Virus record (IMG/VR): IMGVR_UViG_3300027788_001900
Coordinates: 1-57,195 of that record
From: a virus
Length of the DNA stretch: 57,195 nucleotides
Direction: 5' to 3' (one strand)
Numbering within the stretch: position 1 is the stretch's first letter; each line of letters opens with the position of its first letter. A program made the position numbers and the translations under genes. Under the pieces are notes generated by a model, which saw only the letters and a list, made by a program, of their open reading frames with translations, made no database searches and was not told the origin of the DNA. Shown one piece after another: positions 1 to 57,195 of the stretch.

Positions 1-969
1 CTCATTTCAAATTCTTTTTGTCCTTTTGTGTAATATGCCTTAAAAAATAAGTTATCTTCTAGATCTCCAAAGAAATGATTCGACTTACCAACATAAAATT
101 TTGCTTTTGGATAAACTTCTGTAACTTCTTTCTTTGTTTTTGCATCTAAAACTTCTTTATCAAATTCTTTTACAAATTTAGCTTCATTAACTACTGATTC
201 ACTTAAACTTTTTAATAATTCCATTGCTTTTTTATATGCAATATCAATATTACCAGAGTCCTCTATATCTTTAATATCTTTTTTAGTTACCTTAACTTTA
301 GCTTCAGTAACTAATGATTCACTAAACACAATAAAAGATTCACCTGATGAATTAGGATCTTCTAATTCTTTATATTTAACCTTTGACTTATCTAAAAGTT
401 TTTTAGTTTCAGGCCATGAATTAACATATGAGTAAATAATAATTTGATTATCATCTTCTGGATTAACTCCTGCCTTTTTCCATATCTTTTTAGTTTTGTC
501 ATCAGCATCAGAAAGATAATCAATTTGACCACCTATCTTTTCAAGATCCTTCATAACGTTGCTTGCTTCATTTGTCTTTAAAGTTTCCTTGCATGCTTTA
601 TGAAACATATCTATATGTTTTGAAGCAGCTTTTTTATCGCCACTTTCAATCTTATCAATTGCATCTAATAAGTCTTTTGCTTCTCTGTGATAATTTACAT
701 CAGTAAACGAATCAAATAATTTATTAAGTTCACCAATAGGTGTATTAACATTAACCTTTAAGCCTGCTGCTAGCATACCACCGTAATCAAAAGTCTTTGA
801 CCACATATCACCTGCTTTAAATTTCTTTGCTTCATTTAAATCTTCATCTGTTACTTCAGGATGCATTTTCTTAATTTCATCATCACTAAGACCGTCTTCC
901 TTCATCTTTTTAGCATGACCACTAAGCTCTTCGTTAATATAAGTAGCATATGTTTTAAAATATTTCATA
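1..969 (-). CDS. putative internal head protein, capsid-targeting-like N-terminus (3' part cut by window edge)
   Basis: The frame opens at an ATG at 967-969 and runs off the left edge without a stop, so the C-terminus is missing (at least 323 codons seen). The N-terminus MKYFKTYATYINEE resembles the T4 internal-protein targeting peptide, which begins MKTYQEFIAE. Two internal copies of an ESVVNEA / ESLVTEA motif match the hydrophobic-x-Glu|Ala pattern cut by T4-type prohead proteases. The rest is Lys/Glu/Asp-rich with no domain I recognise. It is the last visible member of a block of similarly built genes. Packaging in the head is inferred from the motif only. Confidence 0.6.
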
Positions 970-971
970 TC

Positions 972-1451
972 TTATTTTATTTTACCTTTTTTGACATCTC
1001 TTTGAACATCTTCAGCTGCGTTAAGAAGATACTGTGCAGCTCTTTCCATATCAACATTCATATATTTAGCAATTGATCTCATTGCTCTAGTTGCAATTCT
1101 TTTTTCTTCTGAACTTGCAGATTCATTAACATCCTCAGCATCTTCTCTAACAGTTTTATACTTTGCCTTAATGTCTTTTAATTCTTTTGCTAATTTACCT
1201 TTAGCATATCTTTGAATACCCCAATTAAAAGAAGCATCAAATAACATATTAAAAGGTAATTTACCGAACTTCTTACCGTATGTTGATTGTTCCAACCAAG
1301 CTAAATAAGCCTCAGCCATTTCCTTAGAAAGCTTTATTCCTTCTACATCTTTAGCATCACCATTAATAACGGATTTAAGTAATACCTTTGCTGCAGCTCT
1401 TCCTTCATTAATACTATCAGCATTCTCATTAATTGTCTTAATATGTTTCAT
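972..1451 (-). CDS. putative internal head protein with capsid-targeting-like N-terminus
   Basis: A 159-residue protein, mostly charged and probably helical. It begins MKHIKTINENADSINEG, a longer version of the KT...INE pattern found in its neighbours, so processing after the INE triplet would be expected if the T4 rule applies. No catalytic motif is recognised. An exact copy of the late-promoter-like motif lies 18 nt upstream of the ATG, so this gene and the partial gene after it (2 nt gap) may form their own late unit. Function unknown beyond a likely virion role. Confidence 0.6.
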   Translation of the reverse strand: MKHIKTINENADSINEGRAAAKVLLKSVINGDAKDVEGIKLSKEMAEAYLAWLEQSTYGKKFGKLPFNMLFDASFNWGIQRYAKGKLAKELKDIKAKYKTVREDAEDVNESASSEEKRIATRAMRSIAKYMNVDMERAAQYLLNAAEDVQRDVKKGKIK

Positions 1452-1469
1452 TTTAATGTAATTTCTTTT

Positions 1470-1480
1470 TTTATATATTC
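1470..1480 (-). promoter_or_regulatory. late-promoter-like motif GAATATATAAA
   Basis: Exact 11-base match, reading GAATATATAAA on the minus strand, 18 nt upstream of the start at 1451. It touches the stop codon of the preceding gene. Resembles the T4 late promoter element TATAAATA. Confidence 0.5.
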
Positions 1481-2025
1481 TACCAAGGATTAGTACTTTT
1501 TAATCCTAACTGTTTTCCAAATAAACTCGGACCATAACATGCCCAAAACCCTGCTTTATTAGGATCCATCTTTTTCTTTTGATCACATTGATGTCTTGCC
1601 CAAAAACTAGCAGACGCACCTGGGTCATCATTCTTTACAGATAATCCTGGATCTCCCCATTCAATTTTCTTAGCTACGATTGATCCAGTTTCTTTGTCGG
1701 TTCTTCCACTATTACGATAAACAATAAACTTTTTATTGCCACCTCTTTCTGGTGAATCAAGTTTAACTTTCTTAGTTCTACCTGATTTACGATCTTTATA
1801 TATGGCTTTAGTTCCAACCTCAAGGTTTTTAGCCATGAAGCCACTTTTTCCATTTAATACCATATTTCCTTTATCCCAATACTCTTTTGCTTCTTCAAAC
1901 AATTTACCATGTGCATCGGAGCCTAAGCGAAAAACAGTGTCATCTAAACCTATACCATTATCTACATGATATTTAAGTTCTTCAGATACTTTATCAAAAC
2001 CTTTAAAGTCTTTTATAAATTTCAT
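1480..2025 (-). CDS. conserved phage protein, DUF5872-like C-terminus
   Basis: A 181-residue protein. Residues about 17-50 (KYHVDNG, then TVFRLGSDAH) resemble a module common in virion-associated proteins of marine T4-type phages. The C-terminal part (ASFWARHQCD, then WACYG) resembles the DUF5872 pattern of SFRARHxC followed by a WSC motif. The start MKFIKDFKGFDKVSEE is a weaker version of the capsid-targeting-like peptide of its neighbours. The ATG overlaps the stop of the upstream gene by one base, indicating one transcript. The assignments rest on remembered family patterns; biochemical function is unknown. Confidence 0.6.
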   Translation of the reverse strand: MKFIKDFKGFDKVSEELKYHVDNGIGLDDTVFRLGSDAHGKLFEEAKEYWDKGNMVLNGKSGFMAKNLEVGTKAIYKDRKSGRTKKVKLDSPERGGNKKFIVYRNSGRTDKETGSIVAKKIEWGDPGLSVKNDDPGASASFWARHQCDQKKKMDPNKAGFWACYGPSLFGKQLGLKSTNPW

Positions 2026-2894
2026 TATGCTTCTCTTTCTTTCTTTGTAAATTCTGAAGGATTTTTAATTGGTAGTTTATCAGCCTTACCTTCATCTCTA
2101 ACTTCTTTAGCAATATCAGCATCAGCCTTACCCCAAGTACCTTTACCTTTTTCTAAGAATGCATTTACTCGAGCATAACCCCAAGCAACCTGTGGTACAC
2201 CTGCACGGTGACTACTATTCCAAGCATCTAGCCCTCTTCTCATTACTAATCTTAATAGTCCAATAGGTACGCCACTTTCAGTAGCCTTATCCTTTAATGC
2301 TTTTTCAATGTCAGCTGACAATTTACTTCGATCACCTTCAGCTTTTTCTGCCTCATTAATTGCACTGTTATATAATTCCTCTATCCACTTTAAAGTATCT
2401 GGCTTTTTTGGTAGATTTTTAAATTCAGCAAACATTTCCTTTGTGAACTCTTTTAGATTTTTAGCTTCTTTAGCCATTATATCAATTTCACCCATTGCAG
2501 ATTCTGTAATATCATCATCCTTAGGTTTATCATGAACATAGCCTAGTTTACTCATTCTTTCATGATCTTCTAGTTTTTCTGCTTTATAACCTTTTCCTGT
2601 TTTTGGATCATACATCATATGAACTTTGAATTCTTCATTCATAGATTCATTAGCTATATTATATTCTACATCTTCTATAAAGTCAGCTTCAGTAAAATCT
2701 CCGTATTCATCAAAGAACTTTTTAGTATTTCTTTTTGACATTCTTTCTAATGACTTAACATAATCTTTAGCATACTTTAATGGTACACTACCTGATTTTA
2801 TAGCTTTCTTTAATCCTGCATCCATTACTCTTGCAATATCATTCCAACCTTTTGCTTCGTTAATAAAGTCTGTATATGTTTTAAAGTGCTTCAT
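2025..2894 (-). CDS. putative internal head protein, DUF5824-like domain
   Basis: A 289-residue protein starting MKHFKTYTDFINEAKG, the clearest capsid-targeting-like peptide in the window: FINE followed by Ala fits a prohead protease site (I-x-E|A). The segment GYKAEKLEDHERMSKLGYVH around residue 105 is a pattern I recognise from other large phages. Residues about 205-260 (VPIGLLRLVMRRGLDAW, then WGYARVNAFL) fit the DUF5824 pattern. It lies 2 nt downstream of the next block member and overlaps the following gene by one base. No enzymatic role is assigned. Confidence 0.65.
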   Translation of the reverse strand: MKHFKTYTDFINEAKGWNDIARVMDAGLKKAIKSGSVPLKYAKDYVKSLERMSKRNTKKFFDEYGDFTEADFIEDVEYNIANESMNEEFKVHMMYDPKTGKGYKAEKLEDHERMSKLGYVHDKPKDDDITESAMGEIDIMAKEAKNLKEFTKEMFAEFKNLPKKPDTLKWIEELYNSAINEAEKAEGDRSKLSADIEKALKDKATESGVPIGLLRLVMRRGLDAWNSSHRAGVPQVAWGYARVNAFLEKGKGTWGKADADIAKEVRDEGKADKLPIKNPSEFTKKEREA

Positions 2895-2896
2895 AA

Positions 2897-4120
2897 TTAA
2901 TTCATTTTATATTTTTCAACTCTAGCATCAATTTTTGCTTTCTTAGCTTTTAACTGAGTATATTCCTTTTCTTGATTCATCATAATAGAACCATATTTGT
3001 CTGCCATCACCCCACCTTCTGGTTCAGCTTCTTGTTCCATGTCTCTAAATGTTTGAGCCATTTCTTCAGCCTTATCTTTAATGTCCTGGGCTATATCTGT
3101 TTGTGAATCTAATAAATCCATATACTTATCAAAACTAATTCTACGTGATTTTACTTCAGCTGGTTTAAATTTAGGTAATTCCATTATTGCTCGAGTACGT
3201 CTGAATGCCATAAGAACTGGATCATTAATATCAGTTGCTTCATTAACTACTGATTCATCTTTAGGAACGCAGTTATTAACTCTTTTACCAGATTTAGAAG
3301 ATATTTTTGTTTTAGGAGATCCTATTTTATAATCATCCCAGCATGGATCAGCATTTTCATCTAATGATTCCTCAATATTAGTATCAGCAATCTCAATATC
3401 TTCAGCGGATAAATCCATCATAGCATCATATGCTATATCCTCATCCTTAAAGTAATAAACATTACTTCCATTAATATCAAACTTCTTACGATACATATCA
3501 TCTAGGATTGCTAAAGCTTTTTTAGCATCTCTAACAGATACCTTTATATAGTAGCCTTTACCAGGTCCTTCATTTACTTTACTTTCTAAGAATGCCGCAT
3601 CTATATCAAACTTTTTATCTATTTTCTTAATTAACTTTCCCATATTAGATAATGAAATACCTGCTTCTTTCATAGCATCCTTTAAAGTAATTGCTCCTGC
3701 AACAACTCTCTTAGCATATCCTAAAGGTGAAAAATTACTTTCATAGATTGTACCTACTACTTCTTCTTTAGATTTAAATGATTTTGCTGATTTTTTAATC
3801 TTTTTAATGAATTCCTCAATGGTCCTCATTTGATTAGGATCATAGTCATCTCCATTATCATGCCTACCAACCATATTCTCTACGGAGTTTTTAAGCTCCC
3901 ACATTGCGTTTAATTGTTTTGGTAACCTAGTAAACTTAGCTTCAGTAACTACTGATTCATTTACCTTGTCATAAAGTTGAGATTTTGAATTCCAAGCCCA
4001 GTCAGCAGAATCAAAAGCTTTAAGCTTTTTTGCCTTTTGGTAATCCTCAGATGATAAGTGTGCAGCTTTAAGATTTACACGCTCATTGACAAATTGTCTA
4101 TAGTCTGGTATGTGTTGCAT
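2897..4120 (-). CDS. putative internal head protein with repeated protease-site motifs
   Basis: A 407-residue protein, the first of the left block to be transcribed. It starts MQHIPDYRQFVNERVN, a variant of the targeting-like peptide. Near residues 54-62 and 287-295 it carries ESVVTEA and ESVVNEA, encoded by nearly identical 21-bp sequences that also occur in the gene at 1-969. The segment DPCWDDYKIG...NNCVP is a cysteine-containing pattern seen in many marine phage proteins. The middle is Lys/Glu-rich and probably helical. A late-promoter variant sits 15 nt upstream. A virion role is inferred. Confidence 0.6.
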   Translation of the reverse strand: MQHIPDYRQFVNERVNLKAAHLSSEDYQKAKKLKAFDSADWAWNSKSQLYDKVNESVVTEAKFTRLPKQLNAMWELKNSVENMVGRHDNGDDYDPNQMRTIEEFIKKIKKSAKSFKSKEEVVGTIYESNFSPLGYAKRVVAGAITLKDAMKEAGISLSNMGKLIKKIDKKFDIDAAFLESKVNEGPGKGYYIKVSVRDAKKALAILDDMYRKKFDINGSNVYYFKDEDIAYDAMMDLSAEDIEIADTNIEESLDENADPCWDDYKIGSPKTKISSKSGKRVNNCVPKDESVVNEATDINDPVLMAFRRTRAIMELPKFKPAEVKSRRISFDKYMDLLDSQTDIAQDIKDKAEEMAQTFRDMEQEAEPEGGVMADKYGSIMMNQEKEYTQLKAKKAKIDARVEKYKMN

Positions 4121-4135
4121 ATAACAATGTTTTCT

Positions 4136-4146
4136 TTATTTATTCA
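4136..4146 (-). promoter_or_regulatory. late-promoter-like motif, variant GAATAAATAAA
   Basis: Reads GAATAAATAAA on the minus strand, one base different from the window's GAATATATAAA motif, and 15 nt before the start at 4120, the same spacing as upstream of the tail tube gene. Confidence 0.4.
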
Positions 4147-4158
4147 ACAAACAAAAAG

Positions 4159-4407
4159 TTATTTTTTGCTGTCAACTATACCTAAATGTTTTTGAATAAG
4201 TTTAATGATTCCTTTTTCTTGGATTTGAGTACCCATTACTATCCAGTCATCATCAGAAAGAATAGAACCGACCTCTGAAGCGAGGCCGGTTTCTGTTACT
4301 AAGGCATCAACGCCTTGTGTATACCATTCTTTAACTCTGATAAGCCCACCATCTTCATAAAGCTTAACAACCTGGTTATTATCTATATGTCTTCTGTGGA
4401 ATCCCAT
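4159..4407 (-). CDS. hypothetical protein
   Basis: An 82-residue protein starting MGFHRRHIDNNQVV. I do not recognise it. It has no membrane segment or cysteine motif. The spacing of 2 nt from the upstream gene shows it belongs to the 5606-to-4159 small-gene operon. It follows a coiled-coil-like protein, and the two could act together, but nothing in the sequence shows this. Confidence 0.55.
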   Translation of the reverse strand: MGFHRRHIDNNQVVKLYEDGGLIRVKEWYTQGVDALVTETGLASEVGSILSDDDWIVMGTQIQEKGIIKLIQKHLGIVDSKK

Positions 4408-4409
4408 TG

Positions 4410-5117
4410 TTATACAGTTTCAACTACAGGATCAACTTCATTCATTAAATCAGTTAATTCTTCTTCAGCTTCATTATACTTATCAATTGCAACATCAAGA
4501 ATAACATCAGGATGATTTACTTCAGTATCTAATTCCGATAGTTTTGCATGATTTTCTCTAAGAGCTGAATTATCAACATGTACTTTTTGTACTACAGTAG
4601 AAAGATCTTGACCAAACGCAGCCATTAATTCAATAAAGTTTCTAGCTTCAAAGAATCCTTTACCTTTCATAGATGTTACCATTGTCCATAATATAGTAAT
4701 ACTCGTACCTCTTAATTTAACAATACCATCCCAGTCTTTAGACTGAACTATTTTAGAGTTTTCTTTAAGATTAGAATATAACATTACTAATCCTGTTGCA
4801 GTCGTATGACCCCATTCAGCATCTTTTTCTAAAAACTTCATTAATTGCTTATAAAGTTTAGGTGAAGACATTGGAATATCATATTCATTAGTTTGAAGAT
4901 CTCTAAGTAAATCCTCATTCTTTTTTAATGCTTCTCTTTTGTCTTTAATAATTTCACTCATCTTACGAGGAGAATCATTAACTAATTCTTTTGCTAAAGC
5001 AGCTTGCTCTTCTTTAGAACCAGTCTTACCAACTTGGTTTTCATAGTTTTTTGTTAATTTAGATTCTACCGAACCGTCTTTTACAATTTTCATATCTGGT
5101 TTATTTTTGTTTGCCAT
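4410..5117 (-). CDS. hypothetical helical protein
   Basis: A 235-residue, highly charged, probably mostly helical protein with a hydrophobic middle (around residues 105-165, LVMLYSNLKE and ILWTMVTSMKG). Coiled-coil character is likely at residues 45-75 and 175-230. It overlaps the end of the upstream zinc-ribbon gene by 17 nt, suggesting translational coupling. No family recognised; a structural or scaffolding role is possible but not shown. Confidence 0.6.
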   Translation of the reverse strand: MANKNKPDMKIVKDGSVESKLTKNYENQVGKTGSKEEQAALAKELVNDSPRKMSEIIKDKREALKKNEDLLRDLQTNEYDIPMSSPKLYKQLMKFLEKDAEWGHTTATGLVMLYSNLKENSKIVQSKDWDGIVKLRGTSITILWTMVTSMKGKGFFEARNFIELMAAFGQDLSTVVQKVHVDNSALRENHAKLSELDTEVNHPDVILDVAIDKYNEAEEELTDLMNEVDPVVETV

Positions 5118-5361
5118 CTTTTAAATTATTTGTTTTTGTTGTTTTATTTTTAGGATTTGCTGTTTGAAATTCTTTATTAACATTACCACATTTGCTACAT
5201 ACCATTGTATCTAAAGGTAATAATCTATCTTTACCATCTGGTGATACAAATCTGCTTACCTTCCTTAAGAAGAAGGCAGGCTGAAAAACATTATTTCCAC
5301 ATTCATCACAAACGATTTCAGTAGTTGAATCAATATCTACATTCATTTTTTGTCCTTCCAT
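5101..5361 (-). CDS. small zinc-ribbon protein
   Basis: An 86-residue protein with two CxxC knuckles, CDEC at about residues 18-21 and CSKC at about 55-58, spaced as in a zinc ribbon, followed by a Lys/Asn-rich tail. Zinc ribbons of this size often bind nucleic acid or stabilise phage structural assemblies; which applies here cannot be told. The start ATG at 5361 is used. The gene overlaps the next by 17 nt and follows the upstream gene by 5 nt. Confidence 0.6.
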   Translation of the reverse strand: MEGQKMNVDIDSTTEIVCDECGNNVFQPAFFLRKVSRFVSPDGKDRLLPLDTMVCSKCGNVNKEFQTANPKNKTTKTNNLKDGKQK

Positions 5362-5366
5362 ATTAA

Positions 5367-5606
5367 TTATATAGTTTTATTCTTATTTGTTTTAACTTTA
5401 TTAATTTCATTTAATTTATATTCTGAATCAATCCAATTGCTACTTACATAACTCCATAATGATTGAGAGGGGTGATCAGGTAATTTAGGGTGTGATTGAT
5501 TTTTTGCCCATCTCTTTGCTTTTATAAAACCATCGGTTGAATATGGAAAAGGTCCTTCATGATTAGGTAAGAACCATGATTTGATTGTTTTGAATAATTT
5601 AAACAT
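5367..5606 (-). CDS. hypothetical protein
   Basis: A 79-residue basic protein starting MFKLFKTIKSWFLPNH with an amphipathic N-terminus and a Lys/Asn-rich tail. No family recognised. It heads the small operon 5606 to 4159; the 67-nt gap upstream contains an inverted repeat at 5642-5657 (GTTTCA/TGAAAC) without a T-run, which may be the end of the glycan operon transcript or nothing. Confidence 0.5.
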   Translation of the reverse strand: MFKLFKTIKSWFLPNHEGPFPYSTDGFIKAKRWAKNQSHPKLPDHPSQSLWSYVSSNWIDSEYKLNEINKVKTNKNKTI

Positions 5607-5673
5607 AATCTATTTATTATTATATACATTTATATGAAATAGTTTCAATTGTGAAACTCTATGCAATGTTTCA

Positions 5674-6273
5674 TTATTCTTTGCTTTTTTGACCAAGATA
5701 TCCACTATGATGTCTTTGTGAATATTCTTTTTTAGTAAATTTAATTTTCTTTATTAATTCTACAATTAAAATATCTCCTATTACTTTCATTAATGTTGTT
5801 GACGTAGTTGGTGTTAAACCTAATGGGCATACTTCTTTTGTATTTCCAGTATGAAGAGTTATATCAGATTTGTTTGCCAAAATACTATCTTTATCACCTG
5901 TGATGCAAATAATAGATATATGAGGATACATATTTTTTGATAATTCAATTAATTCTAATATTTCTCTAGTTTTACCAGAATTAGATAAAAGAACAAGAAT
6001 ATCATTTTTTTGAAGTATACCTAAATCACCATGTTGAGCTTCACTAGGATGTAAATAAACAGAAGGTGTTCCTGTTGAATTAAGTGTAGATGAAATGTTT
6101 AATGCTATTTGACCAGCCTTTCCCATCCCTGATAATATAACTTTACCATTAGATCCTATATTATGAACCTTTTGTTTTATTCTATTAACTGCTAATTCAA
6201 AAGAAAAGTTTACGGGAATATTTTTTATTTGTGCTGCTTCATATTCTAGCAATTCCTTAATTGATTCTTCCAT
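5674..6273 (-). CDS. SIS-domain sugar-phosphate isomerase (KdsD/KpsF-like, no CBS domains)
   Basis: A 199-residue SIS-domain protein. GMGKAGQIA (49-57), HPSEAQHGDLG (75-85), SNSGKT (97-102) and CPLGLTPTTSTT (149-160) match the D-arabinose-5-phosphate isomerase family, which converts ribulose-5-phosphate to arabinose-5-phosphate for Kdo-type sugars. Cellular members are about 320 residues with two C-terminal CBS domains; this one ends after the SIS domain, with only a relic-like HHSGYLG tail. It is the last gene of the glycan island and overlaps the dehydratase stop by one base. The exact substrate is uncertain. Confidence 0.85.
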   Translation of the reverse strand: MEESIKELLEYEAAQIKNIPVNFSFELAVNRIKQKVHNIGSNGKVILSGMGKAGQIALNISSTLNSTGTPSVYLHPSEAQHGDLGILQKNDILVLLSNSGKTREILELIELSKNMYPHISIICITGDKDSILANKSDITLHTGNTKEVCPLGLTPTTSTTLMKVIGDILIVELIKKIKFTKKEYSQRHHSGYLGQKSKE

Positions 6274-7265
6274 TATCTCAATGACACCTTACCTTGTAAA
6301 ACATCCATCCAATGATCACACATTTCATGCATCATAGATTCAAAAGTATATTCTGGTTTCCAATTTAAAGTTTCTCTAATCTTTGTTGAATCTCCTTTAA
6401 GATAAGGTAATTCTTCAGGTCTCATAAACTTAGGGTTTTGTGAAATATAATCCTTGTAGTCTAAATCTAAATATTTAAACACCAACTCACACATTTCTCT
6501 AACTGAATGCGTTTCCATTGTTGATACAACAAAATCATCAGGTGTATCATGATTTAACATTGCATGCATTGCTATAACATAATCTTTAGAATGACCCCAA
6601 TCTCTATAAGAATCCATATTACCTAATTCTAATTTATCCTGTAAACCTAATTTAATAGAACATGCAGCTTTAACAACTTTATTAGTTACAAAGTTACTTC
6701 CTCTTCTTGGGGATTCATGATTAAATAAAATTCCATTTACAGCATGTAGGTTATGAGCTCTTCTATAATGTCTTACTATGTTATATCCAAATACCTTTGA
6801 ACATCCATAAGGAGATACTGGATTCATAATACTACTTTCTCTCTGAAAGCCATCATCCTCAACAGTTAAACCAAACATTTCAGAAGAAGATGCTTGATAG
6901 AATTTAGCAGTAGGGCATGCTCTTCGGTATGCCTCCAATATATTTAATACACCTACAGCATTTGTTTGGACTGTATATTGTGGTACATCAAAACTTACTC
7001 TTACATGACTCTGTGCTGCTATGTTATAAATTTCATCTGGTTGAATTTGCTCAAGTAATCTTTCTAAACTTCCTTGATCTGATAAATCACCATAATGAGT
7101 TGTGAGTTGACCACTTTCATATGCAGTCGTTAACCTAGCTGATTGATTTTCTGATGTAGAATTTCTTCTCACAGTTCCATGAACTTCATATCCTAGATCT
7201 AAAAGATACTCGGCAAGATAAGATCCATCTTGTCCATTAATTCCTGTTATAAATGCTTTTTTCAT
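6273..7265 (-). CDS. gmd: GDP-mannose 4,6-dehydratase
   Basis: A 330-residue short-chain dehydrogenase/reductase-fold protein. It has the NADP-binding GINGQDG (8-14), a SSSEMFG segment (126-132) and the catalytic YxxxK (Y153, K157 in SPYGCSK), plus HESPRRG typical of GDP-mannose 4,6-dehydratases. The reaction makes GDP-4-keto-6-deoxymannose, the branch point for GDP-fucose, GDP-perosamine and GDP-rhamnose. The next upstream gene is a PLP aminotransferase, which points to a GDP-perosamine-type product; no GDP-fucose synthase is present in the window. Confidence 0.93.
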   Translation of the reverse strand: MKKAFITGINGQDGSYLAEYLLDLGYEVHGTVRRNSTSENQSARLTTAYESGQLTTHYGDLSDQGSLERLLEQIQPDEIYNIAAQSHVRVSFDVPQYTVQTNAVGVLNILEAYRRACPTAKFYQASSSEMFGLTVEDDGFQRESSIMNPVSPYGCSKVFGYNIVRHYRRAHNLHAVNGILFNHESPRRGSNFVTNKVVKAACSIKLGLQDKLELGNMDSYRDWGHSKDYVIAMHAMLNHDTPDDFVVSTMETHSVREMCELVFKYLDLDYKDYISQNPKFMRPEELPYLKGDSTKIRETLNWKPEYTFESMMHEMCDHWMDVLQGKVSLR

Positions 7266-7277
7266 TTTCTTAATTTG

Positions 7278-7910
7278 TTATTTGGTTTGTAAATAAGGAT
7301 CAACTCCTTCTTTTTTATTAAAGACTGCCATTTTTGTTAAATCTGGCCAATCTGTGATAGTCCATTGTCTTGGTTTTTGTTTTACTGCTTCATCAAAATA
7401 ATCTAAACCTAACTGAGCAGTTTCAGGTGTCATATAATAATGGTACCCATATGTTTCAATATCTTGATCTCGCCATGGAACATCTGGTAACCTTCCATCA
7501 TATGACATTTTCTTTAGTGCAATTGCATCTTCTTTATTATCACAAAGTATAGCTCCACCTCTACCTAATGATAAATGCTTTTGGAATTGAAAACTTAAAC
7601 ACATAAAAGATCCTGGTATATAACTATCCTTTTTCCATAAAACAGCTGCATCATAAATAGGTTTAAGATGTTCATTTACTTTATAATAATCTTGCCACTC
7701 TTCATCTCTCCACTTTAAATTAATGTTTAATTTATTTGCAAGAAAAGGTACTGATATGTAAGTTCTTTTAGGAACAGTAATTGTATTTATATTTTGATGT
7801 CTTAGACATAATTCTATACCATGAGTACATGCATCTAAACATACTGCATAAGGTGCTCCAAAAAATTCAGCAAGTTGTTTTTCTAATTGTGTTACAGTCT
7901 CAAAGCTCAT
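7278..7910 (-). CDS. short DegT/DnrJ-type PLP aminotransferase
   Basis: A 210-residue protein matching the large domain of sugar aminotransferases: an N-terminal glycine/alanine region (FFGAPYAVCLDACTHG) and a PLP-lysine motif FQKHLSLGRGGA with K111 as the likely Schiff-base lysine. Family members are usually about 370 residues, so the small C-terminal domain is missing. With the adjacent dehydratase and acyltransferases it could form a 4-amino-4,6-dideoxymannose (perosamine) route. Whether the short form is active alone is unknown. Confidence 0.75.
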   Translation of the reverse strand: MSFETVTQLEKQLAEFFGAPYAVCLDACTHGIELCLRHQNINTITVPKRTYISVPFLANKLNINLKWRDEEWQDYYKVNEHLKPIYDAAVLWKKDSYIPGSFMCLSFQFQKHLSLGRGGAILCDNKEDAIALKKMSYDGRLPDVPWRDQDIETYGYHYYMTPETAQLGLDYFDEAVKQKPRQWTITDWPDLTKMAVFNKKEGVDPYLQTK

Positions 7911-7960
7911 GTTATAATTTGTTTTATTATATATTATATAAGATAAATGATGATTGTTTA

Positions 7961-8770
7961 TTATAAATTATATAGTGTGTTAATTTTAGTAGATAGTAAA
8001 GTAGCAACATTTGAAATTGCAGATACATCGGCTCTTAATAAAAAGTTACACATACTTAAAGTATAAATTTCTTTAATACATTCTTTACTTAAATTATATT
8101 TATGAAATTCTCTATTATTTCGCATCCTATCATATTCATCAGTCTGAGGATCATCATCACTAGCCCTAAAAGCTTCATGGTATATTATTGGTATACTTAT
8201 ATGTTTACTTACTTCCTCTATTGCTCTATGATCATCAGTTGCTATAAATAATTGTTCTATGTTTGGATTTTTATTTAAAATTTCCTGTATCCTAATTAAG
8301 TATTTAGATAGAGGAGATACTTTATGATGGTGTAACATATCGGTTAATCTTATTTGTACACCTAAAGTTATTTTATCTTTAAGGTTATTATTATAATAAG
8401 AATCTAATTCGTTCTGAAGATAATCTTTTAATTTAAAGTTGTTATTAAATCTATACTGCAAATCACTGTAATCAACTAAAGGAACCTTATTATAATTTAA
8501 GAATGCATTTTCAGATTTATTAGTTACGATGTTATCTGTGTCAGGCTTTGGCATTTGATCATAATAATATTCCCAACAATTATTAGTATTAAATTTATTA
8601 AAATCGTCTTCAGTACATACACAAGAATTAGTTTCCATATCCACATATAAGTTATCATCTTTTTTAGAAGCTAATAAAGAATTGAGAGTTATAAAGATGT
8701 TACCACCCATACCTACACCAGCAAATTTGTGTGCCGATGATACTTTTTGGAATTGTAAAATTTTATCCAT
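7961..8770 (-). CDS. fucosyltransferase-like protein (NodZ/FUT8 or O-fucosyltransferase fold)
   Basis: A 269-residue protein with GVQIRLTD (137-144) followed by LFIATDD (174-180). This pair resembles the HxRxTD and ATDD motifs of the GDP-fucose-binding domain of the GT23/GT65/GT68 superfamily. It shares this architecture with the gene at 11122-11985, so the island holds two such enzymes. It would transfer a deoxyhexose from a GDP-sugar; acceptor unknown. It lies directly before, and overlaps by one base, the GT10-type gene. Confidence 0.6.
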   Translation of the reverse strand: MDKILQFQKVSSAHKFAGVGMGGNIFITLNSLLASKKDDNLYVDMETNSCVCTEDDFNKFNTNNCWEYYYDQMPKPDTDNIVTNKSENAFLNYNKVPLVDYSDLQYRFNNNFKLKDYLQNELDSYYNNNLKDKITLGVQIRLTDMLHHHKVSPLSKYLIRIQEILNKNPNIEQLFIATDDHRAIEEVSKHISIPIIYHEAFRASDDDPQTDEYDRMRNNREFHKYNLSKECIKEIYTLSMCNFLLRADVSAISNVATLLSTKINTLYNL

Positions 8771-9654
8771 TATAGAGAAGGTTCTATGAATTGTTTAAAA
8801 ATATAATCTTCAGCACACAAAAGATCTTGTGCTCTATTATAATTATCTAAAATAGCAGCTTTCTTACTATTATATAAATCTACAGTTAAATCCTTAATAT
8901 CAAAATCATCATCCATTATTATAATCCCATCAGTATTAAAAAAATCTCCAATGTTATCTATACCATAATAAACAGGAATAGTACCAGTCATAAAGCAATC
9001 AGTTAGCTTTTCAGTAAACATATTTGAATATGTTGCATTTTCCATTGCAATAGAAAAGCAATAATCTTTTAAACCATCAGCTTTATCTTTTATAAAATTA
9101 AAACCGCTACCAAAATGATCAACTCCTAATTTAGAATATTTCTCAATCATTTCTTGCCTATACTCATGTTCTTCACACATTACCTTATTAGATGCAATCA
9201 TAGACACTAATTTACTTTTAGGATATATTTTACCTTCTGTTAAGAATGATTTACCAGAGCATAGTGTTAATTGAAAAATATCATCCATTTTAGCTAACTC
9301 AGTATCATGCGTGAATACTTTAATAAATTTTTCTTTTAATTCTGGTATATTGTTTTTACACCACTCATAAAGAGAAGTCTTTTCATCCTCGTAAGATGGT
9401 GTACCGTCTTCTAGTGTTACATATTTTCTTTTAGAAAAATATGAAACTGATTTAGCTTCACAAAGCCATGCATATTCTTTGGTTTTTCTATAAATACTAG
9501 CAGTACGACCAACCATATAATTATCAATATGTATAGTTATATTAGCGCTTGCATAACCTCTTATCCATTCAACATATTTAGTAGGTAGACCTGTTGATGA
9601 TATTGTATGTGAAAAGCCACCACCACCCATATTGATCTTGGTTTTTTTAATCAT
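8770..9654 (-). CDS. GT10-family (alpha-1,3-fucosyltransferase-like) glycosyltransferase
   Basis: A 294-residue protein. Residues 205-231 (ENATYSNMFTEKL, then GTIPVYYG) fit the GT10 signature ExxxxxxYxTEKLxxxxxxGxVPVYxG that binds GDP-fucose. The reaction would be addition of fucose, or a related GDP-6-deoxysugar, in alpha-1,3/4 linkage. It overlaps its acyltransferase neighbour by 8 nt. The N-terminal half has a glycine-rich segment but little else recognisable. Confidence 0.8.
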   Translation of the reverse strand: MIKKTKINMGGGGFSHTISSTGLPTKYVEWIRGYASANITIHIDNYMVGRTASIYRKTKEYAWLCEAKSVSYFSKRKYVTLEDGTPSYEDEKTSLYEWCKNNIPELKEKFIKVFTHDTELAKMDDIFQLTLCSGKSFLTEGKIYPKSKLVSMIASNKVMCEEHEYRQEMIEKYSKLGVDHFGSGFNFIKDKADGLKDYCFSIAMENATYSNMFTEKLTDCFMTGTIPVYYGIDNIGDFFNTDGIIIMDDDFDIKDLTVDLYNSKKAAILDNYNRAQDLLCAEDYIFKQFIEPSL

Positions 9655-10180
9655 TACCCATCTCTAATTTTTTTGCATTTTCTTTAATTTTATTTCCGTC
9701 AATTACTTTTATTAATTTAGCAGGATTTCCTTTATATACACCCCAAGGAATAGTATCACCTATTAATAAACTACCAGCAGATAGTAAAACACCTTCTCTT
9801 AAAATAGATCCTGGTAAAACCATTGCATTGCTTCCAACATTAGAAAATCTTTCCATTATTACCGGTTCAATAATTTGCCTTCCTTTAAATTCTTTAGGTA
9901 TCATAGCTCCAAATAAACCACTATCATCAAATCTATCAGAACCGCAAACAATTCTTGCACCAGCCATTATGTTATTAAAACCATTACATTTAAATACACC
10001 AGTCTTTCCTCCAATTATTGTAACGTATGGTGCAATATGTACATAATCACCTATTGTTGCATTTACTGTACAATAAACACCTTTATCAATAGCAACATGG
10101 TTACCTATCTTTGGGTCTATTTTAAACTCTGCATCCTTATGCATAAAAATATCTTTATCCTCAAAATTTATATTATTCAT
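9647..10180 (-). CDS. hexapeptide-repeat acyltransferase (paralogue 1)
   Basis: A 177-residue left-handed beta-helix protein with repeated hexapeptide turns (GNHVAIDKGV, IGDYVHIAPYV, VGSNAMVLPGSI) and the C-terminal WGVYKGNPAK motif of sugar O- and N-acetyltransferases. It is paralogous to the next upstream gene (shared GNHVAIDKGV, GDYVHIAPYV). Next to the aminotransferase it may acetylate an amino sugar, as PerB does with GDP-perosamine. It overlaps both neighbours by 8 nt. Confidence 0.85.
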   Translation of the reverse strand: MNNINFEDKDIFMHKDAEFKIDPKIGNHVAIDKGVYCTVNATIGDYVHIAPYVTIIGGKTGVFKCNGFNNIMAGARIVCGSDRFDDSGLFGAMIPKEFKGRQIIEPVIMERFSNVGSNAMVLPGSILREGVLLSAGSLLIGDTIPWGVYKGNPAKLIKVIDGNKIKENAKKLEMGND

Positions 10181-10691
10181 ATCCTAATTCTTTAGCATGT
10201 TTTAAAATTATTTCTTTATCTCGTTTCTTAACTGGTCTTGCAGGACTACCAATATAAATAGTCCATGGCTCCAAGTCTTTAGTTGCTAATGAATGCGCGC
10301 CTAATATAGCACCTTCACCAAAGGTTACACCAGGCATAATACAGCAATTAACCCCACAACCAGAATATTTTTCAAATGTAATATCTGCAAACATAATTTC
10401 TCGATATTTAGCAGGAATGGTTGGTCCTACTAATCCCTTTCCTGTATAATCTTCACTACCTGCAACTATCATAGTCCCAGCCGCACAAAAAGAAAAATCT
10501 TTAAATGTAACAGTTGTATCCTTTCCTCCTACACTTACTACATAAGGAGCAATATGAACATAATCACCTATATCTACTTTAGTAGAAAACTGAACGCCTT
10601 TATCAATAGCAACATGATTACCTATTTTACTACCTTCTTTTTGTTTTATCCATGCATCTTCATGGATGTATACATCCTTTCCTATTTTCAT
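10173..10691 (-). CDS. hexapeptide-repeat acyltransferase (paralogue 2)
   Basis: A 172-residue left-handed beta-helix protein of the same design as its downstream neighbour: IGNHVAIDKGV near the N-terminus, GDYVHIAPYV, a central VNCCIMPGVTFGEGAILGAHS turn series, and WTIYIGSPARPV at the end. Tandem paralogues suggest two acylated positions or two sugar substrates. It overlaps the cupin gene by 4 nt, consistent with coupled translation. Confidence 0.85.
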   Translation of the reverse strand: MKIGKDVYIHEDAWIKQKEGSKIGNHVAIDKGVQFSTKVDIGDYVHIAPYVVSVGGKDTTVTFKDFSFCAAGTMIVAGSEDYTGKGLVGPTIPAKYREIMFADITFEKYSGCGVNCCIMPGVTFGEGAILGAHSLATKDLEPWTIYIGSPARPVKKRDKEIILKHAKELGYE

Positions 10692-11098
10692 AAAAATGTT
10701 TTGTCTAATTTTTGACCTTCATAAGGACCTGTTTTATATTCATAGACCAGAGTATCATCTTCCATTATTTCATAATTATGACCACCTTCTAATGTAAAAG
10801 ATGCATCACCTGGTTTTAATATTGGTGTTGCAATAATTTTATCATCTATATCATAAAAGATACACTTAACACTACCTCTTATGACTATCCATGATTCTTG
10901 TGCAATAACATCTCTAGTTCGGTTTTTCCAAATATGCTTATGAGGTTTAAATGTTTTACCTTTTTCCATTTTTAAAGTAGAACATTGAATAAATTGTTCC
11001 TCAGGTATTAAATCAACTCTAGGTTCTGTTATTTCATCTACTCTTTGTATTATATGTAATAGCTTAGTAGGATCAACTTTTGAATATATTTTTTCCAT
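10688..11098 (-). CDS. cupin-fold protein (WbuC-like)
   Basis: A 136-residue single-domain cupin. Candidate metal ligands are H53 and H55 (PHKH), E68 (QESW) and H107 (GGHNY), followed by a YEYKTGPYEG segment. Cupins of this kind accompany acyltransferases in O-antigen loci and in marine phage glycan clusters; a sugar isomerase or sugar-binding role is likely but the substrate is not evident. It starts the run of three overlapping genes leading into the acyltransferases. Confidence 0.75.
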   Translation of the reverse strand: MEKIYSKVDPTKLLHIIQRVDEITEPRVDLIPEEQFIQCSTLKMEKGKTFKPHKHIWKNRTRDVIAQESWIVIRGSVKCIFYDIDDKIIATPILKPGDASFTLEGGHNYEIMEDDTLVYEYKTGPYEGQKLDKTFL

Positions 11099-11121
11099 AA
11101 TTTATTATTATATGTTTGTTT

Positions 11122-11985
11122 TTATTGTTTGTTTAATGTGGATATGTTATAACTTTTTATAATTGTATCAGAAAAAACTAAAGATGCATTAGCTACATTG
11201 CTAGTTCTATGTAAAAGATATTTACATTTACTTAACATCATCATATCTAAAAATCCATGTTCCCAAAATTCTTTACTTTCATGATTTATTAATTGCAGCT
11301 CATATGAATTTTCAGATTCTTTTTCACATCTATTTAAATAATCAATAAATTTAATTCTATTACTATATTTATTTACTAGTTTTTTTATTGATTCATTATT
11401 GTCAGATGCTACAAATATTGTCTTAATCTCTTTATGTTCTTTTAATATTAAATCAATCATTTTTTCAAAATCATTAAAATTAAGAATACCATACTCTGGG
11501 TGAATCCCATTCATGTCTGTTAATCTAATATGAACACCTAATGCATTATTGAAATCTATTTTTTCTTCTTCATTTTTAATAAGCATTTTCATTCTCTTAT
11601 TAAATTTTAATTTTCTAGCCAATTTTCTTAAAAATAAAATATCAGATTGATCTGCTTTCACGTCTACATTGCGTTTGGAATTTTTAATGGAGCATGGTCC
11701 TGTAAAACCTTTTATGCGTTCATAATCTTCAGTTATCTTAGGTTGATCAAAAATAAAATCAATCATATTTAAATCTTCAGGATTATAGGAGGATTCCATT
11801 TTATCAATCTTTACATATTCTTTTATTTTATTATCATAAGTCCATGCTAAGTTTTGTTGAAAAGATATATTTTTAATATTTTCTCCATCAGTTTTAAGTG
11901 CACTATTCAGCCATTTCATACTGTAAATCATTCCCATAACTAAAGAAAATATACCACCGGCTGCTATATAGATATGTTTTTTCAT
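11122..11985 (-). CDS. fucosyltransferase-like protein (second HxRxTD member)
   Basis: A 287-residue protein with VHIRLTDM (151-158) and IFVASDN (around 194-200), matching the GDP-fucose-binding motifs of the NodZ/O-fucosyltransferase superfamily and the layout of the gene at 7961-8770. The first 28 residues are hydrophobic and glycine-containing, which may be the first strand-loop-helix of the fold rather than a membrane anchor. The stop of the upstream GT25 gene region overlaps its start by 4 nt. Confidence 0.6.
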   Translation of the reverse strand: MKKHIYIAAGGIFSLVMGMIYSMKWLNSALKTDGENIKNISFQQNLAWTYDNKIKEYVKIDKMESSYNPEDLNMIDFIFDQPKITEDYERIKGFTGPCSIKNSKRNVDVKADQSDILFLRKLARKLKFNKRMKMLIKNEEEKIDFNNALGVHIRLTDMNGIHPEYGILNFNDFEKMIDLILKEHKEIKTIFVASDNNESIKKLVNKYSNRIKFIDYLNRCEKESENSYELQLINHESKEFWEHGFLDMMMLSKCKYLLHRTSNVANASLVFSDTIIKSYNISTLNKQ

Positions 11986-12650
11986 TTTAAATGTTTTGTA
12001 TTATCTTCAAATTTTGTTATCATCCAACTATAGTCAATAACTTGATTATGTATATCACTAAAGCTATTTTCTTGTATAGCAGTTATAGGGTATGTGCAAT
12101 ATGCATTTCCATTTTCTTGGCCATTTTCTGCTAACCATACATCTATTATTTCAATTGCCTTTTTATCAAATGCTTTTATAAGCTTATCATAGAATCTTTC
12201 ATGATATGCAATAGCATGAGTTGCAAAACCTTCTTTTAATTTTAAAAGATTAGAATTGACTTTATCTAAAGGGATATGAGTATTGCTACCTAAATAAAAC
12301 AAATCCCATTCATGTTCTTTTAATTGTTCTACTGAATCATTAAAGTATTTATGATTAACAAACTTAACATCATCCTCAAGCACTAACACAGATTTCCATC
12401 CATTTGCTTTAGCCATTTTTATTATACTTATATGAGAAGCAATACAACCATATTCACCAATCTTTATTTTTTTACCATCACTTATATACCAGTCATACTC
12501 AGCCTGTGGTCTTTTTATTGCAGGAAATCTTTCAACTAAGTCTAATATATTAAGTTCTTTAAAAATATCATTACATTGCTGTAACCTATCAGTACGCTTT
12601 TCTAAATTTATTAGAAATACTTTATCAAAATATTCAAATCCTTTTCTCAT
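11982..12650 (-). CDS. GT25-family glycosyltransferase
   Basis: A 222-residue protein. The N-terminal FLINLEKRTDRL, CIASHISIIKMA (69-80) and VLVLEDD (88-94) match the GT25 family, which includes the lipooligosaccharide galactosyltransferases of Gram-negative bacteria. The LEDD acidic motif is the likely metal or nucleotide-sugar site. The gene at 14309-14998 is a second member. It overlaps the downstream gene by 4 nt. Sugar and acceptor unknown. Confidence 0.85.
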   Translation of the reverse strand: MRKGFEYFDKVFLINLEKRTDRLQQCNDIFKELNILDLVERFPAIKRPQAEYDWYISDGKKIKIGEYGCIASHISIIKMAKANGWKSVLVLEDDVKFVNHKYFNDSVEQLKEHEWDLFYLGSNTHIPLDKVNSNLLKLKEGFATHAIAYHERFYDKLIKAFDKKAIEIIDVWLAENGQENGNAYCTYPITAIQENSFSDIHNQVIDYSWMITKFEDNTKHLK

Positions 12651-12652
12651 GT

Positions 12653-13534
12653 TTATAGTTTTTTAAATTCTGCTCCTATGTGATTAATAAAATTTAGCTT
12701 ATTGCTAGATTGCATATTTCTAAACTCGCTCCAAATTTCTTCCATTTTAGGTTTTTCTGGATTAGATCCTCCCATATAAGGATGATGCATATGATAAGCT
12801 TCTATCACTGGATTATTACAGCCTTCAATACCTACTACTAATTGTAACTTATGAAAAAAGAATGCATCTTCTGGAGAATAGCTATGAAAGAACTCAGCAT
12901 CATAACCACCAACTGTCTTAAAGCTATTAGCATTTATAAAAATAGAACCACCAGGAGCCCCTGGGTTAGAGTGAGGAGGATTAATACCAGGTGTAAGTGA
13001 ATCTATTAATACTACACCATTAATTATTTGACTACTCATTATTTGATCCATTACTAATATTCTTCGATGTGCAAAGGTTTGCAGTGCGCATTCAGGATGA
13101 ACTCTATTAAGATTTTTAAAAATATCAATAAAATAAGTTGGTGTCATTAATAAATCTATATCATGAAAAAGATAATACTTAGATGAATTACTATAGAGTG
13201 AACCAATATTCATTGCTAAGCATTTATTAAAAGGCTCTGTTGTAGATTTCTTTATCCAAATATAATTAGTATTACTCTCTTCACATAACAATTTATGCTT
13301 AGGTATATCACTATGCTCAACGAATGTAATAGAATAACTTTTTTCTGAATGTTTTATAATTGCATCCTTTAGGTGTTTAACTAATGGTGCATGAAAAGAT
13401 TCCCTATTCATAACAGGTATAATAATAGAAACATCCACAGGATTAATATCCTTTAAATAAAATTCACAATTTTTCTTTACTTGTAAATAATCTATTCTTT
13501 TTTGTGTATAAAGATTAATTAAATTGTTATCCAT
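12653..13534 (-). CDS. GT-A glycosyltransferase (GT2 / galactosyltransferase-type C-terminus)
   Basis: A 293-residue GT-A protein. DVSIIIPVMNR (34-44) is the usual first strand, HDIDLL (124-129) supplies the DxD metal site, and GGSIFINANSFKTVGGYD followed by SPEDAFF matches the C-terminal domain of beta-1,4-galactosyltransferase and GalNAc-transferase types. It overlaps the GT11-type gene by 16 nt, so translation is probably coupled. Donor unknown. Confidence 0.8.
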   Translation of the reverse strand: MDNNLINLYTQKRIDYLQVKKNCEFYLKDINPVDVSIIIPVMNRESFHAPLVKHLKDAIIKHSEKSYSITFVEHSDIPKHKLLCEESNTNYIWIKKSTTEPFNKCLAMNIGSLYSNSSKYYLFHDIDLLMTPTYFIDIFKNLNRVHPECALQTFAHRRILVMDQIMSSQIINGVVLIDSLTPGINPPHSNPGAPGGSIFINANSFKTVGGYDAEFFHSYSPEDAFFFHKLQLVVGIEGCNNPVIEAYHMHHPYMGGSNPEKPKMEEIWSEFRNMQSSNKLNFINHIGAEFKKL

Positions 13535-14301
13535 GAATCAGGTATAATGTTATTAATTGGTTTATTATTACTAAACCATTGATTAGGTCCAACTATTTTT
13601 CTATTTGGTTTATTATTTAAATAAGCTCCCCACCATGAAAATGTTGAGCTTGAAATTATATTATGTGTACATTGAGATTGTAAGTAAAGTTCTACATAGT
13701 CCTTTTCATTTTCTATAAAAATAAATTTATCTCCAATAAAGTTTTTCTTACACCATTCTATATCATCACTAAACACTAGATATTTATTTACATCACCAAC
13801 AGCAGACATGCCTTCATTAAAATAATCCATTTTTCTAGCTACATGCAAATCATATTTTAAAAAATCACCTCGCCTTACGTGAATTGAGCATGTGGTATTA
13901 TTAAATAAATTATCATACCTTTTGAGTTTATCTTTTACAAAATCAGATGGCTGAAACAAATTTAAAATAAAATCTCTATTAGGAAAGTATTTTTCTGACT
14001 GAAAAAAACCATCATATAAAACATTATCCTTAACTGCAAAAGTTTCAAAATGAAAAGGTACATTTATTTTTGAGGATGGTGGTTTGTTAATTCTAGGCCA
14101 CTTAAAATTTCTAAACATTTGTAAGTATTCATCTGCATGTTTAAGTGAAGGGTTGTGTACTACGTCAACATTACATTTGTTTATTTGGTGATCAACATTC
14201 CAATAACCAGTTTTAAAACCACTCATCATGCCTTCATATTCTATAAAAGCAATTTGAAACATTAAGTTTCCAATTCCTCCTTGTAATCTACATGTAATCA
14301 T
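13519..14301 (-). CDS. GT11-family (alpha-1,2-fucosyltransferase-like) glycosyltransferase
   Basis: A 260-residue protein with the GT11 opening GGIGNLMFQ (8-16), the donor-binding HVRRGDF (141-147) and SSTFSWWGAYL near residue 220. These are hallmark motifs of alpha-1,2-fucosyltransferases that use GDP-fucose. It is the third fucosyltransferase fold in the island. No gene for GDP-fucose synthase is in the window, so the donor must come from the host, from a gene outside, or be a different GDP-deoxyhexose. Confidence 0.88.
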   Translation of the reverse strand: MITCRLQGGIGNLMFQIAFIEYEGMMSGFKTGYWNVDHQINKCNVDVVHNPSLKHADEYLQMFRNFKWPRINKPPSSKINVPFHFETFAVKDNVLYDGFFQSEKYFPNRDFILNLFQPSDFVKDKLKRYDNLFNNTTCSIHVRRGDFLKYDLHVARKMDYFNEGMSAVGDVNKYLVFSDDIEWCKKNFIGDKFIFIENEKDYVELYLQSQCTHNIISSSTFSWWGAYLNNKPNRKIVGPNQWFSNNKPINNIIPDSWITI

Positions 14302-14308
14302 TATTCTT

Positions 14309-14998
14309 TTATTTTTTAATATTATCTTCTCTCATCATAGTGGAATAATCCCTATTGCCATTTTGTACATTACTAAAACTTCTTCTTTGCCATGCCATTG
14401 GTGGATGAAATGCATATGAATTAATTAGTGGTTGTACTCTTGATGCTAAATAAGTATCTACTGCTGTATAAAATTTAGGTTCATTTTCTAAAATTGTATT
14501 AATAACTAAATCATAACAAGTATCTTTTATAGCATAACATGTTGTGGTTATTAATCTTTTGCAGCCTAATACATTTGGTGCTATGTTATCAGGAATATAT
14601 TGACCACCTCTCGTTTCATGTATTCCTCCTAAATATAAAAGATCCCAATCATTAGGTACTTGTTTAATTTGCTGATTAAATATATTTTGTAAGTTATCAA
14701 CAAAATCACAATCATCTTCAATTATTAAAACATTTTTCCAATTATTAGCTTTTGCTAATTTCCATACATTAATATGACTCGCCATACATCCAGCAGCACC
14801 TGGCCATGATTCTGGTTTAATATGATTCATTTTATCTTTACCAGGAATATGAACCCAGCCCATAGGATTGTTTTCTATTGCATCATATCTTTCTACTGCT
14901 ATGCTTGCCCTTTGGCATTGGCGAGATACTTCTTTCCACCTATCAGCTCTATGCTTTAAGTTTATACATATAATTTTATCAAAATAACTATTAATCAT
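14309..14998 (-). CDS. GT25-family glycosyltransferase (second member)
   Basis: A 229-residue protein with IICINLKHRADRW at the N-terminus, CMASHINVWKLA (71-82) and VLIIEDD (90-96), the same motif set as the gene at 11982-12650. The pair look like diverged duplicates rather than recent copies. It lies 1 nt downstream of the stop of the next gene, inside the island operon. The sugar transferred is not evident. Confidence 0.85.
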   Translation of the reverse strand: MINSYFDKIICINLKHRADRWKEVSRQCQRASIAVERYDAIENNPMGWVHIPGKDKMNHIKPESWPGAAGCMASHINVWKLAKANNWKNVLIIEDDCDFVDNLQNIFNQQIKQVPNDWDLLYLGGIHETRGGQYIPDNIAPNVLGCKRLITTTCYAIKDTCYDLVINTILENEPKFYTAVDTYLASRVQPLINSYAFHPPMAWQRRSFSNVQNGNRDYSTMMREDNIKK

Positions 14999-14999
14999 A

Positions 15000-16532
15000 T
15001 TATTGGTTTAATGTATTAACATCGTTTTTAAATCTCCTACTTGCTTGGAAATGTTCTATTATAGGATCGGCTGCTGGGTATATATGTTTCATACTATCAA
15101 ATATAAAAGTATATTCTGGTGGAAGATTCTTTACTGCAAAAGTAGGATCCTCTCCTTTTATTGTAGTAATTACAGTATCTAAATTCCACTGCTCCATTCT
15201 AGTTGATGCATTCCCTTCATTTATATTAATGTCTCTCCATAATCTACATAATCGTTGTGTCTTATGATTATTCTCCATATAAATAGTACCACTTAAGCAT
15301 TCATTTTTTCTCCATTTAAAATCTTGCCATCTTACTGCAATATCACAATTATAATTATTAAATAGAATAGGCATTTTATGAAGTACTGCATCGCAGTCAA
15401 CATATAATAATCTATGGTTTGGATATTTAATAAGCATATCTAACATAAAGCTAGCTTTAAATCTAGTATTGGCTTGCCAATTACCTAAAGTATTTACACC
15501 TACTATATCTTTTTCTAATCCTAATCTATTTAAAGATTGAATTAAATTTTGAGCCTCTTGTTCATATGGGGTATTAACTGTATAGTAACCTACTACCATT
15601 AAATTTTGTGGTGCATCAGCTGGTATTTTACTATTAGGTGTTACATTTAGTGTTTTATTATTAGAATGATCTTGATTAATTATATCATAAAAAGATTCTG
15701 TTTTAATAAAAGGAGATTCGGCTAAATTACTTTGTGAAGATAAGTTTATAATTTCTTGAGATCCTTTATGAGATTCTAATGCAGAAAAAAGAGTTCTTTT
15801 ATAATTACCAACATTTTTTCTAAATTGTATTTTATCAAATTCTGTATATGATTGATGAAAATGCGTATGTGCACCTTCTGATAAATCAAATCCTAATAAG
15901 TATATTTTTTTATAACCTAAGAGTAATGCTAACTGAATACCACAGTGTCCGCTATTGGATCCACTAGCAAAACCAACTACATCATTACTAAAACCTTCTA
16001 TATTATTTGATTCTATAACACCATTACATTTATGGAGATCTTCATATACAAGGCCTCTCGTATCTGTAATCATACCATTTTTTAATTCCATGTAAGGGTG
16101 GGTCATATTAGCTACAAAATATACATGCTCTGTTTTTTGTCTAATTGATTCTATTGGTAAAGTTCCTTTTGCAAAGTATGAATAGTCTGTGGTTATAAAA
16201 TATTTTGGGTTTTGGATATATTCAACAGTTTTATTAATTGCAATAGTATCAAAGCCTGATAATAAATTAAAATCAAATCCACTCAACGAAGGACCACCAC
16301 CTACAACAAAACAAATATCATTAGTTATTGCTGGTAATTGATGAGCTTGTAAAAAAGAAATTGGAACTGGTAATGGAACTAATAAAGGATCCCTCCTAAT
16401 TCTTTGTGAATAATTTACGACTTTACTATGAGTCCCATCAGATCTAACAGTTACTCTAGGAAATTGTTTCTTTTGATCACCATAAGATTGTGGTTCATGA
16501 ACAATTCTTTTTATACTTCTTCTACTTATCAT
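15000..16532 (-). CDS. two-domain DUF115-like / glycosyltransferase fusion
   Basis: A 510-residue protein. Residues 1-15 are a basic tag (RRSIKRIVHEP). Residues about 70-290 form a Rossmann-like DUF115/MptE-like domain with GGGPSL (78-83), SGSNSGHCGIQLALLLGYKKI and LLGFD motifs, the fold also found in Maf-type flagellin glycosylation proteins. Residues about 308-510 look like a GT-A glycosyltransferase with a DCD metal motif (379-381). A paralogue of the first domain, with the same basic tag, is the plus-strand gene at 53142-53966. The coupled domains suggest a two-step or protein-glycosylation role. Confidence 0.7.
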   Translation of the reverse strand: MISRRSIKRIVHEPQSYGDQKKQFPRVTVRSDGTHSKVVNYSQRIRRDPLLVPLPVPISFLQAHQLPAITNDICFVVGGGPSLSGFDFNLLSGFDTIAINKTVEYIQNPKYFITTDYSYFAKGTLPIESIRQKTEHVYFVANMTHPYMELKNGMITDTRGLVYEDLHKCNGVIESNNIEGFSNDVVGFASGSNSGHCGIQLALLLGYKKIYLLGFDLSEGAHTHFHQSYTEFDKIQFRKNVGNYKRTLFSALESHKGSQEIINLSSQSNLAESPFIKTESFYDIINQDHSNNKTLNVTPNSKIPADAPQNLMVVGYYTVNTPYEQEAQNLIQSLNRLGLEKDIVGVNTLGNWQANTRFKASFMLDMLIKYPNHRLLYVDCDAVLHKMPILFNNYNCDIAVRWQDFKWRKNECLSGTIYMENNHKTQRLCRLWRDININEGNASTRMEQWNLDTVITTIKGEDPTFAVKNLPPEYTFIFDSMKHIYPAADPIIEHFQASRRFKNDVNTLNQ

Positions 16533-16533
16533 T

Positions 16534-17127
16534 TTAAAATGTTATTTTATTATTATACAAAGTAGAATATAAACTTGTTTTTTCAGGATTACGATATCTC
16601 TTAAAAAATAAACTTTCCTTAGGGCCATCGTGATCTGAAACATGTAAATGGCCTAATGGATTTCTACTTTTTGTTGAACTTTTAAAAAAGTCAAAACCTA
16701 TTAAATCTAATTGTAAAAAATCACATTGGGTATTAAAGAAATTAAAAGTACTAATTCCAGTAGAAGGCTTAGTAGAACCTAAATTAGATTTAAGAGTATG
16801 ATATATTGATGGATCTATATTATAGGAATTAAAATAAGATAATTTATCACTCCATATTATTGGGCTTAAAATGTAATCTACTCTATTATCTTTAACAATA
16901 TTACCTACCCTATCTGCTGACTTAATACCCATGGAAAGTATATTTGTTTTACTTCCTATAGAATCTTTATAATCTTGTGTTTGTAAATAACCGCTATTAA
17001 TTCTTACTACAATATCATAGGCATCTATTAATTCTCCATGATTACTTTGGAGTAAACCGGATGAATTACCTACTATAATAATTTTCTTTCCTTTGCAATA
17101 TTGTTGTATACTTTCTAAGGATACCAT
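16534..17127 (-). CDS. GT29-like (sialyltransferase-type) protein
   Basis: A 197-residue protein. IIIVGNSSGLLQSNHGELID followed by DIVVRINSG (residues 16-46) matches the long sialylmotif of GT29, and KPSTGISTFNFF with CDFLQLDLIGFDFF matches the short motif. Family members transfer sialic acid or related nonulosonates from CMP-sugars. This is compact compared with cellular enzymes (usually 300 or more residues). No CMP-sialic acid synthesis gene is in the window. It is the first gene of the glycan island, just after a terminator. Confidence 0.65.
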   Translation of the reverse strand: MVSLESIQQYCKGKKIIIVGNSSGLLQSNHGELIDAYDIVVRINSGYLQTQDYKDSIGSKTNILSMGIKSADRVGNIVKDNRVDYILSPIIWSDKLSYFNSYNIDPSIYHTLKSNLGSTKPSTGISTFNFFNTQCDFLQLDLIGFDFFKSSTKSRNPLGHLHVSDHDGPKESLFFKRYRNPEKTSLYSTLYNNKITF

Positions 17128-17157
17128 TTTAATACGATTTGTATTATATATTAAACT

Positions 17158-17182
17158 AAAAAAGACCCCATAAATGGGGCCT
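17158..17182 (-). terminator. rho-independent terminator
   Basis: On the minus strand a 9-bp stem (AGGCCCCAT / ATGGGGTCT, one G-T pair) with a 2-base apical gap is followed by a T-run. It lies between the gene ending at 17204 and the start of the glycan island, so the island should have its own promoter. Confidence 0.8.
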
Positions 17183-17203
17183 TTAATTACTTGTGTAAAT
17201 TAA

Positions 17204-17470
17204 TTACTCTCCAACTTTAGTCATAATTGGTTCTGCTGGTGTATCTTCATTTACAATTGGATCAGTATCAGTTCCTTCTTCTCCTGCTGGGGTTGGTGGA
17301 ACGAATATTTTAATAGCTTTTGAAATAATCTCAGCATCCTCTAATGTAAACGCACCTTTTCCTTGTGCTATCCTAACAGCTTGAATTAAAACATTTAATG
17401 CTTGCTGACCAGTAAAATCACCTGTTGGGTTTACTTCTTCTGGGTTTTGGTTTTCTTGATTGTTATCCAT
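17204..17470 (-). CDS. hypothetical acidic protein
   Basis: An 88-residue acidic protein. Residues 20-52 (FTGQQALNVLIQAVRIAQGKG, then FTLEDAEIISKAI) are a predicted helical core; both ends are low-complexity, rich in Pro, Glu, Asn and Thr. I do not recognise it. A terminator follows directly, so it ends a transcription unit that probably starts near the Hsp20 gene or at its own promoter in the 63-nt upstream gap. Confidence 0.6.
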   Translation of the reverse strand: MDNNQENQNPEEVNPTGDFTGQQALNVLIQAVRIAQGKGAFTLEDAEIISKAIKIFVPPTPAGEEGTDTDPIVNEDTPAEPIMTKVGE

Positions 17471-17533
17471 GTTAACGTTTTTTGATTTTATTTTAAAATA
17501 TTTATTATTATATAACGTAATTTCTATTTAGTT

Positions 17534-17932
17534 TCACTTTACATCTATAAAACTTTCAGTATCTTCTTTGATAGGTAATGTTATTGTTAACACACCATTT
17601 TCAACCTTTGCTTTAATCTTTTTAGTATTAACATCTTTTGGTAAAGTAAAGAGTTTATCAAATGAACCTAACCATATATTATCTTCATTAGTAGAAACAA
17701 TACTTAATTCGTCTTTTACCATTTTAACTTTTAAGTCTTCTTTAGTAAATCCTGGAACTGCCATTTCTAATGTCCAATCATTTTCATTTTTAATACAATG
17801 ATATCCCTTAGATGGTTTAGTAAAGAAATTTTCAAAATCATCCCAAAAAGGATCTTTTAATAAATTATCAATATTATCATTAATTCTTCTTGCTTGTGCT
17901 ACGGGTTTAAATCCGTTTAAAATTGTGTACAT
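17534..17932 (-). CDS. small heat-shock protein (Hsp20 / alpha-crystallin)
   Basis: A 132-residue protein with an alpha-crystallin domain at about 45-125: WTLEMAVPGFTKEDLKVKM, then VENGVLTITLPI, which matches the conserved GVLTITLP signature. It ends FIDVK, similar to the C-terminal IxI/V motif used in oligomer assembly. Such holdases occur in marine T4-type phages, and here it adds to the GroES-like and cyclophilin genes. It sits after a 116-nt upstream gap that could hold a promoter. Confidence 0.92.
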   Translation of the reverse strand: MYTILNGFKPVAQARRINDNIDNLLKDPFWDDFENFFTKPSKGYHCIKNENDWTLEMAVPGFTKEDLKVKMVKDELSIVSTNEDNIWLGSFDKLFTLPKDVNTKKIKAKVENGVLTITLPIKEDTESFIDVK

Positions 17933-18048
17933 ATTATTTAGTTTTTTATTAAAATAAAGATTCGTTTCCTTATTTAATATATTATACTGAAAAAACTGTG
18001 CAACAATGAGATTTCTGACATATTGTCTACTTTTCTACTTTTACTATG

Positions 18049-18432
18049 TCAAGATGACCGTTTTTTACCACCATGATACTCATAACCATGACCCTCTGTT
18101 ATTAATGTTTGATTAACATCCCACTGAACACCATCAGCATCCATAACATAAATCTGACCTAATATTCTACCATATTTACCTACACCCTCGGACTTAATTC
18201 TAAACATTCCTGGTTTACTACTGACTTCATTTAATAAGACCTTTAATCTCTCTTTGGCAGCAAGTCCTTTTTTCTTTTCATCTAAATCTCTAGTTCTACT
18301 TTCCCATGTATCTATACCAGAAAATCTAATTCTTTTAAAAATCCAAATGTCAAACCCAACATCTATCATTGCATCAATAGTGTCACCATCTACAACTCTA
18401 TCAAGTTTTCCTCTATAAATATATTTGTTCAT
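18049..18432 (-). CDS. staphylococcal-nuclease-like (SNase) protein
   Basis: A 127-residue OB-fold nuclease with VVDGDTIDA (13-21), IRFSGIDTWESR (35-46) and GKYGRILG (86-93), the SNase active-site blocks including the Arg and Glu residues. It would cleave DNA or RNA in a calcium-dependent way. No signal peptide is seen, so it probably acts in the host cytoplasm or is virion-associated. Located immediately upstream of the lysis-type genes. Confidence 0.88.
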   Translation of the reverse strand: MNKYIYRGKLDRVVDGDTIDAMIDVGFDIWIFKRIRFSGIDTWESRTRDLDEKKKGLAAKERLKVLLNEVSSKPGMFRIKSEGVGKYGRILGQIYVMDADGVQWDVNQTLITEGHGYEYHGGKKRSS

Positions 18433-18441
18433 TTTTTCTTA

Positions 18442-18660
18442 TTATTTTTTATTAGCAAACTTTTCTAATCCTGCTATACCAAAGCAACCTAATACAACTA
18501 ATGTGAATGAATCATAAATAAATTCATTAATAACTAAATCTTTACCGAACCAACCAGTTACTAAATCTGCTATCATTATTAAACACATAATTATAAATGC
18601 TATAAAGCCAACAATAGCCTTTTCATTCCAATCATTATTATCTTTAAATATTTTCCACAT
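18442..18660 (-). CDS. small two-TM membrane protein, holin-like
   Basis: A 72-residue protein with two hydrophobic segments (about 15-35 and 48-65) and a charged C-terminus (EKFANKK). Size and topology fit a holin. It lies 21 nt downstream of a candidate peptidoglycan enzyme, a common holin-endolysin arrangement. A second protein of similar design is at 49277-49537, so it is unclear which is the lysis holin. Confidence 0.6.
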   Translation of the reverse strand: MWKIFKDNNDWNEKAIVGFIAFIIMCLIMIADLVTGWFGKDLVINEFIYDSFTLVVLGCFGIAGLEKFANKK

Positions 18661-18681
18661 AATTTTAATTTTATTTTTAAA

Positions 18682-19290
18682 TTAACATATATCTTTAGAT
18701 TCTAATAAAGTATATGTAAATGAATTGCCCCAAATTTCTCTAGCAATTTGGCATATATCTAAAAATTCATGCCAATCATCGTTATGAGCTATAACCTGAC
18801 AACCAGCAGACCATTTATCAATTTGTGTAGAACCTTTACCAGCTCTGCTTGTTGCTCTATGTATATTAATTCCAAATAATCCTGTATCTGTTTTAGATTC
18901 ATTTAAATCATAATTATCATCACGGTTATTATCTCTATATACTGTTACATCTTTCTTTTGTCCTAAAGCTAAATATTTACCTTGGTGTAATCTTAATTTA
19001 TGAGAACCTCTATACTGATTTGGTTTAAGAATAGCTACACCCTTGTCATTCATTATATTTTCAACCCAATGAGTACCTGGATCTGTAGTACATTTAAAAC
19101 AATGAAATTTCCACTCACCTTTTACTTTATAGGATATTGTCATACAGTCATCAAAAGCATTTGTAACTTTACCTTTTGTATCTGAATTTCTTACTCCTAT
19201 AATATTTACATCATAGTCCCCACCAGTAAAGTATTTGTATCCTTTACTAATCATTGTATCTTCGATTTGTTTTCTTGTATAACAACTCAT
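18682..19290 (-). CDS. candidate lysis enzyme, L,D-transpeptidase-like catalytic motif
   Basis: A 202-residue protein. Its C-terminal part has FGINIHRAT (about 141-149) and WSAGCQVIA (about 161-169), a His followed by Ser-x-Gly-Cys, resembling the catalytic H...S.GC of YkuD-type L,D-transpeptidases. No signal peptide or membrane segment is seen. Next to a holin-like gene it may be the endolysin. I do not recognise a classical lysozyme or amidase in the window, which makes this the best candidate, but the family assignment is tentative. Confidence 0.5.
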   Translation of the reverse strand: MSCYTRKQIEDTMISKGYKYFTGGDYDVNIIGVRNSDTKGKVTNAFDDCMTISYKVKGEWKFHCFKCTTDPGTHWVENIMNDKGVAILKPNQYRGSHKLRLHQGKYLALGQKKDVTVYRDNNRDDNYDLNESKTDTGLFGINIHRATSRAGKGSTQIDKWSAGCQVIAHNDDWHEFLDICQIAREIWGNSFTYTLLESKDIC

Positions 19291-19293
19291 AAT

Positions 19294-19560
19294 TTATTCT
19301 ACTAATTTTTTTAATTGTTCTAAAGTTTGTGTACCTAATTTTCTTGCTACTTGCTCACCATCCTTTAAAACAATAAAGCATGGGATACTACGTACCCCAT
19401 ACTCTTGTGCTATATCAGATTCAGAATCAACATTTACTTTTTGAACTATAACAGTAGACTTTTCTTTAAATTCTTCTACTATTGATTTCATTGCTTTACA
19501 GGGACCACACCAATTAGCTGAAAATTGAAGAAGTACCGTTCCTTTTTTTTGAATCTCCAT
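19294..19560 (-). CDS. thioredoxin
   Basis: An 88-residue thioredoxin with the active site WCGPC (17-21) and the cis-proline region VRSIPCFIVL near residues 57-66. It is shorter than the cellular protein (about 105) because the first strand-helix is trimmed. It could reduce disulphides or support a ribonucleotide reductase, which is not in the window. It is flanked by PhoH and the lysis-type genes within one operon. Confidence 0.93.
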   Translation of the reverse strand: MEIQKKGTVLLQFSANWCGPCKAMKSIVEEFKEKSTVIVQKVNVDSESDIAQEYGVRSIPCFIVLKDGEQVARKLGTQTLEQLKKLVE

Positions 19561-19573
19561 AATTTTAATTTAG

Positions 19574-20284
19574 TTATTTATTCTTAGACTTTGTTCTTTT
19601 ATAATTTTCCTCTTCATAGACTTCAATTAAATCATCTACAATTGGATCTCTGTGATTATGTAATAATGTAAGAGAAGATAGATTTTTTATTTTAGATGAT
19701 TGGTTATACAAAAATCTAAAACCTGATTCGCTCTTACCTTTTAAATCAACTTGGCCGTCATCACCACATATAATCATTTTAGATCTTAAACCAACCCTGG
19801 TTACAATCATTTCCATTTGATCATTAGTTACGTTTTGAGCCTCGTCAACTATAACACAACTATTAACAAAGGTTCGTCCTCTCATAAATGAAACTGGTAC
19901 AATTTCTATTTGCCCACTTTCTATATAAGGCTGTACTCTATCTTTTCCATATAAACTATACATGTTTTGATAAATTGGCTGTACCCACGGATCCATTTTT
20001 GCATGTAAATCTCCAGGTAAAAATCCAATCTCTTCTTTTGAAACTGTTGGTCTTGTTATAATTATCTTTTCATAATTTCTTCTAAATAATCCATCTAAAG
20101 CAACTTGGCATGCTAATAGTGTTTTTCCAGATCCAGCTTTACCTGCTAATAATGTAATTGTGTTTGTTAATATTACATCCTTTGCTAATTTCTGTTCTTC
20201 GTTTAGTTTTAATTTAAATGTTATTGGGTTTTTAGGTTTTCTCTTTTCACGGAAAACCTCATCATCGTAAGTATGTGCAGGCAT
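19574..20284 (-). CDS. phoH: PhoH-like P-loop ATPase
   Basis: A 236-residue PhoH-family protein. Walker A is GKAGSGKT (48-55), TRPTVSKEEIGFLPG (78-91) is the family signature, and VIVDEAQN (144-151) is Walker B. PhoH proteins are common in marine and T4-type phages; some have RNA-helicase or ribonuclease-associated activity, but the phage role is not settled. The first 20 residues are basic. Confidence 0.92.
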   Translation of the reverse strand: MPAHTYDDEVFREKRKPKNPITFKLKLNEEQKLAKDVILTNTITLLAGKAGSGKTLLACQVALDGLFRRNYEKIIITRPTVSKEEIGFLPGDLHAKMDPWVQPIYQNMYSLYGKDRVQPYIESGQIEIVPVSFMRGRTFVNSCVIVDEAQNVTNDQMEMIVTRVGLRSKMIICGDDGQVDLKGKSESGFRFLYNQSSKIKNLSSLTLLHNHRDPIVDDLIEVYEEENYKRTKSKNK

Positions 20285-20336
20285 ATTCTTATTTTATTTT
20301 TAACCTTTCAACAGGTTATGCTAAAAGATTATGATT

Positions 20337-21134
20337 TTACCCCTTTATAAAAGGTCTTGAAGTCAATGCTGGCTTCACTACTTTATTAGAACGGGGTGCG
20401 TTGCTTGTTGGTATCACTATAGGATCTCCAACGGGGGTAATATGCGCTGCTTGAACTGGCTCTTCTACAATATCAGCAACTGCATTATCAGTATTAACTG
20501 TCTCAGGTGCGATTTGTACTTCTCCAATTGTTACAGGAATTGTAATTGCTTCAGTATGAGTATCTTTAATTGGCTCATCTTTAACTTCTTTAATATCATC
20601 TGAAGGGAAATGCTTTTTAGAATTTTCTAAAATATCAATATCCGCCGAATATCCTGCAATAGCAGTTTCATCTTTTAATGATTCTTCAGGTTGCTCTGGT
20701 CTAATATAATCAACCAAAGATTTAATAAATCCTAATGCAATCAGAGGTAGTATAGCACCACTCACTATTGCTAAAATTCTTTTTTGATATATTGGTTCTG
20801 CTTCTTCTAATCCAAATAATTCAATCCATCCCATATAATTTTCTAAATTAATAAAAGCATGAAAGGAATTTGCCATCATTTGAAATGAAGTTAATAATAA
20901 AAATAAACCCCAAACCATTGTTTTGTTTGTTTTATCTAAAATAATAATAGCAGCAAGAGAAGCTGCTGCCCCTATTTCAAATCCTATTGCTAATGACCAT
21001 GACATTAAACCATCATGGCTTAAGTCAAAAAATGCAACGGAGTTTATCATTGATATTGTAGCTACTAAGAAGTAAAGGCTACAGAATATACCGATAATAA
21101 AAATATGTAATAATCTTTCTTTTAATGTATTCAT
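20337..21134 (-). CDS. four-TM membrane protein with long C-terminal tail
   Basis: A 265-residue protein with four hydrophobic segments (about 8-36, 44-66, 70-90 and 118-140), followed by a tail of roughly 120 residues rich in Pro, Val, Glu and Thr that is probably disordered. Such proteins in phages can be inner-membrane modulators, for example for superinfection exclusion, but nothing specific supports a role. It follows the 52-nt gap before phoH with no clear terminator. Confidence 0.6.
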   Translation of the reverse strand: MNTLKERLLHIFIIGIFCSLYFLVATISMINSVAFFDLSHDGLMSWSLAIGFEIGAAASLAAIIILDKTNKTMVWGLFLLLTSFQMMANSFHAFINLENYMGWIELFGLEEAEPIYQKRILAIVSGAILPLIALGFIKSLVDYIRPEQPEESLKDETAIAGYSADIDILENSKKHFPSDDIKEVKDEPIKDTHTEAITIPVTIGEVQIAPETVNTDNAVADIVEEPVQAAHITPVGDPIVIPTSNAPRSNKVVKPALTSRPFIKG

Positions 21135-21148
21135 AATGTTAAAGCTTT

Positions 21149-21667
21149 TTAAGAACAGCCATCAGCACAACCATTTGTGTGAATGCGTGATGGTGTTATT
21201 CTAGCAACCTGTAAACATGGTATACCAGATGTTTCCGATGTACCAGCGGTTGTTAATTCAGTTAATAAAATTTCGGCAAATATACCACTCGGACTTGTTT
21301 TTGTACAAGCAGGATCCAAACATAATCTAACCATACCTTTATTAACAATTGCACCTTTTGAGTTTGTATATTGTAATATGGTCATTAATAATCCAGTACA
21401 CCCAGTAGGAATAGCTGGCCACCAAAAATTAGCTACCGTACAATCAAATTCATTGTACAACATAATTTGAATTTCTGTATAAGTAGTTAAATCAAGAGGT
21501 AATCCGGCCTTATCAAAAAACTGTATATCAATACAGCCATTAGTTCCTTGCATTATTACAAGAACACAATCAACTTGAGCAATAATTCTACCACATAAAG
21601 TTAATGCACATTTTGGATCTCCGTTTACTGGTGTTGGTACTCCAGGTATTATAGGTGTATTAGCCAC
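21149..21667 (-). CDS. putative virion protein, beta-rich and cysteine-rich
   Basis: A 172-residue protein with 12 or so cysteines and a central part (IDIQFFDKAGLPLDLTTY, then IQIMLYNE) that resembles N-terminal beta-sandwich domains of phage baseplate-upper or fibre-attachment proteins. No signal peptide is visible. The cysteine content and the C-terminal NGCADGCS suggest metal binding or crosslinking in the particle. The assignment is weak. Confidence 0.45.
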   Translation of the reverse strand: MANTPIIPGVPTPVNGDPKCALTLCGRIIAQVDCVLVIMQGTNGCIDIQFFDKAGLPLDLTTYTEIQIMLYNEFDCTVANFWWPAIPTGCTGLLMTILQYTNSKGAIVNKGMVRLCLDPACTKTSPSGIFAEILLTELTTAGTSETSGIPCLQVARITPSRIHTNGCADGCS

Positions 21668-21669
21668 AT

Positions 21670-21957
21670 TTAGTTATCTTTTTCTTCTAGTGCATTGATA
21701 GAAATTCTTTCTTTATCAGAAATTTCTTCAATTCTTAGGGTTTTCCAAGCCGGTACTTCTTTAATAAGCTTAATCATTTCGGCTTCATTAACTAACTGTA
21801 AAGCTAATGTATCAATTTCAGAAGTTAATATTCTTTGTTCTTTTTTAATTCTTTCTACTTCTGAATCAATGCTACATGATTTAAAATAAGTTAATAACAT
21901 TATAGCTATAATTATTTTAATTCCATGATCTGCAAAAAATTTGTTAAATGTATTCAT
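21670..21957 (-). CDS. small membrane protein with coiled coil (spanin-like candidate)
   Basis: The start is placed at ATG 21957 because a longer frame upstream would lie inside the preceding gene; the resulting protein is 95 residues. It has an N-terminal membrane segment (HGIKIIIAIMLLTYF, about 11-25), then a coiled-coil region (IDSEVERIKKEQRILTSEID). This layout fits an inner-membrane spanin subunit but no partner lipoprotein is visible next to it. It lies 7 nt downstream of the preceding gene. Confidence 0.5.
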   Translation of the reverse strand: MNTFNKFFADHGIKIIIAIMLLTYFKSCSIDSEVERIKKEQRILTSEIDTLALQLVNEAEMIKLIKEVPAWKTLRIEEISDKERISINALEEKDN

Positions 21958-21964
21958 TTGTTTA

Positions 21965-22258
21965 TTATTTAAATTCTTGTTTTGGTTTTTGTTTAATTTC
22001 TTTTCCTTTTGGAGCTCTGTGATAAACTTGAGTTGACCAGGGGTCCGTCTCGGCGCATTGGCAAGATGAGATATGCTCCCCGCACCTGGCGCAATCTTCT
22101 GAAACATCGTTAAGTTCATCTTCTAATTCTTTTTCTAATTTCTTATCTATTCCAGCATGATCACCTTTTTTATGATCTTTTTCTATTTTATCGCCAGCAT
22201 TGTCATGAGATTTATCTCTAACTTCTAAAAGAAAATCTGCGTACGTTCTTATAAACAT
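21965..22258 (-). CDS. small zinc-motif protein with capsid-targeting-like N-terminus
   Basis: The start is placed at ATG 22258, giving MFIRTYADFLLEVRD, because this restores the targeting-like pattern (TYADFLLE) seen elsewhere and puts the late-promoter motif 15 nt upstream; an in-frame start further upstream (22291) would lie in the preceding gene. The 97-residue protein is charged, with a CARCGEHISSCQC zinc motif near residue 66. It is probably a small virion-packaged protein. Function unknown. Confidence 0.55.
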   Translation of the reverse strand: MFIRTYADFLLEVRDKSHDNAGDKIEKDHKKGDHAGIDKKLEKELEDELNDVSEDCARCGEHISSCQCAETDPWSTQVYHRAPKGKEIKQKPKQEFK

Positions 22259-22273
22259 TGAAATTTGATTTTT

Positions 22274-22284
22274 TTTATATATTC
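22274..22284 (-). promoter_or_regulatory. late-promoter-like motif GAATATATAAA
   Basis: Exact copy on the minus strand, 15 nt before the start at 22258. It contains the TAA stop codon of the nuclease gene ending at 22275, so promoter and gene end overlap. Confidence 0.5.
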
Positions 22285-23024
22285 GGTTCAAGTATGTACT
22301 TCTTATGAAATTCTTTTACCAACCCTAAAAACATTTTACCATATTTAGTTATATCATCAAATGTCATTTCAAAAACTTGTGGAAAACCATCAGCTTCATT
22401 ACTTATCCAAATTTCACCACCCTGTGGTTTTCTGTTATGCATTTCCCAATATGCTAATGAGTATGCTGCAATTTGCATTTTATAATTTTCTATCCAATCT
22501 TCTCTTTTTGCTTTTTTAGATGATTTAAAATCTAAGATCACTAGATGCCCTTTTTCATTTTCATAAATAATATCTACTCTACCAGCATAACCTCCCATCT
22601 GAGGTGAGAATAGAGTATCTTCGATAGACACTACATTTGCAATACGGTCAAAGCATTTGCCATTATAAAAATTAAAGAATAATTTCCTTCCTATATTAGT
22701 TTCTTCTTCAGTAAAACCATTCTCTTTTACAAATGGGCCTATTAATGTTTGTGCATCAATTAATCTTTCTCTAATAGTTTGTTTTTCAGATCCTAAAAAG
22801 TATTCACAAAATTGGTGCATCACAGTTCCTCGGTTAGCAGAAAACTTAGAAATGGCATCAGCCTTTTCTTCACCTATACGTTTTCTCCATTTATCAATAC
22901 CTGAGCTATCTGTCATTGCACCTAAGATAGTTGTTACTGATGGATATTTTTTACCTTCACCTATATTATAGTATCTTTTACCATTTATAGTTTCGGTTGT
23001 TGCTAATGATTGCTCTGTAGACAT
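22275..23024 (-). CDS. PD-(D/E)XK family nuclease
   Basis: A 249-residue protein with H70 in a RGTVMHQFCEYF helix, D151 (AGRVDIIYE) and D165-x-K167 (LVILDFKSSKK), followed by MQIAAYSLAY, the order typical of Cas4/RecB-like and phage exonuclease members of the superfamily. It would cut DNA ends or recombination intermediates. No cysteine cluster of the Cas4 type is present. Its start context is A-rich; a terminator lies downstream of the next upstream unit. Confidence 0.8.
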   Translation of the reverse strand: MSTEQSLATTETINGKRYYNIGEGKKYPSVTTILGAMTDSSGIDKWRKRIGEEKADAISKFSANRGTVMHQFCEYFLGSEKQTIRERLIDAQTLIGPFVKENGFTEEETNIGRKLFFNFYNGKCFDRIANVVSIEDTLFSPQMGGYAGRVDIIYENEKGHLVILDFKSSKKAKREDWIENYKMQIAAYSLAYWEMHNRKPQGGEIWISNEADGFPQVFEMTFDDITKYGKMFLGLVKEFHKKYILEPNI

Positions 23025-23068
23025 AATCTGTTTATTATTATATGTAAAAATGTAATAAAGTTTAAGAC

Positions 23069-23100
23069 AAAAAAACCGGTAACAATTAAGCTACCGGTTT
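23069..23100 (-). terminator. rho-independent terminator
   Basis: Minus-strand stem AAACCGGTA / TACCGGTTT with an apical loop of 10 bases, followed by a run of T. It lies 18 nt after the stop of the outer-membrane protein gene. Confidence 0.85.
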
Positions 23101-23117
23101 TAATAAGTAATATGTTA

Positions 23118-23543
23118 TTAGAATTTCATTCCGAAACCTAACATCATGTTTGTTGTTTTTTCACCTGAGTGATAAACAAGTTTTGGTTCAATAAATATAC
23201 TTTTATGAACTGTGAACATTTTACCTAAACCTAATGAAAGGTTATCAGTATCAAATTCTGGCATAGCTGCATACAAGAAAATATCTTGCCCTGCTACTGT
23301 CATAAAATATCTAGCATGTATATCAATTGCTAAATCTTGAGAAGAGTCAGCTTGTGCTACAGCTAATCCAACCATTACTTTATTAGATACTGCGTATCCT
23401 AAAGTTGGTGCTATTGATAAATCAGTCCATGCAACGTTTGCAACGTCTCCTGTACCTACATACCAGTCTCCTTTTACATTTTGAGCTGTTGTGGATAATA
23501 CCATTCCAACTACTAATGCTAAACTTAAAATTAATTTATTCAT
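23118..23543 (-). CDS. secreted outer-membrane beta-barrel protein
   Basis: A 141-residue protein with a signal peptide (MNKLILSLALVVGMVLSTTA, cleavage before Q21). The mature part alternates hydrophobic and polar residues in about eight strands (LSIAPTLGYAVS, KVMVGLAVAQA, DIHARYFMTV, IFIEPKLVYH, MMLGFGMKF) and ends in Phe, typical of an outer-membrane barrel. It looks host-derived and Bacteroidota-like. Its role may be receptor masking or another change to the host surface. It has its own terminator and two upstream hairpins. Confidence 0.75.
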   Translation of the reverse strand: MNKLILSLALVVGMVLSTTAQNVKGDWYVGTGDVANVAWTDLSIAPTLGYAVSNKVMVGLAVAQADSSQDLAIDIHARYFMTVAGQDIFLYAAMPEFDTDNLSLGLGKMFTVHKSIFIEPKLVYHSGEKTTNMMLGFGMKF

Positions 23544-23574
23544 CTTTTAAAATTTTTTTTATTATTTAATATTC

Positions 23575-23613
23575 GGGAATTATTTCCCTAACATAGAAAA
23601 CCATTTCCTATGT
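23575..23613 (-). promoter_or_regulatory. two 5' hairpins upstream of outer-membrane protein gene
   Basis: In minus-strand order, ACATAG/CTATGT (23591-23613) then GGGAA/TTCCC (23575-23588) form two short hairpins in the leader of the gene starting at 23543. A GAATATTAAA sequence at 23565-23574 follows. They may stabilise or control the mRNA; no riboswitch class is recognised. Confidence 0.35.
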
Positions 23614-23619
23614 ATGTTG

Positions 23620-23853
23620 CTAGCCTTTCGGCTTTAAAAAATCATGTTCTTCTTCTTTCGTTGCATAACCTAAATCCCTCTTGCATACTGAACAATATTT
23701 TTTAATAGATCTATCTTCATTAAAGTTTATGATCACACCTTCTTTATGACCACAGCTTGTTTGAATAATTTCTTTTTCTTTTTCTAATTCTTTTAGTTTA
23801 TTTTCAATGTTATTAACATTATTTAAAATACTAGGTTTATCATCTCGTTCCAT
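23620..23853 (-). CDS. small zinc-binding protein
   Basis: A 77-residue protein. The N-terminal half (residues 8-30) is a coiled coil (NVNNIENKLKELEKEK). The second half has CGH and CSVC (about 34 and 55-58), a likely zinc site. It overlaps the upstream membrane-protein gene by 31 nt. No function recognised. Confidence 0.55.
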   Translation of the reverse strand: MERDDKPSILNNVNNIENKLKELEKEKEIIQTSCGHKEGVIINFNEDRSIKKYCSVCKRDLGYATKEEEHDFLKPKG

Positions 23854-24275
23854 ATTTCAGATATTTTTTCACTATAAGATTTTGTAAATACATAAGCAAT
23901 TCTCAAAAGAAATGCCAGTATTAATGTCTTTGTTAAAGATATAATTAATGGCCATGTTTTAAAATATTCTCTATCAGGAGATAATACTAAAAGAAATGAA
24001 TCTGAATCTGGTATAGGTTCAAATTCTGGTGATACATAATCAGCTATTCCTAATTCTAAAAATAATTTATCATGTTCTCTTAATTGCATTAACACATATC
24101 CTTCTTGAGAAATTGGTGTATTCACTACTTCTTCTGGTAAATTAATAACAGTATAGATTCTACCTACCCAATCAACTCGGAACCCTTTTTCTAAAAGTTT
24201 TTCTTGAGCGCCTTTAGCAATCCTTTTAATTTTATTCCAGGTTACTAATTCTTTATATAATTTTAATATGTACAT
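23823..24275 (-). CDS. hypothetical protein with C-terminal membrane segment
   Basis: A 150-residue protein. Residues 1-105 form a soluble-looking part with YKELVTWNKIKRIAKGAQEKL and a PDSDSFLLVLSP strand; residues about 112-132 (LTKTLILAFLLRIAYVF) are hydrophobic and would anchor it in the membrane, with a short charged tail. No family recognised. It lies 23 nt downstream of the sigma factor gene. Confidence 0.55.
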   Translation of the reverse strand: MYILKLYKELVTWNKIKRIAKGAQEKLLEKGFRVDWVGRIYTVINLPEEVVNTPISQEGYVLMQLREHDKLFLELGIADYVSPEFEPIPDSDSFLLVLSPDREYFKTWPLIISLTKTLILAFLLRIAYVFTKSYSEKISEIWNEMINLVF

Positions 24276-24298
24276 GGTTTTGTTTGTTAGTTATGTAT

Positions 24299-24940
24299 TT
24301 ATGCTTCTGAAAATACTTTCATACTTTCTAGCTGTTTTCTTACTATTTTCCTTCCTCTAAAAATCCTGTTCTTAACAGTTTGTAGATTTATGCCTTTTTC
24401 GCTATCAGACATTATGTCTAAAATATCATTATAAGATTTTTTATTTAAGAATCTTTCTTCCATAAATCTTTTATACATTGGAGGTAATGCCTTTATTGCT
24501 TCTGTTGTTAATCTTACCTTTTCAACCAAAAGATGTTCAGCTGCCCAGTAATCATCTTCAGTAGACCACGGCATTCCATTATTAGGTTCTGAGTTAGGTA
24601 ATAAAAATGTTGGTGGATCAATGCCTTTATCAGTAAATGCATTCATACTTACTTTTCTATTTCTATATCTAATCCAACCTATGCATTCATTGTAAGCAAT
24701 ACGATATGCCCATGTTGTAATCTGATAATCCTCATTATATTGATCAATTTTCAAATACACTGTAGTTAAAGTTGTAGATACAATATCTTCAGTAACATTA
24801 GGATCTTTTACAATATTATTTACATATGATCTTAAGCCTGGTCTCATCTTAGCATATAGTTCATTATAAACACTTTCTTTTCTTGTCTTTTTAAACTCTA
24901 GTGCAAGTTCTTTGTACGTCTTTTTTGTTTTTTTAGCCAT
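24299..24940 (-). CDS. ECF-like sigma-70 family factor (candidate late sigma)
   Basis: A 213-residue sigma factor. Region 2 is at about 25-95 (VNNIVKDPNVTEDIVSTTL, then ITTWAYRIAYNECIGWIRYR, which holds the -10-reading helix). Region 4 is at about 145-205 (ALPPMYKRFMEERFLNKKSY, then LQTVKNRIFRGRKIVRKQL, a helix-turn-helix). In T4, gp55 plays this role with TATAAATA promoters; this protein is the best candidate to read the GAATATATAAA motif of the window. It overlaps the phosphoesterase-like gene by 8 nt. Confidence 0.85.
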   Translation of the reverse strand: MAKKTKKTYKELALEFKKTRKESVYNELYAKMRPGLRSYVNNIVKDPNVTEDIVSTTLTTVYLKIDQYNEDYQITTWAYRIAYNECIGWIRYRNRKVSMNAFTDKGIDPPTFLLPNSEPNNGMPWSTEDDYWAAEHLLVEKVRLTTEAIKALPPMYKRFMEERFLNKKSYNDILDIMSDSEKGINLQTVKNRIFRGRKIVRKQLESMKVFSEA

Positions 24941-25460
24941 TTATAAAATCTTTTAAAGTTAGGTAATTTACTGGTGAATATCCCCAAAAGTCAGTACATA
25001 CATTAAATCTACTTTCAATTGTAAGATTAGTTTTATGAGAGAATACTGTATGACCATGCATATGAATAGTTCCAGAATCTTTACCATTCCATACCGCTAA
25101 TGGATAATGGCAAATAATACTATCAAAATCAATTAATTCAACAATTGATTTCTTCATAAATTCTGCCTTAGGAAATTCATCTATGATTTCTTCTAATGCT
25201 TCATCTTGGCTACCTTTTAAAAAATAGATTCTACCATTTAATTTTTTAAGTACCTTACGAGCAGTTGTGGGATCCCATGCAAAATTTCCTAAATGAAATA
25301 CCACATCTTTTTTCTTTACTTTTTTATTCCAATTTTTAATTAGAGCAGAATTCATATCTTCTACATTGTCAAACGGTCTGTTTGCAATTTGAAGAATCTG
25401 TGGTCTGCCAAACCAAGTATCGGATGTAATATAAAAATCTTTTGGTATTTCTTTATTCAT
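24933..25460 (-). CDS. metallophosphoesterase-like protein with altered active site
   Basis: A 175-residue protein that follows the phage calcineurin-type phosphoesterase fold closely (ITSDTWFGRPQIL, NWNKKVKKKDVVFHLGNF, LNGRIYFLKGSQDE, ICHYPLAVWN, HMHGH). Several metal and catalytic positions are changed: DxH is D14-T-W16, GD is G58-N59, and GNHD is G83-S84-Q85-D86. D14, H118 and H135/H137 remain. Loss of a metal centre with the fold kept suggests a pseudoenzyme or a changed chemistry. It overlaps the sigma gene. Confidence 0.75.
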   Translation of the reverse strand: MNKEIPKDFYITSDTWFGRPQILQIANRPFDNVEDMNSALIKNWNKKVKKKDVVFHLGNFAWDPTTARKVLKKLNGRIYFLKGSQDEALEEIIDEFPKAEFMKKSIVELIDFDSIICHYPLAVWNGKDSGTIHMHGHTVFSHKTNLTIESRFNVCTDFWGYSPVNYLTLKDFING

Positions 25461-25550
25461 ATAATTAGTTTACAGTGTATTGTTTCATATAATACAGTAT
25501 AAATATAAACAAAATAGTTGGGAACTGAAAAGTTTTTGGTAACTTTTTTA

Positions 25551-26762
25551 CTATTTAATTGAAAATCTTTTGCCGCCATCTTTCTCGAGGGTCTTTTCAA
25601 TCATTGTATTTGCGTATTCTTCTAGTTTAGTTAAACTTTCTTTATTAAGAGGTTTCTTATAAAAATCTTCATAGATATGCTTATAAGCCTCAACGGTCGA
25701 ATCAAAAGGTACTCCAGGTTGTGCATTTGATTCAATAATATATACTTTTCCATTTTTACCTTTCATTACGTCAAAACACATATAAGGTAAATCTTCATAG
25801 ATCTTACAGAATCTTTCTAAGACTTTTCTATAATCTTCAGGTAAATCACTTAAGCTCCTTTTTGCATAACCAAATTCCATTTCACCTTTAGCACTACCTT
25901 TACCAGTTTTAGCTTTTTCATTTAATGGAGTTCTTTCCATCCAAAAGATAGGCTTACCTTTAAAGTTTATAAATCTATGCTCTTCTTCTTTATCAATATA
26001 TTCTGAAAATGTATCAAAGATCTTTTCATCTACATCTTCCATTAAATCTGGTTTATTAATAATCTGAATACCTTTTCCGCTATGACCTTCTGCAGGTTTT
26101 GCAATAATAGGAAATTCTAGTTGCTCTAATGCATCATTCTTAGAATATACTGTCTTAGGTATATTTTCATCTTCTCCAACCAGTTTATGGAATTCTTCTT
26201 TAGATCCAGATTTTGATATGTGGTCTGGGTGATTATAAACATTTTCTTTTTTAATCTTACCAGCCTTTATTAGTTTATTAACTGTATCTGAATGATATGT
26301 TAAAACTGGATAGTCTGGATTAATATCAATGTCATGCATGTTATTTTCATGAACTTGTGTAAAGAACTTATCTCCAGCAAAACCTTTATAAGTCCACCAT
26401 CTTTGCCCACTGTCTTCTCTTAGTGCTAAATAAACTTTACCTAAACCATCTTCAATATCAACAGATTCTTTTAGTAAATCTTCTCTACCTAATTGTTTAT
26501 ATACTTCTTTTCTGGTTTTCTCCATCTTTTCAGCATACTTAGGATCACTCTTTCTATTAAAAACTATTTGCTGTGTTAAAGAACCACTAATCTTTTTAAC
26601 ATCTTTCTTTCTGGTTTTAATTAACCATGCGGCTAAATCCTTTATAGAAAGATCTTTAAATCTACCTTCAGCATCAGGTGCATCTGAATGATGGAAATCT
26701 GGTGCACCTTTAGGTTTCTTTTCTGTTAGGAACTGTTCAAAAAGTTTTAAATATTTCAACAC
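25551..26762 (-). CDS. ATP-grasp ligase-like protein with capsid-targeting-like N-terminus
   Basis: A 403-residue protein. The first 16 residues (MLKYLKLFEQFLTEKK) resemble a capsid-targeting peptide; the start codon is GTG. Residues about 25-100 form a basic helical module (KDLAAWLIKTRKKDVKK). Residues about 190-350 are ATP-grasp: FPIIAKPAEGHSGKGIQII supplies the ATP-binding lysine and glycine loop, and YIIESNAQPGVPF holds the metal-binding Glu and Asn. ATP-grasp enzymes join a carboxylate to an amine or thiol; the substrate is unknown. The targeting-like start hints at delivery by the particle. Confidence 0.65.
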   Translation of the reverse strand: MLKYLKLFEQFLTEKKPKGAPDFHHSDAPDAEGRFKDLSIKDLAAWLIKTRKKDVKKISGSLTQQIVFNRKSDPKYAEKMEKTRKEVYKQLGREDLLKESVDIEDGLGKVYLALREDSGQRWWTYKGFAGDKFFTQVHENNMHDIDINPDYPVLTYHSDTVNKLIKAGKIKKENVYNHPDHISKSGSKEEFHKLVGEDENIPKTVYSKNDALEQLEFPIIAKPAEGHSGKGIQIINKPDLMEDVDEKIFDTFSEYIDKEEEHRFINFKGKPIFWMERTPLNEKAKTGKGSAKGEMEFGYAKRSLSDLPEDYRKVLERFCKIYEDLPYMCFDVMKGKNGKVYIIESNAQPGVPFDSTVEAYKHIYEDFYKKPLNKESLTKLEEYANTMIEKTLEKDGGKRFSIK

Positions 26763-26777
26763 TTATAATTAATTTTA

Positions 26778-27659
26778 TTATATATCTCCACCGTTACTGT
26801 TAAATGCTAACCATTCAAATAGTGGATCATTAAAGAAATCACCTTCAAAGCCTAAAAGAATATCAGATTCTATCAAATTCATGTTATCAGTAGGATGCCC
26901 TTTTCTAGTAATTAAGTTTTCATTTAAAGGTGGATAAGACATATGAGAAAATGGATGGCTTAACATTTCTTTTACTAAATTAAAATGTCTTTCATAAATA
27001 TGCAATGAATGAACGATATGAGTATAAGAACCCATTTTTAAATTAGGATATGTTAACTTTAAATGTTTTAACATTTGTTGCTGTAGTAAACAAAAGAATG
27101 CTACATCGGTTGCGGTACCTAATACTAAATCATTAGACCTCATATCAACTGTAAAGTTTAATCTGTTATCTCTAATTTGAAATATACCATTAAGAGTACA
27201 TACAAAATCTTTATTACCTTTCCATTGATGAGATGGTTTATTAAAATGAATAATTGATTGCCTTGAGTCTTTATCTTCTATTAAAGAATCTAATGCCCAT
27301 TGGTATTGATTTCTACCATCAGAAAGAGGTTCATTAAATATAAGATTACCATAAGCAGAATTAACAGTACCATCACCGTTATCTAATTGGCTCCAAAATT
27401 TAGAATATTTACTTATAAAATCAATATCCTTTCTTCCTGTAAAATACCATATAGTTTCACCAGCAATATATTTAAATTGACTACTCCTTTTTTCATTTTC
27501 ATACAGTGGATAATAAGGATCATCTATAACTAATGCTGCATTACAGATTTCTTTAATTTCCATACCTCTTGGTTTAGAAGTATAATCAGGATTGTCTAAA
27601 GTATCTATTAATGCCTTTTCATAAACTTCTGCAAATGTATCTCCTCTATATGTTCTCAT
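26778..27659 (-). CDS. thymidylate-synthase-fold enzyme (thymidylate synthase or dCMP hydroxymethylase)
   Basis: A 293-residue protein of the ThyA fold. The catalytic Cys is C154 (DFVCTLNG), with E68 (GETIWYF), R174-S175-N176-D177, and HIVHSLHIYERH near residues 212-223. At the place where thymidylate synthases have the pyrimidine-discriminating Asn (LGLPFN), this protein has D185 (LGTATD). In T4 dCMP hydroxymethylase the same position is Asp, so dCMP rather than dUMP may be the substrate. It overlaps the small upstream gene by 14 nt and lies with nucleotide kinase genes. Confidence 0.85.
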   Translation of the reverse strand: MRTYRGDTFAEVYEKALIDTLDNPDYTSKPRGMEIKEICNAALVIDDPYYPLYENEKRSSQFKYIAGETIWYFTGRKDIDFISKYSKFWSQLDNGDGTVNSAYGNLIFNEPLSDGRNQYQWALDSLIEDKDSRQSIIHFNKPSHQWKGNKDFVCTLNGIFQIRDNRLNFTVDMRSNDLVLGTATDVAFFCLLQQQMLKHLKLTYPNLKMGSYTHIVHSLHIYERHFNLVKEMLSHPFSHMSYPPLNENLITRKGHPTDNMNLIESDILLGFEGDFFNDPLFEWLAFNSNGGDI

Positions 27660-27834
27660 TCTTTTTATTCTTTCGTTCTAATACTATTTTATACGCTTCT
27701 TCTAATATATCTACATTTTCTTTGTATTTATATTTCATAGGATTTTCTTCTCTTAACTTTTGTGATTCTATAAACACCTCAGCTCTGATACCTTCATTAT
27801 GAGCCTTATACATTATATCTTCTGCGCTACTCAT
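27646..27834 (-). CDS. hypothetical protein
   Basis: A 62-residue charged, probably helical protein (MSSAEDIMYKAHNEGIRAEV at the start, EEAYKIVLERKNKKN at the end). It overlaps the dTMP-kinase-like stop by one base and the thymidylate-synthase-fold start by 14 nt, so it belongs to the nucleotide operon. Its position suggests a small partner, but no motif supports one. Confidence 0.6.
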   Translation of the reverse strand: MSSAEDIMYKAHNEGIRAEVFIESQKLREENPMKYKYKENVDILEEAYKIVLERKNKKNENI

Positions 27835-28445
27835 TATGAAAACATATTTAATTGTTTGTTATCACCTGTTACTGTGTTCTTGTGTTTTAGAAATTCTGTT
27901 ATAATATGAGAAACTTCTATTGCACTCATTGTACCAACATTAATATGTAACTTATTTTTAATAGTACTTAATCGATGAGCTCTTGTAAATCCATCAACCT
28001 CAGCTTTAACTTCTTCTTCATTACCATAAAAAGATTTGCCATCATCTCTTTTTAATATAGTATGTGGATCATTAGTTAATGTAATTAAATAAAGATCTTC
28101 TCTTAATGCTTTAGTAAATTTCTTTTCAATATCAAAAACATAATCACCAGAGTAACCTCTATATAATGGAGAATAAACAGTTTCACCTAAATGAGATCTA
28201 TTAAATATAAGGTTAATATTTGGATCACCTTTTTTATGAGCAAGTTTAGATTTCATCATTAATAAAAACATGCTTTCATAAAGTTCTTTAGAATATGTTG
28301 CATGCTTTTCTTTATCATCTTTAAACGGTAATGATGAATAATGTAACTTATGAAAAACGTGATCACTCATGTTTTTAATAATTAAATCTTGCTGGGTATC
28401 TTTACCTACATTATCGGTACCTTCTATAATAATGAATTTACTCAT
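27834..28445 (-). CDS. thymidylate-kinase-like P-loop protein
   Basis: A 203-residue protein. IIEGTDNVGKDTQ (6-18) is a P-loop of the dTMP-kinase type and NRSHLGETVYSPLYRG (about 102-117) matches the substrate-binding DR-like region. It would phosphorylate dTMP or a modified dNMP. It lacks the usual YxG pattern I would expect after the P-loop, so substrate specificity is uncertain. It stands between the guanylate-kinase-like gene and the thymidylate-synthase-fold gene. Confidence 0.75.
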   Translation of the reverse strand: MSKFIIIEGTDNVGKDTQQDLIIKNMSDHVFHKLHYSSLPFKDDKEKHATYSKELYESMFLLMMKSKLAHKKGDPNINLIFNRSHLGETVYSPLYRGYSGDYVFDIEKKFTKALREDLYLITLTNDPHTILKRDDGKSFYGNEEEVKAEVDGFTRAHRLSTIKNKLHINVGTMSAIEVSHIITEFLKHKNTVTGDNKQLNMFS

Positions 28446-28448
28446 TGT

Positions 28449-28463
28449 TTTATTTTTATATAG
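28449..28463 (-). promoter_or_regulatory. second upstream motif, CTATATAAAAATAAA
   Basis: Reads CTATATAAAAATAAA on the minus strand, 3 nt before the start at 28445. One base different from the exact pair at gp39 and gp44. It could be a promoter element or an A-rich ribosome-loading sequence. Confidence 0.35.
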
Positions 28464-28943
28464 TTAAAAGTTAGAATTGTTTATTACAATATCATAATCA
28501 GTAAACTTACCAAAATCCATTTCATCAGCATCAATCCTTCTTTCTATCTTATCATTAAGATCACCTCTTAATTTTAATCTTTCTTTTCTTATTTCTAAAG
28601 GTATGTCTAAATAAATGATAGTACAGTCTTTTCTATCAATAGGATTAATTGCCTCAACACCTTTAGGGGTCATAACAAATAAGTTACATGTCTTTTTAAA
28701 TTGTTCATAGCTTGTACCATAAAACCAACCGTTGAATTCTACATATTCATACCAATAATTATTATCTGCAAACTTCTTAAAAACTTCTTTAGAAATAAAA
28801 TAATAATCTTGGCCATCAATTTCACCATCCCTAGGAGGTCTGGTTGTATAAGATGTACCGTATGTAAAACCTCTACCTTCTAAAACCTTTCTCATATGAT
28901 CTTTTCCAGCAGCGGCCTTTCCTATTAATATGATTTTATTCAT
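28464..28943 (-). CDS. guanylate-kinase-like nucleotide kinase
   Basis: A 159-residue protein. The P-loop is GKAAAGKD (8-15) and SYTTRPPRDGEIDGQDYYF (31-49) is the guanylate-kinase substrate-binding signature; YVEFNGWFYGTSYEQF follows in the usual place. It would phosphorylate GMP or dGMP with ATP, adding to dNTP supply for replication. It is shorter than cellular enzymes (about 200), the C-terminal lid region being trimmed. It overlaps the gene at 28936 by 8 nt. Confidence 0.88.
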   Translation of the reverse strand: MNKIILIGKAAAGKDHMRKVLEGRGFTYGTSYTTRPPRDGEIDGQDYYFISKEVFKKFADNNYWYEYVEFNGWFYGTSYEQFKKTCNLFVMTPKGVEAINPIDRKDCTIIYLDIPLEIRKERLKLRGDLNDKIERRIDADEMDFGKFTDYDIVINNSNF

Positions 28944-29163
28944 CCGCTCCTGCTTCTGCTATTTCAAAATTTCTTTTTAATGTTTCTAAACAATCGTCAG
29001 CCTCTGCTAATGATCTAGTTAATGTTTGCATTTCTTCAATATGCTGAGGATGTTCTCCTATACCTACAGGATTAGTCATATAGATTGTTAATGTTGCTAA
29101 TGCAAGTTGCCTCTGTGCCTCGAATTGTGCCTTAAGCGCTTCGTAAATTATATTTTTATTCAT
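28936..29163 (-). CDS. hypothetical protein
   Basis: A 75-residue, mostly helical, acidic protein (IIYEALKAQFEAQRQLALATL, then LTRSLAEADDCLETLKRNFEIAEAG). No motif recognised. It overlaps the guanylate-kinase-like gene by 8 nt and is separated from the KTSC gene by 1 nt, so it is part of the same operon. Confidence 0.55.
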   Translation of the reverse strand: MNKNIIYEALKAQFEAQRQLALATLTIYMTNPVGIGEHPQHIEEMQTLTRSLAEADDCLETLKRNFEIAEAGADE

Positions 29164-29164
29164 A

Positions 29165-29392
29165 TTAGTCTGTTATTAATTGTGTATGTTCAAAATTATT
29201 TTTAATTTGTTCGTTAAAGAATTTACCAATAGATTCTGCTTTACATAAGTTATCATATAACTCAGGTTCTACATTAGAATATTCATATAATGCTCCACCT
29301 GTAAATTCAACCTTAAGAGATTTAGTGGCAAAGTTATAAACGTATTTGTTAATCATTGATGAATCAACTGTTGATGATTGTTCTTGTATCAT
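29165..29392 (-). CDS. KTSC-domain protein
   Basis: A 75-residue protein matching the KTSC domain: SSMINKYVYNFATKSLKVEF, then GGALYEYSNVEPELYDNLC, then ESIGKFFNEQIK. KTSC domains occur alone and next to lysyl-tRNA-synthetase domains in bacteria and phages; their biochemical role is not established. Single-domain forms like this are typical for phages. Confidence 0.8.
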   Translation of the reverse strand: MIQEQSSTVDSSMINKYVYNFATKSLKVEFTGGALYEYSNVEPELYDNLCKAESIGKFFNEQIKNNFEHTQLITD

Positions 29393-29399
29393 TTTTATT

Positions 29400-29546
29400 T
29401 TATTTTAATTTAATTTTATAAAGTTTTTTTACTTGATCTACTGTGAGGTTCTTGGTCTTTGCTAGCCATGACCATGCATCTGTTTCGCTATTTGCTGAGC
29501 ATGCTATTCTTTTATCGTCATTTACTAAAAATTGGTAAGTCTCCAT
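29400..29546 (-). CDS. hypothetical small protein
   Basis: A 48-residue frame (METYQFLVNDDKRIACSANS at the start, LTVDQVKKLYKIKLK at the end), ATG at 29546 and stop at 29400-29402. It fills the gap between the KTSC gene and gp52. The second upstream motif lies 9 nt before it. The N-terminal half looks like a small beta structure; no family recognised. Coding status is inferred from the clean fit between neighbours. Confidence 0.45.
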   Translation of the reverse strand: METYQFLVNDDKRIACSANSETDAWSWLAKTKNLTVDQVKKLYKIKLK

Positions 29547-29555
29547 AGTTATTGA

Positions 29556-29570
29556 TTTATATTTATATGT
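29556..29570 (-). promoter_or_regulatory. second upstream motif, ACATATAAATATAAA
   Basis: Minus-strand sequence ACATATAAATATAAA, 9 nt upstream of the start at 29546. Over 20 bases it matches the gp44 upstream sequence at 18 positions. Confidence 0.3.
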
Positions 29571-29586
29571 TGTTTTTAAAAAAAGT

Positions 29587-30933
29587 TTACTTAATTGATA
29601 ACTTTAATTTTTTAAGATCTTCTAAGTACATTGTCTTAGGATCAGTTGCCTTTAACATCTTGAGTGCAATAATACACTCTTCTTTTTCTAATAACAATTT
29701 TTCATATCTTTCCTTTGTTAAAGAATGAATAGCCATTGATAAAAGATAATCATATGAACCATGAACAGTATCATATGCATTAGTTTTTAAATAAGTTACA
29801 ATCTTTTCTTTAAGTACATTATTAATTTTTAATTTATTGTCAATAATATCTTTAATGAACCTTGCTTTATTTGTTACTAATGATAATTGCTTTTCTGTTT
29901 TATCAATTAAATAATCTTTTCGTGTTTGATACCATGATAACCTTACACCAACAAAATGTTTTACAATATCTTCGGCTTTATTAAAAATCTTTAATTCACC
30001 ATTTTCATCTATCGTTGTTAAATTTTCAGTTTCTTGTGTGTTTAACCTAAGTGCATTATCTAACTTACCTTTTGAAACTAAGTCATTTAATATTGACCTT
30101 CTGAATTTTAATATGTACTCAATCGTTTCAGAAGAATTATCATCATAGCTTGTGATTACACCCTTTTCCATTAAAAGATTTAAAATCTCTTCATATCTTT
30201 CATAAGTATAATTTGGAGGTATTGCAGTTATCTTTACTGTTGTTGTATTAATAATTTTATACTCTCCTTTTATTTTCCAAGTTTTAGGATTTTCTAAATC
30301 TCTAGTAAAAGTACCTTTAAATTCATGTATCCAAGGTGCTAATACTTTCATTCTTTTATTATTTAGAGTGGCAATACATGCATCTACTACATCTTTAGGG
30401 TTTCTATTTAAAATATTAGTAGCAAAACCAACAGCAATACCAGATGTTCCATTTAATATAACAGTTGGTACAATTGGTAAAAAGAATGCTGGTTCAATTT
30501 TTTCTCCTTCTTCTATTTTGTTTTCTAATAAATCAAAATCTTGATATAATAATCTAAAATTAGGATGTAACTTTGCACTTATATAACGCGGTGCACCTGC
30601 TGCTGGGCTTCTTAAAGAACCAAACTGACCTACACCTTCTAATAATGGTAATGAATTTTTAAACTTCTGTGCCATTCCAACCATTGAAGATTCTAGTGAA
30701 GTATTACCATGATGATAAAATGCCTCAGCTGCTACCCTACCTGCAAGTTGAAAAAGCTTCATTGGTTTTTCATTACCAGTTTTCCATATCTTATTTGCAA
30801 TATAAACAACTTTTCTCTGTGTAGGTTTAAGACCGTCTATACAACTTGGTATAGCCCTGTTCTCTACAACGTATCTTGCATACTCTAAGTATTCTTTATC
30901 AAAAAAGGATGTTACTGTTCTATTGCTCTTCAT
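29587..30933 (-). CDS. type II DNA topoisomerase, medium subunit (gp52-like)
   Basis: A 448-residue topoisomerase breakage-reunion subunit close in length to T4 gp52 (442). GLKPTQRKVVYI (34-45) and the AAGAPRYISAKL segment with catalytic Y117 next to R116 are the family hallmarks; AVGFATNILNRNP and GIAVGF follow. It cleaves DNA through the tyrosine and works with the gp39-like ATPase encoded directly upstream, with the two genes immediately adjacent. No C-terminal wrapping domain is present, as in T4. Confidence 0.93.
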   Translation of the reverse strand: MKSNRTVTSFFDKEYLEYARYVVENRAIPSCIDGLKPTQRKVVYIANKIWKTGNEKPMKLFQLAGRVAAEAFYHHGNTSLESSMVGMAQKFKNSLPLLEGVGQFGSLRSPAAGAPRYISAKLHPNFRLLYQDFDLLENKIEEGEKIEPAFFLPIVPTVILNGTSGIAVGFATNILNRNPKDVVDACIATLNNKRMKVLAPWIHEFKGTFTRDLENPKTWKIKGEYKIINTTTVKITAIPPNYTYERYEEILNLLMEKGVITSYDDNSSETIEYILKFRRSILNDLVSKGKLDNALRLNTQETENLTTIDENGELKIFNKAEDIVKHFVGVRLSWYQTRKDYLIDKTEKQLSLVTNKARFIKDIIDNKLKINNVLKEKIVTYLKTNAYDTVHGSYDYLLSMAIHSLTKERYEKLLLEKEECIIALKMLKATDPKTMYLEDLKKLKLSIK

Positions 30934-32808
30934 CTAAAATAATGATTTATTGTTTTTAATTATTATTTCTTCGCCTAATATCTTGCCTTTACGAGGATTA
31001 GAATCTTTCGAGAACCATATATCTAAAGTATTGTTAAATCCGTTGTCCTTTGTAAGCGTGAATGTTCTCGGGCTTCTAATGATCTCCTTATATTCTGCAT
31101 CTTCTAGTGCGGCTAAACCTTTTTTGTATTCTATTGACCAGCTATTAAGATTTCTTTGTTTAGATTCCCATACCTTATAATCATCATCAGAATAAAAGTT
31201 TAATGATTCTTTACCTTTCTTTGCAACCATAAGAGGTGTTTCTACTTTAAGAATCCTACCTTCACTAAATAATTCTGGCCAATATTTACCTAAGAAATTA
31301 ATTAGTAATGCCGCAATGGAGTTACCGTCTACATCTGCATCCGTATATAAAAGTATTTTACCATACCTTAGATCTTTAGGTTCATGACCGATCTTTAAAC
31401 CCATAGCAGCCATCATTGATTGTACCTCTTTATTCTGTACAACCTTAGATGCTGGTAATTCTCTAACATTAATAAACTTACCTCTTAGTGGAAATGCTCC
31501 TTGGTATTGTGGTTCTCTGTATCTTCTAAATGCTGATGATGCAGAATCACCTTCAAATATTGCAAGTGTACATTTTGCTCTATCACCTCTTTTCTTTGCA
31601 TCTATTAATTTAAGAACTTTAGTTTTATCTAAACCTTTATTTAATTTTCTAAGCTTTGCTCTTTCATCAGCTTCTTGTTTTCTATTAATCCAATCTAAAA
31701 CGGATTCTATAATTTCAGAATTTAAAACCTGTCTTAAGACTTTTTCACTTAATACATGACTTGTACCAAAATCCTTTGGAGGAGTTATTAATTTTTCTTT
31801 AGTTTGAGAAGAGAATGATGGATTAATAACAGTACAATTTATAAACAAATATAAATGTTGTCTTAATTCAGAAGGTTTTACATCTACACGGTATTTTCTT
31901 TTAATCTTGTCTCTAAGATAAGATGTAATTTGCCAGTCTATATTATTAACATGAGTACCGCCATCTTTAGTTTCAACAGAATTAACAAATGATATTGCTT
32001 TAAAGCCAGTTTTTGAATGACCAATTCCAATTTTCCAATGTTCTGATTGATCATAAAATATTGGAGTTACATAACGATTTGCATAATCTTTAAAAGTTTT
32101 AAAGGCAATCGGTTTATCATTTAAAAATATTTTAAGAGTTGGGTTACATGCAGCAATATCAATAAGTCTTTTAGTTATCATTAAATAATGATTCTTATTA
32201 ATACCATTTAAACCAAATCTTTTAAAATCAGTAAGATATGTTATTTTTGTATATGCAGTTTTCTTTTTGGTGATTTTAGCCTTAGTCCTTTCAGACATAT
32301 TATTTTTAAAGGTTTGTGCAAAGTGTTTTTGACCATCACAAGTTTCAATTATAAATTCTTTACTAAATATATTTGTTAATGTACTACCTACACCATTTGT
32401 TCCAACAACAACCCTATCTTCAGTATCATCAAAATTACTACCTGCCTTTAAATTAGAAAATATCATTTCTGGTACCCACTCATCATACTCTTTATGAATC
32501 TTTACAGGTATACCTCCATTATCCCATATAGAAATTAAACCAGTAGACATATCTATATCTACCTTAACTTTATTCAGCTTAGTATTTCTTTTATGTTCAT
32601 CAACAGAGTTAGAAACTATTTCATCAAACAGTTTTAGGAATCCAGGATTATAAGTTACTTCAGTAAGTTGAAATTGATCTTTACCTTTCATAGGTAAAAA
32701 TACTTCTTCGGTATGTGGCTTAATAGATCCAACATACATACCAGGTCTTAACAATACATGTTCTGTGTCTGTTAATTTTTGGTATTTCTTTTCAATGCTT
32801 ACTGCCAT
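30934..32808 (-). CDS. type II DNA topoisomerase, ATPase/TOPRIM subunit (gp39 + gp60 fused)
   Basis: A 624-residue GyrB/ParE-like subunit. The GHKL ATPase shows FDEIVSNSVDE (61-71), DNGGIPV (96-102) and GTNGVGSTLTN (136-146); the TOPRIM domain shows FEGDSASSAF and YTDADVDG. In T4 the gene is split into 39 and 60; here both parts are in one continuous frame, the ancestral arrangement found in many relatives. It has the 15-base motif shared with gp44 5 nt upstream of its ATG. Confidence 0.95.
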   Translation of the reverse strand: MAVSIEKKYQKLTDTEHVLLRPGMYVGSIKPHTEEVFLPMKGKDQFQLTEVTYNPGFLKLFDEIVSNSVDEHKRNTKLNKVKVDIDMSTGLISIWDNGGIPVKIHKEYDEWVPEMIFSNLKAGSNFDDTEDRVVVGTNGVGSTLTNIFSKEFIIETCDGQKHFAQTFKNNMSERTKAKITKKKTAYTKITYLTDFKRFGLNGINKNHYLMITKRLIDIAACNPTLKIFLNDKPIAFKTFKDYANRYVTPIFYDQSEHWKIGIGHSKTGFKAISFVNSVETKDGGTHVNNIDWQITSYLRDKIKRKYRVDVKPSELRQHLYLFINCTVINPSFSSQTKEKLITPPKDFGTSHVLSEKVLRQVLNSEIIESVLDWINRKQEADERAKLRKLNKGLDKTKVLKLIDAKKRGDRAKCTLAIFEGDSASSAFRRYREPQYQGAFPLRGKFINVRELPASKVVQNKEVQSMMAAMGLKIGHEPKDLRYGKILLYTDADVDGNSIAALLINFLGKYWPELFSEGRILKVETPLMVAKKGKESLNFYSDDDYKVWESKQRNLNSWSIEYKKGLAALEDAEYKEIIRSPRTFTLTKDNGFNNTLDIWFSKDSNPRKGKILGEEIIIKNNKSLF

Positions 32809-32813
32809 GTATT

Positions 32814-32828
32814 TTTATTTTTATATGG
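32814..32828 (-). promoter_or_regulatory. second upstream motif, CCATATAAAAATAAA
   Basis: Exact 15-base copy of the sequence before gp44, reading CCATATAAAAATAAA, 5 nt before the topoisomerase start at 32808. Confidence 0.4.
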
Positions 32829-32845
32829 TCAAAATTAAATTTTGT

Positions 32846-33037
32846 TTACCTGAATGATCTTTTGAGATTAATATTAAGAGAATGCAAATAAACATCAAAT
32901 ATATTTTTACTATATTCAGTAGATCCATTCCACTTAGTTACCCAAAGGTCTATTAAGTTTCTAACAGCAGGATAATGTATTAGTTTATTATTATCGTTTC
33001 TTATTACTTGGATTACATATTCATAATCTTTTTTCAT
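32846..33037 (-). CDS. hypothetical protein
   Basis: A 63-residue basic protein (MKKDYEYVIQVIRNDNNKLI at the start). Not recognised. Its ATG overlaps the stop of the preceding small gene by 4 nt (ATGA), so the two are translated together. The gene ends a cluster of small genes between the topoisomerase and the tRNA genes. Confidence 0.55.
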   Translation of the reverse strand: MKKDYEYVIQVIRNDNNKLIHYPAVRNLIDLWVTKWNGSTEYSKNIFDVYLHSLNINLKRSFR

Positions 33038-33180
33038 ATTGATCTGTTTCTTCTTGCATTATCCCATAGTACCTTTTTAGTACCGCCTAGTATTCTATAC
33101 TTAGATACTTTACTATTAAACGAATTCCTTGCAGTATTTAATTGCTCGTTTCCGTTATTTGATTGTTGATTTGTTGTCAT
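33034..33180 (-). CDS. hypothetical small basic protein
   Basis: A 48-residue frame with ATG at 33178-33180 and TGA at 33034-33036. It begins MTTNQQSNNGNEQLNTARNS and ends in a basic tail (KKVLWDNARRNRSI). The 4-nt overlap with the next gene and the lack of any other use for the region support coding. It could bind nucleic acid through its basic half, but no motif shows this. Confidence 0.5.
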   Translation of the reverse strand: MTTNQQSNNGNEQLNTARNSFNSKVSKYRILGGTKKVLWDNARRNRSI

Positions 33181-33183
33181 TAC

Positions 33184-33489
33184 TTATTTAACTGATTTTA
33201 TTTTCTTCTCTAAATGAGTTACTTGCTCCTTATATCCTTCTTGCGTCCATCCATCATTATATGGGGATGTTGAATTAATTTTAGCATTCATTAATTGTAC
33301 TTCTAAATTGTCTTGTTTCGGTTGTTTACGTACTTCTAAATTGTCTTGTTCTGGTTGTCCATGCCTAGCATAGTAACCTGGATAATTTTCTTCTCTTTGT
33401 TTTTTGTTACTATAAAAAATATTCCAAACTAGCAAAACAACATAAACACTAAATATTGATGCCCCTACTATAAACATTGCTATATTCAT
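33184..33489 (-). CDS. small membrane protein with internal repeat
   Basis: A 101-residue protein with an N-terminal membrane segment (about 4-24, MFIVGASIFSVYVVLLVWNI) and a soluble tail. The tail contains two tandem copies of a Q-P-x-Q-D-N-L-E-V unit (about residues 50-70). Its ATG overlaps the stop of the upstream gene by 3-4 nt (ATGA). No function recognised; the tail repeat may be a binding surface. Confidence 0.55.
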   Translation of the reverse strand: MNIAMFIVGASIFSVYVVLLVWNIFYSNKKQREENYPGYYARHGQPEQDNLEVRKQPKQDNLEVQLMNAKINSTSPYNDGWTQEGYKEQVTHLEKKIKSVK

Positions 33490-33656
33490 CTACCTCGTCT
33501 TTGTCTGATTGCTATAGCAAATAGTAAAATTGTTCCTGACCAATGAGCTGAGTATTGGGCTTCTTCTGTTAATCCAAATAATCCTAATCCAATTGAATAT
33601 AACATTGCTGTGAATGCTATGATGATTGGATACCATGTACTTAAAAACTTCTTCAT
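33486..33656 (-). CDS. small two-TM membrane protein
   Basis: A 56-residue frame with ATG at 33654-33656 and TGA at 33486-33488. Two hydrophobic segments (WYPIIIAFTAMLYSIGLGLF and SGTILLFAIAI) end in a basic tail RQRRGR. The gene overlaps the next by 4 nt. An AAATATATAG sequence precedes it. It could be a small lysis or membrane-modulating protein; nothing specific supports either. Confidence 0.55.
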   Translation of the reverse strand: MKKFLSTWYPIIIAFTAMLYSIGLGLFGLTEEAQYSAHWSGTILLFAIAIRQRRGR

Positions 33657-33683
33657 AATCTATATATTTAATTTTAATTGTTG

Positions 33684-33757
33684 TGGAGAATATCGGAGTC
33701 GAACCGATGACCTCCTGCGTGCAAGGCAGGCGCTCTAGCCAGCTGAGCTAATTCCCC
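33684..33757 (-). tRNA. tRNA-Ala (anticodon TGC)
   Basis: A 74-nt cloverleaf. The acceptor stem GGGGAAT/ATTCTCC includes the G3-U70 pair that identifies alanine tRNAs. D arm, T arm (TTCGACT loop) and the anticodon stem CCTGC/GCAGG with loop CTTGCAC are all present. The discriminator is A. CCA is not encoded, so the host CCA-adding enzyme is needed. It lies 14 nt downstream of tRNA-Gly. Confidence 0.95.
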
Positions 33758-33771
33758 TTTTAATAATATTG

Positions 33772-33844
33772 AGCGAAAGACGGGATTCGAACCCGCGACC
33801 CTCAGCTTGGTAAACTGATGCTCTACCGACTGAGCTACTTTCGC
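33772..33844 (-). tRNA. tRNA-Gly (anticodon ACC, unusual)
   Basis: A 73-nt cloverleaf. Acceptor stem GCGAAAG/CTTTCGC, anticodon stem TCAGT/GCTGA (terminal T-G pair) and loop TTACCAA, giving anticodon ACC that reads GGU. G1-C72, C2-G71 and U73 match bacterial glycine identity. Bacterial glycine tRNAs normally carry GCC, TCC or CCC, so an A at position 34 is uncommon. CCA is not encoded. It lies 4 nt from the tmRNA 3' end. Confidence 0.9.
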
Positions 33845-33848
33845 ATTG

Positions 33849-34192
33849 TGGAGGTGGTGGGATTCGAACCCACGTCCAATAAGTATCCTTAAAAACATTT
33901 CTTACAGCTTAGGATAAGTTTCTTTAAACTTCCAAAATCAGATTTTGATGTTCCATGGCCACAAAATCATAAAGGCTCTATTGGTTGCAATGTTTAACGG
34001 GTACATTGCTAAACCACATCTTGCTTCCTTTTACATCTCGATTATTTACAAGCATACTAATAATATGATGAGCACTACTTACCTACTTAGGCAGCCATTG
34101 CTAACTCAGCGTTGTCGGCTAAGATTGATGGAGGTCATCACCCAGTACTGTAGTTTTTATCTCAATCTAATTGTCAAAAACCGGTCACCCCC
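33849..34192 (-). ncRNA. ssrA: tmRNA (ssrA) with encoded tag peptide
   Basis: A 344-nt one-piece tmRNA. The ends pair as GGGGGTG with CACCTCC, and the T arm GTGGG-TTCGAAT-CCCAC precedes the 3' end with discriminator A. The tag frame at 34087-34119 (minus) encodes ADNAELAMAA and a TAA stop, most likely resuming at the GCC codon at 34117-34119. The sequence between is rich in short helices, as expected for pseudoknots. It would tag and release stalled ribosomes with host SmpB, or with a phage factor outside the window. Confidence 0.92.
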
Positions 34193-34220
34193 AATAAATC
34201 AAAGAACGTAATTATAATCT

Positions 34221-34550
34221 TTATATATTATACTCAATCTTTGGATGCAAATGGAATGCTCTTTTTAATTCATCATATCCTTTCTTTGATCCAAATCTAT
34301 TACCTGAGCCTATATGCCATGTAACCTTTTCAACTTTATCATATTCACGATATTCTTTAAAATCATAAATAGTAAAAGGAGTACCATCTTCAGTTTGCAT
34401 CTCCCATTCATTTTGAGTCCTTTCAGTAATATCAGAATCAGTGTACATTACTGCGCCACATACTTTTTCTATATCTTCTATTGCTGCTTCAAATGCATGG
34501 TTATGAAATCCTAAATCCGTTGCTAGGCTGGCATTTTCTAATCTATTCAT
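34221..34550 (-). CDS. hypothetical protein
   Basis: A 109-residue protein (MNRLENASLATDLGFHNHAF at the start). The central segment (EWEMQTEDGTPFTIYDFKEY, then KVTWHIGSGNRFGSKKGYDE) has the look of a small alpha/beta domain. No family recognised. It lies 29 nt downstream of the tmRNA gene end in transcription order, i.e. just after the exonuclease gene. Confidence 0.6.
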   Translation of the reverse strand: MNRLENASLATDLGFHNHAFEAAIEDIEKVCGAVMYTDSDITERTQNEWEMQTEDGTPFTIYDFKEYREYDKVEKVTWHIGSGNRFGSKKGYDELKRAFHLHPKIEYNI

Positions 34551-34607
34551 CTTATCTTTGTGTTTAGTATATTATAATAATAACAAATCTTTTCTATTTC
34601 TGAAAGA

Positions 34608-35411
34608 TTAATATGGCATTTCTATATTTTTATTTTCTTCAGCTTTAAACTTAGCAATTAATTTAGTTAATATAATCTTAAGCTCTTTAGAAAATTCACC
34701 TTTTTCAATTATCCATGAAAGATAGTTAAAATCATTTTCAAATATTTCTCTAAAAGGTTTTCCTTTATGCTTGCCAAAATTAAATATAATAGTTCTTTTA
34801 CCATCTACATCAGCAAATTTTAATTTACCACCTAAATCAACTTGATCAGCTCTACGAGTATTTACCTCCTTATCTATTTCTTCTGCAGTATCAGCCATTT
34901 GGTATACTTCTCTTTGTTTTTGAAATATTTCCATTGTAGCTCTAACATCAGCCTCAGCTCTATGTGCACCTTCTAAATCTTTACCAGTATATTTTTTATA
35001 AGTACTAGTTAAATCTCTCTTTTCATAATTACTATAAATAAGGAAAGGATCCATTACTGCTCGACCTCTATGGTTAAATGCTATACCACATCTCATGAAT
35101 TCCTCACATAAAAATGGTACATCAAAGAATAAGGCATTATACCCTCCTAAGTCGCAATCACCAATAAAATCGTTTATTTCAGATGCTATCATTTCAAAGG
35201 TAGGTTTATCCTTTAACATCTCTAGAGAAATGCCATGCTTTTCTTCAGCTTCGGCTCTCATCTCTACATTACCTGGGTTTACTAATTGATTATAAGTCTC
35301 AATCTCATTACCGTCAAAGTCGGTTTTAATCATGCATATCTCTATGATACGATCTGATGATGTACTTATTCCTGTGGTTTCTAAATCAAACCAAACTATA
35401 TTTTTCTTCAT
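34608..35411 (-). CDS. DnaQ-like 3'-5' exonuclease
   Basis: A 267-residue protein. The ExoI motif is FDLETTG (8-14), the ExoII region is GGYNALFFDVPFL (about 95-107), and ExoIII is HRAEADVRAT (about 150-159), the DEDDh arrangement of DNA polymerase III epsilon subunits and phage exonucleases. The C-terminal 60 residues (NFGKHKGKPFREIFENDFNY) form an extra domain seen in exodeoxyribonuclease X relatives. It would proofread or degrade DNA. A 69-nt gap separates it from the cyclophilin gene. Confidence 0.88.
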   Translation of the reverse strand: MKKNIVWFDLETTGISTSSDRIIEICMIKTDFDGNEIETYNQLVNPGNVEMRAEAEEKHGISLEMLKDKPTFEMIASEINDFIGDCDLGGYNALFFDVPFLCEEFMRCGIAFNHRGRAVMDPFLIYSNYEKRDLTSTYKKYTGKDLEGAHRAEADVRATMEIFQKQREVYQMADTAEEIDKEVNTRRADQVDLGGKLKFADVDGKRTIIFNFGKHKGKPFREIFENDFNYLSWIIEKGEFSKELKIILTKLIAKFKAEENKNIEMPY

Positions 35412-35480
35412 ACTATACTTTTTTACCTTAACTGTTATATAATTTATATAGCTAAAGTTAAAGTTAGTTTTAAGAAATTG

Positions 35481-35933
35481 TTAAGTAAGTGAAATAATTA
35501 TATTATTAACAGTATCGCCTTCTGCAATCTGCTCAATTAATTCCATTCCATCAATAACATGACCAAATGTTGTATGACCTGGATCTAAATGTTGAGTTCC
35601 TCTTCTACTTAAACAAATAAAGAATGCACCCATTGAAGTATGTGGTGATCCAGTATTAGCAGCACTTAAAACGCCATAAGCATGAAAATTATTATTCTTT
35701 TTTCTTCGAGGTGTTTCTAATTCATCATATAAGTATGGATGACCACCTTCTTGTTCCTTTGGTCCTAACTGCACCATGAAGCCTGGTATAACCCTATCAA
35801 AACTTTGGCCATCATAATTACCGGCTTCTGCTTTAATAATAAAATTTCCAGTGTTTATTGGAGTTTCATCATAAAGACGAAAAGTAATATCTCCTTTATC
35901 CATTTTAAAAGTAGCAGTGTATTTGGTATTCAT
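35481..35933 (-). CDS. cyclophilin-type peptidyl-prolyl cis-trans isomerase
   Basis: A 150-residue protein. SFDRVIPGFMVQ (44-55) holds the catalytic Arg and hydrophobic pocket, GAFFICLS (102-109) and HLDPGHTTFGHVIDGM (115-130) follow, as in bacterial PpiA/PpiB, and the length is that of the catalytic domain. The Gln of the usual QFFI motif is Ala here. Proline isomerisation could help fold a virion protein; its place directly downstream of the tape-measure gene suggests a tail role. It has no signal peptide. Confidence 0.9.
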   Translation of the reverse strand: MNTKYTATFKMDKGDITFRLYDETPINTGNFIIKAEAGNYDGQSFDRVIPGFMVQLGPKEQEGGHPYLYDELETPRRKKNNNFHAYGVLSAANTGSPHTSMGAFFICLSRRGTQHLDPGHTTFGHVIDGMELIEQIAEGDTVNNIIISLT

Positions 35934-35956
35934 ATTTATTTGTTTATTAATTAATA

Positions 35957-38854
35957 TTAGTCATCACTTAAGTTGGAAATACCAGTAGTTATACTTACCG
36001 GTAATTGTTTCATTGTAGAATTCAATGCTATTAATGTAGTATTTAATTTTCTAAAGTCGGATTTCATTGAATCATTAGATCTAGGTTTTGGGGTATTACC
36101 TGTTAATGCATCTACACCTCGACCTATTAATCCTCCAATACCACCTCCACCACCAGAGCTTTCAGACATTATATCTCTAATTTCTTCAACTGCTTTTGCT
36201 AAAGCTACATATCCATCTCTTCTTCTAGGTAACTCAGAACCAGATTTAAATAGATCACCAAAGGCTACTGTTTTATCGATATCAATTTTATTAATAGAAT
36301 CTGCAATTTTTGAAATTCCATCAGCCGCCTTTTCTAATTGACCTTTTTCTGCAACATCTCCTAAGGTTACAATAAATGATTTAAAATCATCTAACTCTTC
36401 AGACATTTCAGGATTAGCTGTATAAAGATCACTAAAGGCAGTTCCTATAGAAGTTAATAATTTACCTACTGATGTAGAAACAGCTTCTGGTTCAAAATCA
36501 CCACTAAAAGCCTTAAGACCTTTTGCAATATCAGTTAATGCTGCACCTGCACCGTCAACAGCTTCAATACCTTTTTGTACTTTATTTTCATCCCATGATA
36601 TTCCAAACAATCCAGTATCAGTTTCTTCCATACCACCAATAGAAGCAAATGCTTGTCCTACTAATCCTAATGTCACTTTAATTTTTTCAGCAATTGCTGT
36701 AGGATTTTCAATACCTGAAAATGTAGATAGTGCTGTAGCTATTTTACTTAATTCATCACCAGCACCTTGTACTGATTGTATACCTTCTTGTACTTTATTC
36801 TTTTTAATTCCAAATAAGGATCCAAAGAAACCACCAGCTGCTACATTACCTTCAGATGCAACAGCAGAGAATGCTTCTTGCACAAAACCAATTGATTTAG
36901 ATATAGCAGCACCAACTACATCAAAATCTACCTTAGAGTCAACTAATTTTTGAAATTCAGTTAAACCAATTGCAATATCTTTTAAAGCTTTACCTGACCC
37001 TTGTACTGATTCTAAACCTTCAGCTACCTTATTCTTTTTAATTCCAAATAAAGATCCAAAGAATCCACCTGCCTCAACATTACCCTCTTCAGCAACCGCA
37101 GCAAATGCTCTTTGTATAAATCCAACTGTTTTAGCTATAGCATCTCCTAATACGACAAAGTCTACTTTACTATCTACTAATTTTTGAAATTCAGTTAAAC
37201 CTCCTGCTATATTAGTTAAGGCTTTACCTGCATCCATTACAGAACTAATACCTTTCTTAGTGGCATTAGGACTAAATGCGTTTCCAAATACTTTTCCAAA
37301 TATACCTGTTGGTGTTGCAGCTTCACCACCTGCTTGAGCAAATGCTGTACTGATTCCTGATAATACTGTTGCTAATTGTAAACTTTGATCAGAAGTCCAA
37401 CTTAATTTTTGGTATGCTTTTAAACCTTTTGATAATACTATTAATGATAATCCTGCTGCACCAAATCCTGCAGCAGCTGCTATCATTTTAACAGAATCAA
37501 CTGCTCCAGTTAAAGCTCCACCAATAGAACTAAAGAATCCACCAACACCACCCCCACTAGGCGGTCCTATAAATGCTGCTTTTACACCAGCTAATGTTGT
37601 TGTTAATTTAAGAGCATCATCTTCAGTAAAGTCAACCTTTTTAATTGCTACCAATCCTGGGGCAAGCGCCAATAATGCAACACCTATAGCGGCAAATGCA
37701 GCGGCACCTGGTATAATAGCTACTGCGCCAAAACCGGCAGCAGCAAACAATAATCCCATTGCTGTTAATAATGCAGATTGTATCCCAATATCTTCTAATG
37801 TAACATCTTTAGTTGCATGTGCAAATGGTATATAACCTAAACCAAATACTAATAAACCTATACCCATAGAAGCTAATGAAGCCGCCCCTTGAATAATTAA
37901 ACCGAATAGAGAACCTAGTAAAGCAGTTACAACACCAATACCTACTAATACCCCTGCTTGTATAGCTATACCTTCAAGTGTTGGTGCAGTGCTAGCAACG
38001 GCAAATGCAAATAGAGCATACCCTAAACCAAACACTAATAAACCTACTCCCATGAATGCCAAAGCCATGGAACCCTTTTTTATCTGTTTATCAAATAATC
38101 CTAATATAGCAACAGCACCACCTATTAAAACTAACGTGGCAACCATTCCTAATAATATAGCAGGCTGCATTAAAATAAAGAATGTAGTTAATGCAAACAC
38201 AGCTAAGCCTACTGCAAATGATTTTAAAGCATCACCTATATTATCTAATGACTTCGCACCTTTCGCTATTGGCTTTTCTGCCATTCCTAATATTAAAAAT
38301 AAAGGTGTTATTAGAGCAACTGCTATGTATAATAACGGAAGACCTATTGCTGCAGGTATTAATAAAAGAGCTGATAGTGCTAATGCTTTAGAAAAGTTAA
38401 GTATAGAATTACCCATAGCCATCATTGCCTTTGCACCTTTATCCATTTTCTTTGGATCAGACTTAGACCACATTTCTATTTGGGTTCTTACAAAGTCATT
38501 AAATTTATTAATAGTCTTTGTAGGGACTAACGTAAATATTAATAAACCTTTAGCCATAGCTGCAGTACCAGCACCTAACATTTTAAATGCATTACCACCA
38601 GCAGCCATTCCGCCAGTTCCTTTACCTTTACCACCACCCATTAATCCAGCAAGACCACCGCCTTTTTGCTGTTCCATTAACTTGGTTTGTATTTTTAATT
38701 CTTTTAGAATTTGCTCTTGTACTGCACCACCAGATGATTGGCCAGTAGTACCAACAGCAACAGTTAGCGCGTCTATTGATGCTGCAGTGGATTCTGTCGC
38801 AGCCTGGATCTTAGTTAAAGGATCCATTAAGTCTTTTAAAGTTACAACAGCCAT
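35957..38854 (-). CDS. tail tape-measure-like protein
   Basis: A 965-residue protein. After a polar N-terminus (coiled coil and Gly-rich stretch, residues 1-95) come many hydrophobic segments (about 155-190, 211-255, 262-290, 298-345, 360-400, 455-475). Residues about 520-800 are tandem repeats of 78 residues with GGFFGSLFGI and TEFQKLVDSKVDF as landmarks. Length, hydrophobicity and position after the hub genes fit a tape-measure protein, the role T4 gp29 plays. It is followed by the cyclophilin gene. Confidence 0.75.
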   Translation of the reverse strand: MAVVTLKDLMDPLTKIQAATESTAASIDALTVAVGTTGQSSGGAVQEQILKELKIQTKLMEQQKGGGLAGLMGGGKGKGTGGMAAGGNAFKMLGAGTAAMAKGLLIFTLVPTKTINKFNDFVRTQIEMWSKSDPKKMDKGAKAMMAMGNSILNFSKALALSALLLIPAAIGLPLLYIAVALITPLFLILGMAEKPIAKGAKSLDNIGDALKSFAVGLAVFALTTFFILMQPAILLGMVATLVLIGGAVAILGLFDKQIKKGSMALAFMGVGLLVFGLGYALFAFAVASTAPTLEGIAIQAGVLVGIGVVTALLGSLFGLIIQGAASLASMGIGLLVFGLGYIPFAHATKDVTLEDIGIQSALLTAMGLLFAAAGFGAVAIIPGAAAFAAIGVALLALAPGLVAIKKVDFTEDDALKLTTTLAGVKAAFIGPPSGGGVGGFFSSIGGALTGAVDSVKMIAAAAGFGAAGLSLIVLSKGLKAYQKLSWTSDQSLQLATVLSGISTAFAQAGGEAATPTGIFGKVFGNAFSPNATKKGISSVMDAGKALTNIAGGLTEFQKLVDSKVDFVVLGDAIAKTVGFIQRAFAAVAEEGNVEAGGFFGSLFGIKKNKVAEGLESVQGSGKALKDIAIGLTEFQKLVDSKVDFDVVGAAISKSIGFVQEAFSAVASEGNVAAGGFFGSLFGIKKNKVQEGIQSVQGAGDELSKIATALSTFSGIENPTAIAEKIKVTLGLVGQAFASIGGMEETDTGLFGISWDENKVQKGIEAVDGAGAALTDIAKGLKAFSGDFEPEAVSTSVGKLLTSIGTAFSDLYTANPEMSEELDDFKSFIVTLGDVAEKGQLEKAADGISKIADSINKIDIDKTVAFGDLFKSGSELPRRRDGYVALAKAVEEIRDIMSESSGGGGGIGGLIGRGVDALTGNTPKPRSNDSMKSDFRKLNTTLIALNSTMKQLPVSITTGISNLSDD
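36450..37300 (-). repeat. tandem 234-bp coding repeats in tape-measure gene
   Basis: The coding sequence repeats with a period of 234 bp (78 codons). GGFFGSLFGI occurs at residues 596-605 and 674-683, and TEFQKLVDSKVDF precedes each. Two units are nearly identical at the DNA level (for example near 36811 and 37045); outer units are more diverged. Repeat number probably sets tail length or internal tail structure. Boundaries are approximate. Confidence 0.7.
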
Positions 38855-38867
38855 TTAGATTTTATTT

Positions 38868-39071
38868 TTAAAATTTAGGCATGGAGATTTTTGGCATTGT
38901 AGGGGTTTTAAATTTACTAGCCATCCCATCCATATTGTATTTATCGTTGGTGTCTTTAGTATTTTGTTGCTCTTGCTTATTGCGCTCTTTCAATAAGTCA
39001 TTATAGATTTCTAATGTGTACTCATATTCATAGAAAGGAAGCAAATCCAACTCTGAAGGTTGGAGATGCAA
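38868..39071 (-). CDS. gp51-position protein, possibly expressed by +1 frameshift from gp26-like gene
   Basis: A 67-residue frame (HLQPSELDLLPFYEYEYTLEIYND at the start) between the gp26-like and tape-measure genes, the place T4 gene 51 occupies. The only start in frame is TTG at 39071, and the frame stays open upstream past the gp26-like stop (KVRVLLLEKL). The upstream gene ends CTT-TAA-A, so a +1 slip would fuse the two. T4 gp51 is much longer, so the match is by position. The C-terminus has a Met/Pro/Lys-rich tail (TPTMPKISMPKF). Confidence 0.55.
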   Translation of the reverse strand: MHLQPSELDLLPFYEYEYTLEIYNDLLKERNKQEQQNTKDTNDKYNMDGMASKFKTPTMPKISMPKF

Positions 39072-39096
39072 CTTTTCTAATAATAATACTCTAACT

Positions 39097-40095
39097 TTAA
39101 AGAAGTTCAGTAGAGATATCTGGAATAAGGAACAAAGCCTTGATACCGCCGGGAAACGTTAGAGGAACAGTGACCTCCTCACTGCAGCTTTTACATGGAA
39201 ATACCATCTCCGGTTTAACACCGACTTTCATATCTTCAGCTAACCTGTAGACAATTGTATATTTTGTAGCATCCCAGCCTTGAAAAGATGTAATCTTAGA
39301 GAATATATCCTTTTCATTCCAACCTCTCCATTCTCTCTGTAGATAAGGTAAGATAGCTAGAGTAGATTTATCCCAGCTTTGGTTTTTCTCTTCTCTATCT
39401 CTGATATAATCAGTTATAGCCCTCATTACACCTATTGTAGGTGGGGCCATTTTAATAATACCATAATTTTTTGTTGCGACTGAATAACATTTATCAGCAT
39501 CATCATAGTATTTTTCAAATCTCTCTACAACAGAATTAAACTGTAAATTATCTGTTCTTAATTCTACAGATTCTTGAGAGTTACAACTAGAAGTCTTGCA
39601 TGATTTTCTACTTATAGGCATCATTAATGTTTGCTCACCAGTTTTGAAAGTTAATTCTCTAATTGATAGTATTAAATAAATTCTATCTTCTTCAAGAATA
39701 TCTTTATAAGATCCTCTCTGTGTACCATACGTTACTTTAGAACATGCTACTACAATGTTATTTAAACCTTCATCTACTTCCTTTAGGTTATTTTCATCAA
39801 TAGTAGAAAAGTTTCTAACCTCAGCAACCTTTGCAGGTCTAATATGAATTTCAAAATCTTCTCTATAAAATTTACCTTTTGATGGAAAGCTGTTAAGATC
39901 CAAACGAGTATAGCCTATCATTGCATTTAATCGCTGAACTTCAGGATCATCATTAGTAACTTTATTCATTTGTCTAGCAACATCAACCTTTCCTAAACCT
40001 GTAACTACATCTCTAGGAGTTTCTGTAGCTTCTACTGGTATACCTTCGGCTGCTGCAAATTCCTTCTTAATATTTTCTTCGTGCTCGTTTGACAT
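39097..40095 (-). CDS. gp26-like baseplate hub assembly protein
   Basis: A 332-residue protein. FPSKGKFYREDFEIHIRP (about 74-91), the acidic DRIYLILSIRELTF segment, a CKTSSC pair near residue 173 and a C-terminal FPCKSCSEEV zinc knuckle (about 301-310) match the pattern of T4-type gp26 hub proteins. The order gp26, small gene, tape measure corresponds to T4 26-51-29. It lies 3 nt from the GIY-YIG gene. The start is the ATG at 40095. Confidence 0.65.
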   Translation of the reverse strand: MSNEHEENIKKEFAAAEGIPVEATETPRDVVTGLGKVDVARQMNKVTNDDPEVQRLNAMIGYTRLDLNSFPSKGKFYREDFEIHIRPAKVAEVRNFSTIDENNLKEVDEGLNNIVVACSKVTYGTQRGSYKDILEEDRIYLILSIRELTFKTGEQTLMMPISRKSCKTSSCNSQESVELRTDNLQFNSVVERFEKYYDDADKCYSVATKNYGIIKMAPPTIGVMRAITDYIRDREEKNQSWDKSTLAILPYLQREWRGWNEKDIFSKITSFQGWDATKYTIVYRLAEDMKVGVKPEMVFPCKSCSEEVTVPLTFPGGIKALFLIPDISTELL

Positions 40096-40098
40096 TAT

Positions 40099-40569
40099 TT
40101 AGTTATTTTTTATTAATTTTTTCTCTGTGGTTGTTTCTTCAACTATATGCTCTACAATTAATTGTCTAACGTATCTTGAAATGGCAACAGGTTTAATTCT
40201 GTTTTCCATTGATTTTTGTATAATAATTGCATTAAGACTATCTTCATCACTAGGAGTTAATAATACTTGCAATTTTTTAGTTAATCTTTTCTTTTGTGGA
40301 ATAAGTTCCTGTACAGTTTCATTAAAACCATATTTAGGATTATCAGATTTAAATTTATTAATCCAATACTCTACTCTTTTTAAAACATCACTTAACGATT
40401 CATCAGCTTTAAAGACTTCCATAACTTCTCGCTTAAATGCTTTAGTTCCAAAATCCTTTACTGCTCGTTTAATGTATTTTCCTGTGCCAAAGTTGTTTGG
40501 GTTATCATTTACTGAATAACCTACATAAACCTTGTTTGTTTTTTCTTGTTGTAATTTATAGATAATCAT
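40099..40569 (-). CDS. GIY-YIG-like protein (possible homing endonuclease)
   Basis: A 156-residue protein. The N-terminus (IIYKLQQEKTNKVYVGYS, residues 2-19) fits the GIY-YIG motif in variant form, followed by FGTGKYIKRAVKDFG, the usual second block of Seg-type enzymes. The C-terminal part (LTPSDEDSLNAIIIQKSM, then AISRYVRQLIVEHI) looks like a ribbon-helix-helix DNA-binding segment. It sits between tail genes that are normally adjacent, like a mobile insertion, and its upstream sequence is a long AT repeat. Activity is uncertain. Confidence 0.55.
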   Translation of the reverse strand: MIIYKLQQEKTNKVYVGYSVNDNPNNFGTGKYIKRAVKDFGTKAFKREVMEVFKADESLSDVLKRVEYWINKFKSDNPKYGFNETVQELIPQKKRLTKKLQVLLTPSDEDSLNAIIIQKSMENRIKPVAISRYVRQLIVEHIVEETTTEKKLIKNN

Positions 40570-40612
40570 GTTTCTATATTATATAATTTATATTATATAT
40601 TGAGAAGAAGGT

Positions 40613-40649
40613 AAAAAAACTGGGATAGCTATAAAACAATCCCAGTTTA
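40613..40649 (-). terminator. rho-independent terminator
   Basis: Minus-strand stem AACTGGGAT / ATCCCAGTT with a 12-base loop and T-run, 18 nt after the stop of the tail tube gene. Confidence 0.85.
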
Positions 40650-40666
40650 TGTTAAATTAATTTATA

Positions 40667-41221
40667 TTACGATCCTACGTTCTCTTCAACCCAATGATCA
40701 CAACGATAAGTCATTGTTAAATCAACTGCGTCTGGAGTAGTATAATTTAGTTCATCCACAAAATCCATCTGACCAGTTGGGAATACATCTTTAAATGTAA
40801 TCTTTCTGAAGATATCACCTGCTCGGTTATATTGAACAACAATCATACTTCCTACGTAATCTTTCTTTAATCCCATTTCACCAGTTAATGGATCATAGAT
40901 TATATTAGTCCAATTACGGAATGTATTATAGATGTAGTTTTCATTAGCTTCATTCAAGTTAAGACTGAAGTTAAGAGCTAGATCAACAAATGTTTGACCT
41001 GGCATACTTGCAAATGATCTATCTGCAAATTTGTACTTTTGTCCAATTGCATCAATTGATGGATTTAAGTTATTTAAACCTCCAATTGAATTTACCTGTT
41101 CTAAGATAAGACCAGTATCATCCCCTAATGGAGAAAATATAGTCACCTCAAAAAGGTTAGGTTGAACTGGTTCGTACCTTTGGCTACTGGCCCTTGACTG
41201 GGTATAATGTGGTAACGGCAT
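40667..41221 (-). CDS. tail tube protein (gp19-like)
   Basis: A 184-residue protein matching T4 gp19 (163 residues) in size and layout: YEPVQPNLFEVTI (17-29), a beta-rich middle with NFSLNLNEANENYIYNTFRNW, and PTGQMDFVDELNYT near residue 150. It forms the inner tail tube beside the sheath and is made in many copies. A late-promoter-like motif is 15 nt upstream and a strong terminator follows, so it is a well-isolated late unit. Confidence 0.9.
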   Translation of the reverse strand: MPLPHYTQSRASSQRYEPVQPNLFEVTIFSPLGDDTGLILEQVNSIGGLNNLNPSIDAIGQKYKFADRSFASMPGQTFVDLALNFSLNLNEANENYIYNTFRNWTNIIYDPLTGEMGLKKDYVGSMIVVQYNRAGDIFRKITFKDVFPTGQMDFVDELNYTTPDAVDLTMTYRCDHWVEENVGS

Positions 41222-41236
41222 AATTTATTTTGTTTT

Positions 41237-41247
41237 TTTATATATTC
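41237..41247 (-). promoter_or_regulatory. late-promoter-like motif GAATATATAAA
   Basis: Exact copy on the minus strand, 15 nt before the tail tube start at 41221. Confidence 0.55.
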
Positions 41248-41262
41248 GTCTTAGCTAACCTC

Positions 41263-44200
41263 TTATTGGAAGTTTCCTGTACTAATTGCACCGGTTCTTA
41301 GAATAGTTGTTCTTTGTACAAGAATTTCCATTCCTCTTACTGGTTCAATATATGTATCTAGGATACCTACATTCTGATCAATAACTTCTGGTGTATTATT
41401 AGTTTCATCCATTATATTTCTATAATCAAAAACCCCATCATCATTTTGAACAGTTGATAAGAAATTATCAGCTAATGTTTTTATTTCTAATCTTGTTTGA
41501 GCTGTATTAAATTCAAATAAGTAGTTTTTAAGAATTGCATCTATACCATCTTGAATATAAATTACAACCTCTCTAACGTTAATAGAACTTAAAGCAGATT
41601 TTGGAACCTGTTGTGCGGTTTTATTTGCAAATATAGTTGGTCCTGTTCCACTTTGGAATACAATTGGATTTAATCCGAATGGTTCCAAAAAGTTACGATC
41701 AGTTGTATCAAGATTTATTTCTAAACCTACAACCCCATTTCCACCAATAACTCCACGTCTTACACCAGCCACGATTGACCAAGGTAATGCGTTTTCATAT
41801 TTAAGTATAAAATTATTAGATACGTTTGCAGCAGGAGGTACATTTATATTCTTACCTAAATCTCTAACTGTTACAAATGGATAATAATATCCACCATAAG
41901 AACCATCGCTCGTTGCTGATGGTAATGAATATCTAATCGTTGGGTTTTTACTAAGATCTCCACCTTCTGCAATAAACTTAGAAGATAGTTGGCCAGTTAT
42001 TGTTGTAAACGTTGGATCTATATTAGTTCTAAAATCTTTCGCTGATGGTGCATTAACAATTGCAAATGCATTTTTCCTTGCTCCACATAATTTAGTAAAT
42101 ATAGATTTACAATTTGCCTCTATACCATTTCCAAAAGTATCTACTAAATAACGGAAGTTAATAGTTTCTCTATCAGTTAAGGCATTAGCTAATTGTGTAC
42201 CTAATAAAATTGGACTTAATATTTCATTTTGTCTTGAATTAGTACCATTTGGTAATTTAGTTAATGGATATGCATATCCAGGTAATTCAAAGATATTTAA
42301 AAAATCTATCCATCTGTCAATTGGTCTATATAGTTCTACGAATGTTGTAGCTTGACCTACTGGCTTGTTAGTATCAATTTCTGATTGAGTTGTTACTAAT
42401 ACACCAGATCCATTTGCAGGAATTGATAATGGAAACTCAGCAGGAGTTGCTGTTCTTACAGAATTAATTCTTGTTAATCTTGATGGCGCCGTTGAGCTAC
42501 CTTCAGAATGTACTAAGTAATTTCCTACGATTACTTTTGCAATTTGAGGATTTGTTGAATCTATTACAACTTGATTAGGTAGTATACCAGCTTCTGAAGC
42601 ATTATCACCTAAAATAGCTATTGTTAAATTATTTGATCCTTTTAATGTTTGTACGTTTAAAGTATTTGCTGCTACTGCAACTGCCTTAGATGTTAGGAAT
42701 AATCCTGTGCCATCTAAAGTAAAATTAGCATGATCTTGTAAAACTGTAAAATCAGCATCTTGATAAGGTATTATTCTTACGGCAGATGGGAAATAAGCTG
42801 AATCAGATATTGCATAAGGTGTTCCTGCTGGTGTTCCTGTTGGAGCAGCATTTGGAATAAAACCATATGTTGTAGAAACAAATCTTAAGAATGATGTTTG
42901 TTGAATTCCACCTACATTGTAAACTGCTTCATCTCCATCAGTTAAAGTTCCTAAAGCAAATGCAGCTAATGCAGTAGATCCGTATCCACCTATAATACCA
43001 GCTGTTGCGTTTGATAATGGAAATTCATCAGCTATAAAGTCAATTGCAGATTCATTTACAAATGTATATGATGCTTTAAGCATTATTGCAGGTGTTATAC
43101 CTCCAACTGCAGAAACTTGTATACTTGTAATATTACCACCTGCGGCAGCTGGTGTAACTAAAGTAACTGGAACCCAAAATACCGTAGTTCCTACTGTTCC
43201 TTGTATAAATGATCCTACTGTTGTAGCAGTATTTGCTGTCATTGCTTTCATTGCAGTAAATATTGCATCTTTAGCAGCATTTGCATTTGTTGCTACTATT
43301 TGTACGTCGGTTCCACCAGATATTACTGATGTTGTCATAGTACTAGTTGTAACAGCAGCTACAGTTCCAGCTTCTACTTGTCTACCATAAGCCAAGTCAG
43401 AAACAATTGTTCCACTATATGATAACATATTAATATCAGTTTGACTACTAGTGGTTTGAGCGTATTCAAGATTATGTCCTACTAGATCAATTCCACCAGA
43501 AACACCATCGATAAGTATATCTCCACTAAATAAATCTTCATTTACAGTACAGAATAATCCAGTAGATGCAGTATCAGCATTAATAACTTTTTCAACAAAA
43601 AGGTTATTACCTAATAGATCTACAAAATCAGGAATTAAACATGCAGTATAAGTTGCAACTAAGTTTACTTCCGGTTCATTAAAAAATTGTGCGATTTTTG
43701 TATCAGTAGCATCGGCATCTAATACTCTTCTTTGTAATCCTTCTGTTGCATTAAAATATTGTTGGAATGTTGGATCTGATTCGAATCTTTTATAAGGTTC
43801 TATATCTTCAAATTTACCACCAAAGTTACCGTCTATCACAAAGACGTCAACGAAGAAGTCAGATATTAAACTATCTTTATCTAAAAATCCTGGTACATTA
43901 GCAGAACCATACCATTCTTCAACTGTTACTTGGTAAGGTAAAACATTTCCAGGTGCAGATTTTTTTGCAATTACAGATATAGGATTTTGTCCTAAATTAA
44001 CAATATCAAAGAAATCATTTACACTAGCAGAATTCAATACGCTAGTATTAGCGCCCATTGCAATTAAAAATGAATTAGTATCTGGATACCAAAATTTGTC
44101 TGTATTATAAAACTTACTAAATTCATAACCATCTGTGCTAGCAGCATATCCTAAGTTACGCTGAGCATCTGGTGTAGCTGATGTTGCAAACCTATTAGCA

Positions 44201-44508
44201 TATACTAAATCAGTTGAAGTTAATGTAAGTAAATTTAGTGCAAGAATTGGTCCTCTTTCCAATGCTGTCAAGCAGCTTCTGTGGAAAAAAGAATCTTTTC
44301 TTTCTAAGGTTCTGTCTATATCACCATATACTTGCTTAAAAAAAGCTGTATCTGGAATAAAGACAGGAGTATTAAACGGGCCTGTCCTAGAGAAACCGAC
44401 TATAAGTCGTGTTTGGTTTGCGGGAATACTTACTACTTGACTTTTGTCAAATTCGAAACGATATGTACCTGCAGCTTTAAGAGAAGCGATTTTTGGATCT
44501 AGTGCCAT
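41263..44508 (-). CDS. tail sheath protein (gp18-like, enlarged)
   Basis: A 1081-residue sheath protein; T4 gp18 has 659. The N-terminal part (RLIVGFSRTGPFNTPVFIP, 35-53, then ALERGPILALNLL) and the C-terminal part (VVIYIQDGIDAILKNYLFEFN, then LRTGAISTGNFQ at the end) match sheath-type proteins. About 400 extra residues, Thr/Ala/Gly-rich and probably beta structured (near 320-700), lie between, and are probably surface domains on the contracted tail. It is followed by the tail tube gene, as in T4. Confidence 0.85.
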   Translation of the reverse strand: MALDPKIASLKAAGTYRFEFDKSQVVSIPANQTRLIVGFSRTGPFNTPVFIPDTAFFKQVYGDIDRTLERKDSFFHRSCLTALERGPILALNLLTLTSTDLVYANRFATSATPDAQRNLGYAASTDGYEFSKFYNTDKFWYPDTNSFLIAMGANTSVLNSASVNDFFDIVNLGQNPISVIAKKSAPGNVLPYQVTVEEWYGSANVPGFLDKDSLISDFFVDVFVIDGNFGGKFEDIEPYKRFESDPTFQQYFNATEGLQRRVLDADATDTKIAQFFNEPEVNLVATYTACLIPDFVDLLGNNLFVEKVINADTASTGLFCTVNEDLFSGDILIDGVSGGIDLVGHNLEYAQTTSSQTDINMLSYSGTIVSDLAYGRQVEAGTVAAVTTSTMTTSVISGGTDVQIVATNANAAKDAIFTAMKAMTANTATTVGSFIQGTVGTTVFWVPVTLVTPAAAGGNITSIQVSAVGGITPAIMLKASYTFVNESAIDFIADEFPLSNATAGIIGGYGSTALAAFALGTLTDGDEAVYNVGGIQQTSFLRFVSTTYGFIPNAAPTGTPAGTPYAISDSAYFPSAVRIIPYQDADFTVLQDHANFTLDGTGLFLTSKAVAVAANTLNVQTLKGSNNLTIAILGDNASEAGILPNQVVIDSTNPQIAKVIVGNYLVHSEGSSTAPSRLTRINSVRTATPAEFPLSIPANGSGVLVTTQSEIDTNKPVGQATTFVELYRPIDRWIDFLNIFELPGYAYPLTKLPNGTNSRQNEILSPILLGTQLANALTDRETINFRYLVDTFGNGIEANCKSIFTKLCGARKNAFAIVNAPSAKDFRTNIDPTFTTITGQLSSKFIAEGGDLSKNPTIRYSLPSATSDGSYGGYYYPFVTVRDLGKNINVPPAANVSNNFILKYENALPWSIVAGVRRGVIGGNGVVGLEINLDTTDRNFLEPFGLNPIVFQSGTGPTIFANKTAQQVPKSALSSINVREVVIYIQDGIDAILKNYLFEFNTAQTRLEIKTLADNFLSTVQNDDGVFDYRNIMDETNNTPEVIDQNVGILDTYIEPVRGMEILVQRTTILRTGAISTGNFQ

Positions 44509-44540
44509 CTTGTATTATATTTTTTTTGTTTATTAGTTTT

Positions 44541-44550
44541 TTTATATATC
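44541..44550 (-). promoter_or_regulatory. late-promoter-like motif, variant GATATATAAA
   Basis: Reads GATATATAAA on the minus strand, one base shorter than the exact motif, 32 nt before the tail sheath start at 44508. Confidence 0.35.
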
Positions 44551-44567
44551 TACTAAGTATCTACTTT

Positions 44568-46382
44568 TTATACTAAGTCATAGATATCAAAATTTAGATT
44601 CCCACCCTTTGAATCTTTTTCTAGAATTTCTTCGATTTTAATTTGTATGCCTGGATCTATTACATCATAAATCTCCTCAACAAAATCAGAGAAATCTAAA
44701 GTAGTGAAGAACTCTGAACTGTTTATACAAGTCATAATTAAATCATCATTACCTAATTGCCCTGCATATGAACCATTAGGTAGCTTTCCAAAAGTAGAAG
44801 ATTCTTTTACAGTTTCTTTATCAAATATTTGAATTTTGTTTTGAGAAATGTATTTTTTAAAATTTTGACAAAAAATTGGTTTATTGTCTTTCTTTACTTT
44901 AAGGCCAAACTGTTTTATCTTAGCATCTACTCTGTGTTTAAATTTAACGATTGATTCTTCATCAAATTCATTTCTTTGAGGAAATACAGTTTCCATTCTT
45001 TTTATTAATTCACCACCAAACATATTCCATTCTATAATTAGTTTTACATTTTCTGAGAAAAATAAATCGAATGATAAAATATACAATGATTTTGCAAATT
45101 CTTCAATAGTATGAGAATTACTCCTAAACCTACCTACTTGACTTATACCAAAAAAGTCAACAAAACTTCCTGGTGTTGTTACACCACCCCAATCTTTTAA
45201 ATCTAGCATTTTTATTTGAAATATATTAATAACAGAATAATCACCGCCTACACCTTCTGCAATATCTACAGAGAATACCCAATAATTATAATCTTCTTCA
45301 ATTTCATCTAAATTAAAACCTGGCTTCCACAATAAACCAGAGTAATCAATTTCAGCATCATCAAATTCTGGTATTTCTTTATGTTCAAATTCTATTTGGT
45401 TTTCAGTAAGCTTTTTTAAACTAGCAGCCCCTAATAATAAAGAAGAGCCTGCTATAAATTGATTTCCGTATTGTCTATTAAAAGCTTCATCACTACCTAA
45501 ATTAGCAACTTCTTGCTGTGCCCATTTATCATCTCTCCCTGGAACATCCCACCAATCAACTCGGAATGGTGTATATTCACTTAATCCTTTATCAGCGGCA
45601 GTATAAATATCATAGAACTTGTTAAAGCCATTAGGTGTGCTAGTAATTATTACTTTAGAATTAGTTGATGCTGAAACTGTAGGATATACATTTTCATAAA
45701 AAGTATCTACAAAATTGGCAGGTATATGGGCAAACTCATCCATAAATAATAAATGAATAGTAAAACCAATTGCTGCTTTCTTAGTTGTAGTTTGGCCTAT
45801 GATCCTACAACCATTATCAAACTTAGAGTTAAACACATCCCATTTAAGAGTACCAGGCTTTATAAAGAAGGGTAAATGTTCTAATATAGTTTTACCTTTA
45901 TCAATAATTTCTCTTGTTGTAGCACCCTTATTTGAAAGTATTAGCGAATTTTTATCAAAGTTAAATACTGAATACCATGCAATAAAAATAGATGAACATA
46001 TAGTTTTACCAACTTGCCTACTTGCAAGACAAACATTAAATCGCTCTGCTTGAAATTGCCTTAACATTTCTTCTTGATAAGGCCTTAGATTAATTGTCTG
46101 TAAACCATGATCTGTCATTACAGTACAATAGGTATTAGCAAAGTATACAATATCCTTTGCGCATTTTTTAATTTCTCTTAATTCATCTGGTGTATAATTA
46201 AATACAATGTTTCCTTTTCTTAAATTAGGATTACCTTCGTAGAATGGCGTGGACTTAGGCTTATAACCTTCATCAATAGCTAGCATTAACTGCTCCACTT
46301 TCTTTGAAGTCCATGAAAATTGTTCTTGGCCTTTAGATATCTTTAGTTCAAATCCTGCTGATTCTGCTTGTGGTTTAGCCAT
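44568..46382 (-). CDS. terminase large subunit (gp17-like)
   Basis: A 604-residue packaging motor subunit (T4 gp17 is 610). The ATPase domain has SRQVGKT (121-127, Walker A), LLFMDEF (211-217, Walker B) and TSTPNG (248-253, coupling motif). The nuclease domain starts near D373 (FSVDIAEGVGGDYS) and has LIIEWN near residue 450 and GNDDLIM near residue 545. It cuts concatemers and drives DNA into the prohead. It overlaps the GroES-like gene by 8 nt. Confidence 0.95.
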   Translation of the reverse strand: MAKPQAESAGFELKISKGQEQFSWTSKKVEQLMLAIDEGYKPKSTPFYEGNPNLRKGNIVFNYTPDELREIKKCAKDIVYFANTYCTVMTDHGLQTINLRPYQEEMLRQFQAERFNVCLASRQVGKTICSSIFIAWYSVFNFDKNSLILSNKGATTREIIDKGKTILEHLPFFIKPGTLKWDVFNSKFDNGCRIIGQTTTKKAAIGFTIHLLFMDEFAHIPANFVDTFYENVYPTVSASTNSKVIITSTPNGFNKFYDIYTAADKGLSEYTPFRVDWWDVPGRDDKWAQQEVANLGSDEAFNRQYGNQFIAGSSLLLGAASLKKLTENQIEFEHKEIPEFDDAEIDYSGLLWKPGFNLDEIEEDYNYWVFSVDIAEGVGGDYSVINIFQIKMLDLKDWGGVTTPGSFVDFFGISQVGRFRSNSHTIEEFAKSLYILSFDLFFSENVKLIIEWNMFGGELIKRMETVFPQRNEFDEESIVKFKHRVDAKIKQFGLKVKKDNKPIFCQNFKKYISQNKIQIFDKETVKESSTFGKLPNGSYAGQLGNDDLIMTCINSSEFFTTLDFSDFVEEIYDVIDPGIQIKIEEILEKDSKGGNLNFDIYDLV

Positions 46383-46641
46383 CGTTTTCCTCTAGTATAG
46401 CAATAATTTCATTAATGTGGATTATCTCGTATTCGATATCATCCAATGTTGTTATTGTACCATTACCTATATTTTTTAAAATAACATCACCTTCTTTTAA
46501 ATGCTCAGCTTTACCAGCATTAATAACCCTAGCCTTTCGGTTATGTTTTTCATTAGGTATAATAATACCCGATGATGTTTTTTGTTCTTGCTGTTCAATT
46601 TCTTGAATTAGCAAATAATTATTCTTCATTTTCATTTCCAT
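46375..46641 (-). CDS. GroES-like co-chaperonin
   Basis: An 88-residue GroES/Cpn10-family protein. NYLLIQEIEQQEQKTSSGII (8-27) holds the mobile loop that docks on GroEL, with the hydrophobic III tripeptide, then KARVINAGKAEHLKEGDVI and EIIHINEIIAIL fill the usual beta barrel. T4 gp31 replaces GroES in capsid protein folding; this is a likely counterpart. It sits between the two terminase genes, overlapping both, unlike T4. ATG codons at 46641 and 46629 could both start it. Confidence 0.85.
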   Translation of the reverse strand: MEMKMKNNYLLIQEIEQQEQKTSSGIIIPNEKHNRKARVINAGKAEHLKEGDVILKNIGNGTITTLDDIEYEIIHINEIIAILEENDG

Positions 46642-47230
46642 CGACGTCTTGTATATCTTCTTCGTTAATTGTATCTTGTAAAGCTCTCATTAAATCTTTT
46701 GTCCCTCGAGATTTAATACCACTTTGTTTATTGGATGATGAGGAGCTTTCGGTATTATGGTAAATATCAACATCACGTGATATCTTTTTGGCGTTTTCTT
46801 CAATTGCCACCATATACATTGTTTGACTTTTAATAATATCCAAAAGAGTTCTTTGTAAATCACTAAGTACTTCAAACATCCTCGGTGAAACATCACCTTC
46901 ATGTATAGTTTCCATTAATAAGGTAATTGCTGTTTCACTATTTTGCATTTGTCTTATTAACATAGATAAAGCAGATTCATCTAATTGAGCTTTAGCTCTA
47001 ATATATTCATGCTCTGCGATAATCTCTTCACTTAAATAAAAAGTTAATAGACTATTCATTACCTTTTCAGCTTTATTCTTAGCTCTAACTAATTGAGCGC
47101 CTTGTCCACTATCACTACTGACAGGCTTGAGGTCTAATTGGTTTTCTCCTAATCCTTCTACCTCATCAGGTAAATCATTTAAGAGATCTCCTAAACTATC
47201 ACGAAACTTGTCTTTCGATGTTTCTTTCAT
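46619..47230 (-). CDS. terminase small subunit (gp16-like)
   Basis: A 203-residue, mainly helical protein in the gene-16 position just upstream of gp17. Residues about 50-150 (KNKAEKVMNSLLTFYLSEEI, then MLIRQMQNSETAITLLMETI) form a central coiled-coil core and the C-terminus is acidic, as in T4-type small subunits that form rings. Sequence similarity alone is weak, so position and architecture carry the call. It overlaps the GroES-like gene by 23 nt. Confidence 0.7.
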   Translation of the reverse strand: MKETSKDKFRDSLGDLLNDLPDEVEGLGENQLDLKPVSSDSGQGAQLVRAKNKAEKVMNSLLTFYLSEEIIAEHEYIRAKAQLDESALSMLIRQMQNSETAITLLMETIHEGDVSPRMFEVLSDLQRTLLDIIKSQTMYMVAIEENAKKISRDVDIYHNTESSSSSNKQSGIKSRGTKDLMRALQDTINEEDIQDVDGNENEE

Positions 47231-47259
47231 ATAACTAAATTTATAATATATATTCCAAG

Positions 47260-49275
47260 TTACCTTGGGTTAGTAACGATTGGTAGTAATAATTCTGGTG
47301 AAGCATTATCTAATAATAAAGCTAAATGAGAATCTTTTACTACATATTGACTTAAAATTAATTCTTGTAATCCTTCTTCTATTGGTTGGCTCCATATTCT
47401 AATGTTAGTTAAATCAGTTTCACAACCTATTAATTTCCATGCATAACCATCAACCATTCCTGTTGCTGGTATTGTTTTAGTCTCAGAAAAAATCCTTGTA
47501 AGATCAGATGTTTTTTCTGGATTAATTGAACCTGCAACGTCTACTGTATTATATAAGAATAATGATAATTGTTTTGCTAGGTTATTTAAATTAACAGTAG
47601 CAGCATACCATTCACCTTTATTTAATGTTACTGGATTTGGTGGTTGAGATAAATCATATTTATAATAAGTGTTAACTCCTGAATCATTTAAAGTAATTAT
47701 AAACCAGTTTACAGTATATGTAAAGCTTGTTAATATTTGTACAGGATCTAGATCTGTATCATATTGTAAAAAAGTATTACTTACTTCTTTAGCAAATTTT
47801 GCAGTGGTAGCTATAGTTCCATCTATATAAGGAGTATCTAAAGTTAAAGTGTTAGTAGCTGCATTGACTGATTTGACTTTTTGTATACCGTTATAAGAAT
47901 TAGTCCCTCTTACATTAATCCAATCACCTGTTTTTATTACATCGGATACTGGTCCTACTGGTAAGCCTGGTGTAGTGATCATAGGATAGGCTGCACTATT
48001 ACTTATTTGAGTTATACGTACATTCTTCTGTACTGGTGCTTTATATTGAGGCCTAAACCAAAATGTAAAAGCTCTATTATCAGTATTCGCCCATCCACCT
48101 TTGTAACGATATTTAACAGCAACTGATGGGATTGTATTATATGAATTAGTTAATGTTCCTAGAGCATAATGATATTTAGAAATGATTGTCCATTGATTAT
48201 AGACATTCTCTTCTGTAATTGTCATCTTTTTATTTAAAGCTCTTCTTACATAATCATTTGCTTGACTACCTATAGTATTATATTCATTAGGTTTTCTAAC
48301 ATCTTTAAATTCATTTTCTCGTTCAACTCTAAACTTTTCTTCAACATTTGAAACTAAGGCTTCAGTAGAAGCTTCAGCTGCATCTCCTAATACAGTATCT
48401 TCATAACCAACATTAGTTCTTTGTTGATATGTAACTAAACTTACTCTCCAATAAGATCCAGTATACATAAAATCATCAGCTTCTGCTATTGCATCAACTT
48501 CATACATTCTATTCATAAATTGTTTAAAATATAAATAGTCTCTCATTTGCGGTTTAGAACCTATCCCAAAGATTGCTTCAAATGCAGACTTAACAATATG
48601 AATTTCAAATTGAACAGGAAAATCCATCATTAATGGATTAAATGCAATATCCCTAGTAGGTAATTCATTATCAGGAATTAATATCTTAACTTCACCTTCT
48701 TTTATAACATCGAATAGTGAATATTCTTTTAAAATAACATCTCTACTTCTTTGATCTGCTTTAGTTTTATAATAATCAACACAAAAACCGAATAAATTAG
48801 ATGCCATTGCAGATAACTGAGTATACATTTGACCAGCTCTAGATATGTCATATGGATTCCAACCAGCATCACAACAATCAAACGCTAAGTTTAATGCGCC
48901 TGAGCAACCGTCAACACCACCACAATCAATTTGAGGTATTTTACATATTACCCCACCATCAGTTACAATCTCTAAAGCAATCGAAACAAAAGTTAATGTA
49001 CAATCACCAACTTGTGTATATCTATATTCAATCCAAAATTTATTAGCTGGGTTTAATACTAAAGACTCTAGATTAGCATCTGTTAATGTAACCCAATCAG
49101 AATAAGTTACGCCGTCAATACCCCATCTATAATCCTTGTTATAATAACAAGAAGTATCTTCACCTGTAATAGTATCAGTAAATCCTAATACTTCGGTTAC
49201 ATTTTCATAAGGTGTCTTAAGACTAACTAATAGTTGATCCCCGTTAGCATCTGTTGATGATCCTGTTACTGCCAT
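47260..49275 (-). CDS. large virion structural protein
   Basis: A 671-residue protein. The N-terminal 130 residues are cysteine-containing and beta-rich (CYYNKDYRWGIDG, CSGALNLAFDCCDAGWN). The middle (about 190-330) is alpha/beta with RDIAFNPLMMDFPVQ and LYFKQFMNRMYEVDAIAEA. The C-terminal half contains a probable laminin-G-like domain (about 395-640; WTIISKYHYALGT, GGWANTDNRAFTFWF, DGYAWKLIGCETDLTNIRIWS). It lies between gp16 and a holin-like gene. A baseplate or neck role is possible; no T4 equivalent is recognised. Confidence 0.55.
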   Translation of the reverse strand: MAVTGSSTDANGDQLLVSLKTPYENVTEVLGFTDTITGEDTSCYYNKDYRWGIDGVTYSDWVTLTDANLESLVLNPANKFWIEYRYTQVGDCTLTFVSIALEIVTDGGVICKIPQIDCGGVDGCSGALNLAFDCCDAGWNPYDISRAGQMYTQLSAMASNLFGFCVDYYKTKADQRSRDVILKEYSLFDVIKEGEVKILIPDNELPTRDIAFNPLMMDFPVQFEIHIVKSAFEAIFGIGSKPQMRDYLYFKQFMNRMYEVDAIAEADDFMYTGSYWRVSLVTYQQRTNVGYEDTVLGDAAEASTEALVSNVEEKFRVERENEFKDVRKPNEYNTIGSQANDYVRRALNKKMTITEENVYNQWTIISKYHYALGTLTNSYNTIPSVAVKYRYKGGWANTDNRAFTFWFRPQYKAPVQKNVRITQISNSAAYPMITTPGLPVGPVSDVIKTGDWINVRGTNSYNGIQKVKSVNAATNTLTLDTPYIDGTIATTAKFAKEVSNTFLQYDTDLDPVQILTSFTYTVNWFIITLNDSGVNTYYKYDLSQPPNPVTLNKGEWYAATVNLNNLAKQLSLFLYNTVDVAGSINPEKTSDLTRIFSETKTIPATGMVDGYAWKLIGCETDLTNIRIWSQPIEEGLQELILSQYVVKDSHLALLLDNASPELLLPIVTNPR

Positions 49276-49276
49276 G

Positions 49277-49537
49277 TTATGAGTTTATTTGTTGATCTTC
49301 TGATTTATCAATTTTCTTGGCCCATATTTTATCAGCAGAAGCTAATCCTAAACCACCAATACATATTGCAGCTACAGCATTTATTAAAGCTGGCTCTACT
49401 GGTTGTTCAGTATAAAGGTTAATGAAAAGTGCTACGCATAAAGATAAGCCTGCAGTTATTCCTATAAATCTTTTTGAAGAAGGTGTACCCTTTTCATCTC
49501 TTAAAAGGCCACTAATCCAATTTATTATCTTTTTCAT
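49277..49537 (-). CDS. small membrane protein, holin-like (GTPSSKR family)
   Basis: The start is ATG 49537 (an upstream TTG in the same frame is less likely), giving MKKIINWISGLLRDEKG. The 86-residue protein has two membrane segments (about 27-42 and 57-72) and a charged tail (KKIDKSEDQQINS). The GTPSSKRF stretch before the first segment occurs in many small holin-like proteins of Bacteroidota phages. An exact late-promoter-like motif lies 16 nt upstream. It is a second holin candidate besides 18442-18660. Confidence 0.65.
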   Translation of the reverse strand: MKKIINWISGLLRDEKGTPSSKRFIGITAGLSLCVALFINLYTEQPVEPALINAVAAICIGGLGLASADKIWAKKIDKSEDQQINS

Positions 49538-49553
49538 ATACAAACATTATTTG

Positions 49554-49564
49554 TTTATATATTC
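49554..49564 (-). promoter_or_regulatory. late-promoter-like motif GAATATATAAA
   Basis: Exact copy on the minus strand, 16 nt before the start at 49537. Confidence 0.55.
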
Positions 49565-49569
49565 ATGTT

Positions 49570-50238
49570 CTAATACGGTGTATAATCAGTCTTAACTAAT
49601 AAAATAGGATTATCTTCTTCTATTTTAGGATCTACTGAAGTAATAATTTCAAATGTATCTACTTTATTAGATTCATCCATTTCAGCAAGGATGTCAAACA
49701 AAGTAACTGCATGGATATAAAAATAAGGATTTCTTTCTAAATATTTATTGTTTATTATACCAACATCTATAAAGCCTTTATTAAAAATATCTAATTGTTC
49801 TCTATCTAATATTTTAGTTAAGTCAAAAAGACCTTCTATAATATTAAAATGAAAACTTACAATTTCATGTCCACTTTCAATTTTTATTAATCTAGAAAAA
49901 TCCTTTTCATCTGATATTTTAAATGTAATCTTTTCAAGGTTTGATAACCTTTTTATAATAGATTGTAAAAAGAAAATGGAATTAGGCTTAAAGTTAGGAT
50001 TAGGTAATAAGTCTTGTTCTACTGTTTTTTGTAGCTGTGCACGTAAAAATGTAGAGGTTTGTATTGCCCTTTCAAATTGATCTAATGAAACGATAAACTC
50101 TTCTAGTTTATTAGATTCATTTTTACACTCTTTTTTTACTCTAGATATAATCAGATTATCAATGTAATCATTCTTATATAAAGTAAATGCAATATGGGTT
50201 GGTATTTCTAATTCAAATTTATTATCAATTAACATCAT
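49570..50238 (-). CDS. hypothetical protein
   Basis: A protein of about 222 residues with ATG at 50238 chosen over a GTG at 50241. It is mixed alpha/beta with KLEEFIVSLDQFERAIQTS and LQSIIKRLSNLEKITFKIS as probable helices, and DNPILLVKTDYTPY at the C-terminus. No family recognised. It overlaps the gp62-like gene by about 14 nt and lies between that gene and the holin-like gene. Confidence 0.55.
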   Translation of the reverse strand: MMLIDNKFELEIPTHIAFTLYKNDYIDNLIISRVKKECKNESNKLEEFIVSLDQFERAIQTSTFLRAQLQKTVEQDLLPNPNFKPNSIFFLQSIIKRLSNLEKITFKISDEKDFSRLIKIESGHEIVSFHFNIIEGLFDLTKILDREQLDIFNKGFIDVGIINNKYLERNPYFYIHAVTLFDILAEMDESNKVDTFEIITSVDPKIEEDNPILLVKTDYTPY

Positions 50239-50635
50239 CACTCATCTGTTTTTCTAATACATTTATTGCATTCTTAATTTCAGATGGGTGGTGCTTCATT
50301 GCTTCCTTAAAATCGCGTTCACCTATTTCATTAATCTTTAAATACAGATCTAATGCTTTAGGATTAGGGTCCCACGCTTTTACTTTTTTAGGTGCCTTGG
50401 TTTTAGTATAAATAAATCCAGGTACTCTATTAAATTTTGATGCAACCATTCTCCACGCTTCTGCTTGACCTACTGGATCAATCTTCAGTGCATTAAACAT
50501 ATTTGCTTGAATGGGAAATTTAATACTCATAAATCTATTTGTCATAAATGAATTTTTAGATTTATCGTATCCTTTTAATTTTTCCCACTGTGGATCTCGA
50601 CCAAACAAGACCTTTATGTAATCAAATAACTTCAT
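50225..50635 (-). CDS. possible clamp-loader small subunit (gp62-like)
   Basis: A 136-residue protein. FMTNRFMSIKFPIQANMFNA (about 30-49) and GFIYTKTKAPKKVK (about 73-86) follow the layout of gp62 in marine T4-type phages, where an N-R-x-x-S segment and a basic P-K-K segment flank a helical core; C-terminal helices end at residue 136. T4 gp62 (187 residues) partners gp44 in the clamp loader. gp44 is 1.5 kb upstream here. The call rests on pattern and location only. Confidence 0.4.
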   Translation of the reverse strand: MKLFDYIKVLFGRDPQWEKLKGYDKSKNSFMTNRFMSIKFPIQANMFNALKIDPVGQAEAWRMVASKFNRVPGFIYTKTKAPKKVKAWDPNPKALDLYLKINEIGERDFKEAMKHHPSEIKNAINVLEKQMSDDVN

Positions 50636-50682
50636 TACTTTTATTATTTATACGACTTATTGATACAATTGTTTTCTAGTTT

Positions 50683-51921
50683 TTAGAAAATCTTTCCTTT
50701 GGATTTTTTATTAGTAATAAATGACATATCATTGTTATCATCGTCTTTATCACCTTTAAAGAAACTTGCCTTAAATGCAGAGTTATCATCACCATCATAC
50801 TCTGTACCTTCTACTATTTTTTTCATAGTTGATACATTAGGTAATTTTAATTCATTAATGTTTATTTTAGATTCTACTGATTTAAACATTTCATCCAAAA
50901 TACCTTCTGGTATAGTATGAGAACTAAGTACCATTAGATTAACATTGGATTTAAGATTAGTTATAATCTGTTCTCTGCTCATATGTTTAGCTTTCATATG
51001 TCTAATAGTTATGTTTGCTAAATCAGTGATATAACCGTCTTCATATAAATACATATGAGATAAGGTGCCATGCTTTTGTTTAAATTCATTTATAATAGCA
51101 GTTGCTTTACCTTCACTAATACCATATCTTCTTGATTTTCCATTTTTAGGAGTAGAGATATGCCAATAAGCAGGTGGAACATTATCACCTGAATCACCAG
51201 TTAGAACTTTACGAAAACGGAATTCCTCTGGATCTACTTCTATTACAGAAACTTTCTTTTTAGCAATTATTGATGATAATAATTTTTTAGATTGGGCTTC
51301 TGGTGTAGATGAAGATTTTAATACATCAAATATATCTTTAGAGGTTTCTTCTTCTTTAGTAGTAAGCCATTCAGAAAAACCTTGATAGGTATACATTTTT
51401 TTATGAGCTGGTGAAAATAAAATTGTATGAGTACTGTTTGTTTTACTTCTGTTTACTAATTGAACTAAATCTCTATCACCAGTAAACATAATAACTGATT
51501 TGTCATTTGCTAATGATTCAGTATTCCATGCATACATAAGATCATCTCCTTCTGCGCCATCTATTTTAGAATAGATAACACCTTGTTTAATAAGTAGCTG
51601 AGTAAATTCTTCTGTAACTTTAGAAAAGTTTTTCCAATTAATTGAACTATCCTGTTTACGATTACCTTTATATTCTGCATCTGGATAAAAATCTTTTCTC
51701 CATGACCTTGAATCAATAGTCCATACTACCTTATCTATAAGTCCTTCGAATAATCTAATCTGATATGCAAAGTCAGTTGCTAGCTTTCTCATAAAAACGA
51801 TTGCGTCTTCATCAGTACCTAGCATTTCTTCTTTTTTGGATTTTCTTGGTAAAACGTATAATGTTCTAAAAAGAAAATAATTACCGTCTATTACGAATGT
51901 ATGCCTTCCTGTTTTTCTCAT
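50683..51921 (-). CDS. 5'-3' exonuclease (RNase H / FEN-like)
   Basis: A 412-residue protein of the 5' nuclease family. VIDGNYFLFRT (10-20), DSRSWRKDFYPDAEYKGNRK, GAEGDDLMYAW, FTGDRDLV and TGDSGDNVPPAY supply the acidic metal-binding residues and the helix-hairpin region. T4 RNase H, which removes lagging-strand RNA primers, is about 305 residues; about 100 residues are added, mostly at the Lys/Asp-rich C-terminus (FFKGDKDDDNNDMSFI). Replication role inferred from family and from the gp44 neighbour. Confidence 0.9.
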   Translation of the reverse strand: MRKTGRHTFVIDGNYFLFRTLYVLPRKSKKEEMLGTDEDAIVFMRKLATDFAYQIRLFEGLIDKVVWTIDSRSWRKDFYPDAEYKGNRKQDSSINWKNFSKVTEEFTQLLIKQGVIYSKIDGAEGDDLMYAWNTESLANDKSVIMFTGDRDLVQLVNRSKTNSTHTILFSPAHKKMYTYQGFSEWLTTKEEETSKDIFDVLKSSSTPEAQSKKLLSSIIAKKKVSVIEVDPEEFRFRKVLTGDSGDNVPPAYWHISTPKNGKSRRYGISEGKATAIINEFKQKHGTLSHMYLYEDGYITDLANITIRHMKAKHMSREQIITNLKSNVNLMVLSSHTIPEGILDEMFKSVESKININELKLPNVSTMKKIVEGTEYDGDDNSAFKASFFKGDKDDDNNDMSFITNKKSKGKIF

Positions 51922-51953
51922 TGTATTAGTATTTAATATAATAATAACAAATT

Positions 51954-52109
51954 TTAGTTATTACTGAAAGTAGATTTTAATGTTTTTTCTTCGCAGCACT
52001 GTTTATCATAACCCTTTTGTCTAAGATTATAATAATAGCTAACCGCTGCTCCTAATTGATAATGATTAGGATATGTTTTAATTAATTTTTCTAAGAATTG
52101 CGCTCTCAT
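51954..52109 (-). CDS. hypothetical small protein after gp44
   Basis: A 51-residue frame with ATG at 52107-52109, overlapping the gp44 TGA by 2 nt as ATGA, and TAA at 51954-51956. It reads MRAQFLEKLIKTYPNHYQLG at the start and has a CC pair near the end. The 4-nt overlap signals coupled translation with gp44. In T4 the gene after 44 is 62, so a clamp-loader accessory is conceivable, but this is much shorter. No motif recognised. Confidence 0.55.
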   Translation of the reverse strand: MRAQFLEKLIKTYPNHYQLGAAVSYYYNLRQKGYDKQCCEEKTLKSTFSNN

Positions 52110-53068
52110 GCTCCATTTAATATTGATTGCAGTTCATAAATACATGCAAGCATTGATACTGCAGGATCTATTACTTGTTGTCTTTGTGATTGATATTTTG
52201 CTACTGTAATAATTATTTGTGGTATAAATTGAACATATGATTGTCTTTCTTGTTGAACAAATTCTATAAACTCTGCACCTAGAGAAGATAAAACATCATC
52301 AGATCTATTTGCATAATTTGATAACATATATTGATAATTTTTTACAGGATCTGTTCCGTCTATAACTAAATCATAAATATCTTTATAAACTGAACTAAAT
52401 TGTTTTATATCATCAACAGTTATTGTATCTTTACCTTGTGATTGAAAACCTTGTAACTGATTAAGCATATTTCTTAAATCAGGAAATTTTCTTTTTACTA
52501 ATTCTACAGCTGCATGTTTATCAATACCAATACTTTCATCTTTACAGATTTTTAGAATCCTCATAATGTAATGTTTCATTATTTCAGTTTCTTCATCTTT
52601 AGAAAAATCAAAATCAATCATCTCAAACCTTGATTGAATTGGATCTGGTACTTTATTAATATAATTACATGTTGCTACAAATCTTGCATTAGTTGCAAAC
52701 TGATCCATTGTAGCTCTTAATGCTTTAAAGAATTGATCAGATACTCCATCGATCTCATCTAATATAATTACTTTCATTTTTCCTGGCTCATCCATTATAG
52801 AACGATTAGCACAAAAGTCAGTTATTCTATTTCTTACAACATCTACAGAAGTATCGGTTGATGCATTGATATAAAGATACGGGTGTTTAAAATGTTTTAC
52901 TAAAACTTTAGCAGCAGATGTCTTACCTGTACCTGGACTACCATGTAATAATAAATGTTGATAAACGCCCTTACTTAATTTCTCACCTACTCTTTTAGGT
53001 GTTATTAAATCTTCTAATGCCTTTGGGCGATATTTCTCTGTAAGTAAAATGTTTTGTATATTGCGCAT
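52106..53068 (-). CDS. clamp loader large subunit (gp44-like)
   Basis: A 320-residue AAA+ protein, the same length as T4 gp44 (319). GSPGTGKT (43-50) is Walker A and VIILDEIDGV (about 104-113) Walker B; ATCNYINKVPD and SRFEMIDF fit sensor 1 and the arginine-finger SRC-like region. It loads the sliding clamp with gp62 in replication and late transcription. It has the 15-base motif 7 nt upstream and is the first gene of a minus-strand operon, divergent from the plus-strand gene. Confidence 0.93.
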   Translation of the reverse strand: MRNIQNILLTEKYRPKALEDLITPKRVGEKLSKGVYQHLLLHGSPGTGKTSAAKVLVKHFKHPYLYINASTDTSVDVVRNRITDFCANRSIMDEPGKMKVIILDEIDGVSDQFFKALRATMDQFATNARFVATCNYINKVPDPIQSRFEMIDFDFSKDEETEIMKHYIMRILKICKDESIGIDKHAAVELVKRKFPDLRNMLNQLQGFQSQGKDTITVDDIKQFSSVYKDIYDLVIDGTDPVKNYQYMLSNYANRSDDVLSSLGAEFIEFVQQERQSYVQFIPQIIITVAKYQSQRQQVIDPAVSMLACIYELQSILNGA

Positions 53069-53075
53069 GAATTGA

Positions 53076-53090
53076 TTTATTTTTATATGG
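53076..53090 (-). promoter_or_regulatory. second upstream motif, CCATATAAAAATAAA
   Basis: Exact 15-base copy of the sequence before gp39, 7 nt before the gp44 start at 53068. A related sequence (ATATAAAAATAG, 53122-53133) precedes the plus-strand gene. Confidence 0.4.
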
Positions 53091-53141
53091 TAAAGATAGT
53101 GAGTTGTTTACACTGAAATAAATATAAAAATAGCAAACTTA

Positions 53142-53966
53142 ATGCAAAGGAATAGAAGGTCTATTAAAAGGATTATACAAGAGCCAAGAGCAATACAGCA
53201 TAATAGCAATGTTAATCGTAGAGAAATTATAAATCATCCTACCAAACCTGTATCTACACCACATACTCATCTAAACAAACCTAGGCATGTAATACCTGTA
53301 CCAAATTCATCTAATAAAAAAATAACATATAATAGTATTCCTAGGAAATTTGAAGGAGAAACTATTTATTTAATTGGGGGTGGGCCATCTTTAAGAGATT
53401 TTGACTTTAATTTATTAAACGGATCAAAAACTATTGCAATCAATAAAGCAATTCTTTTTTATCCAAATGCTAATGTTTTATTCTGGACAGATACAAGATT
53501 TTATAATTGGCATAAAAATGAAGTAGATAATTATAAAGGTTTAAAGTTTACACTTAGACCTAGTAGTCAATATACTGAAGATATTAATTTATTAAAGAAA
53601 GGTAAGCCTCATGGGTTGGAATTAGATAATCAAACACTAGCTCATGGTAATAATAGTGGATATGCTGCAATTAATCTAGCTTTTCATCTAGGAGCAAGAC
53701 GTATAATTTTATTAGGATTTGATATGGGTAATCATATGGAGAATAATAAATTAATTACTCACTTTCATGATGGCTATCCTTCAAAGGCTGCACCTGATCA
53801 CGTTTACCAAGATAAGTTTTTACCAGGTTTCCAAGAATTAAAATCAGAACTTAATGATTTTAGTAATTCAAAAGGTTTAGGAATAACTGTATTAAATGCA
53901 TCTCCTTATAGTAAATTAAATGTATTTCCTAAGATTACAATAGAGCAAGCGTTAAGCTTTAGATGA
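53142..53966 (+). CDS. DUF115-like protein, single-domain paralogue of the glycan-island fusion protein
   Basis: The only plus-strand gene. A 274-residue protein with a basic tag (NRRSIKRIIQEP, residues 4-15), a variable linker, then a DUF115-like Rossmann domain with LIGGGPSLRDFDFNLL (77-92), NSGYAAINLAFHLGARRIILLGFDMG and a LITHFHDG segment. It shares the tag and the GGGPSL and LLGFD motifs with the first domain of the gene at 15000-16532 but lacks the glycosyltransferase domain. Its 3' end overlaps the converging gene at 53952 by 15 nt. Confidence 0.75.
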   Translation: MQRNRRSIKRIIQEPRAIQHNSNVNRREIINHPTKPVSTPHTHLNKPRHVIPVPNSSNKKITYNSIPRKFEGETIYLIGGGPSLRDFDFNLLNGSKTIAINKAILFYPNANVLFWTDTRFYNWHKNEVDNYKGLKFTLRPSSQYTEDINLLKKGKPHGLELDNQTLAHGNNSGYAAINLAFHLGARRIILLGFDMGNHMENNKLITHFHDGYPSKAAPDHVYQDKFLPGFQELKSELNDFSNSKGLGITVLNASPYSKLNVFPKITIEQALSFR

Positions 53967-54443
53967 TTTCTTTGCATAAGTCATAAACTCTCTCTGTTCT
54001 TTCTTAAGGAGGTGTTTACAGTGTTTAGTAAATTTGATAGATGTATCTATAATTCTACCGTCAACGCTTCTGTTCCGTGAGTTATGGGCCTTAGTACATT
54101 TGCTACAAACAAAATTTTCTACTTTCTTAGAATCCATTCTAGATTTAATAGGAACTTTACATATTCCACAATTCCATGCAATAAGATCTGCTGACTTTTC
54201 TAATTCTTTAAGAGTAGTAAAAGTTTCTCTAAAAGGATTCCATATAGCTTTATTAACATTCTTTTCATGACCATTCATATCCTCTACTTTAAATATAACT
54301 TCAAAAGCTTGAGTATCAGAATCTAACCATTTCATATGACGGTTATTTAAAAGCAATTTTTGCTTCAAAGGCGGAAGGTTTTCTAGAAGAATACCATACC
54401 GCCTTTTATACCATCCAAAGTTTATTTTACGAACTTTATACAT
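53952..54443 (-). CDS. zinc-ribbon protein
   Basis: A 163-residue basic protein. CGICKVPIKS and FVCSKC (about 92-95 and 112-117) are two CxxC knuckles forming a zinc ribbon, within a Lys/Arg-rich C-terminal half (KKVENF, NSRNRSVDGR). The N-terminal half holds a beta-type segment with WYKRRYGILLENLPP. It could bind nucleic acid. It lies 11 nt downstream of the core-protein-like gene and converges with the plus-strand gene. Confidence 0.55.
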   Translation of the reverse strand: MYKVRKINFGWYKRRYGILLENLPPLKQKLLLNNRHMKWLDSDTQAFEVIFKVEDMNGHEKNVNKAIWNPFRETFTTLKELEKSADLIAWNCGICKVPIKSRMDSKKVENFVCSKCTKAHNSRNRSVDGRIIDTSIKFTKHCKHLLKKEQREFMTYAKKSSKA

Positions 54444-54454
54444 AGAGTTTTAAT

Positions 54455-55423
54455 TTACAGGTTTGGTCTTAATCTTGCAAACTTTTCAGATACAGATTCT
54501 ACTAACGGTGTAACAGATTCACCTATTGCTGATAGTTTCTTTTTAGCATCAGTCTCTTTTTTCTTTAGTTCAGCAATATCTTCTTTACTATCTTCTAACT
54601 TTTTCATTATTACCTGAACCTGCTCATCAGATACTCTACCTAATTTCTGATCTCTTTTAGCCTGATCTAAATCTTTCATTGATTTAGTCATTGAAGCTCT
54701 TTCATCTTCGATAGATTTATTATAAGCTTTAATATCAGCTTCTATTTTTGCACTACCGTCATCCTTTCTTTCTTCTTTGGATTTCTCACCAGCAGCTTTA
54801 GCATCTGCCATTTCTTTATCCGCTGCTTTGCTAGCCTTATCTTCTATATCTTTATTAGTATTATCTGCTTTAGCAACAGGAGTTTCTTTAGCAACAGGAG
54901 TTTCTTTAGTTGCAGGAGTTTCTTTAGTTTCTTTATCTTTTACTGGCTCTTCTTTTTTAGCAGCAGTAGATTCAAAATCCTTTATACCACCAGCTAAGTT
55001 AGTTGCTTTTTTATTTAATTCTGTTTGTTTTACTTTTAATTGTTTAGCCTCTTCACCAGTAGCAGACTTAAGTATAGTTTTATTAGCAGCAACAGAAGCC
55101 TTTACTTTTGCGAGAGACGAAACCTTTTTTAATATAGGTGATGTAGCTAAACTATCCATTCTATCAATCACGCCTTTGGCAGTATCCTTGAGTGCATCAT
55201 TCTTTGCAGCATTAGCCTTTGTTAACACAGCATTCTTCTCAGGATCTTTTACTGTAGATTTTTGTTTCTTTTTCTCAAAATTAACATCATTAAGAGCAAC
55301 TGCCACTTTAGCCTTAACTAGCTTTTTAGCATTATTCTTAATCTTTACGTATTTAATAGGAGTTTTAATTACATCCATTATTCCTTCATTTATAAACTCA
55401 GAATATGTTTTTAATTTTGCCAT
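54455..55423 (-). CDS. putative prohead core or internal head protein
   Basis: A 322-residue Lys/Ala/Glu-rich protein starting MAKLKTYSEFINEGIM, close to the T4 capsid-targeting peptide; FINE|G fits prohead protease processing. The body is largely helical and coiled-coil with PVAKETPVAKETP-type low-complexity repeats near 165-190 and ESVTPLVESVSEKFARL at the C-terminus. It lies just downstream of the major capsid gene, after a terminator and with its own late-promoter-like motif. Core scaffold or packaged protein cannot be distinguished from sequence. Confidence 0.6.
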   Translation of the reverse strand: MAKLKTYSEFINEGIMDVIKTPIKYVKIKNNAKKLVKAKVAVALNDVNFEKKKQKSTVKDPEKNAVLTKANAAKNDALKDTAKGVIDRMDSLATSPILKKVSSLAKVKASVAANKTILKSATGEEAKQLKVKQTELNKKATNLAGGIKDFESTAAKKEEPVKDKETKETPATKETPVAKETPVAKADNTNKDIEDKASKAADKEMADAKAAGEKSKEERKDDGSAKIEADIKAYNKSIEDERASMTKSMKDLDQAKRDQKLGRVSDEQVQVIMKKLEDSKEDIAELKKKETDAKKKLSAIGESVTPLVESVSEKFARLRPNL

Positions 55424-55446
55424 GATCTATTATTGTTTTTAGTTGT

Positions 55447-55457
55447 TTTATATATTC
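55447..55457 (-). promoter_or_regulatory. late-promoter-like motif GAATATATAAA
   Basis: Exact copy on the minus strand, 23 nt before the start at 55423 and just downstream of the major capsid gene terminator. Confidence 0.55.
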
Positions 55458-55470
55458 AAGCTATAAGAAC

Positions 55471-55500
55471 AAAAAAGCCACTCCGAAGAGTGGCTTTTTA
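55471..55500 (-). terminator. rho-independent terminator with TTCG loop
   Basis: Minus-strand stem GCCACTC / GAGTGGC capped by TTCG and followed by six T residues; flanking A/T stretches extend the stem. It lies 26 nt after the major capsid gene and could work on both strands. Confidence 0.92.
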
Positions 55501-55525
55501 TATAAAATATTACTATTGGTTCAAA

Positions 55526-57195
55526 TTATACAATCTGAGCACCACCAGCGAACGTAAAGTTCATTGTGTAATACATTAATTCAGGATTAAATCCAGCATC
55601 TACTAAAGCGAATCTTGATTTAACTGCAATTTTAGGAGCCATAGTTCCTTCAGCAATTGTTTCAACTGATTCAGCCATTAAGTAAGGCATAAATACAATA
55701 CCAGGAGAATTACCATCACCTTTACGTCCTACACAAATTGTATAGTCATTAAAAGCTCTGTTAGGATCTACATAAATTGTTACCCCAGCAATCGCACCGA
55801 TTGGATATAAAGATCCACCAGCTTGGTTAACTGTATTAGATAACGGATATGCAATAAATCCAGCTACAGATTGAAGAGCAGTTGCCATTTCTCCACCTGT
55901 TACTGCAAACGTTGCAGGTCCTCTTCTTCCTCTAGTAGCAATTAAGTTACTTGCAGCAAGAATTTTAGTATAGATTCTACGTTGTAGAGTTCCTTGTGTA
56001 TTACCACCACCAGCAGTTACAGCACCTAATACAGCAACAGTTGCAATTGCATTGTTGACGTTGTTAGGTCCTAAAGGTAGGGCAGCATTCGCGACAGGTG
56101 CAGCAGCAGCAGTAAATGCTTCTGATAAAACAGTACCTGAGACAGCTTGAGTATTAACAGCGTTTGTTACACCGTTTCTAAATATTCTGTCTAGAATGTA
56201 TTTGTTAATAGATTGAGTTAACTCATTTACCAATACTGCTTCAACTTGAGCTACAGCATCAATACCGAATTGCTTCAGATCTTGAACTTGTTCTCTAGTT
56301 ACACCAGCAGCTACTTGGAAAGTATCAGCGGCAACAGATTTGTTAAATAAAGTTAATCCCATGATGTTATCAACAGTAGACTCACCTACACCTCTAAGGT
56401 AAGGATCGTTTCCGTTCATATTCTCAGTTGCAAAACCAGGAGCACCAGCAGCAGGGTTGTTAGTTGGTTGAAAAGCATTACCAGAAAAACCAGTAATATG
56501 ATCTTCTAACGCTTTAACATGTCCTAAACCAGAACCACCATTAGCGGCAGTTTGGAAAGTACCAGCGATTCCCATAGTTGCAGAACCTACACCACCCGTT
56601 TGAGTAGCACCAGCAAAACCAGCTTGAGCAGCACGAGTTGCACCAGCAGCAGGAGCAGCAGGCCAACCAGCAGCACCAGCTCTAAAGAAGTTACCACCTT
56701 GTACAATTGCTACGTAAATAGATTCAGCAGCACCTTCTCCACCTTGTGTGAACGTGTTAGCGATTCCATTGAATCCTGCAGCGTTAATAGCAGCAGTTGA
56801 TGATCTTACTCTAAAAATTGATAAACCATCGATTCTAGAATAACCTACAAAAGTTAATTCGTAAGAAGCACCATTAGTTGCAACTACACCAGATGCAGTA
56901 CAATAGATGATGTCATTTACTGTAAAGTTAGAACTAACACCATTAGCGTCAATTGCATTAACTTTAATTAGTAAAGAAGTACCTACTACATCTTGACCTC
57001 CAGTTAGTGGAGCTCCAGTTGTTCTACCTCCACCATAAACAAAGTCTAGGTAAGTTAAAACGCCCATTGGGCCTTGCATTGGTACTACAGGAACTAAGTC
57101 TAAACCTACAGTCTGTGCTGCTACTTGCATTGCAAGTGGTAACAAAGAAAAAGGTCTGTCACCAGATCCAGTTACTTGTGCAGGGAATGCATTCA
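55526..57195 (-). CDS. major capsid protein (gp23-like), 5' end cut by window edge
   Basis: At least 556 residues, in frame to the right edge, so the true start lies outside. LVPVVPMQGPMGVLTYLDFVYGG (near the visible N-terminus) matches the conserved segment of T4-type gp23. An Ala/Gly-rich region (about residues 180-220 of the visible part) is probably an inserted domain. The C-terminal half contains AILAASNLIATRGRRGPATF and VKSRFALVDAGFNPELMYYTM, which fit the HK97-like fold of gp23. A strong terminator follows. The N-terminal propeptide cut by the prohead protease is outside the window. Confidence 0.9.
   Translation of the reverse strand, partial: NAFPAQVTGSGDRPFSLLPLAMQVAAQTVGLDLVPVVPMQGPMGVLTYLDFVYGGGRTTGAPLTGGQDVVGTSLLIKVNAIDANGVSSNFTVNDIIYCTASGVVATNGASYELTFVGYSRIDGLSIFRVRSSTAAINAAGFNGIANTFTQGGEGAAESIYVAIVQGGNFFRAGAAGWPAAPAAGATRAAQAGFAGATQTGGVGSATMGIAGTFQTAANGGSGLGHVKALEDHITGFSGNAFQPTNNPAAGAPGFATENMNGNDPYLRGVGESTVDNIMGLTLFNKSVAADTFQVAAGVTREQVQDLKQFGIDAVAQVEAVLVNELTQSINKYILDRIFRNGVTNAVNTQAVSGTVLSEAFTAAAAPVANAALPLGPNNVNNAIATVAVLGAVTAGGGNTQGTLQRRIYTKILAASNLIATRGRRGPATFAVTGGEMATALQSVAGFIAYPLSNTVNQAGGSLYPIGAIAGVTIYVDPNRAFNDYTICVGRKGDGNSPGIVFMPYLMAESVETIAEGTMAPKIAVKSRFALVDAGFNPELMYYTMNFTFAGGAQIV

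Follow-up and report, generated by a model that had tools for sequence, protein, structure and literature searches.

Probable T4-type capsid-targeting peptides and probable protease-jointed polyproteins in a T4-superfamily phage genome

The window analyzed here, the whole 57,195-nucleotide stretch of IMG/VR record IMGVR_UViG_3300027788_001900, is a piece of a T4-superfamily phage genome and raises the question of why proteins with unrelated bodies begin with the same short peptide. A preliminary description had listed seven such genes, likened the peptide to the capsid-targeting sequence (CTS) of T4 internal proteins, and proposed that the products are packaged in the head. All seven are present, all on the minus strand (Table 1). 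The peptide is likely to be a CTS of the T4 type, and several of these proteins are likely to be head-packaged polyproteins diced by the prohead protease into small cargo. The closest known kinds are the T4 internal proteins and the 'polyvalent proteins'.

Table 1. Tagged genes, predicted cut sites (^), and gp23 in the window.
Feature	Coordinates	Strand	Profile score	Remarks
Polyprotein 1	3..968	-		322/418 aa inside window
CTS-like peptide MKYFKTYATYINE of polyprotein 1	930..968	-	10.5	
Polyprotein 1 internal site DLNE^A, residues 43-47	828..842	-		precedes AKKFKAGDMWS module
Polyprotein 1 linker ESLVTE^A, residues 217-223	300..320	-		pLDDT <50
Polyprotein 1 linker ESVVNE^A, residues 257-263	180..200	-		precedes FVKEF module; pLDDT <50
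159-aa protein, MKHIKTINENADSINE^G, site at residue 16	972..1451	-	5.5	
181-aa protein, starts MKFIKDFKGFDKVSE	1480..2025	-	0.5	weak CTS; absent from preliminary description
289-aa protein with DUF5824	2025..2894	-		Pfam 5.1e-9; phrog_3041 1.9e-13
CTS-like peptide MKHFKTYTDFINE^A of 289-aa protein	2856..2894	-	23.3	
289-aa protein internal site AINE^A, residues 178-182	2349..2363	-		precedes DUF5824 part
407-aa polyprotein	2897..4120	-	11.0	
CTS-like peptide MQHIPDYRQFVNE of 407-aa polyprotein	4082..4120	-		
407-aa polyprotein linker KVNE^SVVTE^A, residues 52-61	3938..3967	-		
407-aa polyprotein linker ESKVNE^G, residues 179-185	3566..3586	-		precedes GPGKGYYI module
407-aa polyprotein linker ESVVNE^A, residues 289-295	3236..3256	-		
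97-aa protein, CTS MFIRTYADFLLE (residue 12)	21965..22258	-	14.1	
403-aa two-module ATP-grasp protein, CTS MLKYLKLFEQFLTE, GTG start	25551..26762	-	19.0	Pfam ATPgrasp_YheCD 3.4e-7
ATP-grasp protein joint LKE^SVDI, residues 97-103	26454..26474	-		between N-module and ATP-grasp module
322-aa Lys/Ala/Glu-rich protein adjoining gp23	54455..55423	-	24.0	
CTS-like peptide MAKLKTYSEFINE^G of gp23-adjacent protein	55385..55423	-		
Major capsid protein gp23	55526..57193	-		PF07068 2.7e-28; N-terminus truncated at window end

The shared peptide takes the form MKxIKxYxxFINE, with the glutamate mostly at residue 13, and its frequency is far above chance. It proved real and wider than first claimed: a motif expression with the glutamate at residues 9-18 matches 5 of 75 window ORFs, against 0.31 expected from shuffles. 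Across 108 loci and the window, the motif's glutamate is most frequent at residue 13, where it falls in 36 of 880 distinct N-termini (shuffles give about 0.5 per position). A profile search bears this out, with scores of at least 8 in 102 of 2365 N-termini (a count that includes 29 seeds and leaves homologues uncollapsed), in 4 of 1866 internal decoys and in 3 of 2365 shuffled sequences; the glutamate is residue 13 in 85 of the 102. With a profile made without window seeds, six of the seven listed genes score 10.5-24.0, while 972-1451 (the 'longer version') reaches only 5.5, and the profile alone gives it no support. One other window ORF, 24299-24940, scores 11.4 in the scan; it resembles a sigma factor and was taken as a false positive. 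The preferred residues after the tag glutamate are A, G, or S, found in only three of the seven listed genes (A or G in all three). Among 43 families, 31 have the glutamate at residue 13 and 13 have A or S next, other residues being common, so that cleavage may be inefficient or lacking at many tags.

T4 itself offers an independent test. On 268 T4 ORFs, a profile built without T4 ranks ipIII and ipII first and second (21.4 each) and ipI fifth, and these are annotated internal virion proteins; it matches nothing in T7 and one ORF each in lambda and SPO1. The same profile places T4-GC190 first of 329 P-SSM2 ORFs, a family reported from virions of cyanophage S-SM1 (PMC3037559). Published mutagenesis is described as assigning targeting to T4 IPIII residues 4 and 7 and processing to residues 8 and 10; profile columns 7 and 10 align with the former pair and columns 11 and 13 with the latter. 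Columns 7 and 10 are also the most informative after Met1, as measured, partly circularly, on proteins picked with the same profile.

The peptide could instead be a signal of another kind, or a start inherited by paralogues with no head role. The head role in this phage is predicted from sequence and a good cut site is missing in some copies, both of which leave room for such a reading. It is nevertheless very improbable, given the recovery of the T4 internal proteins and the spread of the peptide over 116 tagged proteins whose unrelated bodies fall in 63 families. Recent duplication of the peptide as DNA was rejected, as sequences preceding the start codons share 42% nucleotide identity and codon use differs. 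Of the eight distinct relatives listed for 21965-22258, with bodies 37-74% identical, seven retain its peptide and the eighth has a variant start.

The predicted machinery for T4-like processing lies beside the capsid gene. In near-identical contigs (L005/L006), the complete gp23 N-terminus is MYANQLINE^AEV. The S77 prohead protease is absent from the window; in L006, which is 99.99% identical to the window over the overlap, it is encoded directly upstream of gp23 (54 bits) and carries a fused scaffold-like tail. S77 is present in 10 of 11 related records. The S77 match of Lak-B1 has in-frame TAG codons. Three S77-positive records have few tagged ORFs (PTm1, 1; immuto, 0; G003, 2), near shuffle levels. 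LINE^AEV occurs at gp23 in 70 of 80 loci, the best 80 of 555, a proportion partly built in since gp23 was recognized by NEAE(V/I)..TW. The T4 and P-SSM2 recoveries, the columns matching mutagenesis, and the S77 protease beside gp23 therefore support T4-type capsid targeting well, as the preliminary description had supposed.

Among relatives that could be tested, 44 of 52 carry a CTS-positive gene next to gp23; this neighbor count dropped rows with too little flank (52 and 67 left) and recognized the protease by N-terminal letters and not by HMM. The 54455 protein may be a prohead core component. Its composition and position, together with the reported cutting of the T4 core proteins gp22, gp67, and gp68 into fragments (PMC5694885), would suit the broader view that tagged proteins are structural core, broken down and expelled by the protease and not delivered. 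As a general account this is improbable: the cargo includes a predicted ATP-grasp ligase fold, a CaMKII_AD/SnoaL domain, and leucine-rich repeats (by inspection), tagged content differs between close relatives, and predicted cut sites fall between folded modules and not within them.

Candidate polyproteins lie at the left edge of the window. The block of four tagged genes described there exists, but consists of five consecutive genes, since 1480-2025 also starts with a weak form of the peptide. Polyprotein 1 extends past the window edge, and a 99.9% identical contig gives its full 418 aa (L111:10172-11428); five further consecutive tagged candidates lie ∼12-16 kb past the window's left end in a near-identical contig. 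Pfam and PHROGs searches of the left-edge genes return DUF5824 and match phrog_3041 'cytidyltransferase' over its C-terminal end; one CaMKII_AD/SnoaL domain is seen farther on. No cellular relative of polyprotein 1 was found in the genomes of 84,980 species, where 45 stretches matched a search pattern and none encodes a relative.

The preliminary description recognized the N-terminal tag but overlooked the internal linkers and module shuffling. Linkers of the form E-S-V-x-N/T-E^A are present in several tagged proteins, and at least two occur in 27 of 2453 ORFs (0.5 expected from shuffles), the protease-scaffold protein itself accounting for 8 of these. In relatives, the segments that linkers delimit are found inserted, in another order, or on their own, with joints at predicted cut sites, and two near-identical proteins differ by one 81-residue unit ending ESVVTEA. 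In one relative (G004), the AKKFKAGDMWS module comes after SIDLNE^ and the GPGKGYYI module directly after the N-terminal site SLNE^G, while in L332 a segment homologous to the 159-aa protein follows an internal VNE^G. The FVKEF module has a site upstream in 27 of 27 contexts (partly built in, as the query held the upstream joint's TEA) and downstream in 22 of 24; its ungapped neighbors form 19 upstream and 16 downstream clusters, numbers that over-split shifted copies.

A context-switch test covered 153 proteins selected for a CTS pattern or for two linkers. The set excluded protease-scaffold proteins and a single scaffold-like protein, and the site pattern was permissive; the test was restricted because broader listings mixed in ordinary gene homology. 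On the N-side, 45 of 115 switches fall no more than 6 residues from a site in both partners (3.2 expected), and on the C-side 37 of 126 do so (3.5 expected); 70 and 89 boundaries, respectively, are without a nearby site in both partners. Because three segments aligned at only 23-29%, the C-terminal half of the polyprotein was used for structure prediction; in the AlphaFold model, two of three linkers lie at segments with pLDDT <50, the third not being of low confidence. Foldseek returned no PDB match at E ≤ 0.001 for the C-terminal two-domain model, so no function was derived for those modules. The 25551..26762 product is modeled as an ATP-grasp ligase fold with pLDDT <50 at the tag and at the joint (residues 99-103), and its two modules are found apart in relatives.

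The same observations might describe cargo cut only once, where the CTS is removed, the joints only provide flexibility within multidomain proteins that stay intact, and the shuffling is ordinary domain recombination. Cutting at the joints is predicted from sequence, most ATP-grasp joints (KESVDIED, KESVDTES) depart from the canonical VNE^A, and injected multidomain phage proteins exist (PMC5512222). This account is unlikely, though less so than the other two, as the joint has a protease-type consensus, turns up repeatedly between modules that are unrelated, and occurs more than once in the protease-scaffold protein. Moreover, a module found behind an N-terminal tag site in one phage can lie behind an internal joint in a second.

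The proposed jointed polyproteins share features with several known systems. Like T4 IPI, IPII, and IPIII (also Alt), the tagged proteins have a short N-terminal peptide with aromatics spaced as in T4, a predicted (I/L)xE cut site, an S77 protease, and diverse bodies behind a conserved tag (PMC9026906, PMC3012670). In contrast, the tag has 13 residues and not 10, tagged genes are far more numerous (32 of 687 ORFs in LR756500 compared with 3 of 268 in T4), and internal joints with module shuffling set them apart from the T4 proteins as described in those sources, where Alt is noted to be processed at its C-terminus. Polyvalent proteins (Iyer et al. 2017, PMC5512222) are likewise multidomain, with shuffled disparate domains, and both processing and injection along with phage or plasmid DNA are predicted for them. 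Their processing is proposed to be by their own zincin-like or assemblin-like peptidase domains, while here a T4-type CTS and repeated joints match a separate prohead protease; the built-in peptidase is not universal, and the likeness to this group, with its 131 domains, is one of description. Among Pfam matches at E ≤ 0.01, eight large polyproteins have no peptidase domain, and one sub-threshold zinc-finger match was seen. Named domains are few, and the modules have separate histories, with at least two disparate domains per polypeptide. Several large polyproteins (L196, L197, L206) lack a clear CTS and start MATVTMDAMDP or otherwise. The inner body and ejection proteins of phiKZ and SPN3US are also head-packaged and trimmed by a prohead protease, some propeptides being cut multiply (PMC5694885, PMC10052503). 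Those cuts are reported within propeptides, mostly >100 residues in SPN3US, whereas the predicted sites here, compared by description, separate folded modules. An N-terminal signal similarly routes the large defense protein DarB of P1 into the capsid (PMC9024508), again by description. The literature searched, which takes in few subscription papers or preprints, yielded no description of T4-like phages whose polyproteins are both CTS-tagged and protease-jointed.

For this phage, we infer packaging, cutting, injection, and function from sequence. The CTS would dock tagged proteins into the core of the prohead, with the S77 protease cutting after the CTS glutamate. Each polyprotein would be a chain of modules, very roughly 35-120 residues in length, held together by disordered linkers of the form E-S-V-x-(N/T)-E^A. 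As the head matures, the same protease would cut these linkers, and a single tag would thereby load several small proteins. If they behave like T4 internal proteins, these may enter the host with the DNA and act as the early anti-host effectors first suggested. There is perhaps an even chance that this amounts to a modular delivery cassette of the T4 superfamily, in which a CTS polyprotein is diced at ESVNEA linkers into up to ∼7 proteins and recombination at linkers swaps modules, giving a population-wide, interchangeable library of injected anti-host and anti-defense proteins.

The joint might serve to load several proteins into the phage head from a single gene. If the proposed polyprotein reading is right, a 13-residue tag and a 6-7-residue joint would form a sequence-only predictor of which genes, among the many in large phages that are still unknown, have products that accompany the DNA into the cell, and of the boundaries of their mature proteins. 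In ungrown phages, dozens of proteins that are so far unstudied would be predicted to be head-packaged, with testable candidates in well-known ones, such as T4 gp61.1 and genes of P-SSM2.

The short N-terminal peptide that the preliminary description saw at the start of several window proteins is genuine and non-random, as judged by counts against shuffled sequences and by profile scores. A total of 116 proteins reach a profile score of at least 7 and fall into 63 body families when compared after removal of roughly the first 20 residues; a few of this set are presumably false, as 6 shuffled N-termini also reach 7. The uncultured 462-kb phage LR756500 harbors 32 tagged proteins among 687 ORFs, against 3.6 expected from shuffles. 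Since identity in the 24 upstream bases averages 0.42 over 220 pairs of members from different families, and 428 of 1521 codon pairs for identical tag residues differ in the same pairs, the tag is conserved as protein and not as copied DNA. Judged by these comparisons, the tag behaves as a module attached to differing bodies. The tagged genes of LR756500 family F3 encode leucine-rich-repeat-like bodies with LPKEIGNLTKL repeats.

A nine-column profile built from window-related phages, with T4 sequences excluded, places ipIII and then ipII at the top of the 268 T4 ORFs (21.4 each), followed by gp61.1 (17.7) and, in fifth place, ipI (6.1). The 54-residue gp61.1, which begins MKTFKEFIKE^DM (^, predicted cut), is a candidate unrecognized head-packaged protein on the basis of its sequence. 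The top-ranked of 329 P-SSM2 ORFs is PSSM2_194 of the T4-GC190 family, whose presence in S-SM1 virions is reported from mass spectrometry (PMC3037559); the tag itself was read in the P-SSM2 member. PSSM2_114, 115, 211, and 213 carry the T4-length tags MRTFQEFL, MKSFKQFLEE, MKSLSQFIIE, and V/MKTYQQF. A review assigns a role in targeting to IPIII residues 4 and 7 and a role in processing to residues 8 and 10, and reports that Asp at position 10 retains targeting and blocks cutting (PMC9026906). These four residues align with tag residues 7, 10, 11, and 13; columns 7 and 10 have the highest information content after Met1, and 4 of 43 families have Asp at residue 13.

In the near-identical contig L006, the gene directly upstream of gp23 encodes the prohead protease (PF03420, 54 bits against a cut-off of 27) joined to a scaffold-like tail. 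In 66 of 67 testable relatives, the protease, recognized via its N-terminal letters, occupies this position too. The gp23 N-terminus in L006 reads MYANQLINE^AEV, at which we infer cutting from the sequence. The tag is read as a capsid-targeting sequence (CTS) on the strength of the T4 ranking, the IPIII residues, the protease beside gp23, and T4-GC190 in virions. The tail of this S77 protease is a repeat of 14-residue period (TEYLSENLD, SDYLAENVD, and so on) with an (I/L/V)xE-type site in each. Matches scoring at least 8 number 0 in T7, 1 in lambda, 1 in SPO1, 5 in KVP40, 5 in P-SSM2, 1 in PTm1, 0 in immuto, and 2 in the relative G003. The low counts in the last three, all S77-positive, indicate that the tag in its present form is not universal among such phages.

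The window is a linear virus fragment of 57,195 bases in which gp23 was assigned by Pfam, and terminase, sheath, clamp-loader, and topoisomerase-like genes were named by inspection of translations. In the annotated collection, the gp23 proteins nearest to this one come from LR756500, Lak megaphages, and others, Tenacibaculum phages among them. Contigs from IMG/VR at 99.9-100% identity prolong the window both ways, G001 past base 1 and L005/L006 past the gp23 end. Genes for tRNA-Ala, tRNA-Gly, and a tmRNA (tag DNAELAMAA) are present, and apparent sugar metabolism and glycosyltransferase genes lie upstream of the cargo block. By inspection, an N-terminal RRSIKRI..EP stretch and a GGGPSL motif are common to two proteins encoded on opposite strands. 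In Lak-B1, two TAG codons lie in frame within an S77 match, which would fit TAG recoding.

Coordinates of the features discussed
Feature	Record or contig	Position	Strand
Polyprotein 1 (322 of 418 residues inside)	window	3-968	-
407-residue polyprotein	window	2897-4120	-
ATP-grasp protein	window	25551-26762	-
gp23-adjacent protein	window	54455-55423	-
Sugar metabolism and glycosyltransferase genes	window	5674-17127	
RRSIKRI..EP/GGGPSL proteins	window	15000-16532; 53142-53966	opposite
tRNA and tmRNA genes	window	33683-34192	
S77 protease with repeat tail	L006	3107-4819	
F3 gene (example)	L148 (LR756500)	13446-14279	
gp61.1	L261 (T4, NC_000866)	18966-19130	
Further tagged genes (PSSM2_114, 115, 211, 213)	L320, L323, L324 (P-SSM2)	L320:4763-5529; L323:17737-19458; L324:1902-2654	
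S77 match	MK250020 (Lak-B1)	497276-497593	

Polyprotein 1, full length in G001 (418 residues), has predicted sites after DLNE46, ESLVTE222, ESVVNE262, and ESLTE343. Two or more matches to the linker pattern are present in 27 of 2453 non-redundant ORFs; shuffled sequences gave 0.5. Of the 27, 8 are the protease-scaffold protein, 1 comes from the gene that follows the protease in G003, and the other 18 are of cargo type, some but not all with a recognizable tag. The model of residues 217-418 (mean pLDDT 85.5, pTM 0.49) falls below pLDDT 50 only at its residues 1-8 (ESLVTEAK) and 42-47 (SVVNEA), the third joint showing no low pLDDT. The ATP-grasp protein, whose best fold matches include LysX/ArgX, synapsin, D-Ala-D-Ala ligase, and RimK, does so only at 1-32 (tag and tail) and 99-103 (ESVDI). 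In a tagged protein from G001, a cut is predicted at residue 302 and a CaMKII_AD domain (6.4e-17) occupies residues 307-426.

The AYSDEQR module is found behind ESLTE^ at the C-terminal end of polyprotein 1, immediately after the tag in the relative G004 (MKNFRTYGEFITE^AYSDEDR), and internally in the relative G005 (ESAINE^KEYSDEER, then KETLTE^); in 24 other phage proteins with such a domain, no such flanking joints were seen by eye. GPGKGYYI follows ESKVNE^ in the 407-residue polyprotein and an N-terminal SLNE^ in G004, and the order of the AKKFK/QIDYL modules is reversed between polyprotein 1 and a 300-residue G004 protein. The gp23-adjacent protein has GIMDVIK behind its tag, and GLLDFIK follows an internal SVNE^ in the relative G002. 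The two halves of the ATP-grasp family are found fused or singly, mostly behind a tag, and all invariant or nearly invariant columns of its 22-member alignment are in the tag. Of 115 N-side context switches, 45 have a site no more than 6 residues away in both partners (3.2 expected), as have 37 of 126 on the C side (3.5 expected); with a site in either partner, the counts are 67 (35.9 expected) and 64 (39.5 expected). The FVKEF module has an upstream site in 27/27 contexts and a downstream site in 22/24. Apart from 6 substitutions, the near-identical proteins L188 (684 residues) and L190 (765 residues) are distinguished by a single unit of 81 residues that has ESVVTEA at its end. On this positional evidence, modules relocate at predicted cuts.

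For T-even phages, diverse bodies behind one conserved CTS have been described (PMC3012670), and injected multidomain 'polyvalent proteins' have also been reported (PMC5512222); no description of CTS-tagged, prohead-protease-jointed, shuffled polyproteins was found in the literature searched. Several polyproteins have no clear tag, many tags are followed by a non-preferred residue after the Glu, and the gp23-adjacent protein may be core rather than cargo. The simplest account is a predicted scheme in which each precursor would dock in the prohead core through its one tag, the S77 protease would cut it at the tag and joints, and the mature pieces would be kept with the DNA in the head.
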